Positions 1-64,000 of a DNA stretch of 64,000 nt are shown in pieces. Positions within the stretch are counted from its first letter, which is position 1; each line of letters begins with the position of its first letter. The stretch lies in contig OZ014417.1 in assembly GCA_963965975.1 (NCBI GenBank), positions 1,655,821 through 1,719,820 on the forward strand. The letters run 5' to 3'. This DNA is from Xestospongia bergquistia (lineage: Eukaryota; Porifera; Demospongiae; Haplosclerida; Petrosiidae). The notes under the pieces were generated by a model, which ran no database searches, had not been told where the DNA came from, and saw only the letters and a program-made list of their open reading frames with translations. The position numbers and the translations under genes are program-made.

Positions 1-1063
1 TCACTTCATCTTGATATTTCTGCACTTCAAGTGGTAATTCAGTGTTAGAAAGAAAGTTATGAATTATTCTTTCTAGAAGTCGGCATTTGAGATAATTCCA
101 ATGTGTGTGTAGTATATCAAATACTCTGCTATATGTAATGCATTGGGCTTCCTCTGGTGACGTTTTGTCATGTACTCCACGTTCTTTCAAGTATCGAAGT
201 AATGGTAAAAGAATTTCTGGCCTTCTTTCTAAAGATGTCTGTGTTTTTGAAACAAGCATAGCAAATTTGTCTTCTAAGTTAATTATTTCCTCAACTATGT
301 TTTTTTCAAGCTGCATTTCATTTTCAATTGGTTTTTCAATGGCAGTTTGACGTTGATCATCATTTGTTTCACATCCTTCGCGTTGTACAGTTAAAGTTAC
401 TTGGTCTATAATAGTAGCATACTTCATTCTGATATTCTCAGCAACTCTAGGGTTCACTTTTTCTACTGCATCAGCTACAGTACGCCATGAATGCACAGTA
501 TTGGTTTGATCCAACCATTTTTGTAAAGAATGCATTTTGCACTGGTTTATTGTTGAAAATCGTCCTCTGACATCTTCAATATCAACAAAAGACAACTTGA
601 GAGACACAGCTACTTGATCCCATTCAACTACTTGTCTCAGTTCATCACACAGTACATCAAGAGAAGGTGGACTGATATTATCAGACACTGTGAATCTTGA
701 ACTTTGTTCAACTTCATCAACTTCTTGTGTTATGTCTCTTTGTTCAACTTCATCAACTTGTGATGGCACTTGATCTAGAATATTAGCATACTTTTTTCTG
801 ATATGCTCAGCAAGACTACCATTGACTTCTTCTACAGCATCAGCTATAACACCCCATGAATGTGTAGTGTTGGATTGATCTAGCCATTTTTTTAGACAAT
901 GCTTTTTGCGTTCCCAAATACCTCCATGTGGGTAACATTCTTTGGCATCCTGGATAACATGATCAGGTAAATTGAGATATACTGCTAGTTTTTCCCATTG
1001 AGATATTTCTTTCAGTTCACGACATAAAAGTTTAACAGTAGGTGGACTGATATTATCAGACAT
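1..1063 (-). CDS. Gene A: tandem Death-domain protein, 5' part (3' end beyond window)
   Basis: An uninterrupted frame runs from the ATG at 1063 to the window edge (about 354 codons), with no stop. Residues 1-95 form a Death-domain-like helical module starting MSDNISPP, almost the same as the N-terminus of gene B. A linker holding two copies of VDEVEQ follows. A second Death-domain-like module begins near residue 326 codons from the right edge at position 688, with VSDNISPP (Met replaced by Val) and a distinct type II core (WDQVAVSLKLSF). The frame then enters the middle module shared with genes B and E (LSNTELPLEVQKYQ). Death domains mediate homotypic assembly in innate-immune and apoptosis signalling; that role is inferred. 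By analogy with B and E an ankyrin array should lie beyond position 1, but it cannot be seen. It looks like a fusion of a B-type and a C-type gene start. Confidence 0.8.
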   Translation of the reverse strand, partial: MSDNISPPTVKLLCRELKEISQWEKLAVYLNLPDHVIQDAKECYPHGGIWERKKHCLKKWLDQSNTTHSWGVIADAVEEVNGSLAEHIRKKYANILDQVPSQVDEVEQRDITQEVDEVEQSSRFTVSDNISPPSLDVLCDELRQVVEWDQVAVSLKLSFVDIEDVRGRFSTINQCKMHSLQKWLDQTNTVHSWRTVADAVEKVNPRVAENIRMKYATIIDQVTLTVQREGCETNDDQRQTAIEKPIENEMQLEKNIVEEIINLEDKFAMLVSKTQTSLERRPEILLPLLRYLKERGVHDKTSPEEAQCITYSRVFDILHTHWNYLKCRLLERIIHNFLSNTELPLEVQKYQDEV

Positions 1064-2651
1064 TATGTAAGTAATAATAGTTTCTAGATATAAGATCTAG
1101 TTTCTTGCAATTCTGTCAAAAAAGTAGTAGTTTGATAATAATAAAATTTGTGAAGAGAATAATGCTGAGTCACTTTTGTCATCGCCTAGATTGTGTCAAA
1201 ACTGTCTGTGATAGGAAATAGACCACTAGTCTACACCTTATTTTGACAGACATATATCCAGTATATAATTACTATTACCAATGAGTTCAGTTTATAAAGG
1301 CTAGTATGTATAGAGTCCAAATAGTCAATCAGATCTTGTGGCTTTGGTTCATAAACTGTTTAAAGCTGACATAAAGGATATTGTAGTATGAGATATTCAG
1401 TTGTAGTTTACTTGCTTACCTTGAACAACAAGAAGGGGGGAGCTACCAACCACAGGAATGTGATAAGCCTTTCAAGTTCTATAATATAATTGTCCAAATT
1501 ATTATAACACGCTCAAAATTTACTGAACTGGAGTAGCTTCATGGTGTGCTAGCGTAACTGTTAATGGTCAGTCTCATCCAATAGGAGATTATGTGTCTGA
1601 AACTTTAGAATGATGTCAATAAATCATTAAACTTTACAGAAACACTACTACCTTATTATAATTATAAAGACACTGTTTTGACATAAATTGAGATAATAAA
1701 AGTTTGTGTATTAATTGCTAATGTCATTTTTGTACAGATTTTCTTCACTAATGTTTAACTGGCTCTCCTGTAAGAATTAATAAGTTATTTCCACCAACTA
1801 TTTGTAATACATTACTGGATTAATTGCTATGGAATACAAGCTTTGTATAAAGTTGTTTAAACTACTCACTGAATCATTAGCTAGTTACTATACACTAGTG
1901 TATATAACATGTAGTAACTTATTTGTACAGTGAGTAATTCACATGAATTTTGGATTCCATAATATAATTTACTCATGTAAGCTACAAATTGCATGGTTTG
2001 TTAACAGCTGCTACCAATCTTCATAATACACTCATAAAATATGCTGACACAGACAAGTTAGTATATTCCAGTAGTTATTAACTATATCTTTGTCTCTGTA
2101 TTGTAGTGAGAATATAGTTAGAATACCTAACAATAAACTAATGAATATAGAGAGATCATTTATTTTACCAGAAGAATTACCATGACCACCATATTATAAA
2201 TAATTAACAATACTCTATATACATGTACTTCCCTTAAGAACAATGGTTTATTAGCTGTAGCAGAAATAATTACTACTCTTATTGACATGATTTAATGTAC
2301 TGTACGTTACAAAAGACTGTAGTGGATAAGTTTCATATTCATTTATAATAAAGGGTATTATAATCAATAGCAATGTATAAATGTACAACATTGTATACTA
2401 TCAGTTATCATTTTAAATCTAATATACCAAAAATCTCAAAAGTGTACGTTCATGTTTATTGTTTTGTATCTCCTAACTTCTTTTCAGGTCACTTTTTTAC
2501 TAAAAAGGAAAATACATTAAACATTATAGTAATTATAGGGTTAACAAATAATCTTATGACTTTCATGATCATGATACAAATTGCTTTGCTGAATGCTTTA
2601 TAATAGGAACATCAATTCTTATATAATTTCCATGTAACTAACAGTATTCTA
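1064..2651. repeat. Intergenic segment duplicated at 8717-10887
   Basis: This interval between genes A and B has no convincing gene. Most of it matches 8717-10887 at high identity in the same order. The second copy carries an extra piece of about 345 bp at roughly 10141-10487 and an internal tandem duplication of about 200 bp near 9330-9715. Short frames at 2373-2603 and 10609-10839 are almost identical only because the flank is duplicated. A decayed version of the same stretch lies 3' of gene E near 19920-20150. Confidence 0.8.
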
Positions 2652-5600
2652 TTAAGATGAATACTTTTTTATTACTTTGCCAAATCTTACCTTTGATAAT
2701 CTATTAATATATATATCATCATCATCTTCTTCTAGATCAGAAATTTGTGCAATATCAGAGTATCCTACTGATGAGTAATAAGTTGATAGTCCACCAGCTG
2801 TATAACCTGACTCAAAAGAACCTGCTAATGACTCTTGGTAATCTACGTCACATAAAACAGCCATAGATTCTCGAAGTAGTAATGCAATGTTATGATGACT
2901 TTGTTGATGAGCTATATCTAGAGGTGAACGACCAAACATGTCTCTTATAAGTGGATCAGCACCACTTTCCAGTAGCTGTCTAACGATATTTTCATGTCCA
3001 AAATAACTTGAGAAGTACAATGCTGTATTGCCAGTTGGAATTTGATGGTTAATATTAACTTGAGTCTTCAATAACTCACTCACAACTTCATTATGTCCTC
3101 CAGCAGAAGCTATTAAAAGAGGTGTCCACCCATTGGTCCTGGCTAAATTGGGGTCAGCCCCTTTGTTAAGTAAGATAGAAGCGACAGAAGAGTGACCACT
3201 ATGGCTAGCATTATAAATGGCTGTTGTTCCATCTTTATCTTGTGTATTTATTGGAATATTCTTCTCTAGTAACAATTCAATGACATCAATATAACCATTT
3301 TCACTGGCTATAATAAGAGATGTCATTCCATCATTATTAGCTAGGTTAGGGTCTGCTCCATTGTTAAGCAAGATAGAAACAACAGAAAAGTGACCATTCT
3401 GGCTTGCAATGTAAACGGCTGTCATTCCATCTGTGGTTTGAGTATTTACAGGAACATTCTTATTTAGTAATAACTCAACAACGTTATCATGACCATTTTG
3501 ACTAGCTATCATAAGAGGTGTCCAGCCATTATTTGTAGTTATGTTAGGCTCTACTCCATTGTTAAGCAAGATAGAAACAACAGAAAAGTGACCATTCTGG
3601 CTTGCAATGTAAACGGCTGTCATTCCATCTGTGGTTTGAGTATTTACAGGAACATTCTTATTTAGTAATAACTCAACGACGTTATCATGACCATTTTGAC
3701 TAGCTATCATAAGAGGTGTCATTCCATCATTATTAGCTAGGTTAGGGTCTGCTCCATTGTTAAGCAAGATAGAAACAACAGAAAAGTGACCATTCTGGCT
3801 TGCAATGTAAACGGCTGTCATTCCATCTGTGTTTTGAGTATTTACAGGAACATTCTTATTTAGTAATAACTCAACGACGTTATCATGACCATTTTGACTA
3901 GCTATCATAAGAGGTGTCATTCCATCATTATTAGCTAGGTTAGGGTCTGCTCCATTGTTAAGCAAGATAGAAACAACAGAAAAGTGACCATTTTGGCTTG
4001 CAATGTAAACAGCTGTCATTCCATCTGTGTTTTGAGTATTTACAGGAACATTCTTATTTAGTAATAACTCAACAACGTTATCATGACCATTTTGACTAGC
4101 TATCATAAGAGGTGTCCAGCCATTATTTGTAGTTATGTTAGGCTCTGCTCCATTGTTAAGCAAGATAGAAACAACAGAAAAGTGACCATTCTGGCTTGCA
4201 ATGTAAACAGCTGTCATTCCATCTGTGTTTTGAGTATTTACAAGAACATTCTTATTTAGTAATAACTCAACAACGTTATCATGACCATTTTGACTAGCTA
4301 TCATAAGAGGTGTCCAACCATTATTTGTAGTTATGTTAGGCTCTGCTCCATTGTTAAGCAAGATAGAAACAACAGAAAAGTGACCATTCTGGCTTGCAAT
4401 GTAAACGGCTGTCATTCCATCTGTGTTTTGAGTATTTACAAGAACATTCTTATTTAGTAATAACTCAACAACGTTATCATGACCATTTTGACTAGCTATC
4501 ATAAGAGGTGTCCAACCATTATTTGCAGTTATGTTAGGCTTTGCTCCATTGTTAAGCAAGATAGAAACAACAGAAAAGTGACCATTTTGGCTTGCAATGT
4601 AAACAGCTGTCATTCCATCTGTGTTTTGAGTATTTACAGGAACATTCTTATTTAGTAATAACTCAACAACGTTACCATGACCATTTTGACTAGCTATCAT
4701 AAGAGGTGTCCAACCATTATTTGCAGTTATGTTAGGCTCTGCTCCATTGTTAAGCAAGATAGAAACAACAGAAAAGTGACCATTCTGGCTTGCAATGTAA
4801 ACAGCTGTCATTCCATCTGTGGTTTGAGTATTTACAGGAACATTCTTATTTAGTAATAACTCAACGACGTTATCATGACCATTTTGACTAGCTATCATAA
4901 GAGGTGTCCAACCATTATTTGCAGTTATGTTAGGCTTTGCTCCATTGTTAAGCAAGATAGAAACAACAGAAAAGTGACCATTTTGGCTTGCAATGTAAAC
5001 GGCTGTCATTCCATCTGTGTTTTGAGTATTTACAGGAACATTCTTATTTAGTAATAACTCAACAACGTTATCATGACCATTTTGACTAGCTATCATAAGA
5101 GGTGTCCAACCATTATTTGCAGTTATGTTAGGCTCTGCTCCATTGTTAAGCAAGATAGAAACAACAGAAAAGTGACCATTCTGGCTTGCAATGTAAACGG
5201 CTGTCATTCCATCTGTGTTTTGAGTATTTACAGGAACATTCTTATTTAGTAATAACTCAACAACGTTATCATGACCATTTTGACTAGCTATCATAAGAGG
5301 TGTCCAACCATTATTTGTAGTTATGTTAGGCTCTGCTCCATTGTTAAGCAAGATAGAAACAACAGAAAAGTGACCATTCTGGCTTGCAATGTAAACGGCT
5401 GTCATTCCATCTGTGTTTTGAGTATTTACAGGAACGTTCTTATTTAGTAATAACTCAACGATGTTACCATGACCATTTTGACTAGCTATCATAAGAGGTG
5501 TCCAACCATTATTTGTAGTTATGTTAGGCTCTGCTCCATTGTTAAGCAAAATAGAAACAACAGAAAAGTGACCATTCTGGCTTGCGATATAAATATCTGT

Positions 5601-6710
5601 TGTTTCATTTTTTATTTGTGCAACATCCTCGTGTAATGATAATTGAAAAGAAACACCATTACTAAAAGGTTGAATGGGACTGGAGTTTATATCATTGCTA
5701 TTGACATTATCTCTAGGCAGAGTGTTGTTAGATGTCATATTATAGCATAGTGGTCTTAGCATGGCTTCTGCATTTTTTGAAACACTCCAGTTACGGTATA
5801 CATTACCTACTCTTACAAAGATGTCATAATAAGACTCTTCATTACATTCCTCAATAAGATGATGCAACTGTATCATGAATTGCTGTTGTGAGATGATAGA
5901 TTGTGTCTGCTTTGCTATCAATACTACTTGCAGCAGAATTGATCCATTTTTTTGTTTTGACAATATCTCCTTTACAAAATCTTTAGTTTCTTTTAAATTC
6001 ATGAATGCAGTTGCATCTTTTTGATATATCTGCACTTTTCCAGGCAATTCTGTGTCAGAAAGAAACACTTCAACTATTTTTTGAAGAAGTAAACAATTAA
6101 GGTAATGCCAGTTGATGTTATTATTATTATCCAATGCATCAAACAGTTTTTTGTATGTTGCTTCAGTTCCATCTGGTAATGTGGTTATCCCTGTTAATGT
6201 TTTCACGTATCGATCAAGCTGTGTAAGTAAATCTGGTCTCTTTTCAAATTGTTTCTGAGTTTCTGCGAGTAATTGGGCAAATCTGTCTAGTAGATTAGCA
6301 ATCGCTTCTATGATGTTTGTTGGAAGTATACAGACTGGAGTACTAAATGAATCTTGATCATCATCTTCATTATTGTGACTAGAATCACATCTGTGCATTT
6401 GGTATTCTTCATGCACTTGATCTATAATAGTAGCATATTTTGTTCTAATGTTCTCAGCAACTGCAGGATTTACTTTTTCTACTGCATCAGCTATAGTATG
6501 CCATGAATGTACAGTATTGGTTTGTTCTAGCCATTTTTGGAGACAATGCTTTTTGCGCTCCCAAATACCTCCATGTGGGTAACATTCTTTGGCATCCTGA
6601 ATAATATGAGCAGGTAAATTGAGATATACAGCTAATTTTTCCCATTCAGATATTTCTTCCAGTTCACGACATAAAAGATTAACAGTAGGTGGACTGATAT
6701 TATCAGACAT
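2652..6710 (-). CDS. Gene B: Death domain / ankyrin-array protein, 1352 aa
   Basis: A single-exon gene starting at the ATG of MSDNISPP, the start shared with A and E. Residues 1-95 resemble a Death domain (WEKLAVYLNLP near the start; WHTIADAVEKVNP in the later helices). Residues about 140-365 are a helical middle module that I do not recognise; it includes the motif NWSVS. Residues about 371-1300 contain roughly 28 ankyrin repeats. The first 24 are twelve copies of a 66-aa pair alternating MTAVYIASQNGH and TPLMIASQNGH. The last four are more diverged and match the ends of D and E. The C-terminus is acidic (LEEDDDD). Ankyrin arrays bind proteins, so a scaffold or sensor built around a Death domain is inferred; no enzymatic domain is seen. 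The 67-bp minisatellite array lies about 280 bp upstream. Confidence 0.9.
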   Translation of the reverse strand: MSDNISPPTVNLLCRELEEISEWEKLAVYLNLPAHIIQDAKECYPHGGIWERKKHCLQKWLEQTNTVHSWHTIADAVEKVNPAVAENIRTKYATIIDQVHEEYQMHRCDSSHNNEDDDQDSFSTPVCILPTNIIEAIANLLDRFAQLLAETQKQFEKRPDLLTQLDRYVKTLTGITTLPDGTEATYKKLFDALDNNNNINWHYLNCLLLQKIVEVFLSDTELPGKVQIYQKDATAFMNLKETKDFVKEILSKQKNGSILLQVVLIAKQTQSIISQQQFMIQLHHLIEECNEESYYDIFVRVGNVYRNWSVSKNAEAMLRPLCYNMTSNNTLPRDNVNSNDINSSPIQPFSNGVSFQLSLHEDVAQIKNETTDIYIASQNGHFSVVSILLNNGAEPNITTNNGWTPLMIASQNGHGNIVELLLNKNVPVNTQNTDGMTAVYIASQNGHFSVVSILLNNGAEPNITTNNGWTPLMIASQNGHDNVVELLLNKNVPVNTQNTDGMTAVYIASQNGHFSVVSILLNNGAEPNITANNGWTPLMIASQNGHDNVVELLLNKNVPVNTQNTDGMTAVYIASQNGHFSVVSILLNNGAKPNITANNGWTPLMIASQNGHDNVVELLLNKNVPVNTQTTDGMTAVYIASQNGHFSVVSILLNNGAEPNITANNGWTPLMIASQNGHGNVVELLLNKNVPVNTQNTDGMTAVYIASQNGHFSVVSILLNNGAKPNITANNGWTPLMIASQNGHDNVVELLLNKNVLVNTQNTDGMTAVYIASQNGHFSVVSILLNNGAEPNITTNNGWTPLMIASQNGHDNVVELLLNKNVLVNTQNTDGMTAVYIASQNGHFSVVSILLNNGAEPNITTNNGWTPLMIASQNGHDNVVELLLNKNVPVNTQNTDGMTAVYIASQNGHFSVVSILLNNGADPNLANNDGMTPLMIASQNGHDNVVELLLNKNVPVNTQNTDGMTAVYIASQNGHFSVVSILLNNGADPNLANNDGMTPLMIASQNGHDNVVELLLNKNVPVNTQTTDGMTAVYIASQNGHFSVVSILLNNGVEPNITTNNGWTPLMIASQNGHDNVVELLLNKNVPVNTQTTDGMTAVYIASQNGHFSVVSILLNNGADPNLANNDGMTSLIIASENGYIDVIELLLEKNIPINTQDKDGTTAIYNASHSGHSSVASILLNKGADPNLARTNGWTPLLIASAGGHNEVVSELLKTQVNINHQIPTGNTALYFSSYFGHENIVRQLLESGADPLIRDMFGRSPLDIAHQQSHHNIALLLRESMAVLCDVDYQESLAGSFESGYTAGGLSTYYSSVGYSDIAQISDLEEDDDDIYINRLSKVRFGKVIKKYSS
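3225..5600 (-). repeat. 12 x 198-bp higher-order ankyrin tandem repeat inside gene B
   Basis: Twelve near-identical 198-bp units, each encoding two ankyrin repeats (66 aa). Protein variation is confined to a few sites: A/V, E/D/K and NIT/NLA after the LLNNG motif, W or M before TPL, and D or G before NVVELL. Synonymous identity is also very high, which indicates recent unequal crossing-over or gene conversion. Unit 12 (nearest the 3' end) is the most diverged and grades into the ordinary ankyrin repeats shared with the paralogues. Confidence 0.92.
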
Positions 6711-6989
6711 TGCGTACTATAGAATGATATAAGAAAAAGTGACAATAAATCTTATGATTGCAATATTGTCATAACAATATGAAACAGTTATACATTACAA
6801 CAGCTATATATAATATTGATTAGTATTACATACCTCAGTGAGTATAGATTCTCTATGGGTTTAGTCTATTCACTAGAAATATGCTGTACACTTAATGATG
6901 TAACTTGTATGCCATAAACAATTTAACTGATACACAAGAGAAGTTATTAGTCTAATATTTTAACAATGGAGGTAAACCACGTACATATG

Positions 6990-8068
6990 CAGGAGTGTGG
7001 AGTACTAGTGATAAGAATGTTAACAGTCACTAATTTACAATAGATATTGAAGTAATGAAGTGTGGAGTAAGAACGCTAACGATCACCATGTCAAGGTAGA
7101 TATCGAAGTAATGAAGTGTGGAGTACTGGTAATAAGAATGTTAACAGTCACTATGCCACAATAGATATTAAGGTAATGGAATCAGGAGTAGTCTAGTTAT
7201 AAGAACGCTAACAGTCACTATGCTACAATAGATATTAAGGTAATGGAGTCAGGAATAGACTGGTGATAAGAATGCTAACAGTCACTATGCCACAATAGAT
7301 ATTGAGGTAATGGAGTCAGGAGTAGACTAGTGATAAAAACGCTAATAGTCACTACGTCACAATAGATATCGAAATAATGAGGTGTGGAGTATTGGTCATA
7401 AGAATGTTAACAGTCACTATGCCACAATAGATATGAGGTAATGGAGTAAGAGTAGACTGATGATAAGAACACTAACAATCACTATGCCACAATAGATATT
7501 GAGGTAATGGAGTCAGGAGTAGACTGGTGATAAGAATGTTATAACAGTCACTATGCCACAATAGCTATTGAGTTAATGGAGTTAGGAGTAGACTAGTAAT
7601 AAGAACGCTAATAGTCACTATGCCACAATAGCTATTGAGGTAATGGAGTCAGGAATAGACTGGTGATAAGAACGCTAACAGTCACTATGCCACAATAGAT
7701 ATTGAGGTAATGGAGTCAGGAATAGACTGGTGATAAGAACGCTAACAGTCACTATGCCACAATAGATATTGAGGTAATGGAGTCAGGAATAGACTGGTGA
7801 TAAGAACGCTAACAGTCACTATGCCACAATAGATATTGAGGTAATGGAGTCAGGAATAGACTGGTGATAAGAACGCTAACAGTCACTATGCCACAATAGA
7901 TATTGAGGTAATGGAGTCAGGAATAGACTGGTGATAAGAACGCTAACAGTCACTATGCTACAATAGATATTGAGGTAATGGAGTCAGGAATAGACTGGTG
8001 ATAAGAACGCTAACAGTCACTATGCCACAATAGATATTGAGGTAATGGAGTCAGGAATAGACTGGTGA
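6990..8068. repeat. 67-bp minisatellite upstream of gene B (about 16 units)
   Basis: Tandem units contain TGGTGATAAGAACGCTAACA and CACAATAGATATTGA. The period is exactly 67 bp in the homogeneous part (about 7620-8060); units nearer gene B, from about 6990, are diverged and vary in length. The array abuts the broken Death-domain copy C on its right. A related 67-bp array lies upstream of gene E. Confidence 0.93.
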
Positions 8069-8164
8069 AAGTAGTCTCTGGAACCATTTTTAGGAGGCAA
8101 AATTGGTCTGGGGGATCAATTTAGAATGGCGACATGACTATAGGGTGGGGGTATATTATTTTAG

Positions 8165-8716
8165 TTCTTAAATATTCCAATGAAATGATACATTGGGCTT
8201 CATCTGGTGAAGATTTGTCATGTACTCCACATTCTTTCAAGTATCGAAGTAATGGTAAAAGAAACTTTTCTGAAATGTCTATGTTTTTGAAACGAGCATA
8301 GCAAATTTGTCTTCTAAGTTAATTATTTCTTCAACTATGTTTTTTTCAAGTTGCATTTCATTTTCAATTGATTTTTTAATGGTGGTTTGATGTTGGTCAT
8401 TATTTGTTCTGCCTCCTTCATTTTGTACAGTAACTTGATCTATAATAGTAGCATATTTTGTTCTCAGCAACTCTATAGGGTTCACTTTTTCTAGTGCATT
8501 AACTACAGTACGCCATGAATATACAGTGTTGGTTTGTTCTAATCATTTTTGTAAAGAATGCATTTTGCACTAGTTTATTGTTGAAAATCGTCCTCTGACA
8601 TCTTCAATATCGACAAAAGACAACTTGAGAGACACAGCTACTTGATCCCATTCAACTACTTGTCTCAGTTCATCACACAGTATATCAAGAGTAGGTGGAC
8701 TGATATTATCAGACAT
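8165..8716 (-). pseudogene. Copy C: broken type II Death-domain gene fragment
   Basis: This stretch is homologous to the second half of gene A (type II Death domain plus start of the middle module) and has its own MSDNISPP ATG at 8716. It carries an in-frame stop where the paralogues read KWL (AAATGATTA near 8545), a small deletion around the codons for VNPRVAENIR, and further indels near 8250-8280. Homology ends near 8165, shortly before the minisatellite. Its upstream flank matches the upstream flank of gene A, so this is one end of a segmental duplication. No intact product can be read. Confidence 0.85.
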
Positions 8717-10887
8717 TGTGTAAGTAATAATAGTCTCTAGATATAAGATGTAGTTTCTTGCAATTCTGTCAAAAAAGTAGTAGTTTGATAATAATAAAAT
8801 TTTCTAAAGAGAATAATGCTGAGTCACTTTTGTCACTACCTAGACTGTATCAAAACTGTCTTTGATAGGAAATAGACCACTAGTCTACACTTTTTTATTT
8901 GACAGAGATATATCCAGTAAATAATTACTATTACCAATGAGATGAGTTCACAATATATTACTATTACCAATGAGTTCAGTTCATAAATGGCTAGTATAGA
9001 GTCCAACTAGTCAATCAGATCTTTGTGGCTTTGTTTCATAAACTGTTTAAAGCTGACAAAGGAATATTGTAGTGTGAGATATTAAGTTGTAATTTACTTG
9101 TTTACTTTGAACAACAAGAAGGGGGCTAGCAATGACAGGAATGTAATTAAGCCTTTCAAGTTCTATAATATAATTGTCCATATAAGGTAATTATAACATG
9201 CTCAAAATTTATTAAGTCTACTGAACTGGAGTTGCTTCATGGTGTGCTAGCATAACTGTTAATGGTCAGTCTCATCCAATAGAAGATTATGTGTCTGAAA
9301 CTTTAGAATAATGTCAATGAATCATTAAACTTTACAGAAACACTACTACCTTATTATAAAGACACCGTTTTGACATAAATTGAGATAATAAAAGTTTGTG
9401 TATTAATTGCTAATGTCATTTTTCTACAGATTTTCTTCACTCATATTTAACTGGCTCTCCTGTAAGAATTAATGAGTTATTTTCACCCAACTATTTGTAA
9501 TACAATGAATTATTAAACTTTACAGAAACCCTATACTATAATACCTTATAATAAGCTCACTTGATATATTAATTTGTTTTGAAACAAATTGAGATAATAA
9601 AAGTTTACATATTAATTGATAATGTCATTTTTCTACAGATTTCCTTCACTCATAATTAACTGACTTTCCATAAGAATTGAATTAAGTTATTCTCAACCAA
9701 CTACTTGTAATGGATGACTGAATTAATTGCTGTGGTATTGCAAAGTTGTACAACTACTCACTGAATCATTAGCTGATTGCATTATATATAACATGTACCA
9801 ACTTATTTGTACATGACTTTTGGATTCCATAGTATAATTTACTCATGTAAGCTACAAATTGCATGGTTTTTTGAAGTGACTTTAACTGACTTTTCAACAG
9901 CTGTTACCAATCTTTATGATACTCATATAAAATTTGCTGACACAGACAAGTTAGTATATACCAGTAGTTATTAACTATATCTTTGTCTTTGTATTGTAGT
10001 GAGAATATAGTTAGAATACTTAACAATAAACTAATGAACATAGAGAGATCATTTATTTTACCAGAAGGATTACCAGGACGACCATATTATAAGTAAGTAA
10101 CAATACTCTATATACATGTACTTCACTTAAGAACAATAGTTGATCCTTCTACCTGTCCATTCTTTTCTCTATCCATCCATTCATTCATCTTATGCTATGG
10201 ATCAACCCAGTGTTGAATTGGTTAATTAATTAGATATGAACTTTTATAGAAGTTACTGAACACAACTTCCCTATATATATTTAATATGACAATATTATGT
10301 AAAAACGTTTAACAGATAACTGTTTGAAATTTTGATTTTTATAACCTTTAGTGACATTTGCTTTCTGTTTGAAGATTTTCTTGACATTTCATTACATAAT
10401 TCTTGCAGTTCTTATGATGATAGTACTCTAGTTATAATTATTCATAAAACATTTCTTTAAACCAAGACAATAATTTTATTACTTTATTAGCTGTAGCAGA
10501 AATAATTACTACTCTTATTGACATGATTTAATGTACTGTACGTTACAAAAGACTGTAGTGGATAAGTTTCATATTCATTTATAATAAAGGGTATTATAAT
10601 CAATAGCAATGTATAAATGTACAACATTGTATACTATCAGTTATCATTTTAAATCTAATATACCAAAAATCTCAAAAATGTATGTTCATGTTTATTGTTT
10701 TGTATCTCTTAACTTCTTTTCAGGTCACTTTATCACTAAAAAGGAAAATACATTAAACATTATAGTAATTATAGGGTTAACAAACAATCTTATGACTTTC
10801 ATGATCATGATACAAATTGCTTTGCTGAATGCTTTATAATAGGAACATCAATTCTTGTACTTATTAGCTTGTCAAATCTTATCTTTG
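8717..10887. repeat. Second copy of the A-B intergenic segment
   Basis: Homologous to 1064-2651 in the same orientation. Differences include an insertion of about 345 bp near 10141-10487 and an internal repeat of the CTTTACAGAAACAC... block near 9330 and 9515. No gene is supported here. Confidence 0.8.
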
Positions 10888-13116
10888 CTAATTTATCACT
10901 ATATATACATCATCATCTTCTTCTAGATCAGATATTTGTGCAATATCAGAGTATGCTATTGATAAATGATCAGTTGATAGTCTACTAGGTGTACAATAAC
11001 CTGACTCAATAGAACCTGCTAATGACTCTTGATAATCTACATCATGTAAAACAGCCATAGCTTCTCGAAGTAGTAATGCAATGTTATGATGACTTTGTTG
11101 ATGAGCTATATCTAGAGGTGAATGACCAAACATGTCTCTTATAAGTGGATCAGCACCACCTTCCAGTAGCTGTCTAACAATATTTTCATGTCCAAAATAA
11201 CTTGAGAAGTACAATGCTGTAGTACCAGTTAGAATTTGATAATTAATATTAACTTGCAATTGAGTCTTCAATAACTCTCTCACAACTTCATTATGTCCTC
11301 CAGCAGAAGCTATTAAAAGAGGTGTCCCCCCATTGGTCCTGACTAAGTTGGGATCAGCCCCTTTGTTAAGTAAGATAGAAGCAACAGAAGAGTGACCACT
11401 ATGGCTAGCATTATAAATAGCTGTCACTCCATTTTTGTCTTGGGTATTTATAAGAACATTCTTCTCTAGTAATAACTTAACAACATCACCATGACCATTT
11501 CTACTTGCTGCAATTAAAGGTGTCCAGCCATTGTTATTAGCTAGGTTAGAATCTGCACTGTTGTGAAGTAAGATAGAAACAACAGAAGAGTGACCATTCT
11601 CACTAGCCAAATAAGTAGCTGTTAGTCCATCTTCATCTTGCGTATTTATTGGAACATTCTTCTCTAATAATAATTCAACAATATCACCATGACCATTTAG
11701 ACTGGGTACCATAAGAGGTGTTGCACCTTCATTACTAGTTAAGTTATGGTCTGCTCCATTGGTAAGTAAGGTAGAAACAACAGAAGAGTGACCATTCGTG
11801 CTAGCCAAACAAATAGCTGTTAGTCCATCTTCATCTTGCGTATTTATTGGAACATTCTTCTCTAATAATAATTCAAAAATATCACCATGACCATTTAGAC
11901 TGGGTACCATAAGACGTGTTGTACCTTCATTACTAGTTAAGTTATGGTCTGCTCCATTGGTAAGTAAGGTAGAAACAACAGAAGAGTGACCATTCTCGCT
12001 AGCCAAACAAATAGCTGTTAGCCCATCTTCATCTTGGATATTTATTGGAACATTTTTCTCTAATAACAATTCAATAATATCATGATGACCATTTACACTG
12101 GCTACCATTAGAGGTGTTAGACCTTCATTACTAGCTAAGTTAGGATCTGTTCCATTGGTAAGTAAGATAGAAATGGCAGAAGAGTGACCATTATGGCTAG
12201 CCAAACCAATAGCTGTTAGTCCATTTTCATCTTGGGTATTTATTGGAACATTTTTCTCTAATAACAATTCAATAATATCACGATGACCATTTACGCTGGC
12301 TACCATAAGAGGTGTTGCACCTCCATTTCTAGCTAACTTAGGATCTGCTCCATTGGTAAGTAAGATAGAAATGACAGAAGAGTGACCATTATAGCTAGCC
12401 AAACCAATAGTTGTTAGTCCATCTTCATCTTGGGTATTTATTGGAACATTTTTCTCTAATAACAATTCAATAATATCATGATGACCATTTACACTGGCTA
12501 CCATAAGAGGTGTTGTACCTTTATTACTAGCTAAGTTAGGATCTGCTCCATTGTTAAGTAAGATAGAAACGACAGAAGGGTGACCATTATGGCTAGCCAA
12601 ATAAATAGCTGTTACTCCATTTCTGTCTCGGGTATTTATTGGAACATTCTTCTCTAGTAATAATTCAACGATATCACCATGACCATTTTTACTGGCTACC
12701 ATAAGAGGTGCTACACCATCTTTCTGAGCTAGGTTAGGATTTTCTCTATCGATAAGTAATGAGGAAACGACAAAAGAGTAACCATATTCACTAGCTAGGT
12801 ACAATGCAGTAGTACCATCTATACTTATCGTTTTAGATAAAGAGGATATTACTGTTTCATCAGACTGTGTTAGTAGGTTAGGATTATCACCTACTTCAAG
12901 AAGTAGAGATATTGCAGAAAGAGGACCATGAGATTGAACAGCTTTTAATAGAGCTGAGTCAAATGTCATATCATCTCGTGAGTCTTCATTGTTAAAGACT
13001 ACAATATTACCTACTGTTAGTAAGATGACTCCAATTGCTTTTATTTCTTCAATGTCAAATTTAGATCTTGTTATGACAAGAGCTATCTCTTGAGAAACAC
13101 TCCAGGTAACATGCAT
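10888..13116 (-). CDS. Gene D: ankyrin-array paralogue lacking its Death-domain half, 742 aa
   Basis: The frame begins at MHVTWSVSQE, which aligns with the middle of gene E (CVVWSVSEVIAF, about residue 305). About ten further codons upstream still resemble gene E (DIVVRKGS), but an in-frame TAA lies near 13150 and no homology is seen beyond about 13160. About 18 ankyrin repeats follow, alternating TAIYLAS/TAIGLAS and TPLMVAS types, then a C-terminal tail like that of B and E with an acidic LEEDDD stretch. The Death domain and most of the middle module are missing. It may be a 5'-truncated duplicate, or it may be expressed from a new upstream exon that I cannot identify. The ankyrin frame is intact over 2.2 kb, so truncation may be recent or the short form may be selected. 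Confidence 0.75.
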   Translation of the reverse strand: MHVTWSVSQEIALVITRSKFDIEEIKAIGVILLTVGNIVVFNNEDSRDDMTFDSALLKAVQSHGPLSAISLLLEVGDNPNLLTQSDETVISSLSKTISIDGTTALYLASEYGYSFVVSSLLIDRENPNLAQKDGVAPLMVASKNGHGDIVELLLEKNVPINTRDRNGVTAIYLASHNGHPSVVSILLNNGADPNLASNKGTTPLMVASVNGHHDIIELLLEKNVPINTQDEDGLTTIGLASYNGHSSVISILLTNGADPKLARNGGATPLMVASVNGHRDIIELLLEKNVPINTQDENGLTAIGLASHNGHSSAISILLTNGTDPNLASNEGLTPLMVASVNGHHDIIELLLEKNVPINIQDEDGLTAICLASENGHSSVVSTLLTNGADHNLTSNEGTTRLMVPSLNGHGDIFELLLEKNVPINTQDEDGLTAICLASTNGHSSVVSTLLTNGADHNLTSNEGATPLMVPSLNGHGDIVELLLEKNVPINTQDEDGLTATYLASENGHSSVVSILLHNSADSNLANNNGWTPLIAASRNGHGDVVKLLLEKNVLINTQDKNGVTAIYNASHSGHSSVASILLNKGADPNLVRTNGGTPLLIASAGGHNEVVRELLKTQLQVNINYQILTGTTALYFSSYFGHENIVRQLLEGGADPLIRDMFGHSPLDIAHQQSHHNIALLLREAMAVLHDVDYQESLAGSIESGYCTPSRLSTDHLSIAYSDIAQISDLEEDDDVYIVIN

Positions 13117-13150
13117 ACTGCCTTTTCTGACAACAATATCTTGAAGTTAA

Positions 13151-14200
13151 TATAAATCAATGTATTGTAAATAATTTATCACTAATATTTCCACTAAAGT
13201 AATTATTATTACTGCATGTAGTATCAATGTATCATGACAATCACACAATGTTATCATTGTCCTACACATATTGGTACTCCACCCTTGGTGACTGTGGCAA
13301 GTTAATCATGTCAAAATATGTTTCTTTAGAAATGTGATATTGTTTAGTATTGCTCTTATACAGTAGTTATTAATACTGTTCCTTGTAGGATTGACAAGAA
13401 TTTACCTGAGAATCAATGAGTAATGATGTATAATCATGTCAATGACCTTAATATGGTTGTCTTGGTAACCACTTACCTTTTATATCATAATTATGTAACA
13501 TGATATAGTTATACTATATGTTGTGTGGCGCTCATTAAAATTAACCCTTTGTTTGCTTCTATACTACGATTTGTTGTAAATGAGGGGTATGGGTTTCTGT
13601 CATAGTGATATGATTATCTAATATCAATATACTTTATAAGGGGGTTTATTTTAGACTCTAGCTATACAGTGAGAATTTGCATCTAATTGAACCATGGATA
13701 TGATTTTTTCAATTTTGAATTTGTTTAAAGTTGGAAGTGACTATACTTCCTTTATTCGGAGTTTAAAGAGTGTCCAGATATGACTTAAGATACAGGGTGC
13801 TGTATGACTATCCATTATACAATCTATCTGCAAGATATTTCTGACTTATAGTATAAATTAATGTATTGTAAATAATTTATCACCAGTAAAGTATTTATTA
13901 TTACAGTATGTGGTATCATGATAATCACACAATGTTATCATTGTCCTACACATATTGGTACTCCACCCTTGGTGACTGTGGCAAGTTAATCATGTCAAAA
14001 TATGTTTCTTTAGAAATGTGATATTGTTTAGTATTGCTCTTATACAGTAGTTATTAATACTGTTCCTTGTAGGATTGACAAGAATTTACCTGAGAATCAA
14101 TGAGTAATGATGTATAATCATGTCAATGACCTTAATATGGTTGTCTTGGTAACCACTTACCTTTTATATCATAATTATGTAACATGATATAGTTATACTA
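13151..14200. repeat. Tandem duplicate of about 0.35 kb at 13151-13510 and 13853-14200
   Basis: The block beginning near ATGTATTGTAAATAATTTATCAC and running through CCACCCTTGGTGACTGTGG to GTAACATGATATAGTTATACTA occurs twice, about 700 bp apart. The left copy starts exactly where gene D loses homology to its paralogues. The piece between the copies (about 13525-13720) recurs near 24597-24770 beside gene E's upstream satellite. No gene is supported in 13150-15430. Confidence 0.8.
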
Positions 14201-15431
14201 ATATGAATTGTTATGTAACACACAATCAAGCAAACAGTTTGGGTCTGTCGTTATAGCAACCTGATATTGAATAATGGATCAGGATACTCTGATTAATATT
14301 CACATTAGTCACTTCAATTAATATAATGAGGACTTGTAACATCATTGGATGATGGCAATATCAAGTGTTGTATGACATAATATTTGTTTGACTTGTGAGA
14401 GTTAATAACATGATGTGTTTATGCTTCTAATGTAGGTCAAGTTAATGGCATATTCTTACTATTATATGTAGTATATAATTTTGTATTTGTAACTTTAAGA
14501 ATCTGTATCATGTATGTGTATTAATAATAATAATTATTACTATAATCACACTTATAATATGTACTATATGTACTACAATCCTTTCTTAGTATTTATGTAC
14601 AGTATATCTATGGCAATAGTGAATTAAGAACTTGAGAGCACAGTGAATAGTAGTCATTTTTCTATTTTTAACATGAACATTTATCACAATTCAATTCAAC
14701 TTATTTGCTTTAACATCTTTAAACAGAACATTTACATCATGAGGGTGGGTGCATAGGTTGTTGAGATGATACATCTTAGGTCATGATTGAAATACTATTT
14801 CATTTTTAACATAACATATAATGACATTATTAACATGAACAGACTTCTATTGTAGTACATACAATGAAGTGACTTTAGTCTGTTTGACTCTGTCAGATGT
14901 TATGAACAATGCTATTATGACTCTATTAGTTATTAGTATTGTTTAGTTCTTTATTATCTATACATAAAATGTCCACATAAGGAGAGATGTTTCTTGCAAA
15001 GTGAGTGAGTCTTTATAAATCTGGGTATTAATATTTATTATGTTGATTAAAATAATTCAATTAAAATGAGAATTTGAAATTATTAATTAAAAAGGTTGCA
15101 ATAATTAATAAGTAATTAATAATAACATTTCTATTTACACAATAAAGATTGCTTCAAGTGGTAAAATGTTTAGGGATAATATAATATATTGAATAATTTT
15201 TATACATCATAATAAAAATATATAAGTTTATTTAACTTTAAATGCCAAACAATTAAGTGTTAAAGTGGATTACCAAAATAGAATTCTTCTAAAATGATTG
15301 AATCGTTAAGTCATTATGTCTGAGCCTCTTAACAATATGTCTCTTCTCTTATTGGAATTGGATTCTATACAATTAATAGAAAAGAAAGTAATAATTTAGT
15401 TGATATTATATTTTGGTATTAAAGTTTAACT

Positions 15432-17023
15432 TTAATTACCTGATATGGTAAAACAATTATCCCATTCTTGTTTAGAGATTGAGTTATTGCTCTTAGAGAC
15501 AAACAGTTGTTCAACTTGAACTTGAAAAGATTTTGTTCCTATCAAGTTATATATTTCAGTTAGAAGATCAGAGTGTTGTAATTTTCCATCATTGTTCAAA
15601 TCATAGTATTTGAACTTCCATCTCCTAATAGAAGACAGCACCATCAGGTGAATATTAGGAAACAGATCTTCTCTTGAAAGTTTTAACTTATACTCTGTGC
15701 AATCTAAAGTGATGAAACAAACTCTTATGAATATTAATAATCTGATTGACAATATAATATGTATTACATAATACAGTCAGAGTTAATTAACTATGGTATG
15801 AATGATGAAATGAAGTTTATGAGTGTTTTGCTTACTTTGACTGTTTCCATTGTGTCTCACAACAATATTTGTCATATTGATACAGTTTTGTTTCTTTAAT
15901 TCACACTGGTTTGAGTAAGTCTTGTCATCAGAGCTACAAATTTTTTGTGATTCTGAAGGACATTTATAATAACAACTAAGGGAGAAGAAAGAGATACACT
16001 CTGTATAATGATTAGAGTTAGAAATAAATATGGTTGTGTCCTATGTTTTATTACACACGTAGCTTACCTGTTTCTGACACAGCGTCCATCAACACATTCA
16101 TAGCTAATAGTATAATTTGGTTCACAATAATCTTTAAAAAGAAAAAAAATAATCAAATGACATATATTATTTGGTGTCTTTCAATGTATGGCTTAAGAAT
16201 GACTGTAGTTTAGTGGATTTCAGTTATACCATAAACTTAAATTGGGTGTAACATTGTAGATGGAAAAGCTTTTGTGAGTCAGACTAAACCTTTTCATGGT
16301 TCTTTGTAGTCTTGATACCAGATGCTTTGGTAGGGGGAGGAAATATCTGAAGAAAATGCTACAACTTCTGATCGTAGTCCAAAGATTTCAGTGTGCCAAT
16401 TAGATTGTTTATGTCTTAACGACATTGTCCTCAGAAATGTTAATTATAGACATATGTACAAATATGTGCTTACCAATTAAGAAGAGATATAAGAAAGACT
16501 ATATATAGCTAGTTATTAACTAATAATTAGACAAATTGGGACTATAGCAATCTTAATGACAAATAAAACCTGGTTATTAGGCAGTTTATACTAAGAAATG
16601 ATGTTTTTTTATACATCTTTACACAACATTTAGAAATACTTGTGCTATAATATTGTCTTCCATTACTGTTGACATTCTTCACTAGTGTGATAATGCCACA
16701 CCCACATATTTTAAATAACATACTAACTTTATTAGGTTATTAATTAACTAATTACTTCAGGCTTTGATGTATACATGCAATCAGACCTTTCCTCTCTAGC
16801 CAAAGAACCGGCAACACCAAACTGACTAGGTTCTTACCAACTGTCTCTTCTAAATCTATCTCACTTTTATTTCTAACTGGTATTTTGTGTTTTTTTTTAT
16901 ATCTACAAACTTACCTATAAAAGTAGTGTCATTGATGTTTATCAGACCAGCTGCATTAATTAGTGATAAAAATGTTAGTCCTGCTAACAAAATGACATGA
17001 GATTTCTCTCCAAACATTGTCAT
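15432..17023 (-). CDS. SPARC/follistatin-like secreted protein, 194 aa, 4 exons
   Basis: Exons (3'-5' on the plus strand): 15432-15703, 15836-15975, 16068-16131, 16915-17023; all introns are GT-AG and phases close. Residues 1-25 form a signal peptide (MTMFGEKSHVILLAGLTFLS). A short cysteine-bearing follistatin-type piece (DYCEPN...ECVDGRC) is followed by a Kazal-like domain (CYYKCP...ICSSDDKTYSNQCEL...C). The last exon encodes the helical extracellular calcium-binding domain typical of SPARC, SMOC and FSTL1, with the EF-hand loop DLNNDGKLQHSD and a closing W-DNC. An extracellular matrix-associated or secreted calcium-binding role follows from the family. It is much shorter than SPARC or FSTL1. 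A further 3' exon is possible because TCAGGTAATTAA also reads as a donor, but the in-frame stop is immediate. Confidence 0.82.
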
Positions 17024-20000
17024 TTAGTATTGAGAATAAATTCCCTGAAATTGAAAGAACAAAAATAATAACAGGACTCAGTACTAGCTTTCACTAATTA
17101 GAAAAAATAAAGGAGTTCTCAAAAGTAGAGTAATTACTTGCAACAATAAAACGACAACTATTACGTTACAACAATAGCTCAAGTCTTTAGGACATGAAGA
17201 CATGACTTAAACATAATTAAGACTGACCTCAGTTATTTTCCACAAATGATGAAATACACTTCTTGATTAAGTGGGACTCACTAGTATATCTACAAATCAC
17301 TTTCGAATGCAAACTGTGACTTTTAGCCATTCTTATATACTAACTGATCTGGAAGAAGCTCGAGTTCAATATTGTTATGGCTTAGGGGCGTGGCAAGTTA
17401 TAATTACACCACAATCCCATCCTCAATCCTTGAGAGTAGTCGATGTATGGTTCTTTCTTTGTGTCTTAGTGCCACTAAAGTCATTTATCACGGTATTTTC
17501 AGGATAAGGTCAGCTATGTTACTGTAGATTTGTAATTATGATAGATATCCTCAAATCTAATTTTTCACTTGAAACCTACCTTGTTGTATTAATAGCAGTA
17601 AAGAGCTCTTCATATTAACAATTGTTAGTTGGTAATTGATGTGTTTGCAATAAATTAATGTATTAATCATATGGCATTCTCCTTAAAAGTCATTATATCA
17701 AATTAATGACGAGAAACACAAAATCTTGTAAAATATTTGAAATAATTATAGTTAAATAAAATTAAGATAATAGAATATTGAAGTTTATGATTATTTTAAT
17801 GATTTTTATTGTCATAGCTGTGGTTAGGTGGGTGTGTATGTACATGGTAAAAATAACTAGGAAATAATTTGTATCATTGTTTGTTTTGTTTTAACAACAA
17901 TGTTTGTTATATTTAGACATATTTAAAAATGGATTCTACCAAACAAGTCCATCATTTGTTTATTGATTACTTCTATGTACGTTTATATCATCTTATACCA
18001 TTATAAAAATTAATGCTCTTGTTCACAAATGCTGACATGGTATGTGAATCACACACACACACACACACACAAATAATGTCCTACATTGAAATTTAATTAA
18101 TAATATCTAATATGAATACCAGTAATTATTGTCCAAATATTTTACTTAGAGACAATTAAACATAAAGTCTGAAATGTCTTATCATAACTATTACCTCTCT
18201 GCTTAAGCCTTTTCAACTACAATTGCTATGTAGAAGACCTATTATATATGTAGTGGTAGTCTTGTGTGTTAAATATATATAGTTACATGTATCCAGTGTT
18301 GTTGTGTCATAACAATGTACTCCACAGTTTCTATGTAGGAGACCTGTACCTAGCCATTGTGTAGTAATATGATAGCATACCAATTCCTCATGAATAATAT
18401 GAGAATTGCATTGTCATAGTGATGTAATTATGGTAAGCAGTCCATAGTTTCATGAAGGAGTAAGAAGTGTACACTTAAACTTTCAGATATGGTCATGAGC
18501 AAATTACTATGGTTTGTCTAATGTTACAATGGCTTTTATTGACAGTTGCATCCCCGTTCCTCCTTTGTGAGACAATAAGCTCCCTTTATGGTAATGTCTG
18601 TTATAAGGAATTAAATGGACATCATCATGCTACAATAATAATGAATACTAATTGCTTCTAAAAAATTCACGGGTACATGTTCATGCATGCCCGAAAATAG
18701 AAGAATCAGGAAAACATTTGACAATATGGAATTCAGTGAGTTTGACATATATGGTCAAATGTTTCCACTATATCATTTATGATATGTAATTTTCAGCTAT
18801 TTAGTTTAATGTTATATAATGACTTAACAGTTAGACTAAATGGCTTTGTGTTGTGCCAATATTGTAATATATGTCTGGCTATATGAATTATAGTCTTTAG
18901 GGACAAGCACATTATTATTATGTCATTATGTCAACAATTTTGCAGCTGGTCTCCCACACTACAACTTGTAGTAGTTCAATGTTATTTGATATGTCTTAGT
19001 ATGTTAACAATTTTGTAATAATAATTGTTTTTATGCATATATGATACTCTAGATCTGCTGTTATTTATAGCACTTTTTCCCTTATATGGATAGATGCATG
19101 ACAAATTTAAAATAACATCATACATTTTTACTTATTACTTAAATGGTATAAAAGATATAACATTACTGATCACTATGGTTACATAGAAGTTATCAGCATT
19201 TATCCTTTCAACAAGTTAATATTCTTGATTTTATTTGTCCTCTAGGTATACCGTAACTTGTCCCTGTGATAATTTCTAGACTGTCAATGAACAATGGAAG
19301 ACCCCTCCCATTTTTCAAACCAAGTTATAATGCATAAATTGTCATATGATTATCATGTGATTTGTTATTCAATAGGATATGTAATTTGGACTTTGCAAGT
19401 GACTTTACTTTCTTGTTCAGGATGTAGGAGTTACCAGCTGTAACATAAGTTAGCAGATACCATGATCATCCACTTATGTTCACTATCAATCCATTTTAGA
19501 GTAATAATTAATTTTGTCTATCTTTCAGTTCATAACAATTTTTATTAGATGATTCTTTACTGTTTGACATTCTTCACTAGTGTGATAATGCCACACCCAC
19601 ATATTTTAAATAACATAATAACTTCATTAGGTTATTAATTACATTCAGGCAGAATAGGTTTGATGTATCAGACTTTTCCTCTCTAACCAAAGAGGCAGCA
19701 ACACCAAACTTGACTAGGTTCTTAGCCAGGGGCCTACCTGAAAAAAATTGATGATGGTAGGGCCCCAGACGTAGGCGTGGTTATCAAAACGTGTTAATGG
19801 TTATTACACTATAGATAATTAGTTATGAATAGTTGTGACTTTGAAGTTACCAAATGAAACTTATGTGACAATACTGTAGTGGATAAACTTCAAATATATT
19901 TATAATAGGAAGTATTATAATATAATCACTAACAATGTATAAAATCTATAATATTGTATACTATATCAGATATTATTTTTACAAACATGTACAAATCAAC

Positions 20001-20297
20001 ATAATATTAAAGTTAATGTTTAGACTCTGTGTATCCCACAACTTTTATCACAGATGAATTTGTCTCTGAAAAAAGAAAAAAATACATATAGTAATTATGG
20101 GGTTAATTATTTTCATAATGATGATATATATTCCTTTGCTAAATGCTTAATAAAGGAAACATTAGTAACTAATAACAACAACAACAATAATAATAACAAT
20201 AGTAGTAGTAGTAACTTATAGTGTTCTATTTGTCATTATATAAATGTTCTTATTATTATTTAGTCAAATCTTACCTGTTGTATACAATTATTTGTCT
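17024..20297. other. Intergenic region without a supported gene
   Basis: No convincing exon is seen on either strand. It contains a (CA)n tract at 18051-18070. It also contains a diverged repeat at about 19563-19735 that matches 16671-16840 inside the first intron of the SPARC-like gene (shared GACATTCTTCACTAGTGTGA and GGTTATTAATTA). The part at 19860-20150 is a decayed copy of the 3' flank of genes B and D. Confidence 0.7.
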
Positions 20298-23210
20298 TTA
20301 TATCAAATCATCTTCTAAATCAGAGAGTTGTGCAATATCAGAGTCTTCAGTTGATAATCCACTAGTTGCATACCCTGACTCAACAGAGCCCGCTAATGAC
20401 TCTTGATCATCATTATGGAAACCACTCACCATAGCTTCTTGGAGGAGTGACACAACACTGCGATGACTTTCTTGATGAGCAATATCTTGAGGTGTCATGC
20501 CAAACATGTCTTTTATAAGTGGATTAGCACCACCATCTAATAGTTGTCTAACAATATCCTCATATCCATATTGACTGGAAAGATGTAATGCTGTAGTACC
20601 AGTAGGAGTTTGATGATTGATATTAACTTGAGTCTTCAATATCTCTCTCACAACTTCATTATGTCCTGCAGCAGAAGCTATTAAAAGAGGTGTCCAACCA
20701 TTGGTCCTGGCTAGGTTAGGATCTGCTCCATTGCGAAGTAAGATAGAAATGACAGAAGAGTGACCATTATGGCTAGCCATATAAATAGCTGTTGTTCCAC
20801 TTTTGTCTTGAGTATTTATTGGAACATCCTTCTCTAGCAATAATTCAACAATATCACCATGACCATTTTCACTGGCTACCATAAGAGGTGTTGTACCTTC
20901 ATTACTAGCTAAGTTAGGATCTGCTCCATTGTTAAGTAAGACAGAAACAACAGAAGAGTGACCATTATAGCTAGCCAAATAAATAGCTGTTACTCCATTT
21001 TTGGCTTGGGTATTTATTGGAACATTCTTCTCTAATAATAATTTAACAATATCACCATGACCATTTTGACTGGCTACCATAAGAGGTGTTGCACCTTCAT
21101 TACTAGCAAAGTTAGGATTTGCTCCATTGTTAAGTAAGATAGAAACAACAGAAGAGTGACCATTCTGGCTAGCCATATAAATAGCTGTTTCTCCAGTTTT
21201 GGCTTGGGTATTCATTGGAACATTCTTCTCTAGCAATAATTCAACGATATCACCATGACCATTTTGACTGGCTACCATAAGAGGTGTTGCACCATCATTA
21301 TCAGCTAGGTTAGGGTCTGCTCCATTGCTAACTAAAATAGAAATGACAGAAGAGTGACCATTTTGGCTAGCAAAGTAAATGGCTGTTGCTCCATTTTTGT
21401 CTTGCGTATTTATTGGAACATTCTTCTCTAGTAATAATTCAACGATGTCACCATGACCATTTTCACTGGCTACCATAAGAGGTGTTGCACCATCATTATC
21501 AGCTAGGTTAGGGTCTGCTCCATTGCTAAGTAAAATAGAAATGACAGAAGAGCGACCATTCTGGCTAGCAAAGTAAATGGCTGTTGCTCCATTTTTGTAT
21601 TGTGTATTTATTGGAACATTCTTCTCTAGTAATAATTCAACGATGTCACCATGACCATTTTCACTGGCTACCATAAGAGGTGTTGTACTTTCATTACTAG
21701 CTAAGTTAGGGTCTGCTCCATTGCTAACTAATATAGAAATGACAGAAGAGTGACCATTCTGGCTAGCAAAGTAAATGGCTGTTGCTCCACTTTTGTCTTG
21801 TGTATTTATTGGAACATTCTTCTCTAGTAATAATTCAACGATGTCACCATGACCATTTTCACTGGCTACCATAAGAGGTGTTACACCATCTTTCTGAGCT
21901 AGGTTAGGATTTGCTCCATTACTAATTAATAAGGATACAACAAAAAAGTAACCATATTCACTAGCTATATACAATGCAGTAGTACCATCAATACTTTTCA
22001 TTTTAGATACAGTAGATATTATTGTTTCTCCAGACTGTATTAGTAGGTTAGGATTACTACCTACTTCAAGAAGAAGAGATATAGCAGTAAGAGGACCATC
22101 AGACTGAACTTCTTTCAACAGAGCTGAGTCAAGGGTCAAGTCATCTTGTAAATTTTCATTGTTAAAGACTACAATGGTTCCTACTGTTAGTGAGATAACT
22201 CCAATTGCCTTTAACATTTCATTTTCAAGTCTAGACAATCTCACTGTGAGAATGAAGAAAGCTATGACTTCAGAAACACTCCACACAACACACATACAAC
22301 CTTTTTTGACAGAAATAACATAAAGATAATCTGCATATTCTTCAAAAAGGAGCTTTACCAGAAACTCAAAATGTTCTAATGTAACATCTAGCCACATTTC
22401 GTTAACTTTCAATACAACCTTGACTTTAGTTGTTATATTTGGTTTTATGTTATCGATAAGGTCTTTTATTTTTGAGGACCCTTTAAATGAAGCTAAATCA
22501 ACTAGATATTCCTGCACTTTACTGGGCAAGTCAGTGTCTGAAAGAAAATCTTCAACTATTGTTTTGAGAGGTTTACATTTGAGGTAATGCCACTGGTCAC
22601 CTAATATAGTGAACAGCATGTTGTATGTGATTTGAGCATCAGGTAGATCTGGTAATGGTATTGGACTATTCTTCTGTCGTATTTTTAAGTATTGATAAAA
22701 TGGTAAACACTTCATTGGTCTTTCTTGAAAGTATTCAAGTGTATCCGCAACTAACAAAGCAAACCTACGTTCAAAGGCAGTGATTTTTTCCACTATGTCC
22801 TCCTCTATCACAAACTTAGCTGACAGTTGGTCATCAATTAAACCATTAGAATTTTCATGTTGTGAAGTGGATGGTTGGTCATCAATTAAACCACTAGAAT
22901 TTTCATGTTGTGAAGTGGATAGTAGAATAGTAGCATACTTTGTTCTTATATCCTCAGCAACTCTAGGGTTCACTTTTTCTACTGCATCAGCTACAGTATG
23001 CCATGAATGTACAGTATTGGTTTGATCTAGCCATTTTTGTAGACAATGCATTTTGAAGTCCCAAATACCTCCATGTGGATTATGAACTTTAGCATCCTGA
23101 ATAACATGATAAGGTAAATTGAGATATAGTGCTAGTTTTTCCCATTCATATATTTCTTCCAGTTCACAACATAAAAGATTAACAGTAGGTGGACTGATAT
23201 TATCAGACAT
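20298..23210 (-). CDS. Gene E: Death domain / ankyrin-array protein, 970 aa
   Basis: Single exon. The start is taken at the conserved ATG of MSDNISPP; the frame is open a few codons further upstream but without an ATG. Residues 1-95 are the Death-domain-like module. A linker follows with the direct repeat STSQHENS-GLIDDQ twice. Residues about 140-375 are the unrecognised middle module, which ends in two beta-rich stretches (CVVWSVSEV and GVISLTVGTIVVFNNE). Residues about 405-935 hold about 16 ankyrin repeats with the same two-type alternation as B but with normal divergence. The C-terminal tail is acidic (LSDLEDDL). As the most complete and least homogenised family member, it is the best reference for the architecture. 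Function as a protein-binding adaptor is inferred. Confidence 0.9.
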   Translation of the reverse strand: MSDNISPPTVNLLCCELEEIYEWEKLALYLNLPYHVIQDAKVHNPHGGIWDFKMHCLQKWLDQTNTVHSWHTVADAVEKVNPRVAEDIRTKYATILLSTSQHENSSGLIDDQPSTSQHENSNGLIDDQLSAKFVIEEDIVEKITAFERRFALLVADTLEYFQERPMKCLPFYQYLKIRQKNSPIPLPDLPDAQITYNMLFTILGDQWHYLKCKPLKTIVEDFLSDTDLPSKVQEYLVDLASFKGSSKIKDLIDNIKPNITTKVKVVLKVNEMWLDVTLEHFEFLVKLLFEEYADYLYVISVKKGCMCVVWSVSEVIAFFILTVRLSRLENEMLKAIGVISLTVGTIVVFNNENLQDDLTLDSALLKEVQSDGPLTAISLLLEVGSNPNLLIQSGETIISTVSKMKSIDGTTALYIASEYGYFFVVSLLISNGANPNLAQKDGVTPLMVASENGHGDIVELLLEKNVPINTQDKSGATAIYFASQNGHSSVISILVSNGADPNLASNESTTPLMVASENGHGDIVELLLEKNVPINTQYKNGATAIYFASQNGRSSVISILLSNGADPNLADNDGATPLMVASENGHGDIVELLLEKNVPINTQDKNGATAIYFASQNGHSSVISILVSNGADPNLADNDGATPLMVASQNGHGDIVELLLEKNVPMNTQAKTGETAIYMASQNGHSSVVSILLNNGANPNFASNEGATPLMVASQNGHGDIVKLLLEKNVPINTQAKNGVTAIYLASYNGHSSVVSVLLNNGADPNLASNEGTTPLMVASENGHGDIVELLLEKDVPINTQDKSGTTAIYMASHNGHSSVISILLRNGADPNLARTNGWTPLLIASAAGHNEVVREILKTQVNINHQTPTGTTALHLSSQYGYEDIVRQLLDGGANPLIKDMFGMTPQDIAHQESHRSVVSLLQEAMVSGFHNDDQESLAGSVESGYATSGLSTEDSDIAQLSDLEDDLI

Positions 23211-23231
23211 TGTGAACTGTAACAAATACTA

Positions 23232-24290
23232 ACAACTGTTATAGTAACCTAGTCAAGAGTAGACAGTGGTAATAAGAATACTAACAGTTGTTGTCACAGT
23301 AGATATTGAGGTAGCTAGTCAAGAGTAGAATCGTGAAAAGAGCGCTAAACGTTTTGCTGCAGTAGATATTGAGGTACCCTGGTCAAGAGTAGAGCGCTGA
23401 TAAGAGTGCTAGCAGTTGTTGTGTTGCAGTAGATATTGAGGTAGCTTAGTCAGGAGTAGAGTGGTGATAAGAGCGCTAGCAGTTGTTGTGTCGCAGTAGA
23501 TATTGAGGTAGCTTAGTCAAGAGTAGAGTGGTGATAAGAGCGCTAGCAGTTGTTGTGTCGCAGTAGATATTAAGGTAGCTTAGTCAAGAGTAGAGTGGTG
23601 AAAAGAGCGCTAGCAGTTGTTGTGTTGCAGTAGATATTAAGGTAGCTTAGTCAAGAGTAGAGTGGTGAAAAGAGCGCTAGCAGTTGTTGTGTTGCAGTAA
23701 ATATTGAGGTAGCTTAGTCAAGAGTAGAGTGGTGATAAGAGCGCTAGCAGTTATTGTGTTGCAGTAGATATTGAGGTAGCTTAGTCAGGAGTAGAGTGGT
23801 GATAAGAGCGCTAGCAGTTGTTGTGTCGCAGTAGATATTGAGGTAGCTTAGTCAAGAGTAGAGTGGTGATAAGAGCGCTAGCAGTTGTTGTGTCGCAGTA
23901 GATATTAAGGTAGCTTAGTCAAGAGTAGAGTGGTGAAAAGAGCGCTAGCAGTTGTTGTGTCGCAGTAGATATTAAGGTAGCTTAGTCAAGAGTAGAGTGG
24001 TGAAAAGAGCGCTAGCAGTTGTTGTGTTGCAGTAGATATTGAGGTAGCTTAGTCAAGAGTAGAGTGGTGATAAGAGCGCTAGCAGTTATTGTGTTGCAGT
24101 AGATATTGAGGCAGCCTAGTCAAAAATAAAGTGGTGATAAGAGTGCTAGCAGTTGTTGTGTAGCCTAGTCAAGAATAAAGTGGTGATAAGAGTGCTAACT
24201 GTTGCGGTGGATATTGAGGTAATTGAGACTGGTATTAAGAACATTAATAGTTGCTATGTTGCAGTAAATATTAAAGTATTTAATCAATAG
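23232..24290. repeat. 67-bp minisatellite upstream of gene E (about 16 units)
   Basis: Tandem units contain GAGTGGTGATAAGAGCGCTA and CAGTAGATATTGAGGTAGCT. The period is 67 bp in the homogeneous core, and the array starts only about 20 bp upstream of the gene E ATG. It aligns with the array upstream of gene B at about 75% by eye, with mostly transition differences. The ends are degenerate. Confidence 0.93.
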
Positions 24291-24847
24291 TAGATTGATA
24301 AAAGGATTTAATATCTGTTTTTACTAAATCTATACGACCCTAACATTGCCATATAACTGATAGTAACATAGATATAGAACAACAAGTAGATTACCTTGGC
24401 TATTTATGATTAATATACAGAAAAGCACTGACCACGATAACAGATCTCTCTTAATTAATCTTATTAAACTCTTGTTATTTGAGATAGCAGCTTAGATTGC
24501 AATTTTAAATCTGTTAAAAGCTTTAAATGAATAAATGTTAGAGGATTCAAGAGAACTTACCAGAAGAGCAGCCTCGCCCCAAGAACAAAATTAAGGTGGG
24601 CTCTTGTTAAAATTAACCCTTTGTTTACTTCTATACTAAAACAAAGGGGGTGAAGTTAGACATATCATTGATATCTAATATCAAAATACTTTATAAGGGA
24701 TTTATTTGTAGTCTCTAGCTATACAGTGAGAATTTGTATCTAATTGAACTACGGATATGATCATGTTGGATTTTGAGTTTTGTTTTTAAATTTGTTACAA
24801 AATTAATGAAAATTGATACATGTATTATCAATAATTTGAAATATTCA

Positions 24848-27227
24848 TTAAATATTATCTATAGTTCCTAAAGGTTCTCCATATTTCATTCTCTCGCCAG
24901 ACTGTACTCTGAATTTAAAACTAGAAGGTGCCTCAAACAATAGTACAACAGTTGATCCAAAATTGAACCCGCCCACATGTTGTCCTTTAACGAGTTTCTC
25001 TCCTACTTTACCGAGACGTTTGTCAGTATAAGTATTATATTTGTAGTGAGTTGTAACATTAGTTTGAAGTTCCTATAGATAGTGTGAAAATAGTTACATC
25101 TAAATATGGAACATGAACACAATGGTTAATATATATTACACTGTGCACATTATAGTTGATGTATCATTCATTCATTCATTGGGTATATTACCTGATAAGA
25201 GTCCAAATATATAGAGCCTACATTTAGTGCTCCTACTGCAGTGAGAGAAAAGTAACCATGTTGCCATTGACCAGATAACAAGACCCTCTCATTGAGAGCA
25301 AACAGACCAGGCATAGTTCGAACTGCCCAAGGAGACACTGTAAATAGCTCACCTAATAAGAAAGAATAGAGTAATGGAGAGAGAAAGAGAGAGAGAGAGA
25401 GACTCACCAGGAAAGTAGCGATACATATGAACAGACCAATTAGTAGGTGAATGGAAATGATGATAGTCACCTGGTGACAAGTACAACACAGCTGTATGTA
25501 ACACCGTGTTATCATTTGATCGACCATATTTGGGCAACACTCCTCTACCAAGAAAAGTCTGTAGAGAATATTGAACTCCTTTGACTTGTTCCACTTGGTT
25601 GTTCCTGACAGTTCCCACGTACATAACAGTACCATCAACTGGAGAAACCTGTATAGCATGTAATAATGTTGTCATGGTTACCAACCTTTACGACCTACCA
25701 TTTCATGTACAGGATCTATTGGTCTGACATCAGGATTTATTTGACGTTTAAAAAGGTTTCTTAATGAGGTGTAACACCTCAATTTTGTTTCTTTAGCTTC
25801 GTACATTTTTACTTTAAAAAGCCATATAAATATTGAAAATACAATATATCGTAAAGGAAGGGGAAGATAAAGGTCACTAGCTCGGCCCATAAATTTTGAA
25901 AGACTTCTCAGGGGGAGGAATCGGAATAACAACAGCTGCCATGTGACAGCTTGTGGAGATGCTAGACATATTTGTTCTGTAAATGTTCTTCTGATGTGTA
26001 GTATTATAAGAAACAGACCAGCTGTAAAAGACAGGAAGAATGTCTTCTTTAATATGCACAATGAAGGATCAGGTGATTTCTAGGTGTAGTAAAGAATCCA
26101 ATAAAGTGGAATGTGTCATGCACACTTGTTACTCTAAGAATTAATTCTTATCATACCTTTAGTGTAGTAGACACCCACTGTACTTGATTGTCTAATAAGA
26201 ATTGATGATATTCTAAAGCAAAGAAAGTAGAGAGTTATTATTAAAATTGAACAATATAACATTATTAATGTTATATAATTCAATTATTTTGCTTATGCAC
26301 AGATAAATGATAATATATACCTCTAGCATAATGGTTTGTAACTTGTTGACACACACACACACATACACTCTTTTTATGTAAAACAACAAAGTAGTAAGTA
26401 ATTTTGCAAGGGACTTCTGACCTGATCTACCCCTCTTTCTTAAAACTATATTTAAGTTACCAAAATAATTAACTTATTATGTAAACACTTCAAAAAGTCC
26501 TTCTATTCTTAAGATGAAAAGAAGGAGGATACAGCAGTCACTACTTACTTGATGATCTTTTCAATGTGGTACTTGTAGTAACTGATGGTGTTGTTTTCTC
26601 ACTCTGTAGTATAACAATGACAACAAGTGATAAATGATTGTTAATTATAAGTGTCTACCTTATCCTTTAAGTAAATTGAATGAGTATTAGTTGACACCTT
26701 TAGACAGCTGGAGTGTTTGGGAAGCAACACTGCTGGACAAGTGTCATTGCTGTTATTGAGTCTGTGTTGGGTAAAAAGAAAGGTTTGATAATAAACATTT
26801 AGAGACCTTAATAGCTAATATAACAGTAAATACTGTGAATATTATTAACAAAGTCAATAAGGGTCAAGGTCATGCATGCTGAGACCACAATCATCACGTG
26901 ATTATTGCGTGGGAAATGATAATACTCACAACAAAACAATATTATTTTTTGTATAGATGACGGCAATAATGCAATGCAATGCACTCACCGGGTTGTTTCC
27001 ACTGGTGGTGATAGGGATATAGACTGCTGTAGTCTCCAGAAAGCTAGACTGCCGCCACAATGGTACGTAAACGCAACACTGGTGATCATAAACAATACGC
27101 ATAGACTGAATTTTATTGACAATTCATCTTGTCTGTGTTGTGCATTAAATTTTATTCTAGTTACTGTCCCTAGGTAAGTGTTATAGCACTTCCTAGGAAG
27201 AGTAGACGACAGTTTTCGCAGTCCCAT
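24848..27227 (-). CDS. PISD: Phosphatidylserine decarboxylase proenzyme, mitochondrial, 486 aa, 8 exons
   Basis: Exons: 24848-25072, 25192-25352, 25408-25648, 25699-26079, 26157-26212, 26549-26603, 26659-26761, 26989-27227. It converts phosphatidylserine to phosphatidylethanolamine in the mitochondrial inner membrane using a pyruvoyl group made by self-cleavage. Residues 1-25 ([13 protein letters not shown]...) look like a mitochondrial presequence, and residues about 40-55 form a membrane segment. Conserved blocks are SPVDGTV (catalytic Asp), [17 protein letters not shown] (His) and, near the C-terminus, [13 protein letters not shown] with cleavage expected between Gly451 and Ser452. Animal enzymes usually have LGST, so Phe is a conservative change. 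The region between presequence and core is longer than in vertebrates. It is divergently paired with the TP53I13-like gene. Confidence 0.95.
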
Positions 27228-27411
27228 TGTTAGTAAATGAACTCCCCTTCCTCCGCTTACGCCGCACACAGTGCCGGGACCTCATTGGATGAAATCTCCG
27301 GCTTATATAGTCTTCGCAGATCACGTGCGAATAGTCACTGTGACGCTAACCACGCCCATAATGATTATAATTATTTGTTTGGGTGTGGCTACTTAGTCAT
27401 TTTTTGTCAAC
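27228..27411. promoter_or_regulatory. Bidirectional promoter region, PISD / TP53I13-like
   Basis: Only 184 bp separate the two divergent start codons. The region is richer in GC than its surroundings and has an inverted CCAAT box (ATTGG at 27284-27288) and a CACGTG E-box near 27322. That it acts as a shared promoter is inferred from spacing. Confidence 0.6.
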
Positions 27412-28433
27412 ATGAAGAGACTGTGGCAGTTTGTTCTTTTTTGTATTCTTCTTGGAGGGTATGTAACAAGTAAAGATGATGACAAGGAATCAGTGATAAT
27501 CTGTGATAATGGAAAAGTATGATAGAAGCAAGGAAATATTGAATAACTTGTAATATGTTCATCATTTTAGTACAAGATTCATGAAGACTTTAAAGGAGAT
27601 GAAGACGATTGTCATATCAATCGAATTGTTATTTCTGAGGTAAATATTAAAGAGTAAATAATACAAGTTATTAAAGCCTTAGCTATATTTAAAAGACTAC
27701 AATTACATAATTCAATTTATTATAGTATCTTGAGCCAGCTGGAGAAACCCATTGTTCTAAAAATAGACTAGAACCATTACAAGGAGAGTCCAAATGTATG
27801 AGTCACACTATTCACTACTTATCCACACCTCCTTCAAGGTATAATCATATTGAAAATCAATGGAATTATAAGAGATCTATTTCATATATAGTGGTGATTA
27901 TCGTCCATTAGCACCCAAATATGGTGAATATAAGTACCTTCCCCCACAAAGATGGGTACATGCATTAAAGGTAAGAAATATTGATATTAGTAATCAATAT
28001 TACGTACTCATAGTATGGTGCTGTGGTGTTCCTTTATCATCCATGTGCTCCTCTGGAGCAAATTATGACTTTAAAAGATATTGCAAAGAACTGTTTGAGA
28101 AAGCACATTATTACAGCATACCCTGAGCTCTCTATAGATAAGGTACAAATGATGTTAGATAACTTATACAGACTGGATTATGTGATTGTTACTATTCTGT
28201 AGCCATTAGCATTGGTGACTTGGGGTTGTGTCTATTCTCTCTCATGGGCAGACAAAGATTCAATCCAGGACTGGATCAAGACACATGCACTTCAAACATC
28301 TGAGAGTTTGGTAATCCAAGATGGAGAATATGACCATGGTGAGTATATTACATTTATTTATTTATTACATGTAACCCCCTATATTGGTAATGAATATGAT
28401 TAACTTATTGATCTCTGTCTCTCTCTGTTTCTC

Positions 28434-28474
<41 letters not shown>

Positions 28475-28475
28475 G

Positions 28476-28507
<32 letters not shown>

Positions 28508-29051
28508 AGGTTTATTAGAAGCTGCTAAAGTTGTGAGTACTATAAATGATAGTGTACTGTGTCCATTGTCTGCTATGGTCACAATTGAGCCACCAGATTT
28601 GGGGAATGGATCAATTTATCATAATGGAGAAGAATCCAACACAAAAATCCCTCCAAATGTTATTGCGACAATTGAACCACCTGGTTTTGGAGAAGGAGAT
28701 GAACCAATGACGACAGATAATACTGAACCATCAGCTTCTAATAATTGTTCTAATGAAGATGGTGACTGTACCCATCACATAACAGTGGTCATCTTTATTC
28801 AACAACATCCTTTATTTCTTGGTTTAATAATTCTAACTTCAATCCTTGTCTGTTGTATTTTGGTATCTATCTATTGTTGGAAAAGACACCCAAAGAAAAA
28901 ACAAAAACTGGGCAAATACAAACCTGTCAGTCACTTCTTCAATGGAAGACAAAAGGTTGTTGGAATAGCTATACCTGAACTAGGTGTTCCCAAAGCCATG
29001 CCCTCTGAGAGAGAGAAATTACTATTAGAATCAGACGAAGATGAATTATAA
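27412..29051 (+). CDS. TP53I13: TP53I13-like type I membrane protein, 390 aa, 7 exons
   Basis: Exons: 27412-27516, 27571-27639, 27726-27838, 27892-27970, 28014-28142, 28203-28338, 28510-29051. Residues 1-20 are a signal peptide (MKRLWQFVLFCILLGGYVTS). The ectodomain contains SSGDYRPLAPKYGEYKYLPP followed by RWVHALKYGAVVFLYHPCA and PLALVTWGC, the hallmark of the p53-inducible protein 13 family; the HxLxxG.VV..Y pattern also resembles the bacterial DUF3105 fold. A membrane helix lies near residues 305-330 (FLGLIILTSILVCCILVSIY), then a basic and acidic cytoplasmic tail. The molecular function is unknown. In mammals it is a p53 target, which cannot be assumed here. A polyadenylation signal AATAAA is at 29272-29277. 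Confidence 0.88.
28400..28509. repeat. (CTGT)n/(CT)n microsatellite at a splice acceptor
   Basis: A pure pyrimidine-rich CTGT and CT tract fills the end of TP53I13-like intron 6 and runs directly into its CAG acceptor, so the microsatellite serves as the polypyrimidine tract. Confidence 0.85.
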
Positions 29052-29344
29052 ATGAATGATTGGATCCTGTAGTATACTATTTACAACAATTATACAAAAT
29101 GTAATAGTAAAGATGTACTTTTAATATCATACTCACCTAATTAATGTTTTTTAATTATTGTTAACACCCTGTGTATAATTCGATTTATTAGTAATGTATT
29201 AGTGGCATATATAATTCAATCTGATGATCTATTTTAAATTTTGTGTTAGTAGTTTTTGCAGTAAAATTTGAAATAAAAAGTTCATAAATAAGGCACTTAA
29301 TTTTTAATATAATTATATTCAATAAATAATAATAATATTAATAA

Positions 29345-32300
29345 TTAAGGTTTATGGAACTCGTTATCAAAGAGTTTATCAACATAACTGTCCAGTACAC
29401 CTTCAATTTCACTGACACTATCGTCTACTAACTCATTAAATAACTCGTCACAAATACTACACAAATAACAAAAGATAGAAACTGATAATACCATATATGG
29501 TTGTCTGCTTACCTCTCTACTAACAGCCAAGGATCAAAGCCACCATCAGTATTGGCACCAGTGAGATTTAAGTAGTGGTTGTATCTCTCTTGATATTTAT
29601 GTATACCAGATATTGTGTCAGGAGGTAATGGTATTAACAATGGTGCTGGAATATAGCCAGTGACAGAAAGTGTTTGATCAGTAGAGGCTGAGGGTCTTGA
29701 GGTAGCAGTAGTTGTATGTGGATTGAGGGGATCAGTGTATGAGATAGAGTGCCATCTGTTTTGGATTTGTGATTTCTCTTTCTGGAGGGAGGGAGAGAGA
29801 GGAAGAAGGTAAAGGAGAATAGGAGATTTTCAAAGAACTCATCACTTCAACATAATGATGAACAATGTACTTACTTCCATTTCTTCTAATCGTAGCAACA
29901 TGCTCTCCACTGTAGGTTGTCGTAGTTTAGCCTTGGCTTCTTCTTCCACTAACTCTTCATCATCCAATCTACCAAATATACTTACTAACATTAGTCACTA
30001 TATCATATTATACCTTCCCAATTCATATAATGTGTCATCAATTAACTCATCCAGTATTAAATCTGCTATGTCATCACTTTTCCTCACAACCTATAACATA
30101 ACAACATTTAATGACCACTAATGAAGTCAGAGACACTTACATTCTCTGCAGCTAAAGTAGTAAGTCTCTGTTGTGTTGTTGTAGAATTGTTAACTTGTTT
30201 ATGGTTTCTCTTACTCTTAATCTCTTTCTCATATAATTTAGTTTCTTTTTTTAATCTTTTAACTTGATTTTGAAGCTTTTCTAACTCTCTCTGAGTAGTC
30301 TGTTGTACCCTATCAAGATGGCGTCCTTGTTCTGTCATTTTTGTATCCAACCATGCTTGTCTAAAAGGAAAATGATGACAATAATTGTAAGCATATTTCA
30401 GTGAAGTACTAGCCAGGGTTGGAGCCGATTACAATCGTAATTGATTACAATCGTAATTGATTACAATCAATTACATTTTTGATGTAATCACAATTGTAAT
30501 CAACTTTACTGAAACAGTGTAATCAGTAATCATAATTGTAGTCATCACAAGTGATTACAGTAGCCTTTGTAAGTAGTACATGAAACAAGTACATGTTGTC
30601 TGTGTTAGCAGCTGTTGATGTATATTTATGAAATGAAGCGTAAAAAGAACATGTAATTAGATTGATTACACCTTGTATATTTGAGCTGAATGTAAACGTA
30701 ATCATAATCAAAATCACGCTTTTTTCCATATAATTATAATTGTAATACCTTGCATAATTGCTGTGTAATTGTAATCATAATCATTCTCATGTAATTAACC
30801 CCAACCCAGGTACTAGCATAATATGACAACAGTACAATAATACATCTAAGAGGACTGGTAAGTACAAAGCCTAGTCCAGCTGAAATTTAACCTAGTACCT
30901 TTCAAACACTAGTTATATATTTTTACCACTTGATACAGTGGAATGTAGGTGTAGACTATCACAAAATATGCATTATTAGCTAGGGGACTTCAGCCAACTA
31001 GTGTAGTACAGGTTTATTCTTAGTTCACACCTGGCAACTTCTTTGTCTCTTCTTGTCTGTTCTTCTTTCTCCCAAGGCCACAAACTGGTATCATTGGTTT
31101 CTTGTGGAACATTTTTATCAGTAACTTTATCTTCTGCTTGGTTAGTTGACTTGGGGCATAGTGATGGAGAAAGTGAAGTAGGAAGAGAAGAGATGGAAGG
31201 AGGAGGTGAGTTTGGTATAGAGGAGGGGATTCGAGGTTTGTTAGCAGGTTGTAATTTTTTAGGACTCTGTTTTAGAGTTGATGAAAAAGTTTGCTTAGCA
31301 AAATGAGGTATACCATCTTCACTAATGGATAATGGAGTTTTCAGAGGTCTCCTAGAACGGAGACTTGGTTTTAATAAAACACCTTTGGGTCGACTTTTAT
31401 GCAACTGTTTCTTCCTTTTAATAGGAACAGCTTCTGTAACAGGTGTTTCTAAGTGAGATTGATATGTAACTGTTGGATTAGGACAGTAAGGAGATTGGAT
31501 CTTTGTTTGAAGATAGTCCTTAAACTCTGTCAATAAATGTTGTAGTTGTTGACTCTCTATATTGTCAGTGACTGGTGATGATATTTGAGCTTGTGTACAG
31601 ATATGAGAGAGTTGTTCCACAAGAGACGCTAGCTCACTGGTAACTTTAGGATTAGTGCTATAGCCTTGTGTTGTGGCTGTATTTACTAATGTGTGTAATG
31701 TACGTAGTGCAGCTCTGTGTGCAGCTGCTAGTTGCTTCATAGCATGTGACTAGGGAAGGAGAGACAGAGGGAGAAAAGGAGGGAGGGAGGAAGAAAGGAT
31801 GAAGAGAGAAAGGGAGTAGTAAGAACTAGTAAACACATTTTGGTAAAACACACTTTCTTGGTTTGGCTGGATCCTTTAAATTTAGATATTTCTCTCTGAG
31901 CACCTCTCACCTACAGCAAACGAATAATATATCAATGTAACAGAGTAATATTTGTCTATAGTGAGTGTTGTGTTAGCTTACCTTCTGTTGTAGTTGATAT
32001 AGTAATCTAGCATTTCTGGTAGCTTGTTCTTCAGCACGACGAGCCTCTCTCTCAATTTCTCTCTCCTCTTCTCTATCCCATTCTAATCTTCCATGAGTTC
32101 TAATATTACCAGGAATCACTGTGTATAGATAACAATATATATTAATAATAATATAAAGTAATTAATTATTTATATGTAGTATTAATAGTACACACTTCCA
32201 ACTTGTGAATTAATTATGACTAATAATAGTAGACTAGGTATGTTTGTTGTAATTAACAATAATAACAGTATTTATTACAACATGTATATAGATATTATAT

Positions 32301-33240
32301 AACATGAAGTTTGTGGTATGACACATTAGGGAAGTTAACAATATTATCATAATAATAATAAATGAAATACATGTAAAGTTAACTATAATTATATGTATAT
32401 TATTATAATAACAACTGTTACTAAATTAATGATTTAATTATTTAATTAAACATCGAACCAGTCTGATATCACATTAACTAGAATTAAAACATCATTCTTT
32501 TATTAATACAACACTAACATGTAACATGATCAGTTGATATAATACATTTAATGATTTCTTATTGTAATAGAAATTAACTCTAACTAGAACTAATTTACTG
32601 TTTAGCTTTGATCACAATATTTACGACCTTCATCATTTATCTATTATTGGTCTGTTAATGACTTACAATGAGGAGGAAGCGGTTTCTGATGAGAGAACTG
32701 TCGTAATTTATACATCTGATGAGTGAGTTCCTTTCTCAAGTTCCTTATTTCACTCATTGTCTTCTCTATTTCTTCACGATCTGTATCTATACCCTCGTCA
32801 GTGGCTATACCACTATCCTCTTGTCCTTTGGAACATAAATGGGAGGAGACTTCTCTTGATTTAGATTGGGCATGTTCTTTGAATGAAACTTGTGGTTTAC
32901 TAGACCTTTTACAAGACACCTCCGATGTGGTTGTTGGTGATGATTGAGTGGTTGTCATAGCAACAGGTGGCAATGGATTATGGATTGTCAGTGGAGTTTG
33001 AGAAACTGAATTATTAGAATAAAGAATTGCCTTTTCAATGTTTCTTCGAGCTAGTCTTGAAGCTAGCTCCATTCTTGCATCAAGAGTGAGTACCAATGGA
33101 GGTTCATCATCATCATCAGGAAAGGATGGTGTTACTTTCTTAATGACTACTGGTGTAGGCCTTAGTTTGAATCTTGTAGCCATATTTTCTGGGTCTGGTG
33201 CGACATCTAGATTGAATCTTAACTGTTCTGTTGTAGCCAT
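29345..33240 (-). CDS. KIAA0753: Moonraker (KIAA0753/OFIP) homologue, centriolar satellite protein, 752 aa, 9 exons
   Basis: Exons: 29345-29456, 29513-29781, 29875-29968, 30014-30090, 30141-30360, 31031-31749, 31854-31910, 31982-32118, 32667-33240; phases close throughout. Landmarks in order match Moonraker: N-terminal TEQLRFNLDV and LARRNIEKA; an Arg/Glu-rich coiled coil ending ARLLYQLQQK; SHAMKQLAAAHRAALRTLH; AWLDTKM with a following coiled coil; and a C-terminal block FDPWLLVERICDELFNELVD ending in DKLFDNEFHKP. In vertebrates the protein recruits OFD1 and FOR20 at centrioles and satellites and is needed for centriole duplication and ciliogenesis. It is shorter than the human protein (about 967 aa). 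It shares a short intergenic region with the CCDC74-like gene. A small missed exon in the 670-bp intron 30361-31030 cannot be excluded. Confidence 0.88.
30414..30809. mobile_element. hAT-like non-autonomous element (MITE), 396 bp, in Moonraker intron
   Basis: The termini are imperfect inverted repeats: CAGGGTTGGAGCC on the left, and CTGGGTTGGGGTT as the reverse complement of the right end. The element is flanked by a perfect 8-bp direct repeat GTACTAGC at 30406-30413 and 30810-30817, the target-site length of hAT transposons. The interior consists of TAATTACAAT-like repeats with no coding capacity. Confidence 0.8.
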
Positions 33241-33439
33241 CAAACTTCATTCTAATTAACGACCACCACTTAGTTGTAATGCGGTTGCTATGACAACAAT
33301 TGCCCAGTCCTAGTCTCTACAAGAAAACCGCTAAAAGTAAATAGCTCGAGTGAACAGGGAATATAATATGTACATAGTGTCCTGCTCCCTTGAATTCTGT
33401 TATTATTATTACTTAACCTACTGACCAAGAAAGCTTCTA
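33241..33439. promoter_or_regulatory. Bidirectional promoter region, Moonraker / CCDC74-like
   Basis: The two divergent ATGs are 199 bp apart. No TATA box is obvious. The region contains CGGTTGCTATGACAACAA (33281-33298), close to the palindromic RFX X-box consensus GTNRCC-N0-3-RGYAAC, which would fit a ciliary gene pair. The X-box reading is tentative. Confidence 0.55.
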
Positions 33440-35665
33440 ATGGCTGCTAACAAATTGTCAACCTCCTCTATAAAGAACCCACTTCGACACCAGCTGCCTT
33501 TGTGGAGTCGTCCTGGATTAATGGGACGACAGGGGAAACTGATTCCACCTCAGCGGTTACCAAGAGATAGATTAAAATCATCTCGTCAGCTAGAGAGAAC
33601 TATCAGTTTGCAGGAGGGATTACCAATGAAGGGAGAGAGGGTGCAAGAACGTGTCTCCCAGTTAGAGAGAAGTTTGAACTTCCTTAGGTAAGTAGAAATA
33701 CATGTTCATGACCTGTCTTTGGTATGGAATGCACTTACAAGTACATATATGACAAGTACATGTATTTGTATATAAACATGTACATGTATATCATTACATG
33801 TAACCAACTGTAGCCATTAATGAGTGAATTGTGTATATATAATAATTATTACTGGCTATAGTATAGGTCCTATACAGTAGTAATAGTTACATACTGTGTC
33901 TAAGAGTGCTGGTAATAGAACGTCATACTTTAATGTGAAATTAATACATTTAGGTTCCAATGTTTAAGGTTTAGGGTCTGGAGTATAATATTAATTTCAC
34001 ATTAAAGTATGACATTCTATTACCAGCACTCTAGACACTGCCATAATTATATGTCATTGTAAATATAACATTGATTTTTACTCTGTTCTTGTTTCATGAT
34101 CATAGAACTCAACATAGTGACACTCTCAAACAACTACACAGTGAAATTGAGAGACTTAAACTAGACAACAAAGGTAACGTTACTGTATTTCATTATGTAT
34201 GTCATATTGATATCTTTGTTTAGAGTTAAATTTTAAACTAGTCATGTGCAGATGTGGTCGAATACAATCAAGTGAGATTACTATATAGTTAGTAAATGTA
34301 TTTTACATATAACTGGGTCAATGTAGACTGGGACTGCCCATATTTGCATATACATACTTCAGACTGATTCCTATAACCAGTATAGACTTTTCAGACTGAG
34401 TCTTTTCTATAGCTACAAAGAGTAGACAGAGTTATAGAAAACCAGAGAGAAATGATAGCTCAGAGACTGAGGATGAATTAAGACCATTCATGTTAGAGGA
34501 GGAAGTGAGAGAGTTACAGAATGCATTGCAGAATGAAAGAAGTAGAAATAGTCGACTGATGAAAGTCATTGAACAAAGAATGCAACAAAGGTACTACTGA
34601 TTGATATACAACACTAACAACTTCATGTGCTAAATACTGAATTACATTATATATATTCAAGTGCTATAATTGTTTATCACACATAATAAATAAATTTTTG
34701 TAGCTTAATTTCTTCTCTTTTTCTTGTTCAGTTATGATCACTTAGATATTGAGGGTGAGGTTGTTCATCAAGATGAAAGAGAGGACAGTCTCACATTAGA
34801 CGAGTATAAAACAATTATACAAGATTTAAGGGTTAAAAATGAGTGCCAGACTCACGAGGTATAGTAGGAAAAAATGTTTTTGACATTCATATGTCCATTG
34901 ATATGTCTATTTATTCATCCATTGATTTATCCATGAATCCATTTGTAGGTTTCATTCATCTATTTCTGTACATGTAAATATGACTCATTCAAGTTTGGTC
35001 ATCCTTTTATTTAATCCTCTAGTTAAATCAATTAAAAGCTGATCTTCAAGACTTGTTATTCTCAGATAAATGGACACCAGATGCATATCTCATAGCCAGA
35101 GCTTATGTACCTGATGACTTTGAGAGAGATGATAAAGATCACTTTACCAATAATGAAAGGTACAAATGAGAAGACTATTTATCAATAAATGTGTATGTGT
35201 GTGTCATTTATTAACTCTAGGTCTAGACTGCCACAACTAGTACAACGCAATGACAAAGTGTAAGTGAATACATTAAGTACTTTTGATTAAAATTTTATGA
35301 GAGTCCTAGCCATTTCAATTTTGTTATAAACAATGTCAAAAACTACCAAATATAAAAATTTATATCTTTGATTAATTTTCATTCAGAATTGGTTTAAAAT
35401 TTGTAAATTCAACCAGTTCTTAATTTTACTAATACTTAACAAACAATAAATAACTTTAGAAGTAAAATAACTCATACTTTTATGATTATATTTGTTATTG
35501 TTCATTAGTAAAGACAAGGCATATCGTCGTCTTCACGAGAGTGTCCACCTCCCAGCTCTCACACCACGTCTACCTAATCCAGTATCAGAGCGACACAAAC
35601 GAGCTCTATCACTACAAAGAACTAGATTAGGTACATTGACAAAAGACCATTTGAATTTTTTGTAG
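33440..35665 (+). CDS. CCDC74/CCDC92-family coiled-coil protein, at least 7 exons, 3' end uncertain
   Basis: Exons: 33440-33687, 34106-34173, 34413-34590, 34732-34858, 35023-35159, 35221-35259, 35509-35630. The N-terminus is basic. The block VSQLERSLNFLRTQHSDTLK, then LHSEIERLKLDNK, is the signature of the CCDC92/CCDC74 coiled coil. A longer second coiled coil follows (LEEEVRELQNALQNERSRN), then a C-terminal region with HLPALTPRLPNPVSERHKRA. Vertebrate CCDC74 and CCDC92 proteins localise to centrosome, spindle and cilia. Exon 7 could continue through GGTACA to a stop at 35665, or splice onward; a coding-looking piece at 35893-36010 is out of phase with the visible donor. The end is therefore unresolved. 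Confidence 0.78.
33893..34040. repeat. Foldback element with about 50-bp arms in CCDC74 intron 1
   Basis: The left arm (about 33895-33946, containing GAGTGCTGGTAATAGAA) and right arm (about 33989-34038, containing TTCTATTACCAGCACTC) are near-perfect inverted copies separated by about 42 bp. It would form a long hairpin in DNA or RNA. Confidence 0.88.
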
Positions 35666-35889
35666 CATAATATTTTTTCTGAAATATAGAATTTCAGTGC
35701 TATAAATACATTAGTACCAATAAAGAGGATGGGAGTTTATAAGTAATACCCATTATTAGAATCATATGTCTGTCTACATGTACTTACATCTATTATATGA
35801 AACTACTAATTCTTCCCTTAACAACTTCAACAAGCCCTGAGCTAGGTAGCTAGCAATAGTCAATGAATTATCTGAAAGTGTTACTAGTA

Positions 35890-36007
35890 TAGGTTAAAGT
35901 GTTGTATGCTCAAACAAGATATCAACAAACTGGACAAGATCCATACAGATCAGAAAGACTACGTAATCACTGTCACTCAAAGATCTTACTCTCTGTACAT
36001 ATATAGT
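35890..36007 (+). other. Exon-like relic repeated at about 40190-40300
   Basis: This stretch and 40190-40300 share CAAGATATCAA-AAACTGGA and GATCCATACAGATCAGA. In the frame reading QDINKLDKIHTDQ the differences include one synonymous change, suggesting a duplicated coding exon, perhaps a terminal exon of the CCDC74-like gene. Neither copy joins in phase with the visible upstream donor, so I do not include it in the gene. Confidence 0.45.
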
Positions 36008-37261
36008 AAACTAAGTGACACTTGATTCTCATGTAACACACTGACATGTTTAAATGGCAAACCTACAATTTTCATTCATGGCTAAAATTTACAAAATGTA
36101 AAGTTTTTTAATAAAATTTAAACTGTAATGCGTGCATTAAAAGATTGATATATTTAAAATACAGAATTTTCTCAAAGCTAGCACTAACAGATCCGGGTTC
36201 ATTTTGTTAGTGGGCTACACTATGATATCTGTCTCCATCATACATACACTAGTTTCACTAATTCATAACATATACACATGTACACACATATTGACAAACT
36301 GATGAGACCACTACTATCTAGTTTGGAAGTTTCAGATAGAAATATATTATACCTTTTATTGTATATAGACATTGCTATATTTCTTTCTACTAATAACTTG
36401 TAGAATGTTAAAAATACTTGTATAATTAATTTGAAGATTTTAATTAGTTGTTAATCAAATCAATTAAAAAATCAATTAATGTTGGTCACGCGTGTAGTTA
36501 TTTCCCGCCAAATTTGTCATGAGTTTGTGTCGAGTGGTTGTCAAATTGAAGCATGACGAGATTTCTTGATAGCATATAACTGCTCCATTTTGCATACTTT
36601 AATTATAAGGTGAGTTATCTCTCCATCCATCCATCTCACATCTATTCTGCAGTTGTTACAAATAACTCTCTCTTTCTTCGTCTACGTTCTCTAGGATTCA
36701 CCTCATCGATGGATCATCTCGTACTTCGTTGGATCAACTCGCCTCATCGTTGGATAACCTCTCATCGCTGGATCATCTTTTTTTATTTTAGTTATGTCAT
36801 CTTTATCTGTTTTTTTCCTTTTTTGTTTTTAAACTTTTCATTTATTTTATTTTTAATTTTTGTCAATTGATTTTTTGAATTTTTAAATAAAATTTTCCTC
36901 TGTCTTCGTTTCTACAGGACTCGACTGTTCTTTTCTGGTGTTCTCTGATGTTCTTGACTGCTCTTCTCTGATGTTTTTGACTGTTCTCCTCTGGTGTTCT
37001 CTGATGTTCTTGACTGTTCTTCTCTGATGTTTTTGACTGTTCTCCTCTGGTGTTCTCTGATGTTCTTGACTGTTCTTCTCTGGTGTTCTCGTGACTATAT
37101 TCTGATGTTCTCTGGATGTAAAAGATGAGTCGATCTCCTGCCTGGTCTCTTCTGTCTTCCTTCAAGCCTTCTTTCCTCTTCTTTTATTTTTTTTTTTAAT
37201 TTTATTTTGGGCCATTCAGCCCATACACTATACACACACTCATACAATCTCTATTAATCAT

Positions 37262-37333
37262 CTCCTCCCTGCCGCCTGGCGGCCTAAAAAAATTTTTTTT
37301 TAATATCCAAGGCCGCCAGGTGGCGGGGAGGAG
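37262..37333. repeat. GC-rich 24-bp inverted repeat (copy 1)
   Basis: The arms at 37262-37285 and 37310-37333 (core GCCGCCTGGCGGCCT against AGGCCGCCAGGTGGC) pair at 22 of 24 positions around a loop of A and T runs. Such GC content is strikingly unlike the surrounding DNA. The second copy is at 39116-39186. Confidence 0.9.
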
Positions 37334-39115
37334 CTCTGATCTTCTAGGGTGCGTGTGTGTGTGCTGTATGTGTGTGTGTGTTGATGGCCCCTTTTCACTT
37401 CCTCTGTCTCTCTTCATTCTCTATCCATTCATTGTCTCCACCAGTTCAGTTCATAACTACTTTTTTCTTTCCTTGCAGGAGCAGCACTGTTGAAGAAGGT
37501 GAGCTATCTCTCTATCCATCCATCCATCTTTAACAATCCAGTTGTTACAACTAACTCTCTCTTTCTTTCTCTATGTTCTCTACTTGTGGAGTGACTGGAC
37601 TCTTGGGGACTTCTCAGCTGTCTTTTTTAAAGTTTTTTTTTAATTTTCTTTTTATTGTAATTTTTCCATGTTTTTCTTTATAGTTTGTTAATGTTTTGTT
37701 TTTAATTTATTATATTGAACTTCTTAAAAAACCAAAAAAAACATTTTTCACTAAAACTTGTTCAAGTCAATTATCTTAATTTCAATTATAGTTTAAGTTG
37801 ATCGCTAATCACCAACTTTGAAATTTCGAAAAGCGACATTCTATAACTTGAATTAATTCAATTTTTATCTTAAAAAACTAAGTGACACTTGATTCTCATG
37901 TAACACAGTGACATGTTGAAATGGCAAACCTACAATTTTCATTCATGGCTAAAATTTACAAAATGTAATGTTTTTTAATAAAATTTAAACTGTAATGCGT
38001 GCATTAAAAGATTGATATATTTAAAATACAGAATTTTCTCAAAGCTAGCACTAACAGATCTGGGTTCATTTAGATAGTGGGCTACACTATGATAGCTGTC
38101 TCCATCATACATACACTAGTTTTGCTAATTCATAACATATACACATGTACACACATATTGACAAACTGAGACTACTACTGTCTAGTTTGGAAGTTTCTGA
38201 TAGAAATATATTATACCTTTTATTGTATATAGACATTGCTATATTTCTTTCTACTAATAACTTGTAGAATGTTAAAAATACTTGTATAATTAATTTGAAG
38301 ATTTTAATTAGTTGTTAATCAAATCAATTAAAAAATCAATTAATGTTGGTCACGCGTGTAGTTATTTCCCGCCAAATTTGTCATGAGTTTGTGTCGAGTG
38401 GTTGTCAAATTGAAGCATGACGAGATTTCTTGATAGCATATAACTGCTCCATTTTGCATACTTTAATTATAAGGTGAGTTATCTCTCCATCCATCCATCT
38501 CACATCTATTCTGCAGTTGTTACAAATAACTCTCTCTTTCTTCGTCTACGTTCTCTAGGATTCACCTCATCGATGGATCATCTCGTACTTCGTTGGATCA
38601 ACTCGCCTCATCGTTGGATAACCTCTCATCGCTGGATCATCTTTTTTATTTTAGTTATGTCATCTTTATCTGTTTTTTTCTTTTTTGTTTTTAAACTTTT
38701 CATTTATTTTATTTTTTATTTTTGTCAATTGATTTTTTGAATTTTTAAATAAAATTTTCCTCTGTCTTCGTTTCTACAGGACTCGACTGTTCTTTTCTGG
38801 CGTTCTCTGATGTTCTTGGCTGTTCTTCTCTGATGTTTTTGACTGTTCTCCTCTGGTGTTCTCTGATGTTCTTGACTGTTCTTCTCTGATGTTTTTGACT
38901 GTTCTCCTCTGGTGTTCTCTGATGTTCTTGACTGTTCTTCTCTGGTGTTCTCGTGATTCTGATGTTCTCTGGATGTAAAAGATGAGTCGCTCTCCTGCCT
39001 GGTCTCTTCTGTCTTCCTTCAAGCCTTCTTTCCTCTTCTTTTATTTTTTTAAATTTTATTTTGGGCCATTCAGCCCATACACTATACACACACTCATACA
39101 ATCTCTATTAATCAT

Positions 39116-39186
39116 CTCCTCCCTGCCGCCTGGCGGCCTAAAAAAATTTTTTTTAATATCCAAGGCCGCCAGGTGGCGGGGAGGAG
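39116..39186. repeat. GC-rich 24-bp inverted repeat (copy 2)
   Basis: The same hairpin as at 37262-37333, with arms 39116-39139 and 39163-39186. The loop is one base shorter. The arms are unchanged between copies. Confidence 0.9.
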
Positions 39187-39759
39187 CTCTGATCTTCTAG
39201 GGTGCGTGTGTGTGTGCTGTATGTGTGTGTGTGTTGATGGCCCCTTTTCACTTCCTCTGTCTCTCTTCATTCTCTATCCATTCATTGTCTCCACCAGTTC
39301 AGTTCATAACTACTTTTTTCTTTCCTTGCAGGAGCAGCACTGTTGAAGAAGGTGAGCTATCTCTCTATCTATCCATCCATCTTTAGCAATCCAGTTGTTA
39401 CAACTAACTCTCTCTTTCTTTCTCTATGTTCTCTACTTGTGGAGTGACTGGACTCTTGGGGACTTTCAATTACTGAAACTGTCTTGTTTTAATTTATTCT
39501 TTATTTTCTTTTTGTTGTAATTTTTTTATTTCTTTTTTATTTGTAATTTTTTCATGTTTAAAGTAGTTTGTTAGTATATTGTTTTTAATTTATTCTCAAA
39601 AAAACATTTTTTACTATAACTTGTTCAAGTCAATTATCTTAATTTCAGTTATAGTTTAAGTTGATCACTAATCACCAACTTTGAAATTTCGAAGTGACAT
39701 TCTAGATTTAATATAACTTTGAAAATTGAATTAATTTAGAATTCAATTTTTTTATCTTT

Positions 39760-41142
39760 AGTAACTATAATCATACTGAAGTTTTAAGTAAATCTTTTGT
39801 ATTACGCATAATCATCTTACTGATCTTACTGATTTTAAAATTTCTTTAGATCATATTATCATTAATATTTTTTTAACAAAAAGCTAAATTATTTAATTAA
39901 AAATCTTTTTTTAATAATTAATTTAAAAACCTATTCTTGTAAGCGTTTTGCTGTACGCGTGCTGCTGCTATATTTTCCCGCCATAATGACAGGTCACGCG
40001 TTTGCTGTTCCTCGCTAGTCGCGTGCTAGTCATGGTTCTCTGGAGACCTTCTTTCATTGCACTCTTTACCTATTTGAAATTTAATTTCTGTTTCAGTGTT
40101 AATTTTAATCAAGTTCTTTTTAGACAATTACTTTTACTCTGGCTTTTAATTGTTAAAATGTTTATTAACTATTTAACTTGTTACGAAGTTCAGTACTCTC
40201 ACAAGATATCAAGAAACTGGATGAGATCCATACAGATCAGAGAGAGTGAACAATTGCAGTCACCTTTTAACACAAAGATCTTCCTCTCTATATTATAAGT
40301 GTTACTACTTGATGATATATACTAGTAGTGTGCTGATGATATAGTAACGATTCTCTGGAGACCTTCTTTTATTGGACTCTTAGTAATATATTCACATGTA
40401 ATGTAGTGACATGTCTAAATGGCAAATATACAATTTTATTTATGGTAAATATAAAAATGTAAAGTTTGGCAATAAAACAGTTTTAATTGGAATTGTATTA
40501 AATGATACATTTAAAGTAAAGATAATGTTAGGTATTTTTGATACAAGAGTGCAGTTTATGGTCAATGGAATCAGATTTGGCCAAACGATGTTGTACTCAA
40601 CTGGTTGATACTGTCAGACGTCTTGACTTGATGACACACACAACATGTCTTAAGGTTATCTTCTAGACTAAATGAACCAATACAGTCTAGACAGTGGTAG
40701 GATTTGTCACCAGTGTAATGAGAATAAATATGATAAGTCATAATGATACAATCAGTATTAGTCACATGATGACGTAGAGAACACTGGAAAGTATCTAGTT
40801 TTAAGGGACAATGATTATTGAGATGATCAGTTAATACAGTTGAGTTAACACGTCTTCTTACAGCTACTTACAAGATAACATAGTTTAGGTTTTGTGTTAG
40901 ATGACATATTCAGTGAGGACAACACATGGTATATAGGATAATAATAATTAATCAGAGCTCCACCTACTACTTAAGAGTATTATTAATAGTTATATAACTT
41001 GTGACAATGAATAGATAATAAATCAATGAAGTTTCCAGATAATACACTTTGCTACAACAATTTTATTGATTTGTGGTCATTAAATGTGTTTATACTGTCA
41101 TTACTATATTCATTAAGCTTTGATCTTCAGAGAACAATACAA
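39760..41142. other. Intergenic region with degenerate repeat copies
   Basis: Apart from the exon-like relic at 40190-40300 and a degenerate partial copy of the 1.87-kb unit at about 40385-40470, no structure or gene is seen. Short frames here lack splice or homology support. Confidence 0.6.
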
Positions 41143-41574
41143 TTAGTCTTTAAATTTTGGATTACCTTTATTCCATTCCAGTGTCCTCGATGTTACTTTA
41201 CCATCACCATGACAAGCATACCTCCCAGCGTAAGTCTCTGCATCAGTTTTATATCGTATTGTCTCACGTACATAAGGAATTAACTTCATACCAACCTCAT
41301 CTCTATCTTCTGCTGTAGTATACACACATATCACTTTAATGTTTGGGTCTGAAGAATTTGGGTTGACTTTCATTGTTGAGACTTTAGCGGCAGTAGCTCC
41401 CAGTTCACCAGATACCACAACCTGACTTATTGTCTCCCAGACCTGATCAATACAAGAGATGTGTTTGAAGATCAACCATTTGCCTAATGTTGGTCCTTTG
41501 GCATTGTAGTGAGCTGGACCATTGACATAAATCCAGTAACTATCAAATACCTCTGTGGGTTTGGTCATCTTCAT
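41143..41574 (-). CDS. BLES03 (C11orf68)/DUF1917-like protein, 143 aa, single exon
   Basis: The first ATG of the frame is at 41574; the frame is open further upstream but overlaps PPIL2 exon 1 and has no ATG. Conserved features of the BLES03/DUF1917 family, an eIF4E-like fold, are present in order: GKWLIF, ID-VWETI, GELGATAAKVST, VICVYT and YKTDAETYAGRY. The mammalian protein has an N-terminal extension that is missing here, so this is essentially the core domain alone. Molecular function is not established; the fold suggests RNA or cap-like ligand binding. Only 46 bp separate its start codon from that of PPIL2. Confidence 0.72.
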   Translation of the reverse strand: MKMTKPTEVFDSYWIYVNGPAHYNAKGPTLGKWLIFKHISCIDQVWETISQVVVSGELGATAAKVSTMKVNPNSSDPNIKVICVYTTAEDRDEVGMKLIPYVRETIRYKTDAETYAGRYACHGDGKVTSRTLEWNKGNPKFKD

Positions 41575-41620
41575 TAAAGTAGGCGTGTCTTTAATTTTTA
41601 ACCCGTTTTCAACTGTCAAT
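41575..41620. promoter_or_regulatory. Very short bidirectional start region, BLES03-like / PPIL2
   Basis: Divergent ATGs are separated by 46 bp, too little for two separate promoters and 5' leaders. The 5' transcribed regions probably overlap, or promoter elements lie within coding sequence. This is inferred from spacing only. Confidence 0.5.
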
Positions 41621-44600
41621 ATGGGTAAAAAGCAGCACCAGAAAGACAAATTGTAAGTTTAATACAAAGATAAATAGTAGATCTGAAAGTAGTTAAATTA
41701 TGCTCCTGTTTTAAATTCCATTTCTCTCTCTTTCAATCAGATACCTCACTTGTACAGAATGGTCCACAATATATGGTGGAAAGAAGGCAGCTGCTGCTGC
41801 TAAGGGTGGAAGATCAGAATTCAAACGACTTCCATTTAATTGTTGTAGGTAAGTACATATAATACAACTGACGTGATAATATTGTTTGTCTAGTTTATCT
41901 CTTCAGCCATTTGAACATCCTTTGTGTACATCTGATGGAGTAGTGTTTGATCTGATGTAAGTAGTTATGAGATGGATGAATGGATGAATAGATGGAGAGA
42001 AAGATGTGGGAAATACAGTGAAGGGGATGGATCAATGGACTTACTTCATATTTAATGTATTACTAGGAACATTGTACCTTATCTAAAGAAGTATGGTCAT
42101 AATCCTTTAACAGGAGAGGTAATATATAGTTATTTTTAACCCTTTAGTAATTGATTATATTATTTTAGCCAATGGATGCCAAGTCACTCATCAAATTAAA
42201 TTTTCATAAAAATTCTGAAGGTATTACATATTTAATCAATGTGGGTGTGGTTTAATTCACTAATAATATTCATGACAGGTCAATATCATTGTCCAATTAC
42301 CTTCAAAGTCTTTAATGAAAATAGTCACATCGTTGCTATACGCCCCAGTGGTAACGTCTATGCTTATGAGGTCTATAAATAGTTTTATTATTACATCATT
42401 ATGTTACTATTATTAGTGCATGCTTACTATATTTTTTATGCTACTAATATTAGTAACAGAGCTCCGTTTCTATAGGCAATTGACAGATTAAATATTAAAA
42501 CTAAACACTTTCAAGATCTTTTGACAGAACAATCTTTTAAAAGAGGTGACATAATAACTATACAGGTAATTATTATAATTACTTTATAATTAGTAGGGTC
42601 ATCCCCAATTTTGTTACATAGGACCCAACTGCACTTGAAAAGTTTGATATTTCCAGTTTTCATCACATGAAGAACAACTTATTTGTGGATGAAGAAGGTA
42701 TGGACATTATACTATATTATATGTATATGTATTATATTGTATTGTATTGTATGGACATTGTACTATATTATATGTATTATATGTATATGTATTGTATTGT
42801 ATTGTATGGACATTGTACTATGTATTATAATATAGTGACTGAGCCTAATAAAAAGGATCTTATCATGTAAAATATTTAAAACAGAAACGTACATAGAAAT
42901 ATTTACTACATGGTCATATTAAACAGTACGTTTACTAAATTTGCTTGTAGGAAGCAAATACCTTCATACCAAATTTTGTAGACTTCCTATTGTATTGTGT
43001 AGCAATTGTTTATATGTTCAAGATTTTGTACAATAAGATATCTTTAGTCAGAGTTGGTCACATCATTGTTATATCTATGTTTTATAATTATAATGGTATT
43101 GTTTATTTTTAATTTTATAGAACTAGAAAGAGCAAGAACAGATCCAACATATTGTTTAAGAGTCATTAATCCTGAGGCTAGAGCCGCTTTAGAGGGACTT
43201 TATGAAGAATATAAAGCTCCTGTAAGATATTTGTTGTGTCCATTACGAGAAACCATCTATCCATTAATCATTTTATTTGTCCATTTATCTAGGAGAAAAA
43301 AGAAAAAACCAAGACCAAACTAACTGCAAGAAATGCTGTAAGATATTATTAATTAACTACCTTGTTACTATGACAACTGTTGCTATGGTAACCCTATCTC
43401 CAGGCTCATTATTCAACAGGAGCTGTAGCACAGTCTTTTACATCTACGATATCTGCTCCAGTAACAGAGAACGAAGCTGGTAAATAGAACAAGTAATACA
43501 CTATATATGTGAGTGTGTCTCTCTTAGATATACTGGACCTTGATGTGATTAGATATAAACGAGTTAAAAAGAAAGGTTAATAAACTATACTACCTCACTG
43601 AGTTATGTGTGGATCCATTATTATAATTTGTCTGTCTTTTCTGTTAATTCATTTGTCTTATTGTCTTAGGATATGTCAGGGTCCATACCAATATGGGTGA
43701 TCTTAATTTAGAGTTACATTGTGACTTGGTTTGTTGCTAATAAATGACACATCAAAAATAACAATGTTATTTTTAGGTACCGAAAACATGTGAGAACTTT
43801 ATTCTCTTGTGCAAAAAAAATTACTATAATGATACAAGTCAGTAAATTTACTTATCTGACTAATATTCCTTATCTTTGTTCTTTTAGTATTTCATCGCTC
43901 TATCCGACATTTCATGGTAAGTTTTGTGAAGGGATTTCATTGTAATCCTCTCTCTTTATCTCTAGATCCAAGGTGGGGATCCTACAGGTACTGGAAAAGG
44001 AGGCGAGTCAGCCTGGGGCAAACCATTTGATGATGAATTTAAACCTCAGTTAAGTCATTCAGGTAAGACGTATTGCTATGATAAATGACAAAGCCTGTCA
44101 TCTGTTTTCTCTTTCCAGAACGTGGTCTATTAAGTATGGCCAACAGTGGTCCTAATACTAATGGTTCTCAATTGTAAGGGACTGATATTGTACTGGTCTA
44201 ATGTTTTGTTGATTATTTAGTTTTATTACCTTTAAATCTTGTCCTCATTTGAACCGAAAACATTCCATATTTGGAAGGTACACTAACTTGTACTAAAGTA
44301 TCATTACTTATCTCTTGTATAATAATGTAGGTTAGTTGGCGGAATGGATGTTCTACATAAAATGGAGAGAGTATTAACTGATGATAAAGACAGACCCATG
44401 GTTAGTAGATAATCCCTTTTCCTCTCACCTTTCTACCTTATTCCCTCCCTCTCTCCTCCTTTTCTCCTACCTTCCTTCTGATCTTCCTCTCTCCATTCCA
44501 CTCTCTTGTCCTCATTCATTACTCTCTCTCTCTCTCTCTCTCTATCTCCTCTCATATACATTTATTACTATGTTAGGAAGAGATCAAAATTATTGGTACA

Positions 44601-45113
44601 TCAGTATTTGTAGATCCTTATGAAGAGGTTGATCAACTGGTTAGTAGTATGTACATGTGTCAATAATATTGTCACTGATGTAATGTAGTTGAAAGAGGAA
44701 GATGAGAAAGAACTTGAAATGGAGGCATCTCAGACTGACAGTAAAAAGAAAGTGAGTTAACAATATATATATAATATTGTTACTCTCTCTCTCTCTTAGG
44801 ATGACTCTCTGATAACCTACCGTCCTGGTATTGGGAAGTATATACAACCTCAAGCTATCTCCTCTTCGTCAAGTTCAAAAAGTACTGATTCTACACAAAT
44901 TGCTGGGTAAGATTTATTATTACATATCTGAATTAAGAATCATTTCAATTTTCGAAATTAAGATCAAAAAGGACAAGCTCTGTGGCAGCTGCTACATCAT
45001 CTGAAGATCCCGAGACCAGTTCGAGTAAACGGACTCATTCCCAACCTATTTCCAGCACAGCAACAAAATCAAAATTAAAGTCTAAACAATATGGCAATTT
45101 TAGTTCATGGTAA
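41621..45113 (+). CDS. PPIL2: PPIL2: U-box / cyclophilin spliceosomal protein, 548 aa, 23 exons
   Basis: Exons: 41621-41652, 41741-41848, 41894-41956, 42067-42118, 42169-42220, 42279-42370, 42476-42565, 42622-42697, 43121-43221, 43293-43337, 43404-43479, 43528-43575, 43670-43728, 43777-43837, 43888-43916, 43966-44062, 44119-44173, 44221-44277, 44331-44400, 44577-44639, 44689-44751, 44800-44906, 44963-45113. The N-terminus [18 protein letters not shown] and the U-box (residues about 35-110, [16 protein letters not shown]) mark the CYC4/PPIL2 family. The cyclophilin domain spans about 279-440 ([37 protein letters not shown]). The C-terminus is QYGNFSSW, close to the family ending. It is a nuclear peptidyl-prolyl isomerase and E3-type protein associated with the spliceosome. 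Introns are mostly 45-100 bp. Confidence 0.96.
42700..42835. repeat. TATTGTATTGTATGGACATT tandem repeat in PPIL2 intron 8
   Basis: Repeats of TATATTATATGTATATGT, then TATTGTATTGTATGGACATTGTAC, occupy the first part of the intron after exon 42622-42697. Confidence 0.75.
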
Positions 45114-45311
45114 AATGAACAATTTCGTTTTATTGTACACTCACCATCCTTTTCAGCTGAATACACATTAAATAACATAACATTATAACTATACTGTTGT
45201 CTGAATATGTCCTCCAAACATTTTCATTTATTGTTTTATTCAAACATTGACACAACTTCTTACCAAACAAGACCAGGTTTGTAATCCCAACTTCATTTGA
45301 TAAATCTGTAC

Positions 45312-45385
45312 TTAGTCTGTTGAGCAAAGTAGACCCTCCTCTTTGCTGGAGTACAAGAAAGAGGAGGGTCTATCTCATTAGACTA
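45312..45385. other. Hairpin with about 30-bp imperfect arms, 3' of PPIL2
   Basis: The inner arms TAGACCCTCCTCTTT (45330-45344) and AAAGAGGAGGGTCTA (45358-45372) pair perfectly over 15 bp around a 13-nt loop. Outer arms TTAGTCTGTTGAG and CTCATTAGACTAA continue the stem with a small bulge. It could be a foldback repeat or the stem of a small RNA precursor. No expression evidence is available. Confidence 0.7.
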
Positions 45386-45978
45386 ATCTATAACTAAGTG
45401 ATGTTTACCTCTTCATAGTAACTAATATGAAGGCACTATTGTAGGTGACATACTTTATATTAGCATGATAAAGATATCAGTTATAATCAAAATGCATTTA
45501 TTATAAGTATAATGCAGTTAAAATCTCAAGGTGCTATATGAACAGAAGACTATAATACAAAAAAAGAAAAAGTTACATAACATAAATAATAACTATAATA
45601 TTGATTAAATCTGCCAATTTTAAACTCAACACAATAATATAATGGGGGGTGTGGCTAGAGGCAGCAAGAGCAACTAGTTACTGATAATACAATATATATA
45701 GTTTATCGATACATACAGGTGTTAACAAAAATAAACAAAATTTAATGAAAACTGAATGAAGATGATGATATATAACAGAGTGATGCTAACTAATGTCACA
45801 TGACAGTCACATGACAATGGCCACATTGTGCATAATTTTGTCCATTTTAAAACTTAATTTTGCGATGTGAGTGAAAGGAGGAGAAGTGCAGAATTCAAGA
45901 GTAGCTTGCTTTGCAAAAGAGAGGGCATGTACATGGCGAGATGAGATAGTATGGGAATTAGACTGAGTGGTATGGGAC

Positions 45979-48900
45979 TCAGTCCCATCCATTGTCTTTG
46001 ATCATGTGAGCCAGTTCAATGATAAATTTACCTTCTTTGTATTTCTGACTGCTTTCATAAGCATGCTCCTATGAGAAATAATAAAAAAAACAATACTAAA
46101 GTGCAAAAAAATCCACACACACACACACAGAGTATAATGTTAACATTGCTAAGTTAGTAATAAAACATAATTACACTATAGTACAGTTTTATAATTATGT
46201 CACATATAAAGTGCTCTATTGAGATATATACAGCTTCAAGTCAATTGGATTATTGAGTAATAGAATGGCGTGACTATAAATTGAGTAATAAAATGGTGTG
46301 ACTATAATACACTGTATAATACTGTAGTGTAATACTATATACAATACATACAATTATAATGGTGTGTTGCTAAGAAAATATAAATACCAAGCTATAAACA
46401 AATGACCATAATCAGACAAAACAGTCAGCTGTTTCTGCTTGCTTAGATATATATCCCAATTTGGCTAAGAAAGAAGGAATGTTGTTATTTTTAGAAATAT
46501 GTACTCTATGGAATTTAAATCATTTTGGCAAGTGATATATTAGATTAGAGTACTTGCAAGTAATCTCTCTCACTCTCTCTTGGTTGTAGATCTAATGATA
46601 CTTTTAGACTTTTAAAATGTTTTCTTTTTACATTTTATATAATTATTATTGAGATGTCTCGTTATCAAATGTTTATCAATCTCATCAATAGACTCTTTAA
46701 AGCATTGTTTATATTGGGTACATGTATTGTGTTTGTCTTCATCTAAAGCAAACATGCTTACATGTACATGTACTATATCATCTACATGTACATGTACTAT
46801 ACCATTTACATGTACATGTACTATATCATCTACATGTACATGTACTATACCATTTACATGTACATGTACTATATCATCTACATGTACATGTACTATATCA
46901 TCTACATGTACATGTACTATATCATCTACATGTACATGTATACCATTTACATGTACATGTATACCTTTTACATGTACATGTACTATATCATCTACATGTA
47001 CATGTACTATAATAAGATAGAGAGAGTTTTTTTTACTGATGTGTGTGTGTGTGTGATATTCTCCTAATGTCAACTCTTCTTTACTTCAAAGTAGACATAA
47101 TAGAATGTTACCTGACACAAACAAAATGATCAATAAGACAATGAAACATCATAACTGTTATGTCAGTATTGTCACTCTTCAATCTCTTGTAACACTGTAG
47201 CTTGACTTCAATTATCAAGTAAATAACAGTTAGTATACATAGCTTGTTATATAAGGTGTGTGTATTAACAATGTAACAATCCTATTGTAAGCACTTTGAG
47301 TTGATAAAGCATTAGTCAGTATAGGGGACTTATTAGAGAGTCTGGGAATGAGACTAGATGTGGTATTAGGGGGGACGTTATAGAGTTAGAAGGTGGAGAA
47401 ATGAGGAAGGGAGGGCGAGAAATGTGAACAGCTGGAGATGTGCAAGGAATGAACATAAATAATGTACGTTGCATCAGATGATAACTCTAATAGTATCATT
47501 TACTACAACACATCTTGTTAAAGACATCTGATACTACAAGAAATAAATTTAATTTTAGTCATCTTTATAACAAGTACTACTAATCTCCCTAGTGGGTGAT
47601 CTAATACTTTAAATATGTAGTTAACTTTTATGCAGCTGGTCATACCATTGTATATTGTTCAAATAAATAATTGATAGTTTAGTATACACCTAATTCCCGT
47701 AATATTTACATGAATGTTTCTATAACAACACAACAATAGAAGATGACCGACTGTCTATATCATTGAGTACAAATTTGAGTTTGTTATTACAAGACATTAC
47801 AATCTGTAAACTGTTAATGTGTTAGTTAGTCTCTCTTCTCTAAACTTTCCCTCAACACACAAACAACTACACAGTGAAGAGATGATTCAAATTACAACTC
47901 TCAGAGGTGTTATGTAGTATAGTGCTACAATTACTAGGCAATCATTAATTTACAAATCCACCTGCACGCTTCTATATTTCACCATATTAGTTCATAGAGA
48001 GATAATATGTATTCAAAATAAACATTAATTTAGTGCCTAATTATATTATTGTCATGTCCCACCTATAAACAAAGAATTAATTGTATTTGTATAATCACGA
48101 GACAAAGTTATAATGGGAGACTGAATTTAATTTGACATGTGAACACGTGTCTAAAAATTATATGCTAAGAGCAACAGTCACAATTCACATTTAAATAGTC
48201 TAAGTCCCAGTTCAACCCTCATACTATAGACTGAGCCTCAGTCTAATCTCCTGAGTCCTTATTCCAAAGTCTGAGACTCAGTCCAATCTCCTGAGTTCTT
48301 ACATTAGTATGGATAAGCTCAGTACAGAGAGCAGTCATTTCTATAATACACTGTGTCCAAACTCTTTGGTGTAGCAGTCTGTAGACACAAATTAGTGTAC
48401 TTAACAACCCTACATTACCAGCTGGTGTTGTTGCTCTGGTTGATTACCACTGTTAATAATTTAGACATATTAAAAGTCAAGGACAAGATAATGTAACTAC
48501 CATGTCAGTGAAACAAGCTTCCTTTGTCACTCCTCTGTATCATCAAAGTACCTGACAGACATGCTTTCAAATGTATCAATTTGTCTCCTATGTCATGTAC
48601 AAATTGATTATTAACAGTATATACCCATTATAAGGTGTATTACCTATAATATCCCATATACCATTATGTACATATACACCTACACTCCATGGAATGGTGC
48701 AAGTCATAATAATACATACCATGTAATAAAGTCATTATCTATAATATCATTACATGTTCTTCCATTTTAGCTACGTAACATCCCACAGATTACATGAGAA
48801 ATAACATCAATAATTACACTATAATAATACCATTATCTATTAATCAAATAGGCCACCTATCCACTTAAACAATAAAAATTCTTTTAACTAATAGTCACTT

Positions 48901-50902
48901 TATAACAAGCTCCTAACAAGTTTCCTGAATAGCCTACAAGTTACAATTGTACATAAGATCATCAAATGGGGTCATTGTACAACAGAATTTCTTGAATTAC
49001 TAAACCACAGGATTATACACATATTCTCATTCATGTACTAACCAGCTAAAGACACATCTCATGATATCTGATACTTTTAATTAGCCTCTAACACAAAGAG
49101 GAGAAGTGATACAATATCAATAGTTCTCCTCATTTAGTTAGGTAAATCAGGTATATAGTAAGATTCATATCTCTACAATAGCTGAGTGATCAGTCACTAT
49201 TTTTGGTGTATTTTAGAGGTCAACAAGGGACAACAATGGAGTGAATAATATAATAAGATGAGTTACTCATAGCATATTATATAATTATTTATTCCATATA
49301 TATTATACAGGATAATACACACATTGTAGCTTTTATATAAGAATGTTTCTTTCATTTTGACTTACATATTTCCAGCCCAAAGTGGTTTTACAATTGCTAC
49401 AGGAGATATCTGCTACAGCGTGCAAACCTGTTAGTAGTATTCTCTCCTCTGCTCGTCCACAGTCAATGTTGATTCTAAGATGAGAGAGAACCTCTTATAA
49501 AGGACAGACAACAAATTAAGAACACTCTATATTCAGGACATTCAATTTAGTCCCATACTAATACTTTAATGTATTATTTAACCACTATACCAGGGACACT
49601 CCTTATAGTTTTAATGTCCCAATATGTCTGTCTACAAAGGGGGAGGCTAATGTAGTGTGATGACAAAAACTGAAACTATTTCAAAGGAAAACTTTAAAAC
49701 AAATATCAGATAAATTAATAAGAATTTACAAAACTATTGACAACAGGTGATATTACACATTGAGACAATGACGTAAGAAACTCATAACAAATCACACACA
49801 GACACACACACACAAGATGGTATCAACTTTTGTAGCAATCATAACATTTCTGTCAATTCATAAGATGAGATTTGGTTACTATGAGTTGTCTGATATAACA
49901 GCCATGTCTTATTAATGTGTCTTTTAAATATCAACATTGTCATGTGATTAGTATCCTATATATATATATATATATATATAGACACTTAAGAATATTTTAC
50001 ACCAAATAGCAGTTTGCTTATAACTGTTAATAAAACTAAGAAGCCTGTTAAATGATACTGTTACATTAGTTTCAGCTGTTATAGTCAGCAGTATAGTATT
50101 GGCTAGGTACTTTATCGTGTATCCAATTTACCTTATATAGTCAATACATGTATTAAATCTATAGATCACGTAGGCAATTATATCAATAATGATAAGACCA
50201 CACAAGAAGTAAAACAAGTAGAGGAGGAATGTAATTTGAGGTAAAAAAACATCACTAATGAATATATGTACCAGTCTATAGATTAACTATATTCATATAT
50301 AAGGTTATTATCATCAAGTAAACAAATGATGCAATGTGTATCTTTACTTACACTTTATTAAAGAGATATGCCTTCCCCTGACTACCTTGAAATGACTGCA
50401 AGAAATAAATGACAACAATAAAGAAACATTTCTGAGAAGTAGCCTAAACACTGTACATTTAACTATATGAAGTATCCTTATCATGGCTATGTGAGTAACA
50501 GCAGCACATATTACCCAAGGACAGGAATGCTATTAGTAAAATAATACATTTATTTAATAGACCTACTATTAGCATTAATTTCCTATTAAACAATGTCATT
50601 CTACTCTCAGTAGAGAGTAACTACAAGTAACAGATAACAGGATATATTGTATTGGTTGTGTTTTTCGATAAGAGATTGCCATTAACTCATTTGCTAACAT
50701 TAACACCTACAATATAGTGTAGCCTATTGATATGTTAGCAGCACACATGTGCACAAAGTCATCTGTAATGCAGATGATGTCAAAATAGTATTACTTTTGA
50801 TATTAATTCATCGTGATTAGCTAAATGAGCTCTGCAGTGAACACAGCTGTATCGTCTGTGACATTGATCAGATATGTAATCTTGAAACTTTCTTTTACCC
50901 AT
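45979..50902 (-). CDS. YPEL: Yippee-like (YPEL1-4 type) gene, 4 exons, with an apparent frameshift
   Basis: Exons: 45979-46068, 49366-49472, 50352-50395, 50795-50902. Exon 1 reads MGKRKF then [20 protein letters not shown] (first zinc pair CxxC). Exon 2 reads [15 protein letters not shown]. Exon 3 reads [11 protein letters not shown], then in another frame [20 protein letters not shown] (second CxxC) up to GWKY. Exon 4 reads [15 protein letters not shown] and ends MIKDNGWD. All junction phases agree except inside exon 3, where GAGGAGAATA replaces the expected GAGGAGAGAATA and shifts the frame by two bases; read literally the product ends soon after. YPEL proteins are small conserved zinc-binding nuclear or centrosomal proteins of about 120 aa. 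Without the indel this would be a normal full-length member. A sequencing or assembly error is the simplest explanation. Confidence 0.85.
46755..47012. repeat. 24-bp minisatellite built on ACATGTACATGT (about 11 units)
   Basis: Units such as ACATGTACATGTACTATATC recur with period 24, with two shorter units. The 12-bp core is its own reverse complement, so every unit can pair with every other. It lies in the large YPEL intron. Open frames through it in all frames are artefacts of the repeat. Confidence 0.93.
47013..49365. other. Remainder of large YPEL intron
   Basis: No exon or gene is supported. At 47341-47357 there is a copy of the TCTGGGAATGAGACTAG motif that forms foldbacks near 57567-57661. 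Two near-copies of a GACTGAG-rich stretch containing AATCTCCTGAGT occur near 48230-48300. Confidence 0.6.
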
Positions 50903-51405
50903 CACTTGAATTCTTTTAAATGTAACTGTTACGTTTGGACAGATTTCAAATAACACACCTAAGGTAGAGAGTAACAATATTTCTAAAAAGTATGGTCTTA
51001 TAGAGTTTGCAGAATTACGTCGTATAGTCTCCACTTACACTATTAAATTGATCTGATTCGGCAATAAGTAGACTCCAACTCGTGTCTGTGGTGCTCAATC
51101 TATGATCTACTGACCATCATACAGACTTAGAAAGAAAATTTTCACGCCTCAGTCGTCTAGTTTGTTGGTCGTCTTGTCTTGCCAAGTTTTTGTTTACTCG
51201 GTATGCATGTGCATACATCCGTTTTCCGTATAATCCCGTTCACGAAAGGAAGACCGTATCTGCCCCTATATGCTCTATTTGATCGCTCCTAAGCAAGGAA
51301 GTTGCATGTCGGCGAGAAGTCTAGCTATTTTACCCCAACCAAACAATCTGCTTGCATATTCTCTCCATCTCCTCCTAACAGAGCTCATCTCAGTTGCAAG
51401 AAGCA
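50903..51405. promoter_or_regulatory. Bidirectional promoter region, YPEL / ERK
   Basis: 503 bp separate the divergent start codons. The right two-thirds is GC-richer than the flanks. No motif is called with confidence; shared regulation is inferred from layout. Confidence 0.5.
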
Positions 51406-56601
<5,196 letters not shown>

Positions 56602-57155
56602 TTTGTTAATCAGAAATCACTCAATATTATCTGTGTCTGTTATAGTCAGTCCAAGCTAAGAAATCATATTATTTTTGCTTCAATACTAAAAATCACTACT
56701 ATAAAATTCGACCTTGACAATTGAAATTAATCTAATTAATTAATCTAGTATTCTTTTGTTTTTTATTTACAATTCAATTAACGATTATTTTTTTGGGAGA
56801 CTAACTCTTTGACGAATTAAATTAATAAAATTAACAACACTTAACAATATGTATTTATTGTAAGTAACAATTATTATGTTTAAAATCAAGTTCAATATTA
56901 GATTGACTGATGTTTTTTTGTTTTGATGTTCCATTAAGTGTCAAAATTTTTCTTTTCTTGTGTAAATTTCTTAGCAAAGTTTGTGGTCATGTAAAAGTGT
57001 TCATTTCAAAATTGTTGGAATTTATTAATAGTATCTCGTTATGAATGCCTTCCCTTGTAATCATATCTAAATATCGCAGTCCTTTAATTTGGTTGATAAT
57101 TAAGTTTATGATAAATGATTTGTTGTAATAAAATAATAAATAATTAATGTAATTT

Positions 57156-57912
57156 TTAACCCCAGTCAGCAGAATGACTGTCTCCAGCTTGAGGAACTAA
57201 GCCAGAGAGAGAGAGAGAGAAAGGAAAATAGACAATACTATTGTTACAACTGTGTAGTCAATTGCTATCTTTATGGTCTACTGGTATGAATTGTAATATA
57301 ATAAATGACGGATTTGCTATAATTATTCTATTTTTGGATATGACATAATGCACTAAAAGTTTAATTATAGCACACTAACCATCATTAGTCCTAGAACATC
57401 GCTCTGAAGACTGACGAAATCTCTTTTGAACTTCAGGATGACATTGTAACCATAGTTGTAGGATCTCTTCTCCTGATGCACCACTCCATAACAGAGTTGT
57501 GTTTGGTATTCTCTCAGCAGCTGCTAGTGGTACTGAGGAGGCAATGACTTAGTAATGTGTTAGCTACTAGTCTCATTCCCAGACTCCTTGGCATCGGGAA
57601 TGAGCCTATAATAATATATGGTTCTGTAGTCTCATTCCCAGACAGAGATCTGGGAATGAGATCACTCAAATTTGTTGCCATCACTAGCATATAATATGTT
57701 ATTAAAGCATACTTGCTTACATGTAACTTTATGATTAAAAAAATTGATGTTACACTACACAATTACATTTAATGTAATCTCTTACAAATAAATGAATCAA
57801 AGTAATATTTTTTGTTTCGTTGATGTGCCATTCCTCCAAGATGTCTCCTTCTAGCTTTGGGAGTGTCCTGAAAGGACTTGTTGCAGTAATCACAGAAGTA
57901 TTTCTTGCCCAT
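57156..57912 (-). CDS. ZMAT5/U1C-type matrin zinc-finger protein, 106 aa, 3 exons
   Basis: Exons: 57156-57196, 57380-57532, 57786-57912; phases close. The N-terminus MGKKYFCDYCNKSFQD with RRRHLGGMAHQ is a matrin-type C2H2 finger (CxxC...HxxxxxH) very close to ZMAT5, a U11/U12 minor-spliceosome protein also called U11/U12-20K. The rest (LPLAAAERIPN..., GEEILQLWLQCHPEVQKRF) does not show the CCCH finger of vertebrate ZMAT5, but the C-terminus ADWG resembles its QWG ending. It may be a short or diverged ZMAT5, or a different protein with the same finger. It is divergently paired with myosin-18. Confidence 0.75.
57564..57665. repeat. Foldback repeat with TCTCATTCCCAGA / TCTGGGAATGAGA arms
   Basis: In ZMAT5-type intron 1 a perfect 13-bp inverted repeat (57630-57642 and 57649-57661) has a 6-nt loop. 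A second, looser pair lies at 57567-57602. The same motif recurs at 47341. Confidence 0.85.
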
Positions 57913-58144
57913 TTCCAGGAAGTTTGTGGGTGGGTCTAATTATTTAGACAGGTTATATTAATTATAGCTAGTTAATTAACTACTTAAAATTAATATCCAC
58001 TATGAATTATTAATTATTATGTCAAGTCCACCTTTCTTCAAAAAGATTACATTGCTTGTCTGCAAGGAAGTGAGCGATCTTAAAACAGAGAGATTGTGAT
58101 TGTATTGTTGCTAATATCTTCTCGATCCTCGTAAATTCATCGCC
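57913..58144. promoter_or_regulatory. Bidirectional promoter region, ZMAT5-type / myosin-18
   Basis: 232 bp separate divergent start codons. The half nearest ZMAT5 is AT-rich (TTAATTA repeats). Shared promoter function is inferred. Confidence 0.5.
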
Positions 58145-59192
58145 ATGTCTCTCTGGCCGTTCGGGAGAAAGAAACATGACAGAGACAAGAAACACGAGAA
58201 AGGAGTGAAAAGTGGCAAGCCTCATGATCCAGAACCAACTCTTGTTGGTATGCACAGTCACCAATCTTCCAGTTCTCTTGAAGGGAAGGAAGAAAATGGC
58301 CGCCCTACTTCGTCTCCATCTTCAAATGAGCTGGCTCCTGGAGGTACAAGATCCAGGCCAAACAGCAGCTCTCCTGCTTCATCTCGACGTTTTATTGACC
58401 CTGGTATTAAAAGAGAGCTCTCCCAGTCATCTGTCAAGGAAAAAAGAGAGATATTTGAATCTCTATCCAAGCCTGCCTCTCCAGATCGTCGTGGTAGTGG
58501 ATCGTTAGCATCACCAACGAAAAGTTCCTTACGTTCCAGTGGACGTTACTCAACTGGTTCCGCTACTGCCACACCCACACATGAATCCTTTAAATTTTCA
58601 AAACGAATGTCAGGGCTTTCCAGTGGATCACAAACGACACCATCTCGTTCCACAACTCGTGACGGAGACATGTCTTTTTTTGGCATCCATGAGATGGAGT
58701 TTGGCAAAGAAAAAGAGTTTGAAGGGATCAATCTTCAACTACCTCCCCTACAAACAAGTAAAGTAAAACGCAGACAAGTAACAGCTGTAAAAAGTCCTAC
58801 CTTAGGAGGCTTTGGTTTCAACTTACGGAAATCCTTTCAGCCTGACCCAGATAACCCTGATAATATGCTTTTGGTACACTTGGTAGAACCACGCCCAACT
58901 TATATAGGACCACTGATGACAGGTGATCGAATATTGGAAGTGAATGGAGAGAATGTGGAACTTGCTCCGCATGAAAGAGTTGTTGAGTTGATAAAGTTAT
59001 CAGGTGACTCTGTAGAGCTAAAAGTAGCGTCTGTTCCAGAATTAATTGAACTCAACGATAGAGGAGTATTTGATGATGCTAAAGCAACTACTCAAACAAA
59101 GAAAGGTGTTAAAGCAGGTGCTGGTACTCTGAGGAAGAAAGCTGCCCAGAGAAGAACAGCTAATTTTCAGGTATGTACTAACAGTACATGTT

Positions 59193-59225
<33 letters not shown>

Positions 59226-60215
59226 TGTGTGTGTGTATTGTGTGTGTGTGCGTCCGTACAAATATTTGCGCATATGTGAGGTTGTAATTAAAGTACATAT
59301 GCATGTGTTAAACATTTTAATTATCTTCCTATACTAATATGGTCATGTTATATAGATTAACAACTAGTTTTAATATTAGTGTTACTGTGTTAATATTGTT
59401 ATATTTTAATAAACATTTTATAATCAGTATTCATTAATTAGCCAAGCCCTGAGGTCTATTAAATTGGCTCTACTTTAATACAGCTGCTAGTTAATGTTGT
59501 GTTTGTAAATAGTTGTAATCTTCTTGTGGTAAATTGTACATTGTTATTATTATAATTAAGTAAATCCATTTAAATGCTGTAGGAAGAAAAGAAATGCTAA
59601 TGAGTTTGTTTCCTATTGTTAAGACTCTAATTTAGATTAAATTGGCTCATTATAATGTTATAAAAACTACAACCAGTCACCCCTACAAGCTATCAAGAGC
59701 ATCTCCATCTATCCATTCATCCATTTGTTTATATCTGTGTTCATCATCTGTCCATTCCAAGTATTCATAAATCCATCCATCCCACTGTCCGGTCATTTGT
59801 TATGCCATTTAACAATAACTTCCAAATTGTTAAATAGTTGTTAAGTCTGTTATGACACATTGTAAAGATCAACATAGCAACATAGAAAATCATGTCTTTG
59901 TAATAGAATAGTTACTTAGTACACTATAGACTCAACAATGTGTTTATACAAAGTGAAGTGAGTATTATTGTGTTACTAGGTGTGTTATACTAATGATATA
60001 TCCAATAGTACTGTTGTAAGTTTGTTTATGAATTCCACACTGTGTTATGAAAATTGCATTATAAGGAACATTATTAGAGTGTGTCTTTTGATAGGAAGGT
60101 GGGATTTAGTGGTTGGACTATTATTTTATTTTGGGTTAAGGGACGCAACCAGTGGTTAGGGGTTTATGACTCTTGGTTTATTGTTATTCTGTATACATAT
60201 ATATGTATAGCTAAT

Positions 60216-60253
<38 letters not shown>

Positions 60254-63212
60254 GCAAAGTCAGAAGACCAAGTTCATTCTGATAAGAGTATGGTTGAGCA
60301 AAATAAAGTATGGATTATACACAAGAAAGGATTCTCTCTTGGTATCATTGATAAAAATGCTAGTCCTCAAAAAGGAACTAGTTTAACAACACACATCAGT
60401 CTGCTTCGTTCTCATGTAAAGTCAATGGATGGATGGAAAAAAATGAATGGATAAATGGATGGACAAATGGATCAATAAATAGACTGATAGATAGATAAAT
60501 AGGAGTATATGTGTAGGTACATGTTATATAATACTGCACAGAGATATTAGTTACTATGTGAACAGTGTCAATACCACTGATATAGATACCTTCTGTGTAT
60601 TAGAAGACTATCATGTTACCTCTCCTACTGTCTGTGAAGTTATTGTTACTAGGAAACATTATATCATGACCTTTGCCTCACATTGTATATTATATGTGCT
60701 CTGTTGCTATGGTAACTTTATTAGTTTTAAGTTGTTAGCTCTGCTTGAGTTTGTGATCAATTTAATAGGCAAATAATTAATATAATACAAATGAACTTAA
60801 TAATGTGTCATATTTTCTTATCTTTAGACGACTAGAATTCAATTAGTGGACAGTGGTGATATAATTGATGTTGATGATATTGATATGGAGAAAACTAATC
60901 CTCCAGAGTTGGATAGAGTTGAGGATTTAGTTGACTTGGTCCACTTGAACGAGTCCAGTGTTTTACATATACTCCGACAAAGATATGGGTCATCTTTGAT
61001 TCATACTTTCGCTGGTCGTCACATGATTGTCATCAATCCATTGAGGCATTTGTCATTATATAGCGATAGGGTAGGAGAGAGAGACAGAGAGAGAGACAGA
61101 GAGAGACAGAGAGAGAGAGGGTAAGAGAGAGTCAATTACTTTCAGTCTTGTTTCTTTAGGTTGTGGAAATGTTCAGAGGTTGTCGACGAGAAGATATGCC
61201 TCCTCATATATTTGCAGCTGCTCAACAAGCCTATCATTCTATGTTGCTTAACAACTCAGATCAGTCTCTTGTCCTCATGGGAGTATCAGGTTCAGGAAAG
61301 ACTTTCAACACTCGTTATCTCCTCCGATATCTTGCTACTGTTGGTTATATAGAAGGAGGACCAGTTACCAGTGAGTTCACTCACTACACATAATATAGTT
61401 ATTGACATATCTGGTTTAACCTGTTTTGGAAACAAGTATAATAGAATAGTTAGTCAATATTTGAAATTTTTCAAAAGCTGTTAGTTTAGGTATATTTACT
61501 TTCAGTATTCCATAAATTTTTTATAACCAAGAATATTTTTGATGGTAGTTTGTGATTTTAAAACTTCAATCTTATACTTATTTTATATTGTTTATATAAT
61601 ATTACATGTGACTGCCATGTGACTGTTTATTTTAGATGCTAAACTTGATGCTGTTCAGCTGCTTCTTCACGCCTTCACAAGTGCCGGAACATTCCTCAAT
61701 CCACAAGCTACTCGATGTTCCTGTCTCTACTCACTGGAGTTTGATTCAGCTGGTTGTCTCTCTGCTGCATCAGTTCGAGTACGCTAAAAACAATTTGTCC
61801 TCTCTCTCTTTTATTTTCTTTCTCTGTTTCTATTAGACATTCCTTTTAGAGAAGACAAGAGTGGCCATACGTCCTGAAGGAGAGCTGAACTTCAATATTC
61901 TTTACCAGCTACTAGCTGGTGCTGCAACAGATGAGACATTGAAGTAAAAGAATGAATTCTTTCTAACAATTCATGTGATGATACTTTTAAATTATAGGAA
62001 AGAATTATTACTTAACGCTGATCCTGGTACTGATGAACCCAACCATTATGCAGAACCTTATACTGACGTTAGTAATTGTGTAGTCTTTAATAGATGCTTA
62101 ACTTGTGTTTCTTTTTTTTTATAACAGCCTCAACAAATTGATAATGCCGCTATTGTGTGGGATTTGATACAGAATTGTCTCAATATCTTAGAGATCAGTG
62201 ACGATGAAGCTATGGGTTTGTGGTCAATTTTAGCTGCCATTTATCATTTAGGATATGCTGGAGTGAAACAAGGTTAGTATCTCTCTATCCTTCTATCTAT
62301 CTATCCATTCATTCAGGTACCGGTCGTGTTACTGAGAGATTCATAAATCCAGCTGCTGCTATGAGAGCTGCAAATGTTTTGGGTATTCAGCACGAAGAGT
62401 TAGCCAAAGATATTTTTAACCCTCCACGAAGCACTACCTCTCGCATGTCTTCTTTCATTGGCTCCTCAATGTCTGCCTCTCCTACCATCTCAGAAACCTC
62501 ATCTATTAATTTATCAATCAGTTCCTTTAATATCTCTCCTGGTAGTGTTCGAGCAAATCGTTCTTTCTCCCTTGATGCATTTGTAATGGGTCTCTTTGAA
62601 CACGCAATGTACTTGCTTGTCCTTCTAATTAACAGGTATTCCCCCCTCCCCTCATAACAACTACTATTTCCAAGAAAATGAAATTAATTATTAAATTGCA
62701 TTTTATTAGTTAATGTACTTCCACTTACCGCTAAAATGCATGTAATGTGTATAATGTGTGTCCTTCTTAAGTAATTATAGTACTACAACACATTATACTC
62801 TAGTTGTATATGTGCGTTGATTGTTTGTGTTATTATAGAGCTCTTCAACCAACACCACAGTCTAAGGGGAAGTCTTTAATACATGTACTTGATACACCGG
62901 GATTTCAGAATAGAGAAATAGCAGGATGTCAAGAAGGATCCACTTTTGATGATCTCTGTATGAATTATACTCGAGTAAGAGAATGGATTTATAGTAGATG
63001 GATGGTGACAAGCAGACAAGCTAACTAATAGAGACAAACATTGAAAGATGTATCTTCATATTGTCTAGGAACGTCTGCAAATGTTGTTTCATGATTTCAC
63101 TTTTACAACTGAACAAGATCGCTATATACAAGAAAATGTCGACTGGACATTCTCTGAAGTTGGCTTGTCTCCTCTCTCAATTATTGATTTAATTGATAAA
63201 CACGTCCCACAG
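58145..63212 (+). CDS. MYO18: Unconventional myosin-18, N-terminal 902 residues (3' end beyond window)
   Basis: Exons: 58145-59170, 60254-60415, 60828-61070, 61160-61370, 61636-61778, 61837-61943, 61998-62067, 62128-62272, 62317-62635, 62839-62974, 63069-63212; the gene continues past the window. The N-terminus is Lys/Arg- and Ser-rich, then a PDZ domain at about 215-295 (GGFGFNLRKSF, GPLMTGDRILEVNG). The motor begins with LVHLNESSVLHILRQRYG, diagnostic of class XVIII. ATP-site motifs are degenerate: P-loop GVSGSGKT (518-525), switch I region NPQATR (569-574) without the usual serine-serine-arginine, and switch II DTPGFQ (827-832) in place of DxxGFE. Family members bind actin and nucleotide but lack significant ATPase and act as scaffolds with myosin-2 and at the Golgi. 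A Ser-rich insert lies at about 725-765. Confidence 0.95.
60214..60253. repeat. (CT)n tract at myosin-18 exon 2 acceptor
   Basis: An uninterrupted CT repeat of about 34 bp ends in the CAG acceptor of the exon at 60254. Confidence 0.88.
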
Positions 63213-64000
63213 GTATGAATAACTACCCTTTAGCAAAATTTAAGTCGCCGTCTTTTGATGTCCTCATCAGTATTACATTTTAAACCCCTCCTGTACAATT
63301 CAATATAGTTCATTACATAAGCAGCTGTGGTATATTTGACTGAGTGTAACTTGTTTGTATTAAGACCACCTGCAGTCTTTCTCCATAATTGTTTGATTCC
63401 CAAATGCCATGTTGTTGAGTTTCAATATATAAAAACAACAGCTGCATCTATTAAGGAAGGAGAAAGCATAGTAAAGGAGAGTGACCTTCATATAGGAAAG
63501 TTCTGTTATGATAATAATAGAAATGTAAAGGGTTGGAATGTACATGTGGAAATGACCTAAAGACTATAGAGGAAATAAAATATAAACAGCTATATTTGTT
63601 GTGTAAATAAATTTATTGTTGACAGGAAATGTACATTGCATGTAAATTAAATTACACATTATTTAAATATTCAATTTTTAAAACATATTAATAAGATATT
63701 ATGTAATAAGTTCATGTACCTGATGATATAGATAGACTATGGTAACTATGACAACTAAGTGTATATATATCTGATTATGTCTTACAAGTATATGTCCATG
63801 CATTCTTGGTATATGTACATATACATGTAATGTGTACATGTACACATTACATGTAATGTGTACATGTACATGTAATGTGTACATGTATGTGTGACATTTA
63901 GGATCATTATCAGTGGATTGTTATTTTAATTACAAATTGTGTACATTTGTCTAATTTACACACTAACTTTGATAATGTGTCATGTGATTAGATCCTCTCT
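63213..64000. other. Myosin-18 intron sequence to window end
   Basis: No further exon is recognised. The segment 63800-63890 is rich in TGTACATG and ACATGTAATGT inverted repeats. Confidence 0.6.

Follow-up and report, generated by a model that had tools for sequence, protein, structure and literature searches.

Minisatellites with a unit of about 67 bp precede two paralogous Death-domain/ankyrin genes in the window, the 64,000-nucleotide stretch of Xestospongia bergquistia DNA analysed here, and the two are a small part of the 20 genes of a single family that carry such arrays. We consider it very probable that the array lies in the 5' untranslated region (5'UTR) of these genes. Our preferred reading, which we consider slightly better than an even bet, is that of an AUG-poor 5'UTR minisatellite, specific to a subfamily, that would set the length of the leader, probably tune translation and also act as an interface for recombination. 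That the array has some sequence-dependent role at the RNA level is a separate claim, which we advance tentatively and place a little under even.

Both genes lie on the minus strand and encode an N-terminal Death domain and ankyrin repeats: gene B (2652–6710, ATG at 6710) with 1352 amino acids and gene E (20298–23210, ATG at 23210). The Death domain of B scores above the cut-off of Pfam PF00531 (24.0 vs 22.6 bits), while that of E falls below the curated cut-off (17.0 bits); PF00531 is matched at E ≤ 0.01 in 22 of the 23 family members scanned, and the best match among solved structures is FADD (E 2.5e-4). A further member on the minus strand, gene A (2–1063), is truncated by the window edge and encodes two fused Death domains that differ from each other, the second below the curated PF00531 cut-off; the sequence upstream of it is free of array units. 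The coding sequences have repeats of their own, as strongly homogenised 198-bp units that each encode two ankyrin repeats occupy 3163–5593, 11343–12785 and 20710–21929, with 95% matches in gene B.

Upstream of the start codons, TRF finds a period of 67 in both arrays, with 15.0 copies and 88% matches for array B (7068–8068) and 13.7 copies and 91% matches for array E (23250–24161). A unit profile widens them to about 7004–8068 and 23258–24280, with 16 unit matches of about 67 bp in each, all oriented as the minus-strand genes that they precede. A sequence-only reading of this DNA, which had described two related 67-bp arrays running the same way before two paralogues, is borne out by these results; its estimate that the arrays align at about 75% holds as to relatedness and is slightly too high, the measured unit identity between B and E being 0.71 (unit p 0.29; BLAST pieces of 67–76% among the matches listed). 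The distance from the final unit to the ATG is 294 bp for B and 48 bp for E, with degenerate remnants nearer. Around the arrays, a broken remnant of a Death-domain gene (8070–8716, minus strand) adjoins the upstream edge of array B, no unit being present over the 3 kb that precede the remnant's own start, and the end of a minus-strand gene at 24855–25700, which we presume by eye to resemble phosphatidylserine decarboxylase, is separated from the upstream edge of array E by roughly 570 bp. Elsewhere in the window, two places about 1.86 kb from each other (36703–37090 and 38567–38957) have the same set of short tandem repeats, suggesting a local duplication, and a 70-bp tandem repeat of 4.7 copies (56072–56399) shows by eye no relation to the 67-bp unit.

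The repeat is nearly confined to one family. A Death-domain protein search gave 50 matches, of which we used the 35 with an E value of 2.4e-9 or better; two of them (C7:1656508 and C10:4013851) are second parts of genes already counted, and the upstream analysis covered the resulting 33 genes. The reference point is not an ATG in C1:352396, C7:2012069 and C9:5915945 and lies 20 bp inside the frame in C10:4300184, a gene that was placed 148 bp too far upstream in the genome-wide classification with its class unaffected. Units were found by profile upstream of 20 of the 33 genes, all 145 of them in gene orientation: in 5 of 5 genes on contig C10, 5 of 5 on C11 and 10 of 13 on C7, and in 0 of 6 on C9, 0 of 3 on C14 and 0 of 1 on C1. 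Pattern scans of the whole genome (146,460,797 bases, 21 contigs) with two half-unit patterns gave 97 matches, repeat counts of this kind being lower bounds and diverged units escaping both patterns. Of these, 95 (33 of 35 and 62 of 62 for the separate patterns) lie less than 1.5 kb upstream of the 33 family genes in gene orientation, although such upstream zones account for no more than 0.017% of the strand space. The other two matches, on C2 and C15, do not exceed the number given by reversed-pattern controls (4 and 2 matches genome-wide). A genome search for the unit, proposed in the sequence-only reading as a check on its association with these genes, therefore speaks for that association; a tie to every member does not hold, with 13 of 33 lacking units. 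A dispersed satellite or transposable element was rejected on the same counts, 2 of 97 matches outside the family being no excess over the reversed controls, with patterns that would miss strongly diverged copies.

Array size varies widely, with 2–16 unit matches per gene, some of them partial, across the paralogues of this one genome. The TRF period is 66–68 bp at eight loci, 55 at C7:1641627, 57 at C7:2012069 and 39 at three C11 loci. Several of the genes with arrays appear to be broken, their open frames being short. The array-less gene C7:1423977 has other tandem repeats (31/62, 32 and 23 bp) at −926 to −631 from its ATG.

Splice sites, which we read from the sequence, place the array between two candidate introns. 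A putative leader donor, AG/GTAT or AG/GTAG (the slash marking the splice boundary), occurs at −92 to −168 before the ATG in 16 of the 33 genes, and 14 of these 16, counted from the list of sites, have an acceptor at −6 to −8. In gene B the putative leader intron spans 6717–6833 on the minus strand (donor CTGAG/GTATGT, acceptor TATAG/TACGCA-ATG), the same pattern being seen in paralogues, and the stretch from array B to this donor (6834–7003, minus strand) would form the end of a 5'UTR exon. On the other side of the array, a mini-intron-like element of about 50 bp is present in 14 of the 20 array-bearing genes. Twelve of these follow from a simple rule, six on C7 (2036698, 2022738, 2004368, 2015993, 1651357 and 1635553) and six on C10 and C11 (C10:4478376 and 4243856; C11:5197876, 5213597, 5225421 and 5205933), and two were recognised by homology, namely C7:1641627 and gene E, which share the element and in the second of which the putative 50-bp intron lies at 24511–24560 on the minus strand (CTTCTG/GTAAGT...TTTTAACAG/ATTTAAA). 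The remaining 6 of 20, B among them, have no intact element of this common type: in C10:4300184 the donor of the element is altered, and none was found upstream of the array in B, C10:4274423, C10:4013699, C11:5190033 and C7:2012069. Applied to all upstream regions, the rule is matched in 22 of 33 on the sense strand vs 7 of 33 on the antisense strand and in a mean of 4.65 (maximum 8) in 20 mononucleotide shuffles, some of the 22 matches being clearly unrelated.

The stretch between these signals is poor in sense ATG. Observed against expected counts are 154 to 158.0 in the 500 bp that precede the mini-intron, 14 to 6.6 within it and 20 to 70.2 from its acceptor to the array (14 genes each), 24 to 131.9 in the array (15 of the 20 genes), and 4 to 24.1 from the array end to the leader donor and 34 to 38.3 in the leader intron (9 genes each, B included in the former). 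From acceptor to donor, sense ATG thus stands at 0.17–0.28 of expectation, as against 0.82–0.97 on the antisense strand (0.86, 0.82 and 0.92 in the three exon parts), far upstream and in the leader intron. With one gene per clade (7), the count before the array is 6 to 30.3. In the non-array parts of the exon, none of 51 trinucleotides is as depleted as ATG (0.25 of expectation, against 0.67 for the next), which occurs 24 times vs 93.0 in simulation (sd 8.6, minimum 69, 200 simulations). No ATG-poor stretch was found in 10 of the 13 array-less relatives, pooled (0.82–1.19 over ten 150-bp bins), and a mild sense deficit is seen in the matching stretch of two array-less genes, C9:5906596 (6 to 9.9) and C14:4178065 (9 to 11.7).

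Inside the array, 114 aligned units contain 19 ATG vs 31.3 (sd 3.5) after column shuffling, with 0 of 500 shuffles at or below the observed count, and the antisense word CAT has no such deficit (125 vs 112.2); among the four transitions that would create an ATG in the unit consensus, one occurs more often than the other transitions do on average and three occur less often. This deficit of the array itself is the weaker evidence, because it partly reflects the common descent of the units and because AGA and CCC are depleted there to about the same degree as ATG. In gene B taken singly the contrast is clear, with 4 sense ATG vs 23.2 expected and 44 antisense vs 37.4 from array to donor, whereas gene E, where ATG is scarce on both strands (sense 4 to 12.6, antisense 2 to 23.6), is uninformative on the strand contrast. 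An acceptor-to-donor stretch that avoids ATG on the sense strand only is the mark of a spliced 5'UTR exon, and since the array sits within it, the array probably belongs to the mRNA leader and not to the promoter, where the sequence-only reading had put it.

The transcript that we envisage would begin with a short exon 1, followed by the mini-intron of about 50 nt and then by the array-bearing 5'UTR exon, between a few hundred bases and about 1.2 kb in length; in many members a second short intron would end just before the ATG. Ribosomes would scan through the array exon, and sense AUG would be kept rare there for this reason. Being a slowly changing unit in 2–16 copies, the array may set leader length and carry a repeated RNA module, and its most likely effect would be to tune how much of a potentially dangerous death-fold protein is translated. 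Since the paralogues have the repeat in common, it could also provide a block of homology for exchange of the promoter and exon-1 segment.

The most serious alternative, which we nevertheless consider unlikely, is that of a passive 5'UTR minisatellite with no effect of its own: it would have arisen once, been copied with the genes, expanded at some loci by slippage or unequal crossing-over and been tolerated since its unit is free of AUG. Several findings suit this account, among them that close paralogues have inherited the array together with the gene and its 5' flank, and the age of the C10 arrays, in which 0 of 25 aligned units from five loci are nearest to a unit of their own locus, each being closest to another C10 locus. 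It also fits that no consistent RNA fold of single units was found in six sequences (two of them antisense; z −2.1 to +1.2), on which grounds we rejected an RNA hairpin unit, and that site rates are no more uneven in the unit than in the leader (alpha 3.85 vs 3.90). What it does not fit is the slow divergence of the units. Taking the 15 array-bearing genes whose body was usable, in all their 105 pairs, we compared unit divergence with synonymous divergence of the body (pS), which is mostly 0.4–0.6 between clades, and in 93 of the 93 pairs with pS above 0.3 the units had diverged less, by about half (mean 0.26, range 0.18–0.36, vs 0.48); the compared units were detected by profile, which favours similar ones, and the C11 loci give one aligned unit each. 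The array-to-ATG stretch of many distant pairs, by comparison, is near the shuffled-sequence level (0.48, sd 0.05). In favour of the passive account, unit divergence does not climb with body divergence (rank correlation −0.20 in 29 hand-picked pairs), and because it is flat, units exceed body pS in 8 of the 12 close pairs (pS below 0.3) and are lower in 4.

Copying between loci would keep units alike, and yet among 168 between-clade locus pairs, 112 of them testable at 50 positions or more, none has a unit pair of at least 95% identity. Recent interlocus copying is therefore unlikely to explain the slow divergence under the passive account, and we rejected ongoing copying of units between loci. 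Within arrays, mean unit identity is 0.89 (B) and 0.87 (E), and arrays B and E and part of that of C7:2036698 were homogenised recently; the earlier proposal that B and E were homogenised separately is supported by these results.

An array of promoter-proximal or intronic enhancers, each unit binding a transcription factor, appears improbable to us. It would account for the position and orientation of the array and for the slow divergence of its unit, and the word GACTCA, which we take to be part of an AP-1-like word, is present in 9 of the 20 locus consensus rows. This word is altered in the consensus of both B and E, however, and no conserved core stands out, since the site rates of the unit are no more uneven than those of the leader; AP-1 or any other single core motif was rejected on these two grounds. 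A promoter or enhancer fits the position of the array but neither the splice signals upstream of it nor the start-codon depletion, which is confined to the sense strand and extends into both flanks.

Exchange between paralogues is visible at these loci. From mini-intron to array, C7:2004368 is identical at 0.92 to C7:2036698 and at 0.94 to C7:2022738, whereas from array to ATG identity drops to 0.57 and 0.54, near a shuffled baseline of 0.48 (sd 0.05) that came from another alignment setting; the exchange therefore broke inside the array of C7:2004368. In the 80 bp before its mini-intron, this gene is identical at 0.95 to C7:2036698 and at 0.36 to C7:2022738. A second exchange concerns the Death domain: gene B and C7:1423977, about 240 kb apart, are 96% identical over −21 to +295 only (about 317 bp; 6415–6731 in the window), the flanks not aligning on the same diagonal at that level, and we interpret this segment as a conversion or cassette exchange. 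Among 13 close pairs, with a body pS of at most 0.24, the Death domain exceeds the body in synonymous divergence in 9. Leader and Death-domain trees (20 genes) disagree, which at first sight suggests promoter shuffling, but this disagreement is not counted as evidence, because exchange of the Death-domain segment explains much of it. That arrays are kept for promoting exchange among paralogues, shuffling promoters and Death domains, is very improbable in our judgement, for although one junction lies within an array and Death-domain segments have been exchanged a few hundred bases from arrays, that junction is the single clear one, array-less C7:1423977 took part in a Death-domain exchange as well, and clades share no recent units. 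The recombination role suggested from the sequence alone is thus borne out by one exchange junction and nothing beyond.

Related arrangements are known from other systems. The spacers of ribosomal DNA have tandem enhancer repeats at RNA polymerase I promoters and resemble the arrays in being homogenised tandem modules beside repeated transcription units; here the genes are protein-coding and transcription would start upstream of the array. Immunoglobulin switch regions likewise have related tandem repeats, all running the same way, on the 5' side of every paralogue and form a recombination interface, in their case for programmed somatic recombination. The 28-bp repeat unit of human TYMS affects translation. 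In the abstracts of the sources consulted, the TYMS repeat is a 5'UTR variable-number tandem repeat (PMC3320636, PMC4504634), and it shares with our arrays the type of repeat, the variable copy number and a proposed effect on expression, the 5'UTR location being predicted from sequence and the copy number varying between paralogues in our case. As those abstracts present it, TYMS concerns a single gene and polymorphism within a species; here a unit of about 67 bp is common to 20 paralogues on three contigs, with depletion of sense ATG. Expression-associated minisatellites near genes have been surveyed in humans (PMC8024321, PMC8096271), and judging by the summaries of these surveys they too lie beside genes and are linked to expression, at many separate loci rather than with a unit nearly private to one family. 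In the literature searched, judged by titles and the beginnings of abstracts, we did not find the same arrangement of a family-private leader repeat. What sets the array apart from known 5'UTR repeats of variable number is a unit almost confined to one multigene family, within a stretch that visibly avoids start codons.

A more far-reaching idea, to which we give rather little credence, is that the unit is an RNA module through which one trans-acting factor would bring 20 death-fold genes on three contigs under joint translational control, graded by copy number, the same array being the seam of promoter exchange. Depletion of start codons on the sense strand only can place an untranslated exon from DNA alone and reclassify what looks like a promoter minisatellite. 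If our reading is true, an mRNA-leader repeat with a rapidly evolving copy number would control a whole family of immune-like and potentially lethal proteins, and this would offer a simple route to differences in dose between paralogues.
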